From assembly GCA_947172415.1 (NCBI GenBank), contig OX359195.1:5679501-5743500 (forward strand): a stretch of 64,000 nucleotides of DNA, in the 5' to 3' direction. A program made the position numbers and the translations under genes. Positions 1 to 64,000 of the stretch are shown in pieces (the first letter of the stretch is position 1; each line of letters begins with the position of its first letter). The stretch is from Chondrosia reniformis. Taxonomy: Eukaryota; Porifera; Demospongiae; Chondrillida; Chondrillidae. The notes under the pieces were generated by a model, which did not search any database, was not told the DNA's origin, and saw only the letters and a list, made by a program, of their open reading frames with translations.

Positions 1-114
1 ACTAGTATACAAACAGTTACTATTGCGTGTAACTGCTGTTTGACATACACTGCCCTCTATGAAATAACAATCTTCCACAACAAGTACTTTAAAGGTCTTC
101 GGCTAACTACTCAC

Positions 115-3100
115 GTCTTCCATGTTTCTTATGAGATGTCTAACCCAGCGTCCAATATTCTTAACAGTGACAATTATATTGACATGTGCCTCTCTATTCC
201 ACTGCTGTCCTTTGATCAAGCAGAGATCTGGACCATTATCCTTGTCCTCTTTGCGATATATGTACTGTGATATATAGGATGGGGTTGAATGGCCTTTCCA
301 GTAGATCTCCTGTATAGGAAGAGATTTGTGTGCTATTTGGAGTGTATATATGTATGTACATGACACTAGTAGCCCATACAATACTATGTACGTACCTACA
401 TGACACTAGTAGCCCATACAATACTATGTACGTACGTACATGACACTAGTAGCCCATACAATACTATGTACGTACGTACATGACATTAGTAGCCCATACA
501 ATACTATGTACGTACGTACATGACACTAGTAGCCCATACAATACTATGTACGTACGTACATGACACTAGTAGCCCATACAATACTATGTACGTATGTACA
601 TGACACTAGTAGCCCATACAATACTATGTACGTACGTACATGACACTAGTAGCCCATACAATACTATGTACGTACGTACATGGAGATGACATGCTGATCT
701 GTCACAATGACAAAGTACTTCATCAAATAACAAGTAATTACTTGGTTGCTTTATTGGAATTATTATAGTACAAATTTGACTACTGAGACTGAGACTGAGG
801 GTGAGACTGAGGGTGACTGAGGATTAAACTGAGGGTGACTGAAGGTGACTGAGGGTGACTGAGGGTGAGACTGAGGGTGACTGAGGGTGAGACTGAGGGT
901 GACTGAGGGTGACTGAGGGTGAGACTTGCAAGAACCGAAACTACATACAGTATTATATGACTACAGAGGATGACTTACAGTATCCATCATGTACCTCCAT
1001 CCATTCCTAATACCTTCTTTGACATTAGGTGTAGATTCCAACAGACGCAACTTTAAATCATCATACCTGTATCACATATGAAAAATCTAATACACCATTT
1101 TCCTACATGTTGTGCCTATTCTGTAAAAAGCCTATAGGGAACTAAACCTGGAGAGAGCCTTGGATGAAAATCCTGTATCACATACAGTATATATGTATAT
1201 GTACATACATATAAGCACTATAGTGAGCCAGCTATACTTGTACACCGAGGCACTAGCTAATATGGTATGATTACTTAGTGAAATGCCTAGTTTACAAATT
1301 ACTGGTAAAAATTTGATGACAAGTTCTACAAATAAATCAAGTCTTTGTATTATAGCTGTAGGATGTAGAATTGACTAACTTTGAACCATGTTTGCTATTT
1401 TTGATGGCTTCAATGAACTTGTTTTTTACAAAATTCATTTCCTAAGTATAAAATACGTACATACACTTGAGACTCAATTATTTTGAGCATAACAAGAGGG
1501 AGTTAATTGCACAACGCAAATGAGATTGAATGGCAAACAATGGCCATTTCTTAGTTACTTAAGATGACAAAACTTATCAGAGAAGCACAGACAGCTGTTT
1601 CACCCTCTTTAGTGATACACTTTGGTTGAACAATATTCAACACTTTTTGGAGGACAATCAATTTGTATATATACACTATAATACTATCTATATAATTTAC
1701 TCTTTCATGAACCCACCTCTTCTTCAATTAAAGGATTTCCCTCACTGTCATGCCTCCCATTTTTATGCCAAGTGTGGTCGTCTGGATACACCACAGACTG
1801 GAGAATCTCCTTAAATCCCGTATATCTACTGACCTCATGTTCTGATACGTAGGAGGGCGAGTATTCACACTCTGGTAGCACATCAGTGAGAATGGTGACT
1901 GAATGCACAGGTAAGTGAGAGAGCAGTAGACTAATGATAACCAAACCACAAGTATTCTTTATCAAACCAAACCACAAATATTCTTTATCAAACCAAACCA
2001 CAAGTAATCTTTATCAAACCAAACCACAAGTAATCTTTATCAGGCCAAACCACAAGTAATCTTTATCAAACCAAACCACAAGTAATCTTTATCAAGCCAA
2101 ACCACAAGTTATCATCATCGAAGGTAAAGAGACAACTATTTTGAGTTTAAAAAACATAATAGAAGCAAATGCAGGGATTTTGAACCCATGACAGCTGGTT
2201 TTGATCACCAGTGTTCTGCCACTTAACATACTGTATGCATTCCGTTTTTCCCTCTTTATGATGTTTGACTGATTATAATTCCTTGTGGTTTGATTATCAC
2301 TTCGATTAGTCATGATTGTATATTAGAGTAAATTGATACAGAAAGAAGCATGTTCCCCCATGTAGGTTCGTTATAGCCTGAGGGATTATTATAGCCAGGT
2401 TCATTATATTTGTATATACATATATGTTAGTCACTCTAACTAATACCATGGATATGCAGGGTATTAAACAATACAAGTATGCATGTGTATATGTGTGTAT
2501 GAACTAACAGTTTCGGTAATCATTTCCAATGTAAGGTATCTTCATCGGCCGCTGCATGGCAGAACTGGGATAGGGTCCCTTTAGTGGAGGGGGGATCATA
2601 TTAGTGTCTTTATCAGAATTGTAGTGACTCTTCACTAGATAGAGACACAGAGAAATGAGTATTACAAAGGTCTACTGGAAGGTGTGTTCCATAGAGGCAA
2701 TCAGATAATGTCATCCTTACAGTATTTGGCCATTGCAAACTGGTTACGAGGTACACCTGTCAACTCCTCAGAACCTGGAATCTGCCACTGCAAGGAAAAC
2801 AGTTCAAATGCGGTCAGCTACATTTAGTTTAACAGTTACCAAATACGTATATACAGCATCTATGACTGACACGACAATGGATGATTCATATTTACTAGGC
2901 AACGTTCAACCAAGAATAGCATCCGATAAAGCTCTAAAGTTTAAAACTATTTCACTCCCTGGCAACCCAACACACAGACTGCCTACAGCCAAATGTATGC
3001 ATATATAATATGTATAGATCTCTAATGCTTAGGGATAGTACAACACACACCTGTATTGATAGTGTATGCATAAAATGGATGACTTACATTTACATTCACA

Positions 3101-6100
3101 TAATCTGCTTCAGTTCCTTCTTTGTGAAGTATCTCTATATAGTACGGTCTTAATGCTTCCAAACTGAAGAGGTGGAAAATGGATGGATGGATGGATGGAT
3201 GGATGGATGGATGGTGGGATGGATGGATGAATGAATGGATGGATGGGTGGATGGATGAATGGATAAATGGGTGGATGGATGGACGGAAGAATGGATGAAT
3301 GGATGCAAGGATAAATGGATAGATGGAAGAATGGATGGGTGGAAGGATGAATGGACTTTCAAACTTACTTCATTTCAGGTGATATTTGTTTCGGATGAAC
3401 TTTAAAGTTTGATTCCGCAGAAAAGGAAGGTGGTGCCGCAGGAGGAAACAGTGGAGGTATATCTTTCTAAAGGAACAATCAGTTTCAGAAGAGTGACATA
3501 TCCTGCATCCTATCACACGGTAGACTAACTCACCACATCCATGCAGGCAAGACAGGCAATCTTTTTGAGGTTCTTTGGCTGATGATCGCTACTCAACCAG
3601 ATCTCTGAAGCATCATCAGAGGCCACAGCAAAACGATATGGTCCTACACAGAATTCATACACATACAGACAAGACTTATCAAAGTGATAATCAAACCATA
3701 AGTAATTATAATCATCTTAAAATATAAAAAACTGAAGAAGCAATTGCTGGGAATTGAACCCAGGACAGCTGGTTATGACCACCAGTGCTCCCCTTTTATT
3801 CTACTACTTAGAATTATAGTTGCAATTCACTAATTAGTGATGGATGCTCAGTTCAGAACAAGCTGATAATCAAGACCCAGCCCTTTTTCAATGGGAGGGG
3901 CCATCTTAACCAATCGTCAATTGATAATTATACCACAACTGTTCTGTGTAATCTATGTACTCTGCATATAACAGTAACCTAATGAAATTTGACTTTTTCT
4001 GTACTTTGTAAATCTAATAGTTTGAAAATTGCTAAACTATAAACTTAATTCTTTTGAGGTTCTAAATTTCGTGAAAACAATGTCAAAATGGCCTCCCATT
4101 TGTTTTAGAGTTCATATAAACAAATGATCATGTTAGGGTCTATTGGAATTATCTTTCCTCAATATTTCACAATAACAATGGTAGTATACATGAGTATTTT
4201 GTTCTTTCAGTATATTTTTAGTGCTACCATCCTTTGGCAGACCCGCCTACTACAGCACTCTAAGTTATCATTAATGTGATAATGTTAGTCTACATACATA
4301 TATACACACGGGCTGGACCAACCAGTTTTGGAAGGAATAATGTATCCATATATCTTTTCTCCATATTCATCAAAGTCCATTCCAAAACTGTTATAGAGTG
4401 AGGTCAGCTTTCCAGCATTCTACATAAGGGCAGCAATTGAGAGGGAGGAAGGTGTTAGATGTGAAGAGGGAGGTGAGGAAGGAGTAGGGCGGTATGAGAG
4501 GTGAGGGGGAAGGAGGGAGGTATGAGAGGTGAGGGGGAAGGAGGGAGGTGTGAGAGGTGAGGGGGAATGAGGGAGGTGTGAGGGGTGAGGAGGGAGGTAT
4601 GAGGAGGAATGAGGGAGGTGTGAGGGGTGAGGAGGGAGGTATGAGGAGGAATGAGGGAGGTATGAGGAGGAATGAGGGAGGTGTGAGGGGTGAGGAAGGA
4701 GGTGTGAGGAGGAATGAGGGAGGTGTGAGGGGTGAGGAAGGAGGCATGAGGAGGAATGAGGGAGGTGTGAGGGGTAAGGAAGAAGGTGTGAGAGGTGAGG
4801 AGGGAGGTGTGAGGGGTGAGGAGGGAGGTGTGAGGGGTGAGGAGGGAGGTGTGAGGGGTGAGGAGGGAGGTGTGAGGGGTGAGGAGGGAGGTGTGAGGAA
4901 TGAGGAGAGAGGTGTGAGGGGTGAGGGGGGAGGTGTGAGAGGTGAAGATGGAGGTGTGAGAGGTGAGGAAGGAGGTGTGAGGTGTGACATGTGAGGAGGG
5001 AGGTGTGAGGAGGAATGAGGGAGGTGTGAAGGGTGAGGAAGGAGGTGTGAGGGTGAGAAAGGAGGTGTGAGGGGTGAAAGGTGAGGAGAGAGGTGTGAGG
5101 GGTGAGGAAGGAGGTGTGAGAGGTAAGGAGGGAGGTGTGAGGGGTGAGGAGGGAGGTGTGAGGGATGAGGAGGGATGAGGAGGGAGGTGTGAGGGGTGAG
5201 GAGGGAGGTGTGAGGGATGAGGAGGGATGAGGAGGGAGGTGTGAGGGGTGAGGAGGGATGAGGAGGGAGGTGTGAGAGGTGAGGAGGGATGAGGAGGGAG
5301 GTATGAGGTGTGAGGGGTGAGGAGGGATGAGGAGGGAGGTGTGAGAGGTGAGGAGGGAGGTGTGAGGAATGAGGAGAGAGGTGTGAGGGGTGAGGGGGGA
5401 GGTGTGAGAGGTGAAGATGGAGGTGTGAGAGGTGAGGAAGGAGGTGTGAGGTGTGACATGTGAGGAGGGAGGTGTGAGGAGGAATGAGGGAGGTGTGAAG
5501 GGTGAGGAAGGAGGTGTGAGGGTGAGAAAGGAGGTGTGAGGGGTGAGAGGTGAGGAGAGAGGTGTGAGGGGTGAGGAAGGAGGTGTGAGAGGTGAGGAGG
5601 GAGGTGTGAGGGGTGAGGAGGGAGGTGTGAGGGATGAGGAGGGATGAGGAGGGAGGTGTGAGGGGTGAGGAGGGATGAGGAGGGAGGTGTGAGAGGTGAA
5701 AGGAAAAAAAGCTCAAAAAGGTAATATGAACATTTAAAAACACAAACTGTACTAAAGTACTAAGGAAGCAGAACATAACATCTTACGTACAGTTGGGTTT
5801 TTAGGAAATTGTGGTTCCAATCTCAAATCATCGACTAGGAAACCTTCCACACCTGTCCATATGTCGACATTCATATAGCCAACCATCTGTGACAATACAA
5901 TAACATTGGTACTGTATATATGTACGTATTACAATATAGGAATCACATTTTACTTGAAAAGGATTGGGATGAATGACATTCACATAAAACAATTAGCCAA
6001 GCCAGTCACTTGGCTGGTCGACGTAATATTTTCCAGTGATTATCTAATTTCCTGACAACTATTAGTCAGGAATTAGTACATACTATTTATATTACATATG

Positions 6101-9100
6101 TCATATTTCTTCCATTCCCAAAGAATCTACCAATAACCAGCCTGTTGCCATAACAATAGTCATTGTAGTTATGTAGATACATTGGTATATATAGGTACAT
6201 CCTGTCACCTTTCCTCTATTTAAACCAACTCTGTAATCCTATTCCTCATTACTGCTGATGAAGACCTACGGGTCGAAACGTTCAATCTAGCTCAATTTTG
6301 TTGCCGATAGCTCCAATAAACTTATCTTTCATATAGGTACATATACGTACATAACAGATACATAATAATCAGGAAGCGAATGTGAGGATAATAGGTTGCA
6401 ATTACAGGTACAAACATTGTGGTTAAAGAATGCGAGATGAAGCGTAAGGTATACGGACTAGTACACGGAATTACTGAGGTATCAAATGAATGTGAGATTG
6501 CAAGTGAAATTCAAAATCTCATATTCTTTAGACACATGCATTCAATCACCTATCTATGTTATATGTATATATTTAATATACAGTAAATACGTATTCATAA
6601 TAGTATAAGTACATAAAGCTAAATTACGTAGTACGGATATCATACATACGTATATAAATCATATTGTAATTTTATAAGTTTCCTCAAATCTGTTGAACTC
6701 ATTAGGTCTCCCATATAGCCAACGGATCCAGTGTACATGTAACAGGATCACATGAAACATACATATGATAAATGGTGACCAAAATATATCTGAAATAATA
6801 ATTGATACCTGCCTAAGTGCTCATGTTACATAAAAATATGAATTGTGAAACATGACAGTTTTACAATTTAGAAGAAAGGAGTGATCGAATAATACGTACA
6901 TGACCTTATTATTATCACTGCGATTATGGTTTCAATTATGATTGCCATTACATAAGCCAAGGATTCACAGAAGATCAAGACAAAGATAAATAAAAAGACA
7001 AGGACTCCCAGGATCACTGATGAAGGGTGGAATTCCCAGAAATGGCTGTCTGACCCAGTGGAGCAGATAAAGGAAGGGAAAAGAAGGAAGAAATGACTCC
7101 TGTGTCTTCATCCAAAGCTCTCTTCAGGTTTAGTTCCCCTATAGGCTCTTTTACAGAATAGGCATATAGCATGTAGGAAAATGGTATCTTAGATTTTCAT
7201 AAGAATATAAATATCATGCCTAACTGTGATGTGTTGATATAAAATTGACATACAAGACACGGATATGCAGTTGTACACTCTTATCTTTTACGTACTCTTG
7301 TATAGGCACACATAATACATATAAAATGATGTCAATTTGTACGTATGTATACAGTAATTTGATCTACTGCACCTACCTCTTTCCTAATAAGGATAGTGTT
7401 ATTCAAAAACACATTTCCGTCTACATCCACCTTTACACCATCTGGTAAGTGATTTGGCAAAGAAACTTTAATATTGTCGGAAAATAAGTGCTCATGAATT
7501 TCTTGAATCTCGGCTTCACTTTCCACAGGGTCAATTGCTTTTGGTAAAGTATGGGTTGTTGCTAATTTCACTAAGCAAAATAATTCAACAGTTTTCCTAA
7601 ATGGATCACATCATGTTGGGAATCCATATATTTCCAAAGAAGAGAAAACTTAATAGACTTCATGGTCCAGAGTACAATGACATTGCCTATACAACTGGAC
7701 TCCTTTATTTTCTATCATTTACAAGCAGAAAATCACTATATAGGAGATTGGCCTGTTATACGGTAATGACTACCACATCAATGCTATCATCAAAATCTCC
7801 CTATATGCTACCTCTACTCATTACTGTAGTCTTAGTAGGGTATATAGAAAGATACAGTAGCTCCTATAACTATATATGTGAGCAGTTCAAGTAAAATCCA
7901 AATTTTATTTCCACTAATGAAAATTGACTTTTCATCATAAAATAAAAATAAAATAGTTCCTCTTGGGCAATAGGCAACTCGAGAATGCCCTTTACGAAAC
8001 TTCTGGGGAGCGTGAATAGCCTTCTTAGTGCCCATTTTCTCGCTGTCACTTACTGTGATGTCACTACGCTTCTCCGTATATTTCCGTATACTAAAAGTGT
8101 CTTTCCTTCATTTCTAATGTAGGCAACAATGTTCGCTTTCTATTTGAACCACTCACAAATATTCTGTATTCTGAATATGTACCTTTATGCCTCATCATGG
8201 ACCCAGTGCCCTTCCTACATGTGTCACTTTAATAAATCTTTAGTCTATTGGGTATCTAGAGACACACTTTGCTTTTTTTAAGAGTCGAAACAAACTGCAT
8301 CTCTAGACACTCAAAAGACTAAAAATGAACCATCTCAAAGATGAGTTTGGAAAAGTTAGAAGAAATTCCCATCATCTAAATTATAATAGTATATATAACA
8401 TACATATGTATATCATGGCTGGACTTACAATCAGTATTCAATGGTTGATCTGCTTGTTTTTCCACTAAATGATGATTTTTATTTAATACTACAACAGTTA
8501 CTTGTTTAGGACCTGCCAAAAGGAGAGTGACAAGAAGACAACACTAAGAGAAGTTTCATATGTCATTAATGAATGCACTCTGACACTACTATGTAGGTTT
8601 CAAAATGACTTGGACATGAGAGACACATAATGTAACAAGATTAATGTGGAACGTACAAACCCACAAACCCACACTTAACCACACTTCACTACTGAGCATT
8701 GAATAACTGGAACAGCTCTTAATAGTGACACTTGTTACAGGTAATCTTCTACAGTAATATCGCATACTTTTAAATATCTTAACTACGTACACCTACACAT
8801 GCCATTCACATCCCAGCTGAAAATGGAATATGGGCATTTTGGAAAGGAACCATTTTCGAATAGCGAGTATGTATATGTATGTACTCGTAGAAGGAAGCCA
8901 CTCGTCTTAAGTCTCTCCTCGCTAGGAGAATAGCTAGTGGCCGCCAAATTCTGGCCTTAGAAAGGCCAACTTGTACTTTTGGAGAAAATCAAGCTCAAAA
9001 GGCTATATAATATAAAGCTTGTATTTAGAAGCCAGGCCACAGATATACAATACAATAAACGAAAAACCTAATTTGAATACTTACTTGATAAAAAGTGTCC

Positions 9101-9163
9101 AAGGACAATTATACCGACAACACTAATGACTATTGCCAACAAAAGTCGTTTGGCTAGATTCAT
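115..9163 (-). CDS. B4GALNT3-like: B4GALNT3/4-like PA14-domain beta-1,4-N-acetylgalactosaminyltransferase, 5' part (multi-exon, runs off window)
   Basis: Golgi type II glycosyltransferase of the CHGN family that would add GalNAc to terminal GlcNAc. Start at 9163: a short basic stretch (MNLAKR) and one hydrophobic anchor ([19 protein letters not shown]). Exons with GT-AG signals: 9085-9163, 8429-8512, 7377-7570, 5791-5886, about 4330-4388, 3534-3643, 3369-3466, 3088-3163, 2721-2787, 2509-2634, 1717-1898, 979-1066, 115-309. The PA14 domain is encoded by 3088-4388 and includes [13 protein letters not shown] and [19 protein letters not shown]. The 1717-1898 exon has ECEYSPSY and the 115-309 exon has [23 protein letters not shown], the family's entry into the transferase domain. 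The DxD motif and C-terminus lie left of base 1. Phase does not close between 5791-5886 and 4388, or between 1717 and 1066, so at least one small exon or a different splice site is missed. Introns carry large tandem repeats. Confidence 0.82.
361..680. repeat. 40-bp minisatellite, 8 copies
   Basis: Unit is TGACACTAGTAGCCCATACA plus ATACTATGTACGTACGTACA, repeated eight times with only a few substitutions. It lies in an intron of the B4GALNT3-like gene next to the 115-309 exon. Confidence 0.95.
785..926. repeat. Short-unit tandem repeat (GACTGAGGGT family)
   Basis: Imperfect tandem array of GACTGAGGGT and GAGACTGAGGGT units between exons of the B4GALNT3-like gene. Confidence 0.9.
1945..2110. 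repeat. 26-bp minisatellite (AAACCACAAGTAATCTTTATC)
   Basis: About six imperfect copies of a unit containing AACCACAAGTAATCTTTATC. The unit resembles the arm of the adjacent SINE-like element (AATCAAACCACAAGTAAT), so it may be a local expansion of a SINE end. Confidence 0.85.
2105..2335. mobile_element. tRNA-derived SINE-like element
   Basis: On the minus strand the core at about 2160-2225 reads as a decayed tRNA head, with an A-box-like part and a B-box-like stretch (GGGTTCAAAATCCC). It is flanked by copies of the AACCACAAGT arm in opposite orientations. Related cores lie at 3735-3800, about 52640-52690 and 55025-55142. Confidence 0.6.
3178..3355. repeat. (GGAT)n microsatellite/minisatellite
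   Basis: Tandem GGAT with GAAT variants inside a B4GALNT3-like intron. The long open frames in it are repeat artefacts. Similar arrays are at 53333-53455 and, as CCAT, at 61425-61625. Confidence 0.95.
4440..5700. repeat. Purine-only 20-21-bp minisatellite with a higher-order duplication
   Basis: About 1.25 kb in which the plus strand is almost all purine plus T, built from GAGGAGGGAGGTGTGAGGGGT-like units. A block from about 4880 recurs about 467 bp downstream; the marker GTGTGACATGTGAGG is seen near 4981 and 5448. It lies in a B4GALNT3-like intron. Open frames of 145-461 codons on both strands are low-complexity artefacts. Confidence 0.95.
6254..6279 (+). other. Hammerhead-like core motif, family A repeat end
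   Basis: CTGATGA, a GACC/GGTC hairpin and GAAAC occur in ribozyme-core order, followed by CTAGCTC and ATAGCTCCAATAAACTTATC. The same block recurs, as two inverted copies, at 56838-57003. Stem I/III and a cleavage triplet are not evident, so function is unproven. Confidence 0.4.
6957..7190 (+). mobile_element. SINE-like dispersed repeat (about 230 bp)
   Basis: Shares blocks AAGGATTCACAGAAGATCAA, GGGTGGAATTCCCAGAAA, CATCCAAAGCTCTC and GGTTTAGTTCCC with copies at 52738-52935, 55785-55985 and 57625-57825. Reversed or partial copies are near 1090-1170, 11965-12065, 15110-15225, 17310-17400, 19655-19745 and 27995-28105. No ORF. Confidence 0.75.
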
Positions 9164-9658
9164 CGCTTCAACAAGACCTACAGACAAAACACATGAAACT
9201 AGATTTACTTTGTCATGAAACTACATGTAACTTTATTGATAGGAACGATAAAACTTACGACAGAGACTTTACACTCGATATAGAAGTCGTATAACTGGAC
9301 AAAAGGGGCAGTCCTTATTTATACTACACACATTGGCTCGGACAATGGCCGCTATATAATTAGAATATTACGCCTTGAAGGTAAAGGGATATACGGGAAA
9401 GTGCGTATATGGATCGCCGGCTACCCCGTGTGTATACTTATTGCTATATAGCCTTATCTATATATGTAGAGTGTAATACAATCAAACTATACACAGTGTC
9501 ACTGAAGGAATCAATATTAATAACAAGTCAATGAATCGATGATACCTGCTATAAATAGTTAACAATCAATGTAAAAAGTGTATTTTACGCTTCAGAGTTA
9601 TTGTTAGACCTTACAGGGACCTTATGGACAACAGAAATGATAATTTGCACTTAAAAAA

Positions 9659-11297
9659 TTATTTTGTTTCTTCCCTTGTCCCTTGATCTTCCTTTCCAGT
9701 TTCTACCTCCTCTTTTCCCTCTTCAGAAAGACTATCAGCAGAAACTGTTTTAGTAAATCTAATGGCGCATAGGCTAGCAATGGTCATTAGGACACCGCAG
9801 AAGAGGAGAATCTCTCTGATACCACCTTTCATGTCATAATGATACAACCATATGGTTGCACCAGATATAGCAGTCAGAGGTATTCTGAAGAGGCTAACAA
9901 TGCTCAGTCTGTGCTCCTCTGGTAGGTGTCGAGCCCTTATATCTGCCATTACAGGGAAGTAAACCCCACAAGCCAGCTCAAAGGCAAGGAAACACAGAAA
10001 TGTGATCTGAGGAAAGGCAGCAAAGTAGGCCGCAATGTACATTGACAAGCCCCCCATGGCAGACATTCCTAAAAATGATAAATATATTGATCAGTATTTA
10101 TTAATTGCATAAAAATAGAAATATTATATTAGACACCATCCTTCACCAGTGACCATGGGGATCTTTGTTTTCTTCTTGATCTTTTGTGAATCCTTGGCAA
10201 TGTATGCTCTATACACATACTTATATCAATATACTATACATGTATCTATTAATGGACCTCATCTTTAGACAAATTTCTTGACTTCATTACGTAAATGTAT
10301 GAAAAGTACATCATTCAAAAGCTATATTAACCTTTGACTTACCTAAGAAGACAGTTCCAGGAGTGATTCCCCTGTGCCCTAGCTGCTTACACAGCAGTTC
10401 TCCAAGGAGAAAGGACACCATAAAACAGGCAAAGACGATTCCCAAGGGAGGAGAGGATGGGGAGAGGGTGGGTGTCCAAATAAACACAAAAATGAAAATT
10501 ACACTCTCAAAGAGGGCTTGTATTAAACCAACCAATAGTACCTCTGGTTTTGACCCCAAGGCTTGAAAAGCCCCTAACAAGGATCGTTTTAGTGTTTTTG
10601 ATGAAATTTTACTGCTTTCTGGGCCATAATTTTCTGTCCATTTTAAGGCTATAGTCACTGCAGCCCCTACCAGCACAGGTGTTGCCAAAACATATGGAGC
10701 AGGTGGACCAAAGTTTAGCCAGCGAGCTAAAATATCAGCTATGATGCCTGCAGCTACAGCAACTATACTGCTGGCAAACGTTGCAAGTCCAAAGGTAATT
10801 GGTATCCATTCTTTTGGGAAATCATGCGTTTCCAAATGTTCATGGGAGTACCATGCCTCCATGGAGCCAAAGAGAAAGGAGTTGGCCACGCCTCCAATAA
10901 TCCTCCCAATAATGAGTGGCAGATACACTGGGATGACTACTATCAAACTGGATACACCATACAGGACAGCAAAGGCCACAGTCGTATTCCTTCGGCCAAA
11001 TCGATCGGCAATCACCTCCTTTGCTGGTGTGAATAGGACACTGGACACCAGACCAAACACGTAGATAATAGCTACTTGGCTCTCTAAAAATCCATAGTAA
11101 TGATACAGCTTATACAGATAAGGGCCTTGTATCCAATCTCCAAAGACGACAATGGTATACAAAACAATGTATGGCCTTTGAAATTGAAGAAACGTTGGAT
11201 TCGTCGGTCGCTCCTGACCAAATCCTCCATACTTATAGAAGATTCCAATACATGACGCTGTTATACAAAACAAGGATGCATAAGCCACAAAAAACAT
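9659..11297 (-). CDS. MFSD5: MFSD5-like major facilitator (molybdate-anion transporter family)
   Basis: Membrane transporter of the major facilitator superfamily. Two exons: 10343-11297 and 9659-10068; the donor GTAAGT and acceptor TTTTTAG join a split Gly codon (TVFL-G-MSAMGG). The product is about 454 aa, close to the family's usual 450. Motifs recalled from MFSD5 are present: the RPYIVLYTIVVFGDWIQGPYLYKLY region, the AWYSHEHLETHDFPKEWIPITF stretch and ALFESVIFIFVFIWTPTLSP, with about 12 hydrophobic segments and an acidic tail. The frame stays open to a GTG at 11336, but the first ATG, at 11297, aligns with the family N-terminus and is chosen. Divergent from PSMG2. Confidence 0.9.
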
Positions 11298-11365
11298 TTC
11301 TTGAGCGGATGGAATGCTAATCAGAGAGTGCTCCACTGTGGGAATTCCCCCTAAATTGGAATAAA
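11298..11365. promoter_or_regulatory. Very short bidirectional promoter, MFSD5 / PSMG2
   Basis: Only 68 bp separate the two start codons, so the two 5' UTRs must be tiny or overlap, or transcription must start inside the neighbouring gene. No TATA box is evident. Confidence 0.6.
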
Positions 11366-13844
11366 ATGGCCGTCTTCATCGACGTGAACAAGCCAGAGAT
11401 TAGAAATTTCTCTAAATGTGTTCTTTTGCTGGTAAATTATTTTTAGCATATCATTTATATAGTCACTTAATATGACCTGGTTGGAATTGAACGTTACCGC
11501 CAATTTAGAACGACTGATGACATTTAAATAATAAAATCTGCTAGCTCATACGAACTTGTTTTCTGTTGTTTTAGCCAAGCGTGTCAGTCGGAAATGTACC
11601 CCAGCTCTCCTGTGACCTCTTTATAGCCACCCTGCGCATGAGTAGGATAGGCCACCTCAACCATCCCGCCGTACTGCCCCTGGTAGGAAACAATGCCTAC
11701 CAGCACTGTAGTGACGCGGACAGGGGATTTATGCATACAGCATGCGAAGGTAAGCGTTCTCCTTGGGAGTAACTGAGCATCTAAGAGCTAACATCTTGAC
11801 TTTATCATCGTAAGAACACCAATGTCAGCCAATGATAGGTGGGAGGAGCTGTCGTGTGACCACGCCCACCACCCCCCAGCTTAATTATGTTGCTATCTAG
11901 AAATAGGTTAATCAGATGAATGTAGAGTATTACAGTGTACTCATGTTACTATGTATGAATAATCTAACACCATTTTTCTTACATGTGAAATCTGCTTAAG
12001 AGTCCTAAAGGGAACTAGTGAGACTAGTGAGAGCTTTGGATGAAGATACAAGAGTTTTCTCCTTCTACTTCTCTTCTCTTCTATGTGCATGTGTTTTGTC
12101 TATTCAACCCAGTTACATAGATAGGTCTCATTCTGTGTCACTGCAGTGTACCACTGTGAGCTTCCTGAACAGAAACACTTGGATGGATTAGTTCTCATTC
12201 AACTCAGAACACCTTTGGCCAAGGTGAACACTTTCTTTGTGCATACGTACACAATTATTAAAATTATTACTTTGTAGACCTAGATTTAGAAGGATAGAAT
12301 AGAGAGAGGTTAATTTAATCAATAGGAGGTTAATATGAAAGGAGTATAGTATTCCACTATAGTCTTAAACTATCTATTTGATAGACTCAAAATATTACAT
12401 AGTGTAGACAGGAATAATTTACAATATATTGGTACAGAACTTCTATTAGAGAGTGGTGTTCTGTTGTCCTACGTATGTATACTGTTACAATTGTGGTTTA
12501 AACGTTTGTTTAGGGACAAACAGCAACATTTTGTAGAGATTTGTTAAAGTGGATCAAGGACTGTTCCTTTGCCCACCATGTACTGCTTGCAAGTGCAAAG
12601 GCGGAGCAAAGAATGGATGTAGAGCTCTCAAGGTACGTATCTATCTCTGTCTACGGATGAACATTTGGTTTGAGCTGTATGAGTTGTGAGATCCATGGTA
12701 GCATTGCCATGACAAAACCCAATGTATACCTACTAATTTCTACCATGAGCCTTTTAAATACAGAACTGGAAACAGCAGCATGTTCAACTACTATATACGG
12801 GCCTGTTTTTAGTATAGATTGGATTCAGTAGGAAATTCCCAACAGGGATCTCTTAATACTGTTCTTTTCCTTTCTGTTTCTTTAGGGGGCCTTTCTCTTT
12901 CAAGTTAGTAGAGGGCAGTGGTTCTAATAAGGATGTACATGATACACTGGCATGCAGGGCAGGTGAATTGGGTTGGTTGAACATGACACCACTCACTGAC
13001 ACAGGAAACAGTGAAAGAGAGGCTATCTCGGGGTCTGGTTTTTCTAAATCCCTTTATAAAATATGGTGAGCAATTACTGCAAAACTATTCATCTGGATAA
13101 TGTTCATGTTAATTAGATAAATCCCAATTACGGTTTCCTTATAATATATTATCATATGTATGATTTGTATTATAGTACCTGAAGGTAGAACTCAGCTAAC
13201 TACATCCAATACATGTAACTAGTACATGTATCCAACTGAGTGATGATGTAATATAATTTTCAATGACAAATGACAAAAGTAATGATCATAAGATTTCCCA
13301 GAAGCAATTAATATTTAAACAAATTGATGTCATATTATATTATTTCATCTGTCAGATATAAGGTATAAGCAGTATTATTTAACTTGGGTCTATTTCTGGA
13401 CCATCTGGTGCTATTTTAGCACTGCATGTCATATTACATGATGATCTACGTATGTTAAAGAAATTCCCCCAGTTGTGTTTGTTTACATTTAAAGTATAAA
13501 TTGTTTACAACTTGACTGTTAAGCAGCTGATGATGAAGGTACGTGTTACAAATGGAAGTATCCTGGGAAGCTATATATGTAAAGCTCATAATCTAATTCA
13601 TCAAAACATTTCTATGCTACTTGCATGTGCATTTCATCCATCGTATAGCTATATTGTATTCTTATATATTGTATTCAACTTAACATGACATTGTTGAAAT
13701 AGTGTGTGCTATTCACTCCTACATAGTTTAGATTCAGGATGCCCTTTGTGGTTAATAGTGATGCACTGTTTCCAAGGAGACAACACCATGGATGCTCTTT
13801 CTTTTTCCAGTCACATTAGCAAATGGCTTCTCCAAAAAGGTTAG
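11366..13844 (+). CDS. PSMG2: Proteasome assembly chaperone 2
   Basis: PSMG2 pairs with PSMG1 to chaperone assembly of the 20S proteasome alpha ring. Six exons in consistent phase: 11366-11431, 11575-11749, 12147-12223, 12514-12632, 12886-13065, 13727-13844, giving 244 aa (human about 264). Family signatures: LLLPSVSVGNVPQLSCDLFI at the first junction, PLVGNNAY, VYHCELPEQKHLDGLVLIQL, SGSGFSKSLYKI, and GDNTMDALSFSSHISKWL at the C-terminus. The last-exon acceptor was chosen (ACATAG, exon from 13727) because only it preserves phase. The 3' end lies in a segmental duplication; a second, broken last exon sits at about 18235-18345. Confidence 0.88.
13727..13844 (+). other. PSMG2 functional last exon within the duplication
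   Basis: Reads in frame to TAG at 13842-13844. In copy 2 an extra T (CACATTTAGC versus CACATTAGC) creates an early stop, so this copy is taken as the functional one. Confidence 0.8.
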
Positions 13845-14043
13845 CCTTTTGATATTATCAAACCACAAGTGTTTGTAGAAAGTTTTTAGAACTGTAACTG
13901 ATATATGTATGAGCATGCTGTGTGATCTTTCTTCAAAGTGAATAATATAGCAGATTTAATTTTCTGTAGATAAGCAAGATATTGCCAACCACAAGTGCTT
14001 TTAAATAATCCAAAATAAGTAGTGATTTCTGATTTTCTGGCAT

Positions 14044-14160
14044 ATGCTCTGGTCTTTCTTCAAAGCGAATAAATCTTTCGCCTTTTACTAAAGATTTCCG
14101 TGGAGGAGGACATTGAATGAGTCTAATTTAATTTGTTTGCAAGCCCCTACAAAGGGGTTT
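14044..14160 (+). ncRNA. U5 snRNA: U5 spliceosomal snRNA, copy 1
   Basis: U5 pairs with exon sequences at both splice sites during splicing. The 117-nt gene starts ATGCTCTGG. It has the invariant loop I with its flanking stem (AAATCTTTCGCCTTTTACTA, then AAGATTTCCGTGG), an Sm-site-like AATTTAATTTG, and a 3' stem-loop GCCCC-TACAAA-GGGG. A conserved upstream block (AATCCAAAATAAGTAGT, about 40 bp before the start) is shared with the other copies and may be the proximal sequence element. Length matches the usual 115-120 nt. Confidence 0.93.
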
Positions 14161-14333
14161 ACAATTCTTAAATGAAATTAAAATCTGTTATGTTGCAATG
14201 AATGCTACTGCAATAAAGTAAGACTGAATTTGCCATATAGCAGATTTAGTTTTCTGTAGATAAGCAAGTTATTGTTAACCACAAGTGTTTTTAAATAATC
14301 CAAAATAAGTAGTAATTTCTGATTTCCTGGTAT

Positions 14334-14450
14334 ATGCTCTGGTCTTTCTTCAAAGCGAATAAATCTTTCGCCTTTTACTAAAGATTTCCGTGGAGGAGGA
14401 CATTGAATGAGTCTAATTTAATTTGTTTGCAAGCCCCTACAAAGGGGTTT
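14334..14450 (+). ncRNA. U5 snRNA: U5 spliceosomal snRNA, copy 2
   Basis: Identical by eye to copy 1 across the transcribed region, including loop I, Sm site and 3' stem-loop. It lies about 290 bp downstream in the same orientation with the same upstream block. Confidence 0.93.
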
Positions 14451-14716
14451 ATAATCTAAAATTTTATCATATAGCTATACTTTATACGCATCACATTTTC
14501 CCTCATGTATGTACAAATAGATCTAGAATGGATTGTTCCTCTGTCATGGTCACATCTCTATGGATGCCCTGCCCCAGATGATCTATACACTTAGCAGGAT
14601 GCTGTACGTGGTAATTAAAGGACTTTATTAGAAGAACCCATTGACATATAATTATTAAAAAACATTTGACATTATGTAAAGGTGATCAATGATTGGAGTT
14701 TATTTTTTAAAAAGAA

Positions 14717-15038
14717 CTAATTATAATATTCTTTTAATTTATGATTTTTCTTTGATCCTTTTAATTTCTTCTTTGGAGATACATCTGGGCAGACATCTTG
14801 ACTTATAGCTTCTGATTTATCAGTACTAAATGTGGCCATCTTGTCCTGGAAATATTCCATCATGCTCTCCTTCCTCATAACCGTGGTAATACCATGAGAT
14901 GTTGCAACAGGACAGCTTTGAGATGGAACTTTTGGATTTGAATATTGCTCATGCACCCTTTTTCTTCTTCCAAGGATGCAGTTCAAGTCTTTCTGAGACT
15001 TACTGGCCAGGTCCTTCCCCTTTAGGAACTTGCTGTAT
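14717..15038 (-). pseudogene. Duplicated PINX1 last exon, copy 1
   Basis: Near-identical to the PINX1 last exon at 27607-27925, with the TTTTAG acceptor and the downstream AATAAA signal retained but no other PINX1 exon nearby. The frame is open from KFLKGKDLASKSQKDLNCI to a stop after KLKEYYN. Without a promoter or the G-patch exons it is probably non-functional, unless spliced to an upstream exon. Confidence 0.85.
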
Positions 15039-15673
15039 CTAAAATCACCCAAAGAGACTATAAAGTAAATGTACAATCATGCCATCAGAGTAAAACATTC
15101 TATGTCATGCACGGCCCAGTGGAGAAGAAGGAGAAAATCTTTGCATCCTAATCCAAAGCTCTCACTAGGTTTAGGTCCCTATAGGCTTTTACTTTAAAGT
15201 AGATGTAGCATGTAAGAAAATGGTACTGATGCATAAGATTAGATAGATAAGTTAGACTATTCAATTTCATGCCAACCGTATCTAAAAGGAAATGAAGATA
15301 ATGTGCTTTAGGAGTGGTATGTACTTGTTAAGTATCAAGTATGATATGACATGCAAAATTGCATGGACTTGGAATGGCTGGAATTTCAACATTATGCAAA
15401 ATATTGCGATAAAATTCATACGGTGTTATTGGCTATATAAGAGTGATTGCCTAAGCTGGAACATTTGATATATAAGGAACATTGCTGTGTCATCTGAGTT
15501 ACATAAAAGGAATTTGCACTTAATTATTAAAGGAATATTCTTGACATGCCCCACACTGACACTTACTAGACAGAAACTATTAAATGTACTGTAACACAAT
15601 TTCTCAAAGAAAGTGGCGCTGATATATATATAAGTATATCGGTTGTCATCTTTTCTTTTTTGTGTTTTGTATG

Positions 15674-15700
15674 CCTGATGAAGCCTATGACGGGCGAAAC
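15674..15700 (+). other. Hammerhead-like core motif, family B, copy 1
   Basis: CTGATGA, AGCC...GGGC and GAAAC, then ATTGCAATGAAG. Also at 21214-21240. Likely the end of a dispersed retroelement; ribozyme activity unproven. Confidence 0.35.
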
Positions 15701-16315
15701 ATTGCAATGAAGTATTAAAGTGACTTTGTTGGTGTGCTCAATTGTCCAAAGAAAACTCAATCTACACTGCATGATTATAATTATGCATGTGGTCTACATA
15801 TATACAGATAGGCTTACCTGTACACATGAACTGCTGCCCGTACATATAACATGTATAGGGATGGATGAATTAGGGTTGGAATATACTTTTGAAGGGGTGC
15901 ATGTATTAGAGGATTATCGCCCAAGGCCCACAGCCAAGGTTTATATCACCAATATACATCCTCAAAAGCATATATACTTTTATCCTGTTACCATGGAAAC
16001 CAAGTCCTATACGAATTTCCAATAGCATGATAATCTAGACCCTATGACAGGCATGCAGCACACTTGCAGTAGTGTGTATATAGGTTACAAAATATTGTAA
16101 CTCCGATCCTCCATGTGTGAAGAAGAATTTAATATCAAAATGTTCCTATACAAATCTGTAACAAATTACAATGAGGAGGTCATACAAATTTGGGTACAAA
16201 GGTTAATTCTAGCTTGCTACATGTTTGTTACTCTAACAACAAAGTAATATGGTTATAACACACTATAGCTATACTGTAACACTATCTATGTTGTGCCTCT
16301 CAAACACATTGCTAG

Positions 16316-16484
16316 CGGCTTCTTTAGTTGTAACTGATGAGTGCCCAAACAATAGCCACTGCAGAGACCATCCACACACTAGGAAGCTGCACGGTGGATG
16401 AGCTTCTGGAATGTACCAGAGTGAGGGAACCAAATTGGATATTGTCTGGAGCAACATAATGATTTGAATCCTCCCAGCCTTCAT
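16316..16484 (-). pseudogene. 3' fragment of the haem-binding-domain gene (copy of 21718-22821)
   Basis: Matches the last 170 or so coding bases of the gene at 21718-22821, plus about 270 bp of its 3' flank, with small indels. Homology stops near 16490 at TATGTTATAGACTGC. No signal peptide or domain remains. Confidence 0.85.
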
Positions 16485-16490
16485 CGATAC

Positions 16491-18044
16491 TTTATGTTAT
16501 AGACTGCATATATATATACGTATATATTACATGTCTTTAGATAAAATTCAACATTCAAGGAAGTGCCAGACAAGTATAACATATAGTACCTAAATTAGAT
16601 AATATTATGTGCCGCATGCACGCGCACATAATATATTTTTGGTACTATATGTTTGACAATGCACACTAAATAGAATTACTACTTATCTTAACATAGTATG
16701 CATAGGCACAGTTGCAGATAATATAATGGGCCCAAAGATTCAAATATGCATCGTATTGTGATGGGTTTGAGCCATCCACTATCAAAGCACAACTACGGGC
16801 TCAGGAAATGCAAGGACGCATGCAAGTCTCAGTCAACAGTCAGGCAGGAACCAACTGCCAATTAAGTTAATGGGTGATCCGTCTTAGGTGTAATGTATGT
16901 TGTGAAGAAGATCAAGAACAAGTACACAAATGAGCGGTGATGACAGGGGTATAATTGAGTACCAAATGGGCAGCGATGAATGGATCATTGGTCAATTGCA
17001 GGGAGTGGTAACAAGAGCTGGTGATGGGTCACAACAGTTAATGTAGCAGGCAAAGTTAATTTCAAGTTGGTCATGTCAGGCTAAAATGAAATAAAAGCTT
17101 TAGAAGTTTGAAGTTAAGCATACAAAACACTCAACTGTGTGATAAATGAGTTGATAGCCTGCTGTCATCTATTCTAGCTATGCTCATCTGACACAACAAG
17201 ATAGCTGATTGATAGGATGATTACACCTTGACAATATGATGATGGCTGTGTGTGGGAAGCATGGTAGATTCTATTACAGGAAAGACTACAAGGTGTGGTA
17301 TGTATAGCCCTACATGCTATACCTACTCTGTAAAAAGCCTACAGGGAACTAAGCCTGCAAAGAGAGAGCTATATATATAATCGGATGAAGATACAGGAGT
17401 CTGCTTGACTGTATGCAGTATACGTAATAATTATACTATCACCAACTACCTTTACCTCTACTGGACTGCATACTACATCATGTCCTCCAATAATAACATG
17501 CAGATGGCACTTCCCTGATGGAAATTTACAAACTGCACCTCATATACGTGCCATTGATCTCTTATGACCACATGCTTCACCAAATACAGGAACACCTGCT
17601 GTCACATGCAGGACGATGGAGAACAAATGCTTTCTCTCATCCTCTGCTCTCATTGCCTCTATCATCTCTTGTCATCACCTTCAAGTGCAAAGGAGGTTTC
17701 TTAGAGAACAACTGTTGAGAAGATTGGACTGAGACTCTTGGCATTGAGATACTAGCTGCTGCATGAGAGATGATATATATGCCACTAATAATCTCCTTTG
17801 TCATTTGTAACTGCTCCTCTTTTGTTCCATTCAAGCTCATCTAATTTAGTAAGCAATGGAATGCATCAAACTTCTTCAGACTGACCTTCAATTCTCTCTT
17901 ATATGCATCTCTCAAGTTTGCTTCTTCCCTTGTCTGCATGCATGATGAATCACTTCATGCAGCATCAAGACCATCATATTGGGCTATCACCATGGCAACC
18001 AGAGCTCCTTCATCCTTCATCTTATAGCAATCCCTCCATTTTCA
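16491..18044. other. Unique spacer between duplication copies; mostly unassigned
   Basis: Contains an imperfect hairpin at 16577-16653, a moderately GC-rich stretch at 16700-17080 with no usable frame, a reversed SINE fragment at 17310-17400, and at 17810-18050 a block repeated at 32555-32790. On the minus strand 17637-17840 is open for 67 codons but interrupted on both sides. No gene recognised. Confidence 0.5.
16577..16653. other. Imperfect inverted repeat / hairpin
   Basis: AACATATAGTACC and ATTATGTGC pair with GCACATAATAT and GGTACTATATGTT around CGCATGCACGC. Roughly 30-nt arms. It could be a foldback MITE or a hairpin RNA. Confidence 0.5.
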
Positions 18045-18234
18045 GACTGTGCTGTTAAGCAGCTGATGATGAAGGTACGTGTTACGAATGGAAGTATCCT
18101 GGGCAGCTATGGAAAGCTCATAATCTAATTCATCAAAACATTTCTATGCTACTTGCATGTGCATTTCATCCATCATATAGCTATATTGTATTCAACTTAA
18201 CATGACATTGTTGAAATAGTGTGTGCTATTCACT

Positions 18235-18345
18235 CCTACATAGTTTAGATTCAGGATGCCCTTTGTGGTTAATAGTGATGCACTGTTTCCAAGGAGACAA
18301 CACCATGCATGCCCTTTCTTTTTCCAGTCACATTTAGCAAATGGC
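18235..18345 (+). pseudogene. Duplicated PSMG2 last exon, broken
   Basis: Same sequence as 13727-13844, but CACATTTAGC puts a stop after SSHI and the natural terminus is lost (GGTTGG for GGTTAG). The upstream PSMG2 exons are absent. Confidence 0.8.
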
Positions 18346-18564
18346 TACTCCAAAAAGGTTGGCCTTTTGATATTATCAAACCACAAGTGTTTGTAGAAAG
18401 TTTTTAGAACTGTAACTGATATATGTATGAGTATGCTGTGATCTTGTTCAAAGTGAATAATATAGCAGATTTAGTACTAGTTTTCTGTAGATAAGCAAGA
18501 TATTGTCAACCACAAGTGTTTTTAAATAATCCAAAATAAGTAGTAATTTCTGATTTTCTGGTAT

Positions 18565-18680
18565 ATGCTCTGGTCTTTCTTCAAAGCGAATAAATCTTTC
18601 GCCTTTTACTAAAGATTTCCGTGGAGGAGGACATTGAATGAGTCTAATTTAATTTGTTTGCAAGCCCCTACAAGGGGTTT
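18565..18680 (+). ncRNA. U5 snRNA: U5 spliceosomal snRNA, copy 3
   Basis: Loop I and Sm site as in copies 1 and 2; one A is missing from the 3' terminal loop (CTACAAGGGG). Likely still functional. Confidence 0.9.
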
Positions 18681-18857
18681 ACAATTCTTAAATGAAATTT
18701 AAATCTGTTATGTTCCAATGAATGCTACTGCAATAAATTAAGACTGAATTTGCCATTTAGCAGATTTAGTTTTCTGTACGTAGATAAGCAAGATATTGCC
18801 AACCACAAATGTTTTTAAATAATCCAAAATAAGTAGTAATTTCTGATTTTCTGGTAC

Positions 18858-18978
18858 ATGCTCTGGTCTTTCTTCAAAGCGAATAAATCTTTCGACTTTT
18901 ACTAAAGATTTCCGTGGAGAAGGACATTTAATGAGTCTAATTTAATTTGTTTGCAAGCCTCTACAAGTGAAGGGGTTT
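18858..18978 (+). ncRNA. U5 snRNA, copy 4, probably a pseudogene
   Basis: Clear U5 sequence, but the invariant loop I has a change (TTCGACTTTTAC for TTCGCCTTTTAC), and the stem (GGAGAAGGACATTTAATG) and 3' stem-loop (GCCTCTACAAGTGAAGGGG) have decayed. Probably inactive. Confidence 0.85.
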
Positions 18979-19241
18979 ATAATTCTAAACTTTTATCGCT
19001 ATAGGAGCTTATATATACACATCACATTTTTCCTCATGTATGTACAAATAGATCTAGAATGGATTGTTCCTCTGTCATGGTCACATCTCTATGGATGCCC
19101 TGCCCCAGATGATCTATACACTTAGCAGGATGCTGTACGTGCATGTGGCAATTAAAGGACTTTATTAGAAGAACCCATTGACATATATATAAATATTAAA
19201 AAAGCATTTGACATTATGTAAAGGTGATCAATCAATGGAGT

Positions 19242-19581
19242 TTATTTTTTAAAAAGAACTAAATTATAATATTCTTTTAATTTATGATTTTTCTTTGATC
19301 CTTTTAATTTCTTCTTTGGAGATACATCTGGGCAGACATCTTGACTTATAGCTTCTGATTTATCAGTACTAAATGTGGCCATCTTGTCCTGGAAATATTC
19401 CACCATGCTCTCCTTCCTCATAACCGTGGTAATACCATGAGATGTTGCAACAGGACAGCTTTGAGATGGAACTTTTGGATTTGAATATTGCTCATGCACC
19501 CTTTTTCTTCTTCCAAGGATGCAGTTCAAGTCTTTCTGAGACTTACTGGCCAGGTCCTTCCCCTTTAGGAACTTGCTGTAT
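19242..19581 (-). pseudogene. Duplicated PINX1 last exon, copy 2
   Basis: As the 14717-15038 copy, with a different C-terminal extension: one extra A removes the stop, so the frame ends LVLFKK. No other PINX1 exon nearby. Confidence 0.85.
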
Positions 19582-19599
19582 CTAAAATCACCCAAAGAG

Positions 19600-20540
19600 A
19601 CTATATAGTAAATGTACAATCATGCCATCAGAGTAGAACATTCTTTGTCATGCATGGCCCAGTGGAGAAGAAAGAGAAAATCTTTGCATCCTAATCCAAA
19701 GCTCTCACTAGGTTTAGTTCCCTAGCTATAGATGTAGCATGTAAGAAAATGGCACTGATACATAAGATTAGATAGATAAGTTATAGACTCATGATCATGC
19801 CAACCATATCTAAAGGAAATGGAGATAATGTGCTTTAGTAGTGATATGTACGTACTTGTTAAGTATCACGTATGTTGATATGACATGCAAAATTGGACTT
19901 GGAATGGCTGGAATTATTTCAACATTATGCATATATATCTACACGATGTTCTCCCAATACATGCATACTCTATAGCCAGAAATATCTCAAATTGAGATTT
20001 ATTAGTTGTTTGTAAAATGAAGTTTAATGTTCTCCCAAATGATTCGGTAGTTCACTATAGTTAGTTGTCAAATCAGTAGTGGAGAGGCCGGGACAGGTGG
20101 AGGGTACCAAGGAGAATATGAACATCAGGACACAACATGGACTTGGGGTTTCCCCTTAGCCAGTGTGAAACTCTCTAATTTGGCATGTTGAGGAGTAAAC
20201 AATATCCACCCATCTGATTGGTCAAACATAGCTAATTACGTATACCATATTGACCAATCAATTGCCCACTTTACTATATATATATTAATATTATTAATTA
20301 TATAAAGTGACCTCATGATAGTTCAGAGGCTGCTCAGCCAGGGCTGGCTTACTGGTCACTATCTAAATGGTATATGGTTAAATGGATGTGCTGGTGAGTG
20401 TGGTTTGGGTTTGGGAGAATGGCTTACAAAGATCGTTACGAGTGAATCTGAGTAAACAATTTCGAGAATGAGATGGTGCTATTGGCTAAATAAAAGTGAT
20501 TGCCTAAGCTGGAACATTTGATAAAAGGAATTTGCATTTA
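19600..20540. other. Duplicated PINX1 intron-3 sequence, no gene
   Basis: 19600-20060 corresponds to 27960-28420 in PINX1 intron 3 and includes the shared marker GATTCGGTAGTTCACTA. 20060-20500 has no counterpart in copy 1 and shows no recognisable gene. Confidence 0.6.
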
Positions 20541-20759
20541 CACAGGATCAAATCTCAGGTTTCAGAAGGCATGAAACCTATTTGAAAATCTTTGAACAGC
20601 CAGGTTTCAAAAGGTATGAAAGTATGTATAAAACTCAGAAAGGGGCCTGGGGGCTGTTAAAAACATGAAACCCGTGAAATTAATCTATTAGTGCATACCA
20701 TTGAAACCTGGCAGTTAAAGACGTTTCATGCCATATGAAACCTGAGATTTGATACTGTG
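20541..20759. mobile_element. 219-bp MITE, PIF/Harbinger-like
   Basis: Imperfect terminal inverted repeats: CACAGGATCAAATCTCAGG at the left, CCTGAGATTTGATACTGTG at the right. Flanked by TTA on both sides (20538-20540 and 20760-20762), matching the TWA target duplication of PIF/Harbinger. No ORF. Copy 1 of the duplication lacks it. Confidence 0.85.
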
Positions 20760-20766
20760 TTATCTA

Positions 20767-21046
20767 TCTTCTATATATATAATTCAGTAGAGTTTGTGTG
20801 TTTGTTTGTTACCGCTATACACCGTCGTTTCTGGACGAAATACAGTCTACCTCTCACGGATTATGGAGTATCACTTGGGAAGTGACCTGAAGTATTTCAT
20901 TTACGAAAATTCGCCGCTGCGGAGAAGAGCGTCCAGTCTCAAATTCCCGCAGTAAAGACGCCATGTTTTATCGTTGTTCGTAATACTTCCATGCTGCGCA
21001 TTGGATACGCCGGCGTAAAACGCGCCGTAGCGGGCTTCGATGCTAG
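20767..21046 (+). mobile_element. Short Helitron-like element
   Basis: Starts TC after A, ends CTAG before T, and has a GC-rich hairpin near the 3' end (CGGCG-TAAAA-CGCGCCG). It opens with a GTGTGTTTGTTTGTTACC stretch like many non-autonomous Helitrons. It is markedly GC-richer than its surroundings and absent from duplication copy 1. Confidence 0.6.
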
Positions 21047-21213
21047 TTAATTATAACGGAACATTCTTGGGAAAATGGTCTTAGTATTGTGTTACTGTGC
21101 GTGAATAGTTTCTGTCTATTAAGTGCCAGTGTGGGGCATGTGATAAGAAAGTGACACTGATATATAAGTATATAAATATCAGTTGTCATCTTTTCTTTTC
21201 AGTGTTTTGTATG

Positions 21214-21240
21214 CCTGATGAAGCCTATGACGGGCGAAAC
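21214..21240 (+). other. Hammerhead-like core motif, family B, copy 2
   Basis: Same CTGATGAAGCC...GGGCGAAAC motif as 15674-15700, followed by GTTGCAATAAAGTATTAAA, an end-like AATAAA stretch. Confidence 0.35.
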
Positions 21241-21363
21241 GTTGCAATAAAGTATTAAATGATTTTGCTGGTGTGCTCGATCGTTCAAAGAAAAATCAAT
21301 CTATACTGCATGATTATATTATTTTTTATTTTTTTTATTTTACTATAATGATTATTTTTTTAC

Positions 21364-21408
<45 letters not shown>

Positions 21409-21717
21409 CATTGCTAGAGTGACACGTGTATGTTCTTTTTAGAAAGAAACACAAGGCCAATGACAGGCATGCAGCTCACTTGCAGTGCGTGTAGGTTACA
21501 AAAGATTTTAAGGAATAGCACTCCGATCTGGATCCTCCATGCGCAATTAAGAATTTATCAAAATGTTCCTTACAAATCTGTAACAAACATACAAATTTGG
21601 ACTACAAAGGTTCTAGCTTGCTACATGGTTGCTACTCTAACAACAAAGTAATATGGTTATAACTATACTCTAACATATCTATGTGTACGCTGTGCAAACA
21701 CATTGCTAGTGGCTTCT

Positions 21718-22821
21718 TTAGTTGTAACTGATGAGTGCCCAAACAATAGCCACTGCAGAGACCATCCACACACTAGGAAGCTGCACGGTGGATGAGCTTC
21801 TGGATTGTACCAGAGTGAGGGAACCAAACTGGAAATTGTCTGGAGCAACGTAATGATTTGAATCTTCCCAACCTTCATCGATACTTTTTGGGATCCAAAA
21901 TGCAAAGGCAAACTCCAGTGTCTGGGAAGTTGCAAAGTTGGCGTCAGTGTTTTCCAGGCTGTCGAGGGATCTGGACAGTTCATATGTGTACCAACCGTCA
22001 GTACCCTGTGCCTGAGTTGAGAATGGGTACCGATAGCTGTCAATGGCGGTGTGACTCCAAGCGTACTTGAGCTGGTTTCGGTAGTTTGTGCCTTGATTGC
22101 GGTAAGGGCTCAGGTAAGCTGCTCCGGATCCGTCATCATCTCGGAGACAGGGATGAACTGAGTACTCATCGTCAGTGTTACTGCTGTGGTCATTACCACT
22201 AGACAGGCGTTCTACAGCAGTCTGCCATTGACCCAGCCCTTCTGGATCTAACCCCAGTGATTCATACGATCCTTCATCAGGGAACTCGTTTGGAACGCGC
22301 AGCGGGTAAATGACACCAGGCAAAGAACCCGGACTGCTTGTTTTCATGTGCCACACGTCCACCATGTGGGCATCGCAGTTGCACAACTCTGGGTTACTTC
22401 CACAGTAAGACTGGAACGCTGCACAGTCGTAAGCGCCGGAGGCGTTGGCTGCCGCAGAGGAGAGGACGCAGCCGCCCATGTCCTGCATTGTGGCGTCCGT
22501 CCCGACTTTCCACATGACGGCGAAGGAGTGGGAAAGCGTGTTCCCTCCCGTCAGGTTAAAATAGTAGCCAGCTCGCACTTGTGCCAACACGTAAACGTGG
22601 GTATCGTCATACGCAAACCGTGCACGGATACTGTCTGTAAGGAGATCTGAATCAGGAATACCAATTTGGCGCAGACTAAGCGTGGACTCTGGAGAAGAGC
22701 ATGACATCCAGTCGTCTGCAGTTCCGTCGACATCCAGCCCAGTACAGAAGTGGCCCTCTTGGGCGACAACGGCCGACAGGGCCGCCAACAAGACCAGCAC
22801 GGCTGCGAATACAAGCTTCAT
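21718..22821 (-). CDS. Secreted or GPI-anchored protein with an ethylbenzene-dehydrogenase-like haem-binding domain
   Basis: Intronless, 367 aa. The N-terminal signal peptide is MKLVFAAVLVLLAALSAVVA. The mature region resembles the cytochrome c-552 / DMSO-reductase-like haem-binding (EB_dh) fold: DGTADDWMSC near the start, ARFAYDDTHVYVLAQV, SFAVMWKVGTDATMQDMGGC, CNCDAHMVDVWHMKTSSPGS, and DGWYTYELSRSLDS. Met and His residues in the central motifs could be haem ligands; this is inference. A C-terminal hydrophobic stretch (VWMVSAVAIVWALISYN) with no basic tail suggests GPI anchoring. The intronless structure and a fold better known from bacteria make transfer possible. A truncated copy lies at 16316-16484. 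Confidence 0.65.
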   Translation of the reverse strand: MKLVFAAVLVLLAALSAVVAQEGHFCTGLDVDGTADDWMSCSSPESTLSLRQIGIPDSDLLTDSIRARFAYDDTHVYVLAQVRAGYYFNLTGGNTLSHSFAVMWKVGTDATMQDMGGCVLSSAAANASGAYDCAAFQSYCGSNPELCNCDAHMVDVWHMKTSSPGSLPGVIYPLRVPNEFPDEGSYESLGLDPEGLGQWQTAVERLSSGNDHSSNTDDEYSVHPCLRDDDGSGAAYLSPYRNQGTNYRNQLKYAWSHTAIDSYRYPFSTQAQGTDGWYTYELSRSLDSLENTDANFATSQTLEFAFAFWIPKSIDEGWEDSNHYVAPDNFQFGSLTLVQSRSSSTVQLPSVWMVSAVAIVWALISYN

Positions 22822-23257
22822 TTTGGGAGCAACTGGAACGCTACACAGTAAGTCGGGGATAAGTGCTAGGTACCAATTAAAAACGATGATGTCATACTAA
22901 CTTAATTCATGCAAGGTACCGCTGATGCGTAATTAGAACTTAGGGCGGGGGGCATGCGCGAATACACGCCATTAGCACCTACCCGCCTGCTTTTTTACCA
23001 TATAGCACATATAAAGTGAGAATATTACATATTGGAATATACATTGTATAGGTACATTGCTAGTTTGGTATATAGTCTGGTAGATAGATAGATAGATATT
23101 TTTATTTGTCATCAGGAGTGCTGCATCCACATCATCGGTGGATTTTCATGCAGGTCCTGGATCAAGTACAATGCAAAAAGATAGAGAGTGAATGCATAAT
23201 GTTAATATAATAAATAGATTTAAAGAGTTTAAATGGATATAGATTAAGTTCATGGAA

Positions 23258-23719
23258 TTAATTCACATTTGTACAGTTCAAGTTGGCTAGGGCTCTTCTG
23301 AATGATTTTGCATCTCTAATGTCTTTGATAGCAGATGGCAGACAGTTAAAATGATTTGCCCCTTGATATTCAAATGTTGAACGATAGGCATTGGTTAGTG
23401 GTCGCTTCAAGTGTAGATTGTTCTTCCTGCGTGTTGAGGGGTAGTTCACATTATGAACCACGTTTGCGACAAACTTTGCAGTCAGGAATGCAGGTGCTCT
23501 GTTGGTCAGGCAGCAATGTACTTTACCTAACATAGCTAGATGTCTTCTATGGTGTAGGGTAGTCCACCCTAACATTTGTCGGAGTGGGTGGCTTCTAGTT
23601 CTAGGTGGTTTCTGAAGAATCATGCGCATGGCATAATTCTGAATCCTCTCAACCCTGTCACTGAGAGTGGTGCCACAAGAGTGCCAAACAACAGAACAAT
23701 AGTCAAGATGTGGAAGCAC
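23258..23719 (-). pseudogene. Retrotransposon C-terminal segment, shifted frame
   Basis: Continues the polyprotein in another frame (LPHLDYCSVVWHSCG, RIQNYAMRMI, FRRALANLN), typical of the region after RT in CR1/L2-like elements. One missing base near 23715 accounts for the break. Confidence 0.85.
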
Positions 23720-26672
23720 ATGCTAGATAGAGCAGTTTCCTTATGGAGCATGGCAAATAGTGACCTGCTCTTCTAATGAGGGCTAGCTTGGCCAGACATT
23801 TCTTCCGTACACTGTCTATATGCAACTGCCAATTTAGATCTCTGTCAATGTGGACACCAAGATATTTCACTGATACTTGTTTAGTTAATACCTGATCTCC
23901 GGATCTGACTTGTACATCATCTGACTTCCTCTTATTGCACTTCCTACTAAGCACCATAAGCTGGGTCTTAGCAATGTTCATTTTTAGTCCATTTTCCATT
24001 ATCCACTTTGCTACCTGACTAAGGTCTTCTTCTAACCTGATACTAACACATTTAGCATCACTATCCGAGGTGTATATTGTTATATCATCAGCATAAAGAT
24101 TAACTGTGCATTTCTCCACAGCATTGGGCAGGTCATTAATAAACAATATAAATAGAAGTGGGCCCAAGATGGAGCCTTGTGGGACTCCTCTCGTAAGAGT
24201 GCGCCACTCTGATTTCACTCCTTCCATTACTACTCTGTACTTCCTGCCTTGCAAGTAGTTTGTGAACCAGGCTAGTTCTCTACCACAGACTCCGTATGCA
24301 TTAATTTTCTTCAGAAGCATTGTATGATCAATTGAGTCAAATGCTTTACTCAGGTCTATCATGATAGTCCCTACGATATCACCTTTATCCAGTGAAGTCC
24401 TCCAGTCATCAACAGTTTTCAATAAGACATCCTGCGTGGAGTGATTTGGTCGGAAACCAGCCTGGACCTCATTTATTAGTTCGTGTGCCTCAAGATAGTC
24501 ATACAACTGTTGGTGTATCAGGGATTCAAATACCTTAGCTAATACTGGGATCACAGAAACTGGACGATAGTTTGTAACATCATGTTTGTCTCCTGTCTTA
24601 GGTACTGGGGTCACATTTGCCTCCTTCCACTCAGTCGGCATCTGCCCTAACCTAATGCTTGCATTAAGTAGGGCAGTAAGGCTGTTGGCTATGGCTGGAG
24701 CTACCATTCTAAGAATCTTTGCAGATATCATATCTGGACCAGTTGCTTTCTTCTCATCCAAGGTAGTTAATTTCTTAACTACCATTTCTTCTTCAATCTC
24801 TATCAGCCTGAAGATACTTGAAACTGTGGATAATGACTGATGCATGTTGCCAGGGGATGGGATTGAAAGATTACTGAAATGCTCCAAGAAACAGTCCACA
24901 ATAGCTTCTGGTTTAGTTAATGTTGTTCCTTTGTGTGTGAGAGATGACATAAGCTTTGATTGTCCTCTACCAAGAACAGCATTCAGCTGTCTCCAGACCC
25001 TCTTTGGCTGCCATGAGATGCCTTTGCATACTGCTGCATAATGTTCTGCCTTTGCTTTCCTCATTTGCCGATTTACTTCCCTCTTCAGGTGGTTAAATCT
25101 TTCCCAGTCCTCCTTTGCATTACTCCTCCAATGTTTCCGCCTATAAAGTAGTTCCTTGATCTCATGCATCAATTGCCTGAGTTCAGCATCAATCCAGTCA
25201 TCATTTTCCCTTTTCCTTCTCCTAACCTTCACCAGGGGAGCATGCTTATCAAGAATGTCAAGAAAGAGAGTCTTCCAATAGTTCCATTTGTCATCCACAT
25301 TATCATAGATGTCAAGCACCTGCCAAGGTGCTGTCTCCAGATCGGACATAAGATCATCAATGCTGCATCTTTTATAGCTTCTCACCACACTCACACTCTC
25401 AGATACTGTCAGTCTCTTTGACCACTCCCCATAAATCATTTGATGGTCACTACTGGTTAGAGCAAGTGTACCAGTACCACTAAACATCTCTGGGTTTGTG
25501 GTAAAGATTAAGTCAATAAGAGTACTGGAGCGGTCTGTTGTTCGAGTTGGTTCAGTAATTAACTGAGAGAGATTGTAGTTTTCGGTGATTAACAGTAGCT
25601 CATCTACCTGGTGTGATGGCACCAGCATGTTACAGTTCAAGTCCCCCATCAGTACAACTTCCTTCCTTTCAGCAATTACTCTCTCAAGATGGTAACCCAG
25701 ATTTCTTATGGCATTTACATCAGTGTGTGGCGGTTTATAGATGTTGCCCAAGAGAATTCTTTTTTTGTTCAGATGCAATTCAAGCCAGATTATCTCCATT
25801 CCATCCTCTTCGAGGTCAAGTCTTCGTCTGCTTCGGCATCCTTTAGGAACATAGACAAGTACACCACCTCCTCTCCCATCTCGGTCTTTCCTATACGTAT
25901 GGTAGGATGGGATACTGATCTCATGGTCTGGTACAGTACAATTCAACCATGTCTCACTCAGACCAAGAATGACTGTTCTTTTGGCATTAACCATAGACAT
26001 TTTTATTTCATCTATCTTTGGCAAGAGGCTCTGGATGTTCAAATGGCAGAAAAGAGGGGTTTCTGAGGAAGTTTCCAATGGTGATTTGTATGGTTCTGGC
26101 AGAGGGTCAGGCATTTCCAGAGTGGAGATGTTCAGGACACTGTCATCATCCAAAAAGGGAAGCTCTGCCATCAGGCATCCTGGACACAACCATGGATCTT
26201 CCACATGATCACTTAGGATCTGATACTCGGAGGGGGACACTCCACAACACTTAGCATGTGTCCACATGTCACATGTGGAGCACAGAATGGCGCGCTGGTT
26301 CTTTTTAACGGGATTACTGCACACAGTACAGGGGTACGCTACTGGGCCTGGATTCATCTCAATGTCACCTGACAGAGCCAAGATCAATAAGGTTTTCTTC
26401 GAGACCCAAGGTCTACAAGGGTTAGTCCTTGTTCTTACACGAATTCTACGTACAGATCTTCGTACGGATCGAGGTGACAAAATCTGACTCGGGTTGGTGG
26501 TAAGAACATTCAGCATTACAGATGGACCTGCTTTAAATTCTGGAGCAAATAGGATATCAGCAGCTCCATACTCACTAGTTCTGTCCGCACAGGTTGTCAC
26601 AGTAAGCCTCGCTCGCCAAGAGAGGGCAAAGAAAATCACCAAAATCCACGTGGTCAATCGAGGTGCCGCCAT
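23703..26672 (-). CDS. Retrotransposon polyprotein: signal-like N-terminus, 2A, PHD finger, APE endonuclease, RT (frameshifted at end)
   Basis: 989 residues before the frame is lost. Residues 8-20 are hydrophobic (TWILVIFFALSW). 95-110 contain LLILALSGDIEMNPGP, which fits the 2A consensus D-x-E-x-N-P-G-P. 115-166 form a PHD-type zinc finger (C115-C118, C131-C134, H139-C142, C163-C166). From about 208 the endonuclease has HLNIQSLLPK, LSETWLN, DGRGGGVLVY, GDLNCN, TLIDLIFT and SSDHQ. The reverse transcriptase has TNYRPVSVIPVLAKVFE, DLSKAFDSIDH, GVPQGSILGPLLF and YADD. Ribosome skipping would release the first 109 residues from the rest. The terminal residues ACASTS are out of frame. Confidence 0.88.
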   Translation of the reverse strand: MAAPRLTTWILVIFFALSWRARLTVTTCADRTSEYGAADILFAPEFKAGPSVMLNVLTTNPSQILSPRSVRRSVRRIRVRTRTNPCRPWVSKKTLLILALSGDIEMNPGPVAYPCTVCSNPVKKNQRAILCSTCDMWTHAKCCGVSPSEYQILSDHVEDPWLCPGCLMAELPFLDDDSVLNISTLEMPDPLPEPYKSPLETSSETPLFCHLNIQSLLPKIDEIKMSMVNAKRTVILGLSETWLNCTVPDHEISIPSYHTYRKDRDGRGGGVLVYVPKGCRSRRRLDLEEDGMEIIWLELHLNKKRILLGNIYKPPHTDVNAIRNLGYHLERVIAERKEVVLMGDLNCNMLVPSHQVDELLLITENYNLSQLITEPTRTTDRSSTLIDLIFTTNPEMFSGTGTLALTSSDHQMIYGEWSKRLTVSESVSVVRSYKRCSIDDLMSDLETAPWQVLDIYDNVDDKWNYWKTLFLDILDKHAPLVKVRRRKRENDDWIDAELRQLMHEIKELLYRRKHWRSNAKEDWERFNHLKREVNRQMRKAKAEHYAAVCKGISWQPKRVWRQLNAVLGRGQSKLMSSLTHKGTTLTKPEAIVDCFLEHFSNLSIPSPGNMHQSLSTVSSIFRLIEIEEEMVVKKLTTLDEKKATGPDMISAKILRMVAPAIANSLTALLNASIRLGQMPTEWKEANVTPVPKTGDKHDVTNYRPVSVIPVLAKVFESLIHQQLYDYLEAHELINEVQAGFRPNHSTQDVLLKTVDDWRTSLDKGDIVGTIMIDLSKAFDSIDHTMLLKKINAYGVCGRELAWFTNYLQGRKYRVVMEGVKSEWRTLTRGVPQGSILGPLLFILFINDLPNAVEKCTVNLYADDITIYTSDSDAKCVSIRLEEDLSQVAKWIMENGLKMNIAKTQLMVLSRKCNKRKSDDVQVRSGDQVLTKQVSVKYLGVHIDRDLNWQLHIDSVRKKCLAKLALIRRAGHYLPCSIRKLLYLACASTS

Positions 26673-26760
26673 CTTATAATTACATTCCTAATCATGCAAG
26701 TTCAGTCATTAATTCCTTTGTCTTCAGTCTCTGATTTTTGCCTCCCCAGCTATCATATCC

Positions 26761-27380
26761 AGCGGGATGGCATCATCAAAAATTGGATGATTGGAGGAAG
26801 AACGAGCTCCCCTGAGCCACATATGTGCTGATCGAACTAATGAGAAGGAAATCTTCAGCCTTAAATATCTCATGGTTAATTGGTACGGCTCCCCTCTCTT
26901 CTTGGATAATAGATCGGCCAGTCTCTTAAAAGCAACTCAGGCACTTGGTCCCCATCCTCCACTGGTGGATAACACCAAGGACAGAATGTTCCATGCTCCA
27001 CATTTATCACCCTTCTCTCGTACTCCCTTCTCTTCTCTTTTTCATGCTTTCTGTAACATGCAGCAGAACTTGATGTGCAATTGGAAGGTGCAAAAGAGTT
27101 TTAAACTCTCACATTGAAGAATGCACTTCTATTGCAGAAGTTCTGGGCTCTGGTGTCTAATCTGGCTGCCTGGTCGGTGATAGCAGACCGTAAAGAGAAG
27201 ATCTCCCCTGTCAATGGCTGGAGATGTGGTTCTATTGAGACATTCGGGCAAACAAGGCTTCTGTCAAGAACTGGGCCACTGTATCACGGATGTTAATATG
27301 CCTAATAGATGGAAAAGCACCTTACAACGAAACACATGGTTTACAGAAAAGACTTGTCCACAGGAACAATGAGTTGGTAG
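26761..27380. other. Unassigned, moderately GC-rich sequence
   Basis: Open frames of 108 aa (26791-27117, plus) and 60 aa (27114-27296, plus) have no recognised domain. It could be the 5' UTR of the retrotransposon or a separate decayed element. PINX1 3' flank homology starts near 27385. Confidence 0.4.
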
Positions 27381-27606
27381 TCTTTCATATAGATAGATCT
27401 AGAATGGATTGTTCCTCTGTCATGGTCACATCGCTATGGATGCCCTGCCCCAGATGATCCATACATGCACTTAGCAGGACACTGTACGTGGTAATTAAAG
27501 GACTTTATTAGAAGAACCTGTTGACATATATATAAATATTAAAAAAGCATTTGACATTATGTAAAGGTGATCAATCAATGGAGTTTATTTTTAAAAAAGA
27601 ACTAAA

Positions 27607-29356
27607 TTATAATATTCTTTTTAATTTATGATTTTTCTTTGATCCTTTTAATTTCTTCTTTGGAGGTACATCTGGGCAGACATCTTGACTTATAGCTTCT
27701 GATTTATCAGTACTAAATGTGGCCATCTTGTCCTGGAAATATTCCACCATGCTCTCCTTCCTCGTAACCGTGGTAATACCATGAGATGTTGCAACAGGAC
27801 AGCTTTGAGATGGAACTTTTGGATTTGAATATTGCTCATGCACCCTTTTTCTTCTTCCAAGGATGCAGTTCAAGTCTTTCTGAGACTTACTGGCCAGGTC
27901 CTTCCCCTTTAGGAACTTGCTGTATCTAAAGTCATCCAAAGAGACTATATAGTAAATGTACAATCATGCCATCAGAGTAGAACATTCTATGTCATGCATG
28001 GCCCAGTGGAGAAGGAGAAAATCTTTGCATCCTAATCCAAAGCTCTCACTAGGTTTAGTTCCCTATAGGCTTTTACTCTAAAGTAGATGTAGCATGTAAG
28101 AAAATGGTACTGATACATAAGATTAGATAGATAAGTTAGACTATTCAATTTCATGCCAACCATATCTAAAGGGAAATGGAGATAATGTGCTTTAGTAGTG
28201 GTATGTACTTGTTAAGTATCACGTATGTTGATATGACAGGCAAAATTGGACTTGGAATGGCTGGAATTTCAACATTATATTATTATATGTATATCTACCT
28301 GATGTTCTCCCAACACATGCTCTATAGCCAGAAATATTATAATGGAATGCTCAAATTGAGATTTAGTAGTTGTTTGTAAAATGAAGTTTAAAATGATTCG
28401 GTAGTTCACTAGTTGTCAAAATCAGCCAAACTGCTAAACAAAGTCTGTCATTATTACTACATATACATACATAGTTATGAAGCACACAAATTCCTTACTT
28501 TAATACTTTGCTGTTAGCTGCTGACTTGAAGAGGCACTTGGTGTTAAATTCTTCATCATTCTGCTCTACTGAAGTCTTATTACCATGGTGATCACTGTTG
28601 TGATGTTTGTTAAGCCGGCCCAGTAGCTCCTCAAAGGCTGTCTGATGTCCTGTCCACCCGTCATCCAGTCCCGCCTTGGCCCCCAAACCTGATGGACAGG
28701 AAATGAGACTAAAAGGAGAACCTACTAGTCTGGCCTACAAGACCATCTCTGCAAGCACTGTGGGCAGTTAATAGAGGGACAGTCTATATAGTATCATTAG
28801 ATACCTTATGCTGATCTAAATACATACGTACGTAGGGGCAGAATCTATTGGATATGAAAATATTATATGTGCATATACTCAGGTACTCCACTATGGGTAT
28901 AATATCAGTATCTCTACAGGTAACAACTACTGCACCCTATACTTAAGCCAAACAAAAATGGCCACTGGCCACAGATATCGGGCCATTTACGTATGTTTAT
29001 AAATCATTACGTCTTGGAAAACTGAATTCGAAAATAAGCTGCTTTTACTACCTAAATTATCCGTCTTCTTGCTGACTTTCAGATGCTCGCTCTTTCCATC
29101 TTCTTGCAAACCCAAGCCGCGCCCTTCCTTCCAACCCATCTTCTCCAGCATACGGTAGCCAAACTTATCCTTGTCTGCAGAGAAGTGAGACAGTAATAGT
29201 GATGACAAACATACTCAATCCGACGGATATACGTACGCGCACGTCTGTAAAGGAAAGCAGTTAAAATTTAAGCCCCCTACTTTTGCTCCATTTCGTATTT
29301 CTAGGATCATCACTCCATTTCTCACGGGAACGTCTTTCTGCCAGAGCTACTGCCAT
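27607..29356 (-). CDS. PINX1: PINX1 (G-patch telomerase inhibitor / ribosome biogenesis factor)
   Basis: Nucleolar G-patch protein that in vertebrates binds TERF1 and TERT and in yeast activates an RNA helicase. Four exons in perfect phase: 29281-29356, 29052-29174, 28499-28688, 27607-27925, giving 235 aa. Exon 1 MAVALAERRSREKWSDDPRN; exon 2 the G-patch (KFGYRMLEKMGWKEGRGLGLQ, HLKVSKKTDNLG); exon 3 AKAGLDDGWTGHQTAFEELL; exon 4 KFLKGKDLASKSQKDLNCILGRRKR and a lysine-rich tail. It is shorter than human PINX1 (328 aa) at the C-terminus. AATAAA lies at 27504-27509 (minus). The last exon has an extra T relative to its two duplicates, so its C-terminus reads KLKRIL rather than KLKEYYN. Confidence 0.9.
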
Positions 29357-29570
29357 TTTTACACACGTGGGTTTCTATACTATAGAAACCCACTATAGAC
29401 TATAGATTTCCGTTCCCAATTTCTCACACCTTTTTGAATTAGAATTTGAATCCATTTCGAAGCAACTAAGCCTGCTAGGTTAGTTATTTTAGAAGCGAAT
29501 TCAAGCCGTTAAGTTTTATTGTACAAACCTAATGTCATAAATTACTTAACCTGGTTTTGCTTAGACTAAA
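29357..29570. promoter_or_regulatory. Bidirectional promoter, PINX1 / CHCHD2
   Basis: 214 bp between divergent ATGs. Contains a local inverted repeat, GTGGGTTTCTATA / TATAGAAACCCAC, at about 29367-29393. Confidence 0.6.
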
Positions 29571-32377
29571 ATGCCCAGACGAGGAGGGCGGAGTCGATCT
29601 CCTATGTCATCTTCAAAGCCACGGCTGCCAGCTGTCCAGCAACCGCGCCCACCTGCCCCACCCCCACCCTCCAAGGTTGGCCAGCCTCAGCAGTCTCAAC
29701 CGGGACTCTTTAGTCAAATGGCCAGTACAGCTGCTGGCGTAGCTGTCGGATCCACAATAGTAAGTGTACTAGTGTGGTATTCATATACTGTACAGTGTGT
29801 AAAATAGAGGGTTAGGTGGAATAGAAGTAGGTAGCTTAGATTATAACTAGTCCAACCACCTCTCTAGTCCAACCACCTCTCTAGTCCAACCGCCTCTCTA
29901 GTCCAACCACCTCTCTAGTCCAACCGCCTCTCTAGTCCAACCACCTCTCTAGTCCAGCCATCTCTCTAGTCCAACCACCTCTCTAGTCCAGCCACCTCTC
30001 TAGTCCAACCACCTCTCTACTCCAACCACCTCTCTACTCCAACCACCTCTCTACTCCAACCACCTCTCTAGTCCAACCACCTCTATAGTCCAACCACCTC
30101 TCTAGTCCAGCCACCTCTCTAGTCCAACCACCTCTCTACTCCAACCACCTCTCTAGTCCAACCACCTCTCTACTCCAACCACCTCTCTAGTCCGACCACC
30201 TCTCTATTCCGACCACCTCTCTATTCCGACCACCTCTCTAGTCCAACCACCTCTCTAGTCCGACCACCTCTCTATTCCGACCACCTCTCTAGTCCAACCA
30301 CCTCTCTATTCCGACCACGTCTCTAGTCCAACCACCTCTCTACTCCAACCACCTCTCTATTCCAGCCACCTCTCTAGTCCAGCCACCTCTCTACTCCAAC
30401 CACCTTTCTAGTCAGACCACCTCTCTAGTCCGACCACCTCTCTATTCCGACCACCTCTCTATTCCAACTGCCTCTCTACTCCAACCACCTCTCTAGTCCA
30501 GCCACCTCTCTAGTCCAACCACCTTTCTAGTCCAACCACCTCTCTAGTCCAGCCACCTCTCTAGTCCAGCCACCTCTCTAGTCCAGCCACCTCTCTCTTC
30601 CAACCACCTCTCTAGTCCAACCACCTCTCTACTCCAACCACCTCTCTATTCCAGCCACCTCTCTACTCCAACCACCTCTCTACTCCAACCACCTCTCTAC
30701 TCCAACCACCTCTCTACTCCAACCACCTCTCTACTCCAACCACCTCTCTACTCCAACCACCTCTCTACTCCAACCACCTCTCTACTCCAACCACCTCTCT
30801 ACTCCAACCACCTCTCTAGTCCAACCACGTCTCTAGTCCAACCACGTCTCTACTCCAACCACCTCTCTAGTCCAACCACCTCTCTAGTCCAACCACCTCT
30901 CTATTCCGACCACCTCTCTATTCCAACTGCCTCTCTACTCCAACCACCTTTCTAGTCCAACCACCTGTCTAGTCCAACCGCCTCTCTATTCCAACTGCCT
31001 CTCTATTCCAACCACCTCTCTAGTCCAGCCACCTCTCTAGTCCAACCACCTTTCTAGTCCAACCGCCTCTCTATTCCAGCCGTCTCTCTAGTCCAACCAC
31101 CTCTCTAGTCCAACCACCTCTCTAGTCCAACCGCCTCTCTACTCCAACCGCCTCTCTACTCCAACCACCTCTCTAGTCCAACCACCTCTCTACTCCAACC
31201 ACCTCTCTAGTCCAACCACCTCTCTAGTCCAACCACGTCTCTACTCCAACCACCTCTCTAGTCCAACCACCTCTCTAGTCCAACCACCTCTCTATTCCGA
31301 CCACCTCTCTATTCCAACTGCCTCTCTACTCCAACCACCTCTCTAGTCCAACCACCTCTCTATTCCAACCACCTCTCTAGTCCAGCCACCTCTCTAGTCC
31401 AACCACCTTTCTAGTCCAACCGCCTCTCTATTCCAGCCGTCTCTCTATTCCAACCACCTCTCTAGTCCAACCACCTCTCTAGTCCAACCGCCTCTCTAGT
31501 CCAACCGCCTCTCTAGTCCAGTCACCTCTCTAGTCCAACCACCTCTCTATTCCAACTGCCTCTCGATTCCAGCCACCTCTCTAGTCCGATCACCTCTCTA
31601 TTCCAACTGCCTCTCTATTCCAACTGCCTCTCTATTCCGACCACCTCTCTATTCAAACTGCCTCTCTTTTCCGACCACCTCTCTAGTCCAACCACCTCTC
31701 TAGTCCAACTGCCTCTCTTTTCCGACCACCTCTCTAGTCCAACCACCTCTCTAGTCCAACCACCTCTCTAGTCCAGCCACCTCTCTAGTCCAACCACCTC
31801 TCTAGTCCAACCACCTCTCTAGTCCAGCCACCTCTCATAATGTCTTGTCCCTCGTGCTCTACCAGTTAGTAGTAAGTATGAATTGCTGATGTCATCATAG
31901 GTACGAATCTCTCTTATGTGTACAATGTAGGGACACACTATTGGTGGTATGATTACTGGAGGAACATCTGGATCCAATCAACCGGAAGGGTGAGTGCCTC
32001 TAGAGAGAACATTTCTTGGCTATCAACCTTTTCTTTTCCATTACATAATGGCCAAGTAATTCAAGTGCAGGGGCGGCAGCCCCTCGTTTTTTAACTCAAA
32101 TTACTTGTTACTTGTTATAATTGTGCTTGTACGTAGGATATTAAGTAACATTATAATTCTCTCTGAACCTCTTCTTTGTAGTCAAGTGCAGTATCAGCCA
32201 CAAACCCAGCAGGACTACCAGTACCAGCAGTCTCAAGCCTCCTCTAACAACAGTGCACCCTGTCAGTATGAGCTGCAGCAGTTCCTACACTGCACCCAGT
32301 CCCAGCCTGATATTACACTCTGTGATGCCTTCAACCAGGTCTTCAAGGAGTGCAAAATGAGAAATGGAATTGCATAA
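29571..32377 (+). CDS. CHCHD2: CHCHD2/CHCHD10-like twin CX9C mitochondrial protein
   Basis: Mitochondrial intermembrane-space protein linked to cristae organisation and respiratory-chain regulation. Exons 29571-29759, 31931-31989, 32182-32377, in phase, 147 aa (human 151). The basic N-terminus MPRRGGRSRSP suits a targeting sequence. It is followed by a proline-rich stretch, the conserved hydrophobic segment FSQMASTAAGVAVGSTIGHTIGGMITGG across the first junction, and a CHCH domain with CQYELQQFLHC and CDAFNQVFKEC, two exact CX9C motifs. Intron 1 is expanded by a 2-kb minisatellite. Divergent from PINX1. Confidence 0.93.
29845..31838. repeat. 17-bp minisatellite, about 117 copies, in CHCHD2 intron 1
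   Basis: Unit AGTCCAACCACCTCTCT with recurrent variants at a few positions (AGTCC/ACTCC/ATTCC; AACC/GACC/AGCC/AACTG). The plus strand is pyrimidine-rich. It makes up most of the 2.2-kb intron. Confidence 0.97.
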
Positions 32378-32554
32378 CTTTTACTACGTACTTTAACTTA
32401 TTGATTGCCTTCATTTACCTACATACGTATGTTTGTGCTGTATCCATTATAATGAAATAGTTCAAATTGTACTATTCATATTCCCAAGGATTACATGTTA
32501 CCTGTATATATACCTGCAATTTTCCATTTTCCTACATGCTATACCAATGACAAT

Positions 32555-32790
32555 CTTCCTCTTTTGTTCCATTCAAGCTCGTCTCTTCTAGTAGGCAATG
32601 GAATACATCAAACTTCTTCAGACTGACCTTCAATTATCTCTGACATCTCTCAAGTTTAATTCTTCCCTTGTCTGCATGCATGTATGATAAATCACTCACT
32701 TTTAGCAACAAGACCAGTACATTGGGCTATCACCATGGCAACCAGAGCTCCTTCCATCCTATAGCAATCCCTACATTCTCATACTGTGCT
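32555..32790. repeat. Dispersed copy of 17810-18050
   Basis: Shares CTCTTTTGTTCCATTCAAGC, CATCAAACTTCTTCAGACTG and GGCTATCACCATGGCAACCA. Possibly a pseudogene exon or unclassified repeat; no intact frame. Confidence 0.75.
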
Positions 32791-33119
32791 GTATAGGCCG
32801 CCCCCTACTTGGTGAGCAGCAACTGATCCTATATATATGAGTTTTCATGAATGAAAGGCACTGCATCAGAGTGGTCTTGTTGGATTTGCCCAGCTTATTG
32901 TCAATGAACGACACTTGGCAGGAACAGTATAGAAAAACAAATTTAACAAATTGCTAATTAGTTAATTACAACTAGCATTAGAAGCTTTAGCAAAGGTACA
33001 AGTTCAGTTAATAATTTCATTATGTCATTTTATCCAATTTATGTTGTATAATAATATTATGTAAATGCATACACATTTGTGTATATTGAAAATTTAGGCA
33101 ATAAAATTTATAATATGGG

Positions 33120-33400
33120 ACTAATCACAGTGCAACACATTTATAAACAAACAACAGACAAGTCAACATGGTGCATTTGGAAGGTTCACTGCTAGCCATA
33201 CAGTCCCATTAACCTGAAGGTCAATATATAATTTTGACATTTATGGTTTCTGCGACATGTATGCAACATGAACCTAGGTCAAGGAGCTATTGAACAGTTA
33301 TAGGGATGTCAGGTCAGCTGGGTCCAAGTTGCATATATATAGGCATATGTCTGTACATGGGAAATCACAACATTTAATTTAATTAATGATTGATTTGCAA
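33120..33400. repeat. Repeat flanking the HDC-peptidase cluster (left)
   Basis: Direct repeat of 51640-51895: shared ACAACAGACAAGTCAACATG, GGTGCATTTGGAAGG and GCAACATGAACCTAGGTCAA. The pair brackets the whole 34-51 kb cluster. Confidence 0.85.
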
Positions 33401-33972
33401 TTGTTGATCTCCAAAAATACTTCAATTATACCACTCAAATATTTATTATATGCCTATATAGCAGGTGTGAAATTCAATTCTATATAATTGTGTATATGCA
33501 TTTTATATTTTTATCAAAGGCTATAGTTTCATACGTACATATATATATAGGGGCATGACATACTTTAAAGAGCTATATATATATATAACCTATTATAATT
33601 TTGTGCATTATATGCATAATATACTACATACGGATATTCTCTACATGTGATTTAAGAGCTAGTGCTGTTTATATGTGTGTGTATATATTTGTGTGTGTAG
33701 AGCAGATTTATAAGTTTTTATGTCGATATCTAATATGTGTATATATACGTATAGACCCCCGCATGGTTACACTGATGTACATACGTATATACATTTGTGC
33801 ACGGTTTCACATTTTAATTCATGAACATCCATTGCATAACATAATGAAACAGAACAACCTATTATGATATACCATTCACTCTATCAAAAATTAAAGACTG
33901 TTGTTTATACTTCTAGCCAACTATATGCTAAATTAAATGTTTAGTACTAAATGTTGCAATGTTCAGCAAAAT

Positions 33973-34920
33973 CTATTTTTTTCTTTTTGGATTTTTCTCC
34001 TTCATTTCAGTGATCCATTCATCCAGATTCATTGTAGTCAGGCGTTGCTCAGATGTTTGATCAGGAGTTGCAGCTGGATAAGCACCACTTGCAAGGAGGA
34101 CATAGGGAGCATAGGCTATAGCCGTTCCATAGTATTTAGGTGGGCAGTACTTGAAGACATAGCCGGTGAAGATTTCCTTGTATTCCACCTTCTGGTTGTG
34201 TCCACAAAGCAGAACACTTTCTACTACCTTGAGGCGCTTGTCATCAAGATACTTTGTTATGATGGCATCATCTTGCTCTGGTAATGGATAGTATCCACAG
34301 TCTTCAACGAACAGACTTGAATCATTAGCCCGGTCCTTTGCTATGGCAAGTGCCATGTATGACCAGACATAGCCAGCAATTGGTCTGCCATATTGGTCAA
34401 GCTGGGAATTGGCCGATTTGGCTGCAGCAGTAACATGGGCACCAGGCAGCGGAGGAAACCACCCTTTCCTGTTTTCTGCATTACCAAATAATGCTTTGGT
34501 GGCATTCATAAGGGGTTCTATGTCATACACGTCTACTACGTTCGGTAGAGTTATCTCCTTTTTGCCAAATTTAAGTTTCCTAAAGTCATAGAGCCTTTTT
34601 CTTCTGAGATCAGGACTTCTGGCAAAATCATAACCCCAGACTCCGCTGCGTGGTCCAGTGAAGGATGACACAGCTATGGCATTAATTTGGCCTATATAGG
34701 CACCATTCTTTTGAGCGCTGTCATAAGAAACTATGCCAGGTAAGACCTCATCTTCCATGACAGCATTGCCAACATAGGTCAAGCCACATTCCAGCTTCGT
34801 GGTAGCAAGATAGTATCCGGTTGAATCTGTGTTCAGATACCCATAGCAATTGTTTCCCCCAGGTGATTTGAAGTTTCTGGCTACTTCAACAGGATCATAA
34901 GCTGCAAGTGAATATGACAT
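33973..34920 (-). CDS. Pyruvoyl-dependent histidine decarboxylase-like protein (bacterial type)
   Basis: Family reaction: L-histidine to histamine plus CO2, using a pyruvoyl group made by self-cleavage at a Ser-Ser bond. 315 aa, uninterrupted. Matches remembered features of lactobacillus/clostridial HdcA: GIVSYD (62-67), AYIGQIN (74-80), Ser85-Ser86-Phe in AVSSFTG as the expected cleavage site, GVWGYDFARSP (93-103), SSLFVEDCGYY (201-211, with the expected catalytic Glu206), TAIAYAPYVLL and DEWITEM. A lysine-rich tail follows. No signal peptide, so cytosolic. A short first exon is possible: ATGT before GTAAGT near 35020, joined at the TTGCAG just before codon AYDP, would give MSYDP; both starts are plausible. 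Animal HDC is normally PLP-dependent and unrelated, so horizontal transfer is inferred. Confidence 0.85.
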   Translation of the reverse strand: MSYSLAAYDPVEVARNFKSPGGNNCYGYLNTDSTGYYLATTKLECGLTYVGNAVMEDEVLPGIVSYDSAQKNGAYIGQINAIAVSSFTGPRSGVWGYDFARSPDLRRKRLYDFRKLKFGKKEITLPNVVDVYDIEPLMNATKALFGNAENRKGWFPPLPGAHVTAAAKSANSQLDQYGRPIAGYVWSYMALAIAKDRANDSSLFVEDCGYYPLPEQDDAIITKYLDDKRLKVVESVLLCGHNQKVEYKEIFTGYVFKYCPPKYYGTAIAYAPYVLLASGAYPAATPDQTSEQRLTTMNLDEWITEMKEKNPKRKK

Positions 34921-35314
34921 TAATAGGTTAATTTAGAAATCTATACTTATGTATTTAAAATGTGCCATTAAAAGTCAAGTCACTATATATAGATGAACGC
35001 ATGCATAATTAAACTTACACATTGCAGCAAAATCTCTTGCGAATCGAACTTATGCAATACGTACGTATTTTCTGCGCGCGTTCTTGTTACGAACGAGCAA
35101 AAAGCCCAAGCCTTTTATAGACTCTACCAGCTGCGTGATCACCAATCAAACACGTCCCCCAGCAAACCGCAAGCCGCGGCTGCTATACGCGAGGGTGTAC
35201 AAAAAGAGGGTATATATAATTCATGCCTGCTCTAATAATATTCTACCGAGAAACTTGCTTATTGCCGTCCATATACCTTAAGTATTTTCATTACATTCAA
35301 ATAGACCATACCAT
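34921..35314. promoter_or_regulatory. Divergent promoter, HDC-like / peptidase A
   Basis: 394 bp. The 120 bp before peptidase A (GAGAAACTTGCT, ATACCTTAAG, ATAGACCATACCATATGGCT) is shared with the other peptidase copies, and GTATATATAAT at about 35210 is TATA-like. The HDC-side half is not shared with the methyltransferase promoters. Confidence 0.6.
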
Positions 35315-36712
35315 ATGGCTCTCTCCGGCAAAGAGGAGGCTGCTATTATCAAGGAAATTAGCGAAAAGTTCGAAGCGGTTTCGCAAATTAAAAAACACTT
35401 ACTCGATGGAGAAGGTAAACACGAGGCCTACAGAAAACTGGAGGCGTTAATAAACAAATTCGGTGCTAGATTTTCGGGAACTCAGGCCTTGGAAGACGCC
35501 ATCACGCATGTCTCTGACTTAATGAAGCTAGAAGGAATTGACGTCACTCTGGAGAAGGCACAAGTCAGTCATTGGGTCCGTGGAGAGGAGAATGCACAGC
35601 TTGTCTCGCCGATAAAGGTTGACATTAAAATTTCGGGACTCGGAAGCAGCGTTGCTACTCCAAACGGCAGCCCATTGGAAGCAGACATCGTGGTTGTTAG
35701 GAACTTTGAAGAGCTCAAGAACCTTGGCACAGCTAACGTTTCTGATAAAATCGTTGTTTATAACCAGGAGTGGGTTGAAGAACACAAGTATCCCATTGAC
35801 AGCTATGGTGACACGGTGGCGTATCGGAATAGAGGTGCTTCAGAGGCTGCTAAACTTGGTGCTGTGGGTGCTCTCATTAGAAGTGTTACACCATTTTCAT
35901 TGGGTACAGTTCATACTGGTTGGCAAGACTATGAGGAGGGCGTTCCCAAGATACCAGCAGCCTGCATCACAAAAGAAGATGCTGAAATGCTTCAAAGCAT
36001 GTACACTAATGGAAAAAATCCACGTGTCAGCATGTTCATGGGAGCACAGACATTTCCCGACAAAGATTCCTTCAACATTGTAGCAGAAATTAAGGGAACT
36101 GAAAAAGTGGATGAAATTGTTATGATTGGTGGGCACATTGACAGCTGGGATATTGGCCAGGGAGCCATGGATGACGGAGGTGGTATAGCAATCTCCTGGG
36201 AAGTTTTGTCAATTCTTACCCAGCTCCAATTGAAACCAAAACGAACCCTCCGTGCTGTATTTTTCACAGGAGAAGAAAGTAATTTTGGTGGTGCAATTGC
36301 ATATTACAATGCTCACAAGAATGAAGCTGCCAATTACAGCATTATGTTTGAAAGTGATAGTGGAACCTTCACTCCAACTGGGATCAGATTTACAGGTTCA
36401 GGAAAAGCTAAAGCCATACTTGAGCTCATCGGAGGAACCTACTTGAAAAACTTGAAAGGACTTGATGCCTCAAGAGTTTTCAACTCTGCTGAAGTTCCAG
36501 ATTTAGAATTAGAAGGTTACAGTTGGCCGGCATTGAATGTACCAACTGGAAGCCTTTCCAATGTGTATGAAGGAGAAAGGTACTTCTGGTACCACCATTC
36601 ACCTGCAGACAAGATGAGTATCCAAGACCCTGATGATATGGACCTTTGCACTGTAGTGTGGGCCATCTACGCCTTTATTCTGGCTGACATGAATGATAAG
36701 CTCCCTCGTTAA
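35315..36712 (+). CDS. CPQ-like: Carboxypeptidase Q-like M28 metallopeptidase A (intact)
   Basis: Di-zinc M28 exopeptidase; human CPQ hydrolyses unsubstituted dipeptides. 465 aa, intronless. Closely follows the CPQ pattern: HWVRGEENAQLVSP, IKISGLGSSVATP, KIVVYNQEW, AACITKEDAEML. Likely zinc or catalytic residues are H274 (GGHIDSWD), D286 (GAMDDGG), E320/E321 (FTGEES), D348 (FESDSGTF) and H427/H428 (WYHHSPADK), all present. Unlike secreted vertebrate CPQ there is no signal peptide; the ATG is followed by the charged ALSGKEEAAIIKEISEK, so it is probably cytosolic. AATAAA lies at about 36796. Divergent from the HDC-like gene. Confidence 0.92.
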   Translation: MALSGKEEAAIIKEISEKFEAVSQIKKHLLDGEGKHEAYRKLEALINKFGARFSGTQALEDAITHVSDLMKLEGIDVTLEKAQVSHWVRGEENAQLVSPIKVDIKISGLGSSVATPNGSPLEADIVVVRNFEELKNLGTANVSDKIVVYNQEWVEEHKYPIDSYGDTVAYRNRGASEAAKLGAVGALIRSVTPFSLGTVHTGWQDYEEGVPKIPAACITKEDAEMLQSMYTNGKNPRVSMFMGAQTFPDKDSFNIVAEIKGTEKVDEIVMIGGHIDSWDIGQGAMDDGGGIAISWEVLSILTQLQLKPKRTLRAVFFTGEESNFGGAIAYYNAHKNEAANYSIMFESDSGTFTPTGIRFTGSGKAKAILELIGGTYLKNLKGLDASRVFNSAEVPDLELEGYSWPALNVPTGSLSNVYEGERYFWYHHSPADKMSIQDPDDMDLCTVVWAIYAFILADMNDKLPR

Positions 36713-37104
36713 TTCAAAGAACTCTGATCAATGGACATTGCATACTTCATCATTACACTATTATGCAATCTTACTATGTGTGTTTGCTGCAAAAATTAAT
36801 AAAGAATAATTGCAGAGATTGCAGAAATTGACTCAATATATTTACACTATAATTATAATAAAACAATGTATGATGAGAGATAGGGCAAATAGTAAGATTT
36901 ATAATAATTTCAAAAACTCATTGGAAATGTTTATTTATATATATATATACATTGGGCAAAATACATGCATGATTATGAAGCACTCCAATATATATAATAA
37001 TAATAATACTATAATTGTCTCCTCTGCTGTGACTGCTTCGCTCCACCCACCAATTCAGTCAATCACATTTCATAGCTACATCATAGTTAAGTTGCATGCA
37101 AAAT
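36713..37104. other. Peptidase A 3' flank
   Basis: No gene. 36885-37100 is shared with 47500-47720 (CAAAAACTCATTGGAAATGT, GTGACTGCTTCGCTCCACCC), linking the flanks of methyltransferases 1 and 4. Confidence 0.7.
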
Positions 37105-37890
37105 AATTAGTGAACCTAGTTATAGTACTGATATTAGAAATAGAGAAGTTAGAAGCCTTATTTCTAAGATAAGAGGTGGCACAGCTAGACTGAGGGTAGA
37201 ATCGAAGAGGGTAGATGGTCTAGAATAGAGAGGAGTAAGCGTCTGTGTCAGCACTGTGAATCACAGGAAGTAGAAGACACTAACCACTTCATTCTTATAG
37301 ATGTGAAAAGATTAGTAATGAAAGAAGTAGCTAGTTCGAGGAGTTAAGAGAGAGGGTTGCTGAATTTGATAATAAACTAGATAGTGAAAAGCTGATAGTG
37401 GCATTGACAGGAGTACTAAAATCGGGTTTTTAATATTAAAAATGTGGAAAAGACGAAACTATGTCGGATAATAACCCCATGGCTCCCTCCCCTGTGTATA
37501 TTTCACTTATATTTTTAATTGTTACTTTCCTATTACTTTTGTGTATATATGCACCTACATTATCTACATTACCCACATCATCTAAATCACCCTTCACCCT
37601 TTTTTCACTTGAACTAAAATGTACCACCTCCGAACTCAGTGCTTGTGTATATGTGATCGTGACTGTTTGGGATGTGCGGCCTGGTAGCCTTAAGTTGTGA
37701 GGGCTTAATGCGCCCAGGCAGTCGGGCTATGTACCTGGGCAGACAGCCTGGTAGCCTTAAGTGGCAATGGTTTATATGTGTCCAGGTATAGCCCTGTGCC
37801 CCTTAACCAGAACTGGTTGGCATTTATCTACACCTTAATGTGTGTACATGCATGGGTACTTTAATAATAATAATAATAATAATAATAAAT
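37105..37890 (+). mobile_element. 3' end of a non-LTR retrotransposon with (TAA)n tail
   Basis: The frame near 37240 reads RLCQHCESQEVEDTNHFILIDV, like the Cys-His motif near the C-terminus of many LINE ORF2 proteins, followed by a UTR and (TAATAA)n at about 37862-37890. Only the tail remains. Confidence 0.75.
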
Positions 37891-37928
37891 ATAATAAATA
37901 TAAACTTAAAAAATTCATTGGATAAGAT

Positions 37929-38759
37929 TTAAATGTTTTTCATGGCTGAAACAAAAATAAGACCTTTGAATGTTGGGGATACAGCATGATCAGGGAACTC
38001 TGTAGTCTTCTTATCTATGGCTGCAGTCGTAATATCACAGCACCCGGCGCTCTCCAAAGCAGTACGAACAATACCCTCATTTAGACCCAAATCAAAAAAT
38101 CTTTCTTCGCCTACTTTATAGAAGCATTGCCCGTCAAATGAGCTTGGTTTCTCTGTGATGGCACAATGCATGACGATCCGTCCGCCTGGTTTCACGTAGA
38201 TTTTGACGATGCGAGCTACGGTAGCATTGTAATCTTCTACTGTCCTACATGCAGCTTCCAAAACCAGACTAGAGAAGACTACGTCATAAGGTCCTTTGAG
38301 CTCATCAGGTATCATCTCCTTTTTGGTAACATCACAAGGAATTACGGACTTTATGACCTGGCGAAGTTCATCTTGACGCTTCTCAACATCGGCTTCGCTG
38401 CCACCTTCCAGTTCTTTGACCACAAAGTTAAAGGCAAATGTCCAATCTATACACGATGGATCTTTATTCAGCCACTGTTGTACAGCCTTTCGATTTTTAC
38501 TCGCGTACTCGGCCAGAACTATCTCCGACGCTATTTTAGTAGCACTGATCTGATAAATGATACCAGGCCCGCATCCCAAGTCCAATATATTCCATTTTCT
38601 GTCCTCTTCTATGATAAAGGTATTATAAAAGCTATGCAACTCCTTTAAAAAGAAATCTGCCATGGCAGACACTGATTCACCATTCCCATTTTTGTAATAT
38701 TCCAAAAAGCTCTCAATGTTAAACTTCGTTTCGTAGTCTTTACCAAAGCTTACTGCCAT
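37929..38759 (-). CDS. NNMT/PNMT/TEMT-family methyltransferase 1 (intact)
   Basis: SAM-dependent small-molecule N-methyltransferase; family members methylate nicotinamide, indolamines or phenylethanolamines. 276 aa, intronless. Motif I ILDLGCGPGIIYQ (58-70), acidic EIVLAEYASKNRKAVQQWL for ribose binding, DWTFAFNFV, CDVTKKEMIP, the YDVVFSSLVLEAACRT motif and VKPGGRIVMHCAI. N-terminal FGKDYETKFNIESFLEYY matches the family's substrate-side helix. Substrate cannot be told from sequence. Divergent from truncated peptidase B. Confidence 0.9.
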   Translation of the reverse strand: MAVSFGKDYETKFNIESFLEYYKNGNGESVSAMADFFLKELHSFYNTFIIEEDRKWNILDLGCGPGIIYQISATKIASEIVLAEYASKNRKAVQQWLNKDPSCIDWTFAFNFVVKELEGGSEADVEKRQDELRQVIKSVIPCDVTKKEMIPDELKGPYDVVFSSLVLEAACRTVEDYNATVARIVKIYVKPGGRIVMHCAITEKPSSFDGQCFYKVGEERFFDLGLNEGIVRTALESAGCCDITTAAIDKKTTEFPDHAVSPTFKGLIFVSAMKNI

Positions 38760-39200
38760 GTATTACGGTATAGATGACAACCAAAGCTATACAATGAAAT
38801 GTAGGTAAATCGCCGTATATGGATATAGGATCATATTACTTCCGGAAGTAATATGAATCAGTGACTTCACTTAAAAGACCAATTCTTCGTTGATGCCCCG
38901 AAAGTCGTATCAGGAGCTAGTAGTGCCGTTATGCGTTCATTTACCAGATCGTAGCTTCGCATCAAATAAAACGCGCGGAACACGCAAAATATTTTAAACG
39001 GCTCAATTCGCGAAAGTCTAGTACCCCTTTAGTTAATTAGCATGCACGCCCACCTTAGCCACACCAGTTACAGTGAGTATATAATATGTATAATCCATGC
39101 TTGCTTTATACTGAGAAACTTGCTGTTATTTTTAAACGGTTTAAGATTAGATCCATATATACCTTAAGCATTTTCATCATATCTAAATAGACCATACCAT
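38760..39200. promoter_or_regulatory. Divergent promoter, methyltransferase 1 / peptidase B, with palindromic ETS-like site
   Basis: 441 bp, nearly identical to 42245-42680. At 38831-38856 a perfect 26-bp palindrome is centred on ACTTCCGGAAGT, two head-to-head ETS-type GGAA cores. GTATATAATATG at about 39077 is TATA-like for the peptidase side. Confidence 0.7.
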
Positions 39201-39590
39201 ATGGCTCTCTCCGGCAAAGAAGAGGCTGCTATTATCAAGGAAATTAGCGAAAAGTTCGAAGCGGTTTCGCAAATCAAAAAACACTTACTCGATGGAGAAG
39301 GTAAACACGAGGCCCACAGGAAACTGGAGGCGTTAATAAACAAATTCGGTGCTAGATTTTCGGGAACTCAGGCCTTGGAAGACGCCATCACGCATGTCTC
39401 TGACTTAATGAAGCTAGAAGGAATTGACGTCACTCTGGAGAAGGCACAAGTCAGTCATTGGGTCCGTGGAGAGGAGAATGCACAGCTTGTCTCGCCGATA
39501 AAGGTTGACATTAAAATTTCGGGACTCGGAAGCAGCGTTGCTACTCCAAACGACAGCCCATTGGAAGCAGACATCGTATAGTTGTTAGGG
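39201..39590 (+). pseudogene. Carboxypeptidase Q-like peptidase B, truncated
   Basis: The first 126 codons match peptidase A, then ATCGTATAG (a TA insertion relative to ATCGTAG in copy D) gives a stop at 39579-39581. Homology ends about 10 bp later, where the inverted-repeat arm begins. The catalytic domain is lost. Confidence 0.95.
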
Positions 39591-39639
39591 CAAAAGTAAA
39601 GATATATAAAAATTTTGAAAAGTCATTGGAAATGTTTCA

Positions 39640-41335
39640 GACATGTTTGTGAATGCTGACACTAAGTTTTAGTTTCATATTTGCCACATGCTCACCAGAT
39701 CGCTAGAACTAGGGCCAAACTGCCCTACGAGGCACAAAACAACAACAATAACGTTAACATTAATGATTAGTGCTCTCTATAATATGCAGAACCCAAAGGA
39801 ACGTATAGGCGGAAGTTATATATTAGATCTGGAAAATGTATTTGGTTCAATCCCACACAAACTTCATCTTTGACATAGCAAGATCCCTGAAGAGGTCATT
39901 ACATATATTACCAATGCCTTCCACCACTTACAAGGCTTTGTCTCAACAACACATTGGTGTACTGCCATGTTCCCTATCAGAAGAGGTGCCTTCCAGGAAA
40001 CCTTTTCTTTCCTTCTGGCCTTCAATCCAATAATTGCCCTGCGTAATTCTCCCAGTCTTGGATACCAACTTAGACTACTGCCCTCTACCGATGATGCCAT
40101 GCAGGTACTCTCCCACCAATTCATACACTTATGTTAAATGGGACGAGGACGGTAGTAGTTAGGACCCAGGCTGGTATAAAGGTCTAGTTGCTGAACATTC
40201 AGACTCAATATCTAGCTCTTACAACCCTCCATTATTCTAATGGTAGCGGGACTGAATACATTGACTTGAGGACAATCCAGTGGAGACCTTGTAGGAAAAA
40301 TACCAGAAAATTTCTACCTATACCACTTATAGTACCTATGCTGCCTCTCTACTCCTCACCACATCGAATTGAAGCATTTGCCGATGACCTCTCTGTCTTA
40401 TCCACAGATAAGGCAGAGCATCAATCCATCCTGTCCACATTGGACACAAAATGTAAGGAGCTTGATCTCCATCTAAAACCTGAAAAGTGTCATCTTTAAT
40501 GGTTCCTCAGCTGATAAGATTCAGATTAGGCACAGGCGAAACAACTAATTAGCAGGAATCCCTCAAAGTTCCTTGAGAAATTCCTAGCACACTGTCCATC
40601 AGCTGCCTATTCAGCTGCAGGTACATAGTATACGTACTAGCTTAACGACCAAAATTCAATCTGCTCTTTATAATATTGACTCAAGTAATGTTAGGGGTGA
40701 ATATAAGACGTGGATCTACTCACACTATCTAGCCCCCTCATTGCGCTTCCATGCATCTAGCTGTTAATGCAATCAGAAAGACTACCATCACCAGGTTTCA
40801 ATCCATGCATTGTCAATAGATCTCTGAAATCATGGTTAGGCCTCCCAAGGTGTTCTACACTTACTGTGTTATACCATCCAGAGATCTTAAGATGTTCCCT
40901 ATCTTTCTTATATGGCAGAGAAAGCTCATGGTAGCATGCCAGGACTCATTCATACTGATATTTCATTATGAGACCTGTGATCTTGCCGATACTTTTTTAC
41001 AACACATGCATGTACATCACTTGATTTTCTGTAAATTTCAAAAATAATGATGTGTTCATTCTCTGCATTGCACTATGTCCTAGTGATACAATTATTATAA
41101 TACATAAACTAGCTCAATAGTCAGTTCAGCAACAACAAAAAAGGAGGCAACATGCTTCATTAATAATTGCCTGTAAGAGAGGCTGGCATTCGGTGCACCA
41201 CGCATTACACTCAAGCAGCCAATGGGTAACATCCTCCACCTTCCCTGCCCAGCACTCCCGACATGTCCTCTCCTCTCCCCGCCACCATCCACTCTCAATC
41301 ATGGGGGGCTGTCCCATCATCATCATCACTCATTT
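39640..41335 (+). mobile_element. Decayed non-LTR retrotransposon fragment
   Basis: RT pieces in shifting frames: YILDLENVFGSIPHKLHL at about 39820, AFADDLSVLS at about 40375, LDTKCKELDLHLKPEKCHL. At its right edge, on the minus strand, is RTCRECWAGKVEDVTHWLLECNAW, a Cys-His LINE C-terminal motif that may belong to a second element. Many stops. Confidence 0.75.
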
Positions 41336-41410
41336 GTGACTCTTGCTGGCCACTAATTATAATTACTCAAGCAACAAATTAAATTTGATATAAATATCGT
41401 TCAATAAGAT

Positions 41411-42244
41411 TCATTTAAATGTCTTTTTGGCTGAAACAAAAATAAAACCTTTGAATGATGGAGATTCAGCGTCATCTGGGATCCCTGTAGTCTTCTTATC
41501 TATAGCTGCAGTCGTAATATCACAGCATCCGGCGCTCTCCAAAGCAGTACGAACAATACCCTCATTTAGACCCAAATCAAAAAATCTTTCTTCGCCTACT
41601 TTATAGAAGCATTGCTCGTCAAGTGAGCTTGGTTTCTCTGTGATGGCACAATGCATGACGATCCTTCCGCCTGATTTCACGTAGATTTTGACGATGCGAG
41701 CTACGGTAGCATTGTAATCTTCTACTGTCCTACATGCAGATTCCAAAACCAGACTAGAGAAGACTACGTCATAAGGTCCTTTGTGCTCATCAGGTATCAT
41801 CTCCTTTTTGGTAACATCACAAGGAATTACGGACTTTACGGCCTGGCGAAGTTCATCTTGACGTTTCTCAACATCGGCATCGCTGCCACCTTCCAGTTCT
41901 TTGACCACAAAGTTAAAGGCAAATGTCCAATCTATAGACGATGGATCTTTATTCAGCCACTGTTGTACAGCCTGTCGATTGTTACTTGTGTACTCGGCCA
42001 GAACTATCTCCGACGCTATTTTAGTAGCACTGATCTGATAAATGATAACGGGCCCGCATCCCAACTCCAATATATTCCATTTTCTGTCCTCTTCTTTGAT
42101 AAAGGTATTATAAAAGCTATGCAACTCCTTTAAAAAGAAATCTGCCATGGCAGACACTGATTCACCATTCCCATTTTTGTAATATTCCAAAAAGCTCTCA
42201 ATGTTAAACTTCGTTTCGTAGTCTTTACCAAAGCTTACTGCCAT
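41411..42244 (-). CDS. NNMT/PNMT/TEMT-family methyltransferase 2 (intact frame)
   Basis: 277 aa, closely similar to methyltransferase 1. Motif I is ILELGCGPVIIYQ, so D60 is E and G66 is V; the family tolerates other residues after GP. Ends VSAKKTFK. Divergent from frameshifted peptidase C, sharing a promoter that lacks the ETS palindrome core. Confidence 0.88.
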   Translation of the reverse strand: MAVSFGKDYETKFNIESFLEYYKNGNGESVSAMADFFLKELHSFYNTFIKEEDRKWNILELGCGPVIIYQISATKIASEIVLAEYTSNNRQAVQQWLNKDPSSIDWTFAFNFVVKELEGGSDADVEKRQDELRQAVKSVIPCDVTKKEMIPDEHKGPYDVVFSSLVLESACRTVEDYNATVARIVKIYVKSGGRIVMHCAITEKPSSLDEQCFYKVGEERFFDLGLNEGIVRTALESAGCCDITTAAIDKKTTGIPDDAESPSFKGFIFVSAKKTFK

Positions 42245-42680
42245 GTATTACGGTATAGATGACAACCAAAGCTATACAATGAAATGTAGGTAAATCGCCG
42301 TATATGGATATAGGATCATATTACATAGTAATATGAATCAGTGACTTCACTTAAAAGACCAATTCTTCGTTGATGCCCCGAAAGTCGTATCAGGAGCTAG
42401 TAGTGCCGTTGTGCGTTCATTTACCAGATCGTAGCTTCGCATCAAATAAAACGCGCGGAACACGCAAAATATTTTAAACGGCTCAATTCGCGAAAGTCTA
42501 GTACCCCTTTAGTTAATTAGCATGCACGCCCACCTTAGCCACACCAGTTACAGTGAGTATATAATATGTATAATCCATGCTTGCTTTATACTGAGAAACT
42601 TGCTGTTATTTTTAAACGGTTTAAGATTTTATCCATATATACCTTAAGCATTTTCATCATATCTAAATAGACCATACCAT
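42245..42680. promoter_or_regulatory. Divergent promoter, methyltransferase 2 / peptidase C
   Basis: 436 bp, near-identical to 38760-39200, except that the ETS-like palindrome is reduced to CATATTACATAGTAATATG, losing CTTCCGGAAG. TATA-like GTATATAATATG retained at about 42558. Confidence 0.65.
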
Positions 42681-44074
42681 ATGGCTCTCTCCGGCGAAGA
42701 AGAGGCTGCTATTATCAAGGAAATTAGCGAAAAGTTCGAAGCGGTTTCGCAAATCAAAAAACACTTACTCGATGGAGAAGGTAAACACGAGGCCTACAGG
42801 AAACTGGAGGCGTTAGTAAACAAATTCGGTGCTAGATTTTCGGGAACTCAGGCCTTGGAAGACGCCATCACGCATGTCTCTGACTTAATGAAGCTAGAAG
42901 GAATTGACGTCACTCTGGAGAAGGCACAAGTTAAACATTGGGTCCGTGGAGAGGAGAATGCACAGCTTGTCTCGCCGATAAAGGTTGACATTAAAATTTC
43001 GGGACTCGGAAGCAGCGTTGCTACTCCAAACGACAGCCCATTGGAAGCAGACATCGTGGTTGTTAGGAACTTTGAAGAGCTCAAGAACCTTGGCACAGCT
43101 AACGTTTCTGATAAAATCGTTGTTTATAACCAGGAGTGGGTTGAAGAACACAAGTATCCCATTGACAGCTATGGTGACACGGTGGCGTATCGGAATAGAG
43201 GTGCTTCAGAGGCTGCTAAACTTGGTGCTGTGGGTGCTCTCATTAAAAGTGTTACACCATTTTCATTGGGTACAGTTCATACTGGTTGGCAAAGCTATGA
43301 GGAGGGCGTTCCCAAGGTACCAGCAGCCTGCATCACAATAGAAGATGCTGAAATGCTTCAAAGCATGTACACTAATGGAAAAAATCCACGTGTCAGCATG
43401 TTCATGGGAGCACAGACATTTCCCGACAAAGATTCCTTCAACATTGTAGCAGAAATTAAGGGAACTGAAAAAGTGGATGAAATTGTTATGATTGGTGGGC
43501 ACATTGACAGCTGGGATATTTGTCAGGGAGCCATGGATGACGGAGGTGCTGTAGCAATCTCCTGGGAGGTTTTGTCAATTCTTACCCAGCTCCAATTGAA
43601 ACCAAAACGAACCCTCCGTGCTGTATTTTTCACAGGAGAAGAAACAAATTTAAATGGTGCAACTGCTTATTACAATGCTCACAAGAATGAAGCTGCCAAT
43701 TACAGCATTATGTTTGAAAGTGATGATGGAACCTTCACTCCAACTGGAATCAGATTTACAGGTTCAGGAAAAGCTAAAGCCATATATACTTGAGCTCATT
43801 GGAGGAACCTATTGGAAAAACTTGAAAGGAATTGATGCCTCAAGGGTTTTCAACTCTGCCAGTATTTCAGACATAGAGGATTGGCAATCATTAAATGTAT
43901 ATACCAACTGGAAGCCTTTCCAATATGTATGAAGGAGAAAGGTACTTCTGGTACCACCATTCACCTGCAGACAAGATGAGTATCCAAGACCCTGATGATA
44001 TGGACCTTTGCACTGTAGCGTGGGCCATCTACACCTTTATTCTGGCTGACATGAATGATAAGCTTCCTCGTTAA
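42681..44074 (+). pseudogene. Carboxypeptidase Q-like peptidase C, frameshifted
   Basis: Nearly identical to peptidase D. Open for 370 codons, then broken by a 4-bp TATA insertion (GCCATATATACTTGAG for GCCATACTTGAG) near 43785. A second 4-bp insertion follows near 43897 (AATGTATATACCAAC for AATGTACCAAC). Net +8, so the frame is not restored and the last metal-ligand region (YHHSPADK) is lost. Zinc residues H and D of GGHIDSWDICQGAMDDGG are present. It sits between the arms of the inverted repeat. Confidence 0.93.
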
Positions 44075-44747
44075 TTCAAAGAACTCTGATCAATGGACAT
44101 TGCTTGCTTTAGCATCTACACTATTATAATAATACAATTTGATTGTAGGTGCTCTTACTGTGTGTGTTGCTGTAAAAATTAATGTAAAAAATTACTGCAG
44201 AAATTGACTCAAAACTTTAAATAATGTACATTTTAGTTATTAATATACAAAAGAAAAGTGCATGATACTTATATGCATACGCATATTATTGTACATCTTT
44301 CAAGTCAAAAATGAAAGTTGCGGAGTATATTAGACTCTATCAGAGAGTACTATAGTACTAGTAGGGCCTAGTACTCTTTATGTAGGGACGATACTGGTTG
44401 TTTCGTTTTCCCTATACATTTTGTAGAGGAGCGAAATTCTGAAATAGGCTGAAAAATCGTCGAAACAGATATAGAAAGATTAAAACATTTCTACAAAAAT
44501 AGTGAAGATGTATGTGCATGACGTTATACGCATATTCTTCTCGAAAATTAGTGCAAGTGCCATGGTCGCCTATACTGGAGATCATATAAATGTAAAATAA
44601 TAATAATATAAATAATAATAAAGTGACAAATGCTATAAACTAAAAAGTAAGCACTATATAGGCCAAGCTGGGCCAATGAGTCACTATAACAAAATTAGTG
44701 TATAGTTAGGTAAAGTATGTCCACTGATTCTACTTCCGGAATTAGTG
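44075..44747. other. Spacer, no gene
   Basis: Between peptidase C and methyltransferase 3. 44640-44725 is the reverse complement of about 48720-48800, tying it to the methyltransferase 4 promoter. A second ETS-like ACTTCCGGAA is at about 44732. Confidence 0.5.
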
Positions 44748-44767
44748 TATTACTTCCGGAAGTAATA
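44748..44767. promoter_or_regulatory. Palindromic ETS-like site upstream of methyltransferase 3
   Basis: Perfect 20-bp palindrome TATTACTTCCGGAAGTAATA, the same core as at 38831-38856. Confidence 0.6.
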
Positions 44768-44849
44768 TGATCCTATATCCATATACGGCGATTTACCCAC
44801 ATTTCATTTAGCACTTTTGTAGCTTTGGATGTCATCTATACCGTAATAC

Positions 44850-45692
44850 ATGGCAGTAAACTTTGGTAAAGACTACGAAACGAAGTTTAACATTAAGATC
44901 TATTTGGAATATTACTAAAATGAGAATGGTGAATCAGTGTCTGCCATGGCAGATTTCTTTTTAAAGGAGTTGCGTAGCTTTTATAGTACCTTAATCAAAG
45001 AAGAGGACAGAAATTGGAATATATTGGAGTTGGGATGCGGGCCTATTATCGTTTATCAGATTAGTGCCACTAAAATAGCGTCGGAGATAGTTCTGGCCGA
45101 GTACGCGAGTAACAATCGACAGGCTGTACAACAGTGGCTGAATAAAGATCCATCGTGTATAGATTGGACATTTGCCTTTAACTTTGTGGTCAAAGAACTG
45201 GAAGGTGGCAGCGAAGCCGATGTTGATAAGCGTCAAGATGAACTTCGCCAGGCCCTAAAGTCCGTAATTCCTTGTGATGTTACCAAAAAGGAGATGATAC
45301 CTGATGAGCACAAAGGACCTTATGACGTAGTCTTCTCTAGTCTGGTTTTGGAATCTGCATGTAGGACAGTAGAAGATTACAATGCTACCGTAGCTCGCAT
45401 CGTCAAAATCTACGTGAAATCAGGCGGAAGGATCGTCATGCATTGTGCCATCGCAGAGAAACCAAGCTCACTTGACGAGCAATGCTTCTATAAAGTAGGC
45501 GAAGAAAGATATTTTGATTTGGGTCTAAATGAGGGTATTGTTCGTACTGCTTTGGAGAGCGCCGGATGCTGTGATATTACGACTGCAGCTATAGATAAGA
45601 AGACTACAGGGATCCCTGATCATGCTGTATCCCCAACATTCAAAGGTTTTATTTTTGTTTCAGCCAAAAAGACATTAAATGAATCTTATTGA
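44850..45692 (+). pseudogene. NNMT/PNMT/TEMT-family methyltransferase 3, nonsense mutation
   Basis: The natural ATG at 44850 reads MAVNFGKDYETKFNI, then TAA at codon 23 (44916-44918, TAC TAA AAT against TAC AAA AAT in the other copies). From M at 44937 the frame is open for 251 aa with all core motifs (ILELGCGPIIVYQ, DVVFSSLVLESACRT). Internal initiation could give a protein lacking the N-terminal substrate-side helix; more likely a young pseudogene. Confidence 0.88.
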
Positions 45693-45759
45693 ACGATATT
45701 TATATCAAATTTAATTTGTTGCTTGAGTAATTATAATTAGTGGCCAGCAAGAGTCACAA

Positions 45760-47430
45760 ATGAGTGATGATGATGATGGGACAGCCCCCCATGATTGAGA
45801 GTGGATGGTGGCGGGGAGAGGAGAGGACATGTCGGGAGTGCTGGGCAGGGAAGGTGGAGGATGTTACCCATTGGCTGCTTGAGTGTAATGCGTGGTGCAC
45901 CGAATGCCAGCCTCTCTTACAGGCAATTATTAATGAAGCATGTTGCCTCCTTTTTTGTTGTTGCTGAACTGACTATTGAGCTAGTTTACGTATTATTGTA
46001 TCACTAGGACATAGTGCAATGCAGAGAATGAACACATCGATCATATGCATTATTTATGGAATTTACAGAAAATCAAATGATGTACATGCATGTGTTGTAA
46101 AAAAGTATCGGCAAGATCACAGGTCTCATAATGAAATATCAGTATGAATGAGTCCTGGCATGCTACCATGAGCTTTCTCTGCCATATAAGAAAGATAGAG
46201 AACATCTTAAGATCTCTGGATGGTATAACACAGTAAGTGTAGAACACCTTGGGAGGCCTAACCATGATTTCAGAGATCTATTGACAATGCATGGCTAATT
46301 AGTTGTTTCACCTGTACCTAATCTGAATCTTATCAGCTGAGGAACCATTAAAGATGACACTTTTCAGGTTTTAGATGGAGATCAAGCTCCTTACATTTTG
46401 TGTCCAATGTGGACAGAATGGATTGATGCTCTGCCTTATCTGTGGATTAGACAGAGAGGTCATCGGCAAATGCTTCAATTTGATGTGGTGAGGAGTAGAG
46501 AGGCAGCATAGGTACTGTAAGTGGTATAGGTAGAAATTATCTGGTATTTTTCCTACAATTAAGGTCTCCACTGGACTGTCCTTAAGTCAATGTATTCAGT
46601 CCCGCTACCATTAGAATAGTGGAGGGTTGTAAGAGCTAGATATTGAGTCTGAATGTTCAGCAACTAGACCTTTATACCAGCCTGGGTCCTAACTACTACC
46701 GTCCTCGTCCCATTTAACATAAGCGTATGAATTGGTGGGAGAGTACCTGGCATCATCGGTAGAGGGCAGTAGTCTAAGTTGGTATCCAAGACTGGGAGAA
46801 TTACGCAGGGCAATTATTTGATTGAAGGCCGTAAGGAAGATGACTAGAGAGAGAGGGTCTTCCTGGAAGGCACCTCTTCTGATGGGGAACATGGCAGTAC
46901 ACCAATGTGTTTATCTTTGTAAAGGTTCATCTTTCGACTTTGGGAGCGTCTAGAGACGCAGTTTTTTCGATTCTTCTTTCTGCCAAACGTTTTGACCCTG
47001 GGGGTCTTCTTCAGTGACTTACAAGGCTTTGTCTCAACAACACCAATGTGTTGTTGAGACAAAGCCTTGTAAGTGGTGGTAGGCATTGGTAATATATATA
47101 TGTAATGACCTCTTCAGGGATCTTTATATATCTTGCTATATATGTCAAAGATGAAGTTTGTGTCGGATTGAACCAAAGACATTTTCCAGATCTAATATAT
47201 AACTTCTGCCTATACGTTCCTTTGGGTTCTGCATATTATAGAGAGCACTAATCATTAATGTTAACGTTATTGTTGTTGTTTTGTGCCTCGTAGGGCAGTT
47301 TGGCCCTAGTTCTAGCGATCTGGTGAGCATGTGGCAAATATGAAACTAAAACTTAGTGTCAGCATTCACAAACATGTCTGAAACATTTCCAATGACTTTT
47401 CAAAATTTTTATATATCTTTACTTTTACCC
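45760..47430 (-). mobile_element. Decayed non-LTR retrotransposon fragment (inverted copy)
   Basis: Reverse-oriented copy of 39640-41335; same RT scraps on the minus strand (ILDLENVFGSIRHKLHL at about 47150-47200). Confidence 0.75.
46910..47073. mobile_element. Small insertion with hammerhead-like motif and long perfect hairpin
   Basis: Inserted relative to the left arm. ACACCAATGTG occurs on both sides. The insert has, on the minus strand, CTGAAGAAGACC...GGGTCAAAACGTT, and ends with a 26-bp perfect inverted copy of the adjoining target (47018-47043 against 47048-47073, loop CAAT). Confidence 0.6.
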
Positions 47431-47748
47431 TATCTATGTATATATATTCATTTCACAGAGTTATAGCACCAAATGTACATTAAAATATATACTGGCATGG
47501 TGAGAGATAGGGCAAATGGAAAGATTTAAAAAATTTCAAAAACTCATTGGAAATGTTTCGTACATGTTTGTGAATGCTGACGCATAAATACATGATCATG
47601 AAGCACTCCAATATACATACTATATTTGTCTCCTCTGCTGTGACTGCTTCGCTCCACCCACCAATTCAGTCAATCACACTTCATATATAGCTACATCATA
47701 GTTAAGTTGCATGCAATATAATAAATATAAACTTCATTGGATAAAGAT

Positions 47749-48579
47749 TTAAATACTTTTTATGGCTGACACGAACATAAGACCTTTGAATGTTGGGGAT
47801 ACAGCGTCATCTGGGAACCCTGTAGTCTTCTTATCTATAGCTGTAGTCGTAATATCACAGCATCCGGCGCTCTCCAAAGCAGTACGAACAATACCCTCAT
47901 TTAGACCCAAATCAAAAAATCTTTCTTCGCCTACTTTATAGGAGCATTGCTCGTCAAGTGAGCTTGGTTTCTCTGTCATGGTACAATGCATGACGATCCG
48001 TCCGCCTGGTTTCACGTAGATTTTGACGATGCGAGCTACGGTAGCATTGTAATCTTCTACTGTCCTACATGCAGATTCCAAAACCAGACTAGAGAAGACT
48101 ACGTCATAAGGTCCTTTGTGCTCATCAGGTATCATCTCCTTTTTGGTAACATCACAAGGAATTACGGACTTTACGGCCTGGCGAAGTTCATCTTGACGCT
48201 TCTCAACATCGGCTTCGCTGCCACCTTCCAGTTCTTTGACCACAAAGTTAAAGGCAAATGTCCAATCTATACACGATGGATCTTTATTCAGCCACTGTTG
48301 TACAGCCTGTCGATTGTTACTCGCGTACTCGGCCAGAACTATCTCCGACGCTATTTTAGTGGCACTGATCTGATAAACGATAATAGGCCCGCATCCCAAC
48401 TCCAATATATTCCAATTTCTGTTCTCTTCTTTGATTAAGGTACTATAAAAGCTATGCAACTCCTTTAAAAAGAAATCTGCCATGGCAGACACTGATTCGC
48501 CATTCCCGTTTTTGTAATACTCCAAAAAGCTCTCAATGTTAAACTTCGTTTCGTAGTCTTTACCAAAGTTTACTGCCAT
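47749..48579 (-). CDS. NNMT/PNMT/TEMT-family methyltransferase 4 (intact)
   Basis: 276 aa, intronless. Motif I ILELGCGPIIVYQ, EIVLAEYASNNRQAVQQWL, DVVFSSLVLESACRT, VKPGGRIVMHCTM. More like methyltransferase 3 (AVNFGKDYE, STLIKEE) than 1. Divergent from intact peptidase D, so this module is the only methyltransferase-peptidase pair with both members whole. Confidence 0.9.
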   Translation of the reverse strand: MAVNFGKDYETKFNIESFLEYYKNGNGESVSAMADFFLKELHSFYSTLIKEENRNWNILELGCGPIIVYQISATKIASEIVLAEYASNNRQAVQQWLNKDPSCIDWTFAFNFVVKELEGGSEADVEKRQDELRQAVKSVIPCDVTKKEMIPDEHKGPYDVVFSSLVLESACRTVEDYNATVARIVKIYVKPGGRIVMHCTMTEKPSSLDEQCSYKVGEERFFDLGLNEGIVRTALESAGCCDITTTAIDKKTTGFPDDAVSPTFKGLMFVSAIKSI

Positions 48580-49368
48580 GTATTACGGTATCTATATATA
48601 GATAATCTATGATGACATCGTAATCTATGATGACATCCATCGTAGTATAGATAATCGGTACAATTACGGTATAGATGACATCCAAAGCTACAAATGAAAT
48701 GTGGGTAAATCAGTGACATACTTTACCTAACTATACACTAATTTGTTATAGTGACTCATTGGCCCAGCTTGGCCTATATAGTGCTTACTTTTTAGTTTAG
48801 GCAAAGTAAAATATATTACTTGTTTATCGTCCCCGTCCGTCCCTCAGCATATACCACTGCCCGGACAGTTTATATATAAACCCTGACCATGAATGTACGT
48901 AATTAGGTCTTAAATACCTGAAAGGTCTTGGCAGCACGAATCACAGTGCTCGACGATCGCACTTGCATTCAGCGCTCAGCTGGTTGATCGACTTCACTTA
49001 AGACCAGTTCTTCGTTGATGCCCCGAAAGTCGTATCAGGAGCTACCGTAGCTTCGCACAAGTTTATCAAAATCTGCAAGTCATTGCTAGTAGTGCCGTTG
49101 TGCGTTCATTTACCAGATCGTAGCTTCGCACAAATAAAACGCGTGGAACACGCGAAATATTTTGAACGGCTCAATTCGCGAAAGTCTAGTACCCTTTTAG
49201 TTAATTAGCATGCACGCCCACCTTAGCCACACCAATTACAGTGAGTATATAATATGTATAATCCATGCTTGCTTTATACTGAGAAACTTGCTGTTATTTT
49301 TAAACGGTTTAAGATTTTATCCATATATACCTTAAGCATTTTCATCATATCTAAATAGACCATACCAT
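48580..49368. promoter_or_regulatory. Divergent promoter, methyltransferase 4 / peptidase D
   Basis: 789 bp, longer than its relatives. The proximal 350 bp before peptidase D matches the other promoters. The methyltransferase side has a local triplication of GATGACATC units (48600-48690) and no ETS palindrome. TATA-like GTATATAATATG at about 49246. Confidence 0.6.
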
Positions 49369-50754
49369 ATGGCTCTCTCCGGCGAAGAAGAGGCTGCTAT
49401 TATCAAGGAAATTAGCGAAAAGTTCGAAGCGGTTTCGCAAATCAAAAAACACTTACTCGATGGAGAAGGTAAACACGAGGCCTACAGGAAGCTGGAGGCA
49501 TTAGTAAACAAATTCGGTGCTAGATTTTCGGGAACTCAGGCCTTGGAAGACGCCATCACGCATGTCTCTGACTTAATGAAGCTAGAAGGAATTGACGTCA
49601 CTCTGGAGAAGGCACAAGTTAAACATTGGGTCCGTGGAGAGGAGAATGCACAGCTTGTCTCGCCGATAAAGGTTGACATTAAAATTTCGGGACTCGGAAG
49701 CAGCGTTGCTACTCCAAACGACAGCCCATTGGAAGCAGACATCGTAGTTGTTAGGAACTTTGAAGAGCTCAAGAACCTTGGCACAGCTAACGTTTCTGAT
49801 AAAATCGTTGTTTATAACCAGGAGTGGGTTAAAGAACACAAGTATCCCATTGACAGCTATATTGAAACAGTGGCGTATCGGAATAGGGGTGCTTCAGAGG
49901 CTGCTAAACTTGGTGCTGTGGGTGCTCTCATTAGAAGTGTTACACCATTTTCATTGGGTACAGTTCATACTGGTTGGCAAAGCTATGAGGAGGGTGTTCC
50001 CAAGATACCAGCAGCCTGTATCACAATAGAAGATGCTGAAATGCTTCAAAGCATGTACACTAATGGAAAAAATCCACGTGTCAGCATGTTCATGGGAGCA
50101 CAGACATTTCCCGACAAAGATTCTTTCAACATTGTAGCAGAAATTAAGGGAACTGAAAAAGTGGATGAAATTGTTATGATCGGTGGGCACATTGACAGCT
50201 GGGATATTTGTCAGGGAGCCATGGATGACGGAGGTGCTGTAGCAATCTCCTGGGAGGTTTTGTCAATTCTTACCCAGCTCCAATTGAAACCAAAACGAAC
50301 CCTCCGTGCTGTATTTTTTACAGGAGAAGAAACAAATTTAAATGGTGCAACTGCTTATTACAATGCTCACAAGAATGAAGCTGCCAATTACAGCATTATG
50401 TTTGAAAGTGATGATGGAACCTTCACTCCAACTGGAATCAGATTTACAGGTTCAGGAAAAGCTAAAGCCATACTTGAGATCATCGGAGGAACCTACTTGA
50501 AAAACTTGAAAGGAATTGATGCCTCAAGGGTTTTTAACTCTGCCAGTATTTCAGACATAGAGGATTGGCAATCATTGAATGTACCAACTGGAAGCCTTTC
50601 CAATGTGTATGAAGGAGAAAGGTACTTCTGGTACCACCATTCACCTGCAGACAAGATGAGTATCCAAGACCCTGATGATATGGATCTTTGCACTGTAGTG
50701 TGGGCCATCTATGCCTTTATTCTGGCTGACATGAATGATAAGCTCCCTCGTTAA
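49369..50754 (+). CDS. CPQ-like: Carboxypeptidase Q-like M28 metallopeptidase D (intact)
   Basis: 461 aa, intronless, no signal peptide. All metal-ligand motifs are present: GGHIDSWD, GAMDDGG, FTGEET, FESDDGTF, YHHSPADK. It differs from A at DICQGAMDDGGAVA (A: DIGQGAMDDGGGIA) and in the segment FNSASISDIEDWQSLNVP, four residues shorter than in A. These lie near the active site and could alter specificity; that is inference. AATAAA at about 50939. Confidence 0.92.
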   Translation: MALSGEEEAAIIKEISEKFEAVSQIKKHLLDGEGKHEAYRKLEALVNKFGARFSGTQALEDAITHVSDLMKLEGIDVTLEKAQVKHWVRGEENAQLVSPIKVDIKISGLGSSVATPNDSPLEADIVVVRNFEELKNLGTANVSDKIVVYNQEWVKEHKYPIDSYIETVAYRNRGASEAAKLGAVGALIRSVTPFSLGTVHTGWQSYEEGVPKIPAACITIEDAEMLQSMYTNGKNPRVSMFMGAQTFPDKDSFNIVAEIKGTEKVDEIVMIGGHIDSWDICQGAMDDGGAVAISWEVLSILTQLQLKPKRTLRAVFFTGEETNLNGATAYYNAHKNEAANYSIMFESDDGTFTPTGIRFTGSGKAKAILEIIGGTYLKNLKGIDASRVFNSASISDIEDWQSLNVPTGSLSNVYEGERYFWYHHSPADKMSIQDPDDMDLCTVVWAIYAFILADMNDKLPR

Positions 50755-52121
50755 TTCAATGAACTCTGATTAATGGACATTGCTTTAACATTATAAAATT
50801 AGCTATATATATATATATACAGATTGTTTTCATTATATAATGAGCAGAACTTGTTTAATTATTATAATACCAATTGCATGACTTTAATTTAGTTATAACT
50901 ATTTTTGTGTGCACATACTTATTACTGCATGTAATTGCTAATAAAAACATTTCATTCAATAATAAAAAAGTAGGAATTACGTATATATATATATAAGTTG
51001 GTTATATACTGTATTGGCTCTGTATATTTATATATACTGTAATTGGTCCTACTTCCCTTTGATTCCTCAGCTATATATATATAGCCCATCACATTTCCAA
51101 AAACACTGGAGAAGATGAAGAGAAGAGTTCAGCCATGATCATGACTGACCCGGGCTCCTAATGCATGTTTACTCCTTTTATATATCATTTATCCACTCAA
51201 TGTTAATGCTGTACATTTCTATAATTAATTTCCCATGTGCCCTCGAGCTCACTTACGTATTGTATATAGCGATTGACTAAATAAAATATATAAAATATGT
51301 ATATACATGATAAGTAATTCAATAATTATATAACAGTAAATTTAAAGTGTTTGGCAACCTACTACTATATCACCACTTCAACCTTTCCTACACCATTATA
51401 CATACCAATTAACCATATAGACTAATGATATAATAGAGCTGTGAAAAAAACTATCTATAAACATTGTTGTTTTTGTTATAAGTGTGTGGCCAAAAAGGTT
51501 TAGGCCATTAGGATTAGTAGATGTATCATATATTCATCAACAAACAACAGACAATCAATAATAGAGCTAATTAACTATAACATGTTTTTATTATTGTATA
51601 TATTTAGGCCATATGTGCATTGGATTAATCACATTAATGAAAGTGCATCACATTTATAAATAAACAACAGACAAGTCAACATGGTGCATTTGGAAGGCTA
51701 CAGTCCCATTAAGCTGAAGGTCACTATTGAAGGTCAATATTAATTTTGAATTTTGTGGTTTCTGTGACATGTATGCAACATGAACCTAGGTCAAGGAGCT
51801 ATTATGTTGAGCTAGATGTCAGGTTTTTAGTCTGGGTTCATATACATATATGTCTGGGAAATCACTGAATTCAATTAATGACTGATTTAGCTTATATACT
51901 AGCTACGGCTGCATATAAGTATATTGGGTGATGAATATAGATATACTGAGTATACATGTTTATCTAGAGCCGCATACTGCATGTAACATATTGAGATTAT
52001 ACAGGTAATTTACAAACCAAACAAAAGTACCAATGTGTTGGCCACTATCTATAAAAAACTAAGAGTACATGTTCAAATCTATATATGTATGTAGTATGGA
52101 TATAAATCCAAGAAAATTTAT
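50755..52121. other. Intergenic, AT-rich; no gene
   Basis: TA-rich microsatellite stretches. 51640-51895 is the right copy of the repeat at 33120-33400. Confidence 0.7.
51640..51895. repeat. Repeat flanking the HDC-peptidase cluster (right)
   Basis: Direct repeat of 33120-33400. Confidence 0.85.
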
Positions 52122-55100
52122 TTATATTCCAGATTGTGACATTTTCTTTTCAGGGTCAAATACATATCTTTTGAAGTTAATAGTGACTTTTATAGGTCCA
52201 TCCTTGCAAACTGCTGTAGACTCATCATCTAAGGAATGGGAGATATACACTATATATAGGCAAGGATCTTAGGAACAGCTTTTAAGCTCACTATATAATA
52301 GTCATATACACCAGATCTGGTTACTAAGCAATACTTTCCTATATATAAGTTTTAAGAAATGGTTGACATCACTATGAGGTTAAGAAAATATTGTTTTCCT
52401 AGAAAACCTATAGAGCTTTGGATGAGGATACATGTACAGCTTTTTCTTCCTAATATATACGTATAATTTAGAAGGATTATTGTTAGAAAACTGTACACAT
52501 GAAGGTATTATAGGATATAGGCACTGTTAAAGTGATAATCAAACCACAAGTGCTACGTAAGTCTCAAATATTATTAGGAAGCACAAAAGTACCACCACAA
52601 TGTGAATCAAATGTAATTGGATGTAAACTCAGAAAGACACAAGCACTGATGTTCATAACCATCTGTCCTGGGTTCACTTCCTAGCAATGGCTTCTTTCAT
52701 GCTTTTCCTTCTTGTGAGGTTTGAGAATGATTGGTTGTGTCAAGGATTCACAAAAGATCATAGAAAAGACAAAGACTCCTAGGGTCACAGTAAAGGGTGA
52801 AATTCCCAGAAAACCAGCTGTCTGGCCCAGTGAAGTAAAAGAATAAAGAGAAGACTCCTGTATCCTCATCCCAAGCTCTCACCTGGTTTAGTTCCCTATA
52901 TAGGCTTTTTAACTCATTACAGAGTAGGCATGTTCACTAACAACATTTATATACGTATTCACTACCTTTCCTCTTCTTTCCTTGGGACAATATTTCACTT
53001 GTTTCAGGTGAAATACCATCTAAGTAATAGGCCAAAAGACACAATTAGGACACTAAGTATTTATAGGATTAAGAATTAGTGAACCTGGTATGTAAATCTT
53101 GTATTTTCCAGATGAACCAAATGATCCCGTTAATGTTCCTATTTCCCCTGCAATCACAAAAGTGTAACTGAAATACTTTTGCAAACTAGAATATTTCAGA
53201 ACTAGTCTTGAACTGAACATCTTTACCTGTAGACAGGACCACCTTCATTCCAGTAAAGAGATCAATCTTTGTTTCTTTTTTGAAAAGATTTTTACCAATT
53301 AATGTTCTCTCATCTTGCATCTACATGGATGAATGGATGGATGGATGGATGGATGGATGGATGGATGGATGGAAGAATGAATGGATGGAAGGACGGATGA
53401 ATGGATGGAAGGATGAATTAATGGATGGAATGACGGATGGATGAATGGGTCAATGGATAGTCAAACCCTTTCAACTGTGCCTTCTTTCTTCTTCAACTTG
53501 AAAACTTTTATCTTTGGTAATAAATTCTTTTGATAATCCTAATGCACATGAAAGAAGGATAGGCAGTATATCTCCAACAAATACTGTACAAATAGATATA
53601 TAATAACATTACTGACTTTATCTGTTATAGACTCCACCAAAATTCCATGAAATGCTATGCGACAATTATTACTAAGTAATAGGAGTCAAGGAATATCACA
53701 CCATCAGTAACATATATAGATGTAACAGTCACATGACAATCACATGACAACCACATGAAAGGATATAAGCATCAAAGTCCAGTCTTGATCCAATCACAAT
53801 AGCACTAGCTGTACATGTAATGGGATGGTCAAACTCCAGGAGAACCCAGTGATGAGCCAATCTCATAATATTCTCAGTTGCCATGGGACCCTGATGGACT
53901 CCTCCCCCTTGAGCAACAGACATCTTCTCAGACTCCTTTCCTTTGCTTTCCTTCTCTTTCGGAAGGGTAGCCAATTCATCCAAATATGGAAACTCAAGTT
54001 CATAACGAAATCCTGAGTAAGAAATTCAATTAAATTATAGCATAATTTGAATGCTGGGATTACCTATCTCTCTGGCCAATCAAACCTACTTTCATACATA
54101 CATGTACTTCACTGCATGGGTCCATTGATTTCATTGGCTTAAATGACAAAATTGCAACACATTATACAGTACTACGTATTAACATATCACTTGACTCTGA
54201 AAGTCCATAATCAAGTGATGATATGTATGGTAAAAGAAGCTTTGTGAGCAGTTATAGAACTTAAAGTGTCCCCATTATACCAACTGAAGGTAAAGCAAAT
54301 GGAAAGGAGGAGCAATGGAGTACAACTTAACTACTTCACAAAATTGTGCATTAATTTTGATATAAATTTGCACAATCCCCATTTCTCTTCCGTACAACCT
54401 TTGTTGCTCACCTTTGTGCTCTTCCTCTTGTTGCTGCACATCTGAGGGCTGACCAAAGAATGCCGCCTTAGCCATCACTGTCTTATGGCCCATAGTTACT
54501 GTAGGAAGGCAGAGAGGAAGATGTACTACACTATGCATGTACTATAGAGCATAAATTATGGCAACATGCACAATAGTCCCATTGGAGAAAGAATATAAAA
54601 CTGTATCCTTATTCAAACATCTAAGTCACAAAACCAGGAAAATCATGTTTTAATCAATACATTTTGTTTGTATGTTTTCTTTAGACTCATGTTGCATGTT
54701 AACTATATAGGGTTACAAGAAGATGGGCAAGTTACTGATGTGACCCCTTTTTCCAAAAGGATTTAAAAACTGTAATTATGATATACAGGAAAATTAATTT
54801 ATATTATTCATGTGATAGTCATGTGACATGTCACAGCACGTACTATGGAATTTTGCACCAGTGGTACAGGCTTGCTTGTGATAGGGAATTTTTTCCACTT
54901 TGGCTATAGCACCTAAGACATGAGGACATTGCAGTGAGTTTCAACTCCAACATACATAAATAATCGATGTGATAATCAAACCACAAGTAATAATCAATCA
55001 AACATCATAAAGAGGAAAAACACAAAAGAAGCAATTGCTGGGAATCCAAACCCAGGACAGCTGGTTATGACCACCAGTTGCTCTGCCACTGAGCTACAAC

Positions 55101-58100
55101 TGCCACTGAGCTACAACTGCCACTGAGCTACAACTGCCACAGCAATGCCTCCTCCATGTTCTCCCTCTTAAGCAATGCCCCCTCATGCTCTCCCTCTTCA
55201 GCTAACTACAACTAATTATTGTACACCATGTACACCTATAGTGAACTGCTATGTATATGTACAGTATACCATATAGGGTTGGTAAATGCCCCGGAGAACA
55301 TATTAATCCACGTTCTAGTAACTTTGAGTCAAACTGAGTCACGCAGATTCCAACTCTGTCTCCCTGAGGAAATAAAATAAAGTAGTCTTAGGACATGAAT
55401 CATGTGTATTTGAGACAGACTTCATGCTGATGCTAAAAGAACAGAACAATGAAATAAAAGATTTACATACTTGAGACACTCTCCGTACTGGCTTTTTAAA
55501 CATTTGAATAGATTTGACTTTCTTAGTGACTTTCAGTGCTGGAATCTCTATCATCTAAAGATGGGTATCATCATTAAATCTCCTTTTCTGCAGGTATTAC
55601 TAGCACAATATTCTCACATCACTAATTTTAACACTTCCACTGAGTACTGTACCAGTCATAACAGTTCCGTGCCCTTTGACAGAAAAGCAGTGATCCACTG
55701 AATATATAAAAGGCCCTGTATACATAAGACATACTGTATGAACAATCTAAGCAGCACTTTCATGGACCCATGACTAACAGAGAACCAAGGACTCACAAAA
55801 GATCAAGATGAAGACAAAGATTCCCAGGGCATTGATAAAGGGTGGAATTCCCAGAAACAGTTGTCTGACCCAGTGGAGAAGAAGAGAAATAGAAGGAGAA
55901 AATTCTTGTATCCTCATCCAAAGCTCTCACTAGGTTTAGTTCCCATGGGCCTATACTTTAAAATAGATGTAGCGTATAAGTGTTAGATTATTCATAACAA
56001 TATCTGCAGGAAATGGTATTTTAGATTATATATTCATTAGGCTAAGGAACACATGAATAAATAATCTAACACTTTCCCAGACTCATAACTTAGGACAGGC
56101 CTCAGGGATTTGGATGAGGATACAGTCTAATCTACTGAGCCACATGTGCTCATATAGAACTGTGGGAAGCATGTGAAAGGTATAATGGATAAATGGTATG
56201 ACTAGATATAGCAACATTCAAATGCTTTTAAAGATTCACAATGCATTTACACTATGGAAATTTTGGGCTTTACTTACGTACATAGAGTGACAAATTAGAA
56301 AATAGATACATTACTTGAAATGTATTTTTTTCATTTCAATGAAGTCAATCACAATACTGTATGTACGTATGTATGTATGTATGCACATGTACATGCACTA
56401 ATAAAACTAGTACCTGAATCATTCCGTTTCGGTAGAAACGCATTAGCACTCAAAACCTACAAAAACAAATTGTACAATTTGAATTGATTCATTTATTCAT
56501 TCATTCATTGAAATATAAGGATTAAATCTGCAATTTTTATATGATTGTTAAGTTCATGAAACAACCACATATTTATGTACTTCTATTAATTCTTGAATTC
56601 CAACTGGTTTTTCTTCATCTGATGCCTGGCATGAAACAGAAAGACAGTATTACCATTATTCTGGTCACTAAAGCTGTTGCCATTGGCAACACATGTGACA
56701 CTCACCTCTGGTCCTCCAGGCCTGGCTGATACCGTTACAATAGGACTACCAGCAAAGCGTGTATTCTGCAGAGTCTTGCTCAAACCATTCTTCATCTAAA
56801 TCCAGCAACACAACACAGTAAGTACATAAATGCCATCTAGTTTATTGGAGCTATCTGCAACGAAAATCGAGCTAGACCTGTAGGTCTTCATCAGCAATAA
56901 TGACCTACCTATGATAAAGACCTACGGGTCAAAACATTCAATCTAGCTCGATTTTCTTTGCAGATACGTACAGTATGTAGCTCCAATAAACTTATCTATC
57001 ATAATGAACGCAACTAAAATTACTCCCTATCACTTTAGATGCCATCTAATGTACCAGTATTGATTTTAGATATACCCCATCCACTCATGATCCTGATGAG
57101 CACATTCAATAAGTAATGTCAGATGTGCTCCTCAGGAGACATGATTTGTGGACATTGTACAAAGTCAAAATTATTCAAAGCTTTATTATTGACTTTAAGT
57201 CCCTTATTTTTATAGTGGTCAGCCACTTTAGTTGTGTTCCCCTATAACAAGGAGACCATAAGGCTTTAAGTTTGTGAGACTATTTGTTAGCCATAAGCCA
57301 TACGAATGATACTAACAAGGACAAAACAGCTGCATATGGCTTAACCATGTTTGAGTGGCATAGGGGAGATGGTGCTTGTTAAGTGGACTTAGATTCGAGA
57401 AATGTGAAGGTCAAGTTAACACACATTCAGAAACTTTATCACTTTCAAAAAACTATGCAGACCTCACCAGTTACCTTTGTAATATGCTTCTCTCTCTTGC
57501 TTTCCTCAACAAGATCCAACTTGTTTAAAACAACAACTAACTTTTTGCTACATGTTATCTCCCCAATAATCAAACACTGTATTAGGAATACAAGACACTA
57601 ATTACACAAGTACATGCCAACACAAAAGAGCAAGATCAAGAAAAAGACAAAGATTCCCAGGGTCACTGGTGAAGGGTGGAATTCTCAGAAACAGCTGTCT
57701 GGCTCAGTGGAGCAGATAAAGAAAGAAAAGACTCTTGTATCTTCATCCAAAGCTCTCTCCAGGTTTAGTTCCCTATAGGCTTTTTTACAGAGTAGGCATA
57801 GCATGTAGGAAAATGGTGTATTACATTACTTTCTCAGTTCAATTCAACGGGAATTACTCATGCTGCATTGGGAACCTCTAACTATATCAGACTTCTCAGT
57901 CTCAGGGTTTCTTTTTAGGGGCGGGGCAGGGGCATTTATCCGCCTCCTTTGAAGAAAATCAAATTGTCAAAGATTAATATTGAACTAGGTTACCCTCTCA
58001 AAAACTTTACTATATTGTATCCCTCCATTATTATTATTTGATTACAGTTTGTCCACTAGTATACCCACCTCTGCAGTCTGTGTTTGTATTCCCTTCATGA

Positions 58101-59381
58101 TGTCGATCACTAGGATCATTGTATCAATAATCTTAGCCCCTATATAAAGGACAGTCACAGTGTCAGGATAAAGGATTGACTGAGCATGTTAATGGGTCAA
58201 TTAGAAGGTCTATGTACCTCCAATTATAGTCTTTATGAGAGATGCATGTCCAGGACAGTCAACAAGTGTGAATTGCAATGTGGAATATCCCTTTCCTGCA
58301 TACAGAGACTACATACAATGAGTATTATATACATACATATGTACTGTCAGTGGTATACAAAAGACTGTATCCTCATCCAAGCTCATTCATGGTTGCTATA
58401 GTCATACATATTGATTAAAACAGTTGTGGTTTGATTATCATTTTGATAATCATTGTATGCTGGTGTACAGATAAATTCAGTGTGAATAATGTTAAATATA
58501 TATATACACACATAGCATGCAATGTACTTAACTTCCAAATGACTTGGGATGGGTACAGAAAAAGAGGAAAACCCTATGAATTAAAAGAAGAAATGTGAAT
58601 AAACTATTATATATATATTCATCTATCACTATCATCAGCACTAAAGCACCAAAGTCATGCAGCTTCTTGATAGAGCAAAGCGAACTTGTACATACATTTA
58701 CAGAGAAATACAAAGATGTACGTTTGTACGTACTGGCTTACCAAGGTACCTGTTATAGTATGTACTTGCTTACCAAGGTACCTGTTATAGTATGTACTTG
58801 CTTACCAAGCTACCTGTTATAGTATGTACTTGCTTACCAAGCTACCTGTTATAGTATGTACCTATAAAATATAAAGATGCTGGTATGTACTTGCTTACCA
58901 AGGTCCAGCGTGATCCCCCTCTCCCTACTTTGTGGGTTCTTGTCAAAAGATGCAGTTGAGGCGGTGGTGCTCAATGCCTTAGCTACCAATGAAACATGAT
59001 TGTACAGTTATTTGATGAAACCTTCACATAACCGTACAGCTAGCCCTCTTCAAAATGTCTTCCTTAATTATGTACTCTCATTTGGTTTTGCTATAGGTAG
59101 TTTCCTTATATACATTTGATGCAGAAAATTAAATCTACCTGACAGTGTCTGATGTGTGAGGGAGACCACTGTTGATGTAGTGACGCTTTAAAGGGATCAA
59201 ATAGTATAAACAGACGTCACGTTTCAACATCGAGCTCTACTTCAGTATCATAGCTACACGTGACTGCTTTTACCATTCCCCTACCTAGAGATGTCTTCCC
59301 ACTATCAATATGACCCAACACGCCCAAGTTGAAATTGAACACTTTCTCAGGGGCTGTGGCTATCGAGGTGGCGGTAGCCAT
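52122..59381 (-). CDS. EEFSEC: Selenocysteine-specific elongation factor
   Basis: GTPase that delivers Sec-tRNA to UGA codons with SECISBP2. Start 59381; about 20 exons. Exon 1 (59285-59381) has GHIDSGKTS (G1). 58899-58982 has [10 protein letters not shown]. 58533-58573 has [13 protein letters not shown]. About 58217-58300 has [17 protein letters not shown] (G3). About 58068-58145 [23 protein letters not shown]. About 57476-57560 VVVLNKLDL (G4). About 56706-56795 ARPGGPE. About 56410-56455 FLPKRNDS. About 55590-55690 [21 protein letters not shown]. 55470-55556 [18 protein letters not shown]. About 55279-55370 [12 protein letters not shown]. About 54838-54908 and 54425-54500 [19 protein letters not shown]. 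About 53745-54013 [12 protein letters not shown] and VIGSRLDFD. Then 53591, 53460, 53230, 53085 and 52965 regions. Last exon 52122 to about 52236: [19 protein letters not shown], stop overlapping AATAAA. Junctions after 58533 and 53745 are uncertain. Confidence 0.9.
52738..52935 (+). mobile_element. SINE-like dispersed repeat
   Basis: Same family as 6957-7190. Lies in EEFSEC's last intron, directly after a tRNA-like head (B-box-like GGGTTCACTTCC at about 52672), suggesting head and body form one SINE. Confidence 0.7.
53333..53455. repeat. (GGAT)n array in an EEFSEC intron
   Basis: GGAT units with GAAT and GGAC variants. Confidence 0.95.
54961..55142 (-). mobile_element. tRNA-derived SINE with triplicated A-box
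   Basis: Minus strand: GTTGTAGCTCAGTGGCAGAGC (A box), an anticodon-arm-like CTGGTGGTCATAACCAG, then CTGGGTTTGGATTCCCAGC (decayed B box). The 17-bp block with GTAGCTCAGTGGCA occurs three times in tandem (55087-55142). Followed by the AACCACAAGTAATAATCAATC body. Confidence 0.7.
55785..55985 (+). mobile_element. SINE-like dispersed repeat
   Basis: Same family as 6957-7190; in an EEFSEC intron. Confidence 0.75.
56838..57003. mobile_element. Inverted pair of hammerhead-like repeat ends
   Basis: Two head-to-head copies of the block at 6254-6330: CTGATGAAGACC...GGTC, CTAGCTCGATTTTC, GATAGCTCCAATAAACT, separated by a few bases at about 56905. In an EEFSEC intron. Confidence 0.7.
57625..57825 (+). 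mobile_element. SINE-like dispersed repeat
   Basis: Same family as 6957-7190; in an EEFSEC intron. Confidence 0.75.
58728..58898 (-). repeat. 33-bp tandem repeat carrying copies of the EEFSEC exon-2 splice donor
   Basis: Directly downstream of exon 2 (donor CTTG|GTAAGCAAGTACATAC at 58899/58898), about four repeat units each contain the same CTTGGTAAGCAAGTACATAC, preceded by a 3' splice-site-like TATAACAG. Confidence 0.85.
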
Positions 59382-59498
59382 TTCTAACGAATATTATAAT
59401 TAGGTAAACCCCCTTCTTGGGTGACCTCATAGTCACATGACTTGCTAAGTTGGTTCGCTTTTGTGTTTCGTTCTCTTTGTCTGAGAAACCTTGGAAGA
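59382..59498. promoter_or_regulatory. Bidirectional promoter, EEFSEC / tetraspanin
   Basis: 117 bp between divergent start codons; no TATA box evident. Confidence 0.6.
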
Positions 59499-61828
59499 AT
59501 GAACATCAAGGATTGCTGCGTTAAATTCAACAAAATCATTTTGGCTATTATAAATGTCTTTGTTGTAGTAAGTTGTATCGTAAAACTTCAATTTAAAGAC
59601 GCTAATTTAGATTTGCTTGAGGGCTGCATAGTAACAGAGATTATACTGTTACGGTATTAGGTAGAATCTGTGAACCGACTAGTAGTGTACGCGGAAACCT
59701 TAGCCTTTCCCTAGGGTGTATTTCCTTAGCGTTACGCATGAGATTTCTATTTAAAGTTTCAGACGCGATCCGTGTAACTCTTTTAGGATCTCTATGCGCA
59801 TAGTAGAAGAGAAGTAAAGTAATTCAACTTGTTGGTCTAGAGAAATTGGAATAACTTTTGTCTTAGTCAAAAGGGAAGGAAAATTTTAGTTTTTAAATGA
59901 AATAACAAGTTGTGTCGTGTTTCCGGGGTAACATAAAGGGATATTTAAAATAGTAACGTGAATACAAATGTTCTGTTTTCAATTCAATTCAGTTTTAGAT
60001 TGAACGTGAGTGCTGTATTTACAAATGGGCTTGATCTTTGTACATGTTATATTGTAGGGTCCAATAGCAAAACAGTTTTCCATGTAATATCTGTGTATAT
60101 GGTATATAGCAAACAAAATGCATTTAACTAAAATTTCTAATCTTTTAAAAGTGACCTTCCATGTACAAATGTAATTAGCAAGGATGGTGTTGGTACAGCT
60201 TATATGCTAACTATTCCTACTGCAATGTTCTATTAATTGTGAACTGTGAATTACTGCTGATAAGCTCAACGATTACCAGTATGCATAATTAGACCTACAT
60301 AGCAATGAACCTCCATGTAGTGCTTACATCATATGCCAGATTGTTCTGAGATTGTAGGCATCAATTAATTCCTCCATTGTATATTCCAGCATATGTACAT
60401 GCCCAAGAAGCCGTACATACTGTATAATATAGTTAAATTTACCCAAATATGGATTAGTCCTTTGAGGCTGACAAGTGTTCTGGAGAAGCCATCCTTGATG
60501 TTTGGGTCATTGCAAGGCTTCTGGGTCAGCCCAGTCTAACCTAGTTACACTACACTACTAACTACCTTTCACTTACCACCAAATCTGTCATAATTCCTGC
60601 AGCTCTATAAGTGATTGTAGCTTGTTGTAACCAGGGGACAGGTTGCTATAGTTAACTCTATTTTCTGTAACATTGTTGTTTTGGTATATTTACTCTGATC
60701 AGAAACCCTCATTTCTGTTATTAACCAAAAACTTTTAAGAGTAGTAGTGTGTCCACAATATTGAATTAGTGCATTAGTTGTGCTGTGCACACATGAGGGA
60801 AAAGAGTTTTAAATTTTAATGGAATTAACAAACACACTTTAACAACCTTAATAAGTTCCTAATTGTTATACGTATGTGTCATATTGCAAGGCTGGATGAT
60901 GTAATATAAGAGGAAGAGGGATGTAGAGATGTAGAGATGTAGAGAGGGAGAGGAAGAGGGATGTAGAGATGTAGAGATGTAGAGAGGGAGAGGAAGAGAG
61001 ATGTAGAGAGGGAGAGAGGGAGAGGAAGAGAGATGTAGAGAGGGAGAGAGGGAGAGGAAGAGGGATGTAGAGAGGGAGAGGAAGAGGGATGTAGAGAGGG
61101 AGAGGAAGAGGGATGTAGAGAGGAAGAGGGATGTAGAGAGGGAGAGGGAGAGGGATGTAGAGAGGGAGATAAATAAATGTAGAGCTAATGAGTACTTAAT
61201 TCAAAAACATAAAATTCAAGAAAGGCTTGGTTTCGCTCACATGCGTACATATGATTATAAATAAATAGACTTATAAATCTTAAATGTATAATTTACATTA
61301 AGTGTGTGTTTAGCTTGGATGTGTTGTCTTTAATGTCAATTGTTATCATTTACTTCTCTGTAGTTGCTTGGTATTGGTGTATTCATCTTTGGAGTTTGGT
61401 CTCAAGTCAGCTTAAATAACCTAATCCATCCATCCACCCATCCATCCATCCACCCATCCATCCATCCAACCACCCATACATCCAACCACCCATCCATCCA
61501 CCCATCCATCCAACCACCCATCCATCCACCCATCCACCCACCCATCCACCCATCCACCCACCCATCCACCCATCCACCCACCCATCCACCCATCCACCCA
61601 CCCATCCATCCACTTGCCTACCCATCTAACCCATTCATCTATCCAATTTAACCAATGTTTTTGTTGCAGACTTCAACTGAAGCAAATTTTGACATCATCT
61701 CAACCTCTGGCTTCAAAATACCTATCATTTTCATTATCTTTGGGTTGTTAGTAGCCATTGTTGGAATTGTTGCATTTATAGCAACTATATTTGCACACAA
61801 AGTAGTTTCAAAGATTATTCTCTTTATT
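59499..61828 (+). CDS. Tetraspanin, N-terminal part (continues beyond window)
   Basis: Four-pass membrane scaffold protein. Exons 59499-59567 ([23 protein letters not shown]), 61364-61405 ([14 protein letters not shown]) and 61670-61828 ([18 protein letters not shown]..., then [19 protein letters not shown]), all phase 0. Together they give the tetraspanin start: juxtamembrane cysteines, TM1 ending in G-W, a small loop and TM2. The exon-2 donor GTCAGC is weak but is the only one keeping phase. The CCG-bearing large loop, TM3 and TM4 lie to the right. Introns hold three tandem arrays. Confidence 0.8.
60912..61170. repeat. Purine-rich minisatellite (GAGAGGGATGTAGAGAGG) in tetraspanin intron 1
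   Basis: Imperfect tandem units of GGGAGAGGAAGAGGGATGTA and shorter forms. Confidence 0.93.
61425..61625. repeat. (CCAT/CCAC)n array in tetraspanin intron 2
   Basis: CCATCCATCCACC units starting about 20 bp after the weak exon-2 donor. The open frames across it are repeat artefacts. Confidence 0.95.
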
Positions 61829-61894
61829 GTAAGTGCATATACATACGTACGTATGATATATGTACATACATGTTAATGTACATACGTATGTGGT

Positions 61895-64000
61895 GTATTC
61901 CTGTAGTATGCTACTATACTCATACATTCCTGTAGTATGCTACTATACTCATACATTCCTGTAGTATGCTACTATACTCATACATTCCTGTAGTATGCTA
62001 CTATACTCATACATTCCTGTAGTATGCTACTATACTCATACATTCCTGTAGTATGCTACTATACTCATACATTCCTGTAGTATGCTACTATACTCATACA
62101 TTCCTGTAGTATGCTACTATACTCATACATTCCTGTAGTATGCTACTATACTCATACATTCCTGTAGTATGCTACTATACTCATACATTCCTGTAGTATG
62201 CTACTATACTCATACATTCCTGTAGTATGCTACTATACTCATACATTCCTGTAGTATGCTACTATACTCATACATTCCTGTAGTATGCTACTATACTCAT
62301 ACATTCCTGTAGTATGCTACTATACTCATACATTCCTGTAGTATGCTACTATACTCATACATTCCTGTAGTATGCTACTATACTCATACATTCCTGTAGT
62401 ATGCTACTATACTCATACATTCCTGTAGTATGCTACTATACTCATACATTCCTGTAGTATGCTACTATACTCGTACATTCCTGTAGTATGCTACTATACT
62501 CATACATTCCTGTAGTATGCTACTATACTCATACATTCCTGTAGTATGCTACTATACTCATACATTCCTGTAGTATGCTACTATACTCATACATTCCTGT
62601 AGTATGCTACTATACTCATACATTCCTGTAGTATGCTACTATACTCATACATTCCTGTAGTATGCTACTATACTCATACATTCCTGTAGTATGCTACTAT
62701 ACTCATACATTCCTGTAGTATGCTACTATACTCATACATTCCTGTAGTATGCTACTATACTCATACATTCCTGTAGTATGCTACTATACTCATACATTCC
62801 TGTAGTATGCTACTATACTCATACATTCCTGTAGTATGCTACTATACTCATACATTCCTGTAGTATGCTACTATACTCATACATTCCTGTAGTATGCTAC
62901 TATACTCATACATTCCTGTAGTATGCTACTATACTCATACATTCCTGTAGTATGCTACTATACTCGTACATTCCTGTAGTATGCTACTATACTCATACAT
63001 TCCTGTAGTATGCTACTATACTCATACATTCCTGTAGTATGCTACTATACTCATACATTCCTGTAGTATGCTACTATACTCATACATTCCTGTAGTATGC
63101 TACTATACTCATACATTCCTGTAGTATGCTACTATACTCATACATTCCTGTAGTATGCTACTATACTCATACATTCCTGTAGTATGCTACTATACTCATA
63201 CATTCCTGTAGTATGCTACTATACTCATACATTCCTGTAGTATGCTACTATACTCATACATTCCTGTAGTATGCTACTATACTCATACATTCCTGTAGTA
63301 TGCTACTATACTCGTACATTCCTGTAGTATGCTACTATACTCGTACATTCCTGTAGTATGCTACTATACTCGTACATTCCTGTAGTATGCTACTATACTC
63401 ATACATTCCTGTAGTATGCTACTATACTCATACATTCCTGTAGTATGCTACTATACTCATACATTCCTGTAGTATGCTACTATACTCATACATTCCTGTA
63501 GTATGCTACTATACTCATACATTCCTGTAGTATGCTACTATACTCATACATTCCTGTAGTATGCTACTATACTCATACATTCCTGTAGTATGCTACTATA
63601 CTCATACATTCCTGTAGTATGCTACTATACTCATACATTCCTGTAGTATGCTACTATACTCGTACATTCCTGTAGTATGCTACTATACTCATACATTCCT
63701 GTAGTATGCTACTATACTCATACATTCCTGTAGTATGCTACTATACTCATACATTCCTGTAGTATGCTACTATACTCATACATTCCTGTAGTATGCTACT
63801 ATACTCATACATTCCTGTAGTATGCTACTATACTCATACATTCCTGTAGTATGCTACTATACTCATACATTCCTGTAGTATGCTACTATACTCATACATT
63901 CCTGTAGTATGCTACTATACTCATACATTCCTGTAGTATGCTACTATACTCATACATTCCTGTAGTATGCTACTATACTCATACATTCCTGTAGTATGCT
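61895..64000. repeat. 29-bp satellite-like array, more than 70 copies, truncated by window end
   Basis: Unit CATTCCTGTAGTATGCTAC plus TATACTCATA, almost perfectly homogeneous. The only recurrent variant seen is TCGTAC for TCATAC, spaced in whole multiples of 29 bp (for example 62472, 62965, three in a row near 63313-63371, then about 63661). In tetraspanin intron 3. Confidence 0.97.

Follow-up and report, generated by a model that had tools for sequence, protein, structure and literature searches.

The genome of the kidney sponge Chondrosia reniformis contains a nuclear gene for a protein of PF02329 (HDC), a bacterial-type family of pyruvoyl-dependent amino-acid decarboxylases. On balance, we favor a reading in which this gene was gained from a bacterium long ago, was later given a 5' intron and duplicated, has been held under purifying selection, and encodes an enzyme that would convert histidine to histamine. 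A preliminary description of this DNA had reported a bacterial-type pyruvoyl HDC-family gene in an animal genome, and that reading is supported in its main points, with two nuclear copies found and both under selection.

Identification of the sponge gene

The window, meaning the whole stretch of 64,000 nucleotides analyzed, lies on contig C7 (8,459,200 bases) of an assembly of 117,379,552 bases in 15 contigs. The published genome description gives 117.37 Mb in 14 chromosomes plus a mitochondrial genome, with chromosome 7 at 8.46 Mb and a scaffold N50 of 8,459,200 (PMC12181767); a figure legend in the same source gives 117,390,217 bp, slightly above the assembly analyzed here. The ORF originally described at 33973..34920 is real and runs for 315 codons on the minus strand (34920 to 33973), the plus-strand translation of the same interval holding 11 stops, but its assigned start, the ATG at 34920, is probably intronic. 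The motifs first noticed in this ORF (GIVSYD, AYIGQIN, VSSFTG, GYDFARSP and SSLFVEDCG) are present, and all family motifs fall within the main coding exon of copy 1 (33973..34901, minus strand; stop codon 33975-33973), as delimited by the ORF, the PF02329 match and the exon border seen on comparison with a second copy.

In a Pfam search of the copy 1 protein, PF02329 was the sole family found at E <= 0.1, with a score of 180.2 bits (E 6.7e-53) that exceeds the gathering cut-off of 25 bits and an alignment covering profile positions 8-290 of 294. This match is far beyond chance. At the same threshold there was no match to PF00282, the pyridoxal phosphate (PLP) type, or to pyruvoyl-dependent arginine decarboxylase. 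A sequence search against the PDB matched both chains of 1hq6, the Lactobacillus 30a enzyme, alpha at E 1.1e-27 and beta at E 4.6e-5. Structure prediction, with 52 of 80 prokaryote loci and the window protein as input, gave copy 1 a predicted fold that is the 1PYA fold; the fold of pyruvoyl-dependent arginine decarboxylase ranked second. Pyruvoyl-dependent arginine decarboxylase (Methanococcus jannaschii 1N2M; Chlamydia AaxB) is alike in overall fold and self-cleaving pyruvoyl chemistry.

Family, fold and Ser-Ser site are common to the sponge protein, HdcA of Lactobacillus 30a (PDB 1PYA/1HQ6) and other Gram-positive HdcA proteins, from which the sponge copy differs in having about 29-34% identity, in scoring below the cut-off of the NCBI equivalog TIGR00541, and in being encoded by a nuclear animal gene with a predicted intron.

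Two copies under constraint

The genome shows two PF02329 matches, both on C7: the window gene and C7:7635837-7636775, 89% identical by search. The copies lie 1.9 Mb apart with different neighbors, those of copy 2 being an IQ-motif protein and part of a prolyl-oligopeptidase. Across 306 aligned codons, the two copies share 91.7% DNA and 89.9% protein identity, with dS 0.25, dN 0.048 and dN/dS 0.19 (bootstrap 95% 0.12-0.30). A pseudogene reading was rejected on this ratio, and since both copies evolve under constraint, some function exists. The main homology between the copies spans 938 bases, comprising the exon and 14 intron bases upstream, with one further match of 22 bases. The end of the intron should be missing from a spliced retrocopy, and copy 2 therefore more probably arose through a short duplication at the DNA level.

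Evidence for a 5' intron comes from the same comparison. In copy 2, an in-frame TAA and then TTCAATTGCAG stand just before the conserved coding part; the frame of copy 1 is open there, with TTCACTTGCAG. A TTGCAG acceptor-like site is common to both, and the simplest reading of TTCACTTGCAG and TTCAATTGCAG is a shared splice acceptor. It is on these grounds that the ORF start in copy 1 is probably intronic. Within 400 bases upstream of copy 1, the sole GTRAG-type donor solution was ATGT/GTAAGT, 117 bases upstream and in matching phase; Markov-simulated upstream sequences (n=500) gave a GTAAGT solution in 11/500 and a looser solution in 38/500. Copy 1 thus probably has a phase-1 intron of 117 bases (34902..35018, minus strand; GTAAGT...TTCACTTGCAG) that holds the ATG at 34920, preceded by a predicted exon 1 coding part of ATGT (35019..35022, minus strand). 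The splice would give MSYDPVEVARNF..., a protein of 310 aa beginning M-S-Y-D-P-V. No GTRAG-type donor solution was found upstream of copy 2, where a weaker donor (GTAAAATT) could mark a first exon encoding 18 residues.

Host origin

According to the genome description, 53 bacterial bins were obtained from the same specimen (PMC12181767), and contamination therefore needed testing. In such a scenario, a symbiont gene would have been joined into a sponge scaffold, the specimen being a microbe-rich sponge. Against this, the gene is present as two diverged copies that sit 1.9 Mb from each other on a single chromosome, amid unlike neighbors, and share an acceptor-like border, with a stop upstream of that border in copy 2. 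Their composition is also host-like: the GC3 values of the copies (0.405 and 0.402) compare with 0.395-0.417 for five coding stretches of the window (two peptidase copies, two methyltransferase copies and one transporter ORF), and copy 1 has a CpG observed/expected ratio of 0.35, versus 0.41 for the window. There is no N in the window or in 9,991 bases around copy 2, and the nearest bacteria found are merely 43% identical. We consider a chimeric origin extremely improbable, as the preliminary description had anticipated in calling contamination unlikely.

Origin of the sponge gene

Relatives of the sponge protein were sought in prokaryote genomes, one for each of 84,980 species, by a profile scan that was restricted with two degenerate peptide patterns. 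This recovered 113 relatives, of which 80 loci were kept; a single-sequence scan of genome contigs found no relative. Among plasmid records, 20 had a relative, the best at 40% (Salipiger); one relative was present in phage records, in a Streptococcus satellite phage, and two in viral contigs, which were left out of the tree. The closest relatives by identity (<=43%) belong to a second bacterial clade, apart from Gram-positive HdcA, with examples from Planctomycetota (L014), Chlamydiae (L016 and L032), Salipiger (L005) and Bacteroides (L024). Before the APY motif, the sponge pair has Thr/Ile, in contrast to mostly Cys/Leu in this clade.

The tree was built from 89 rows, the 2 sponge copies and 87 bacterial sequences, the set including 7 of the 20 plasmid records and the one phage record; L092 was dropped because its extracted frame stops early, and L066, also flagged, was kept. 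The sponge pair sat on a very long branch, joined (92/94) to five bins of Alphaproteobacteria/Rhodospirillales (L039, L048, L050, L054 and L076), and this join was flagged as possible long-branch attraction, two long branches meeting there. These five bins share a divergent HDC-like protein. In a reduced tree of 74 of the 89 rows, without the five bins and ten others, the sponge branch measured 3.3 changes per column and the pair fell in no small supported set; a long-branch meeting was again flagged, with 36 rows including L007. In AU tests, the sponge pair was grouped either with the Gram-positive HdcA clade (p 0.43) or with Bacteroidota/Nitrospirota (p 0.32), and neither placement was rejected. 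No donor is named.

The gene most likely has a bacterial origin by lateral transfer, which is the best reading rather than proof because the collections searched are prokaryote, plasmid and viral, with no eukaryotes among them. The family could instead be an old eukaryotic or sponge-wide inheritance, with losses elsewhere mimicking transfer. The position of the sponge pair as a deep, long branch without a close relative among the 80 kept loci would be consistent with this. The relatives seen, which come from many phyla and occur in plasmids and phage-like records as well as in bacterial genomes, argue the other way, weakly, given that the same collections lack eukaryotes. We regard old inheritance as improbable and retain transfer from a bacterium as the preferred reading.

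Predicted self-cleavage site and active-site residues

Alignment to Ser81-Ser82 of the Lactobacillus 30a enzyme places the predicted self-cleavage site at the Ser85-Ser86 codons (34663..34668, minus strand), with Ser86 as the predicted source of the pyruvoyl group. The Ser85/Ser86 numbering proposed earlier is correct for the ORF as read and becomes Ser80/81 if the transcript is spliced as predicted. Among the 87 bacterial rows, Ser occupies the Ser82 position in all 87 and the Ser81 position in 85. Equivalents of Asp53, Ile59, Tyr62, Asp63, Phe83, Phe195 and Glu197 (Lactobacillus 30a numbering), which we take to be the active-site residues of pyruvoyl HDC, are kept (7/7) in both sponge copies, so that these too are common to the sponge protein and Gram-positive HdcA; all except Asp53 presumably line the histidine pocket. 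Both sponge copies differ at five otherwise near-invariant positions, among them Glu66, which is Gln, and Met77, which is Ala; both also have Ser in place of Arg64 and of the Gly at ORF residue 92.

In the best-studied bacteria, enzymes of the pyruvoyl type turn histidine into histamine. By analogy, the sponge chain would fold as a proenzyme and cut itself between Ser85 and Ser86 into a small beta chain and a large alpha chain, the first residue of which would become the pyruvoyl group. The pyruvoyl would form a Schiff base with an amino acid, most likely histidine, as in the known bacterial enzyme, and loss of CO2 would then release histamine; the likely proton donor is Glu206, which corresponds to Glu197 in the Lactobacillus protein. 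Self-cleavage of the sponge protein is likely, as is histamine formation, with histidine the presumed substrate.

Substrate of the sponge enzyme

TIGR00541 (histidine decarboxylase, pyruvoyl type) has a cut-off of 346.65 bits, and the sponge copies score far below it, at 175.4 (copy 1) and 186.2 (copy 2). The gene is therefore filed under PF02329 and not under TIGR00541. Of 11 bacterial relatives scored, only those of Limosilactobacillus (L007), Eggerthella (L052) and Labrenzia (L064) passed. The remaining eight (L005, L014, L015, L016, L024, L032, L039 and L086) failed; these include the five examples of the second bacterial clade named above, which fall below the cut-off as the sponge pair does, and L005 failed though its record is annotated as pyruvoyl HDC. 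A GadC-like antiporter adjoins the HDC-like gene in two of six bacterial loci scanned (L016 and L032); in the other four (L005, L014, L017 and L030), no amino-acid antiporter was present among the neighbors tested. In a study of gut bacteria, proteins from Bacteroidota (beside aaxC) and Verrucomicrobiota (beside gadC) are treated as putative histamine producers, and for two phyla including Verrucomicrobiota no species is given as experimentally shown to make histamine (PMC8465708). On these grounds, missing the cut-off does not disprove function.

The same gene and the same self-cleaving pyruvoyl chemistry could nonetheless serve another amino acid or amine precursor, in which case the protein would not be a histidine decarboxylase. 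The TIGR00541 scores of both copies and their shared substitutions at Glu66, Arg64, Met77 and ORF residue 92 are in keeping with such a shift, as is the constraint on the copies, which implies some function; we also know of no assayed enzyme at such divergence. Retention of the Asp63, Tyr62, Ile59, Phe83, Phe195 and Glu197 equivalents in both copies argues for histidine, and for the pair a grouping with the 37-row clade to which Gram-positive HdcA belongs is not rejected (AU p 0.43). In a 12-row alignment, a GY stretch before VW/IW is shared by the sponge pair and the two rows of the Gram-positive HdcA clade, one of them only partially (AYG), and is absent from the eight other bacterial rows. 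Weighing against the preferred reading, a search of the sponge genome for the maturation gene hdcB, run without a positive control, found no match. A shifted substrate appears unlikely on this evidence, though far less so than contamination, and histidine remains our preferred substrate.

Genomic neighborhood

The HDC-like gene lies at the edge of a tandem array of peptidase and methyltransferase genes, unlike the bacterial loci L007 and L010, where the neighbors are hdcB and hdcC. An intergenic stretch of ~290 bp (35023..35314) separates it from a divergent M28-family peptidase of 465 aa (35315..36709, plus strand; PF04389; best PDB chain 3iib, Peptidase M28, E 9.3e-63) and, by position, is a candidate two-way promoter. 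The peptidase is the first of four copies, the others being at 39201 (truncated), 42681 (split over frames) and 49369; two of the four are full-length and open, and two partial matches occur on contig C3. Likewise, a small-molecule N-methyltransferase of the NNMT/PNMT/TEMT type (37929..38759, minus strand; PF01234; best PDB chain 7egu, nicotinamide N-methyltransferase, E 4.3e-29) is the first of four, with further copies at 41423, 44850 (plus strand) and 47752, all between 35 and 51 kb. Within the array (35315-50751), one methyltransferase copy is inverted and has a stop inside its Pfam match. The peptidase upstream sequence had been described as recurring at other loci; the 44 bp directly before the peptidase do recur 3 times, but always in the window and each time before a copy of the same peptidase, which is ordinary tandem duplication. 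A pathway link between the HDC-like gene and the array is possible from their positions. With 34 PF01234 matches across the genome and different neighbors around copy 2, we keep a functional cluster as speculation.

Elsewhere in the window, four U5 spliceosomal RNA genes lie in two pairs at 14044-18975 (plus strand). After each pair comes a minus-strand ORF (14720-15076 and 19245-19619); the two resemble each other, and one more ORF of this kind lies at 27610-27963. ARAGORN called a 77-base tRNA with anticodon TCA (55028-55104, minus strand) a selenocysteine tRNA, and in Rfam it matched only the general tRNA family; this may be an atypical tRNA that reads UGA, or else a pseudogene. At 23706-26687 (minus strand) lies an ORF of retrotransposon type whose domains are a PHD finger, an endonuclease and a reverse transcriptase, and at 21721-22896 (minus strand) this animal chromosome has an ORF carrying a domain of the ethylbenzene dehydrogenase type (PF09459, 44 bits).

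Implications for histamine in sponges

Histamine has been reported in sponges, and within Verongimorpha, the wider group to which this species belongs, some sponges have alkaloids that include a histamine moiety. The histidine decarboxylase of animals is a PLP-type enzyme (PF00282) with a fold and cofactor unrelated to those of the pyruvoyl type; its product would be the same if the sponge enzyme uses histidine. PF00282 matched three places in the sponge genome, one sphingosine-1-phosphate lyase-like gene and two exons 0.6 kb apart, of which the one tested resembles glutamate decarboxylase. No PLP histidine or aromatic-amino-acid decarboxylase was seen in this search, which works exon by exon and so could miss a finely divided gene. 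One study places animal histidine decarboxylase in the AADC family and the monoaminergic system as a bilaterian innovation (PMC10244343), and another, on Amphimedon, assigns the capacity to make histamine to symbionts and denies it to the host from PLP-type aadc/hdc genes (PMC10570526). A host enzyme of another fold would escape searches for PLP decarboxylases. Titles and abstract openings in the openly licensed PMC literature yielded no pyruvoyl histidine decarboxylase from a sponge or other animal; a supplementary gene table could name one.

More tentatively, and with clearly less confidence than in the bacterial-type gene itself, the sponge lineage may make histamine with a host-encoded, self-activating pyruvoyl enzyme of bacterial descent and without PLP HDC, using a long-domesticated gene (intron, duplication, own branch), and the proteins of the adjoining amplified array, an M28 peptidase and amine-methyltransferase-like enzymes, could either provide histidine or chemically alter what is made. 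The gene raises a testable question, namely whether an animal without nerves can produce its own histamine, and by what means. If histidine is used, this would be an unexpected animal route to a signaling molecule, and the gene would be a clear case of a bacterial-type self-processing enzyme domesticated in an animal nucleus.
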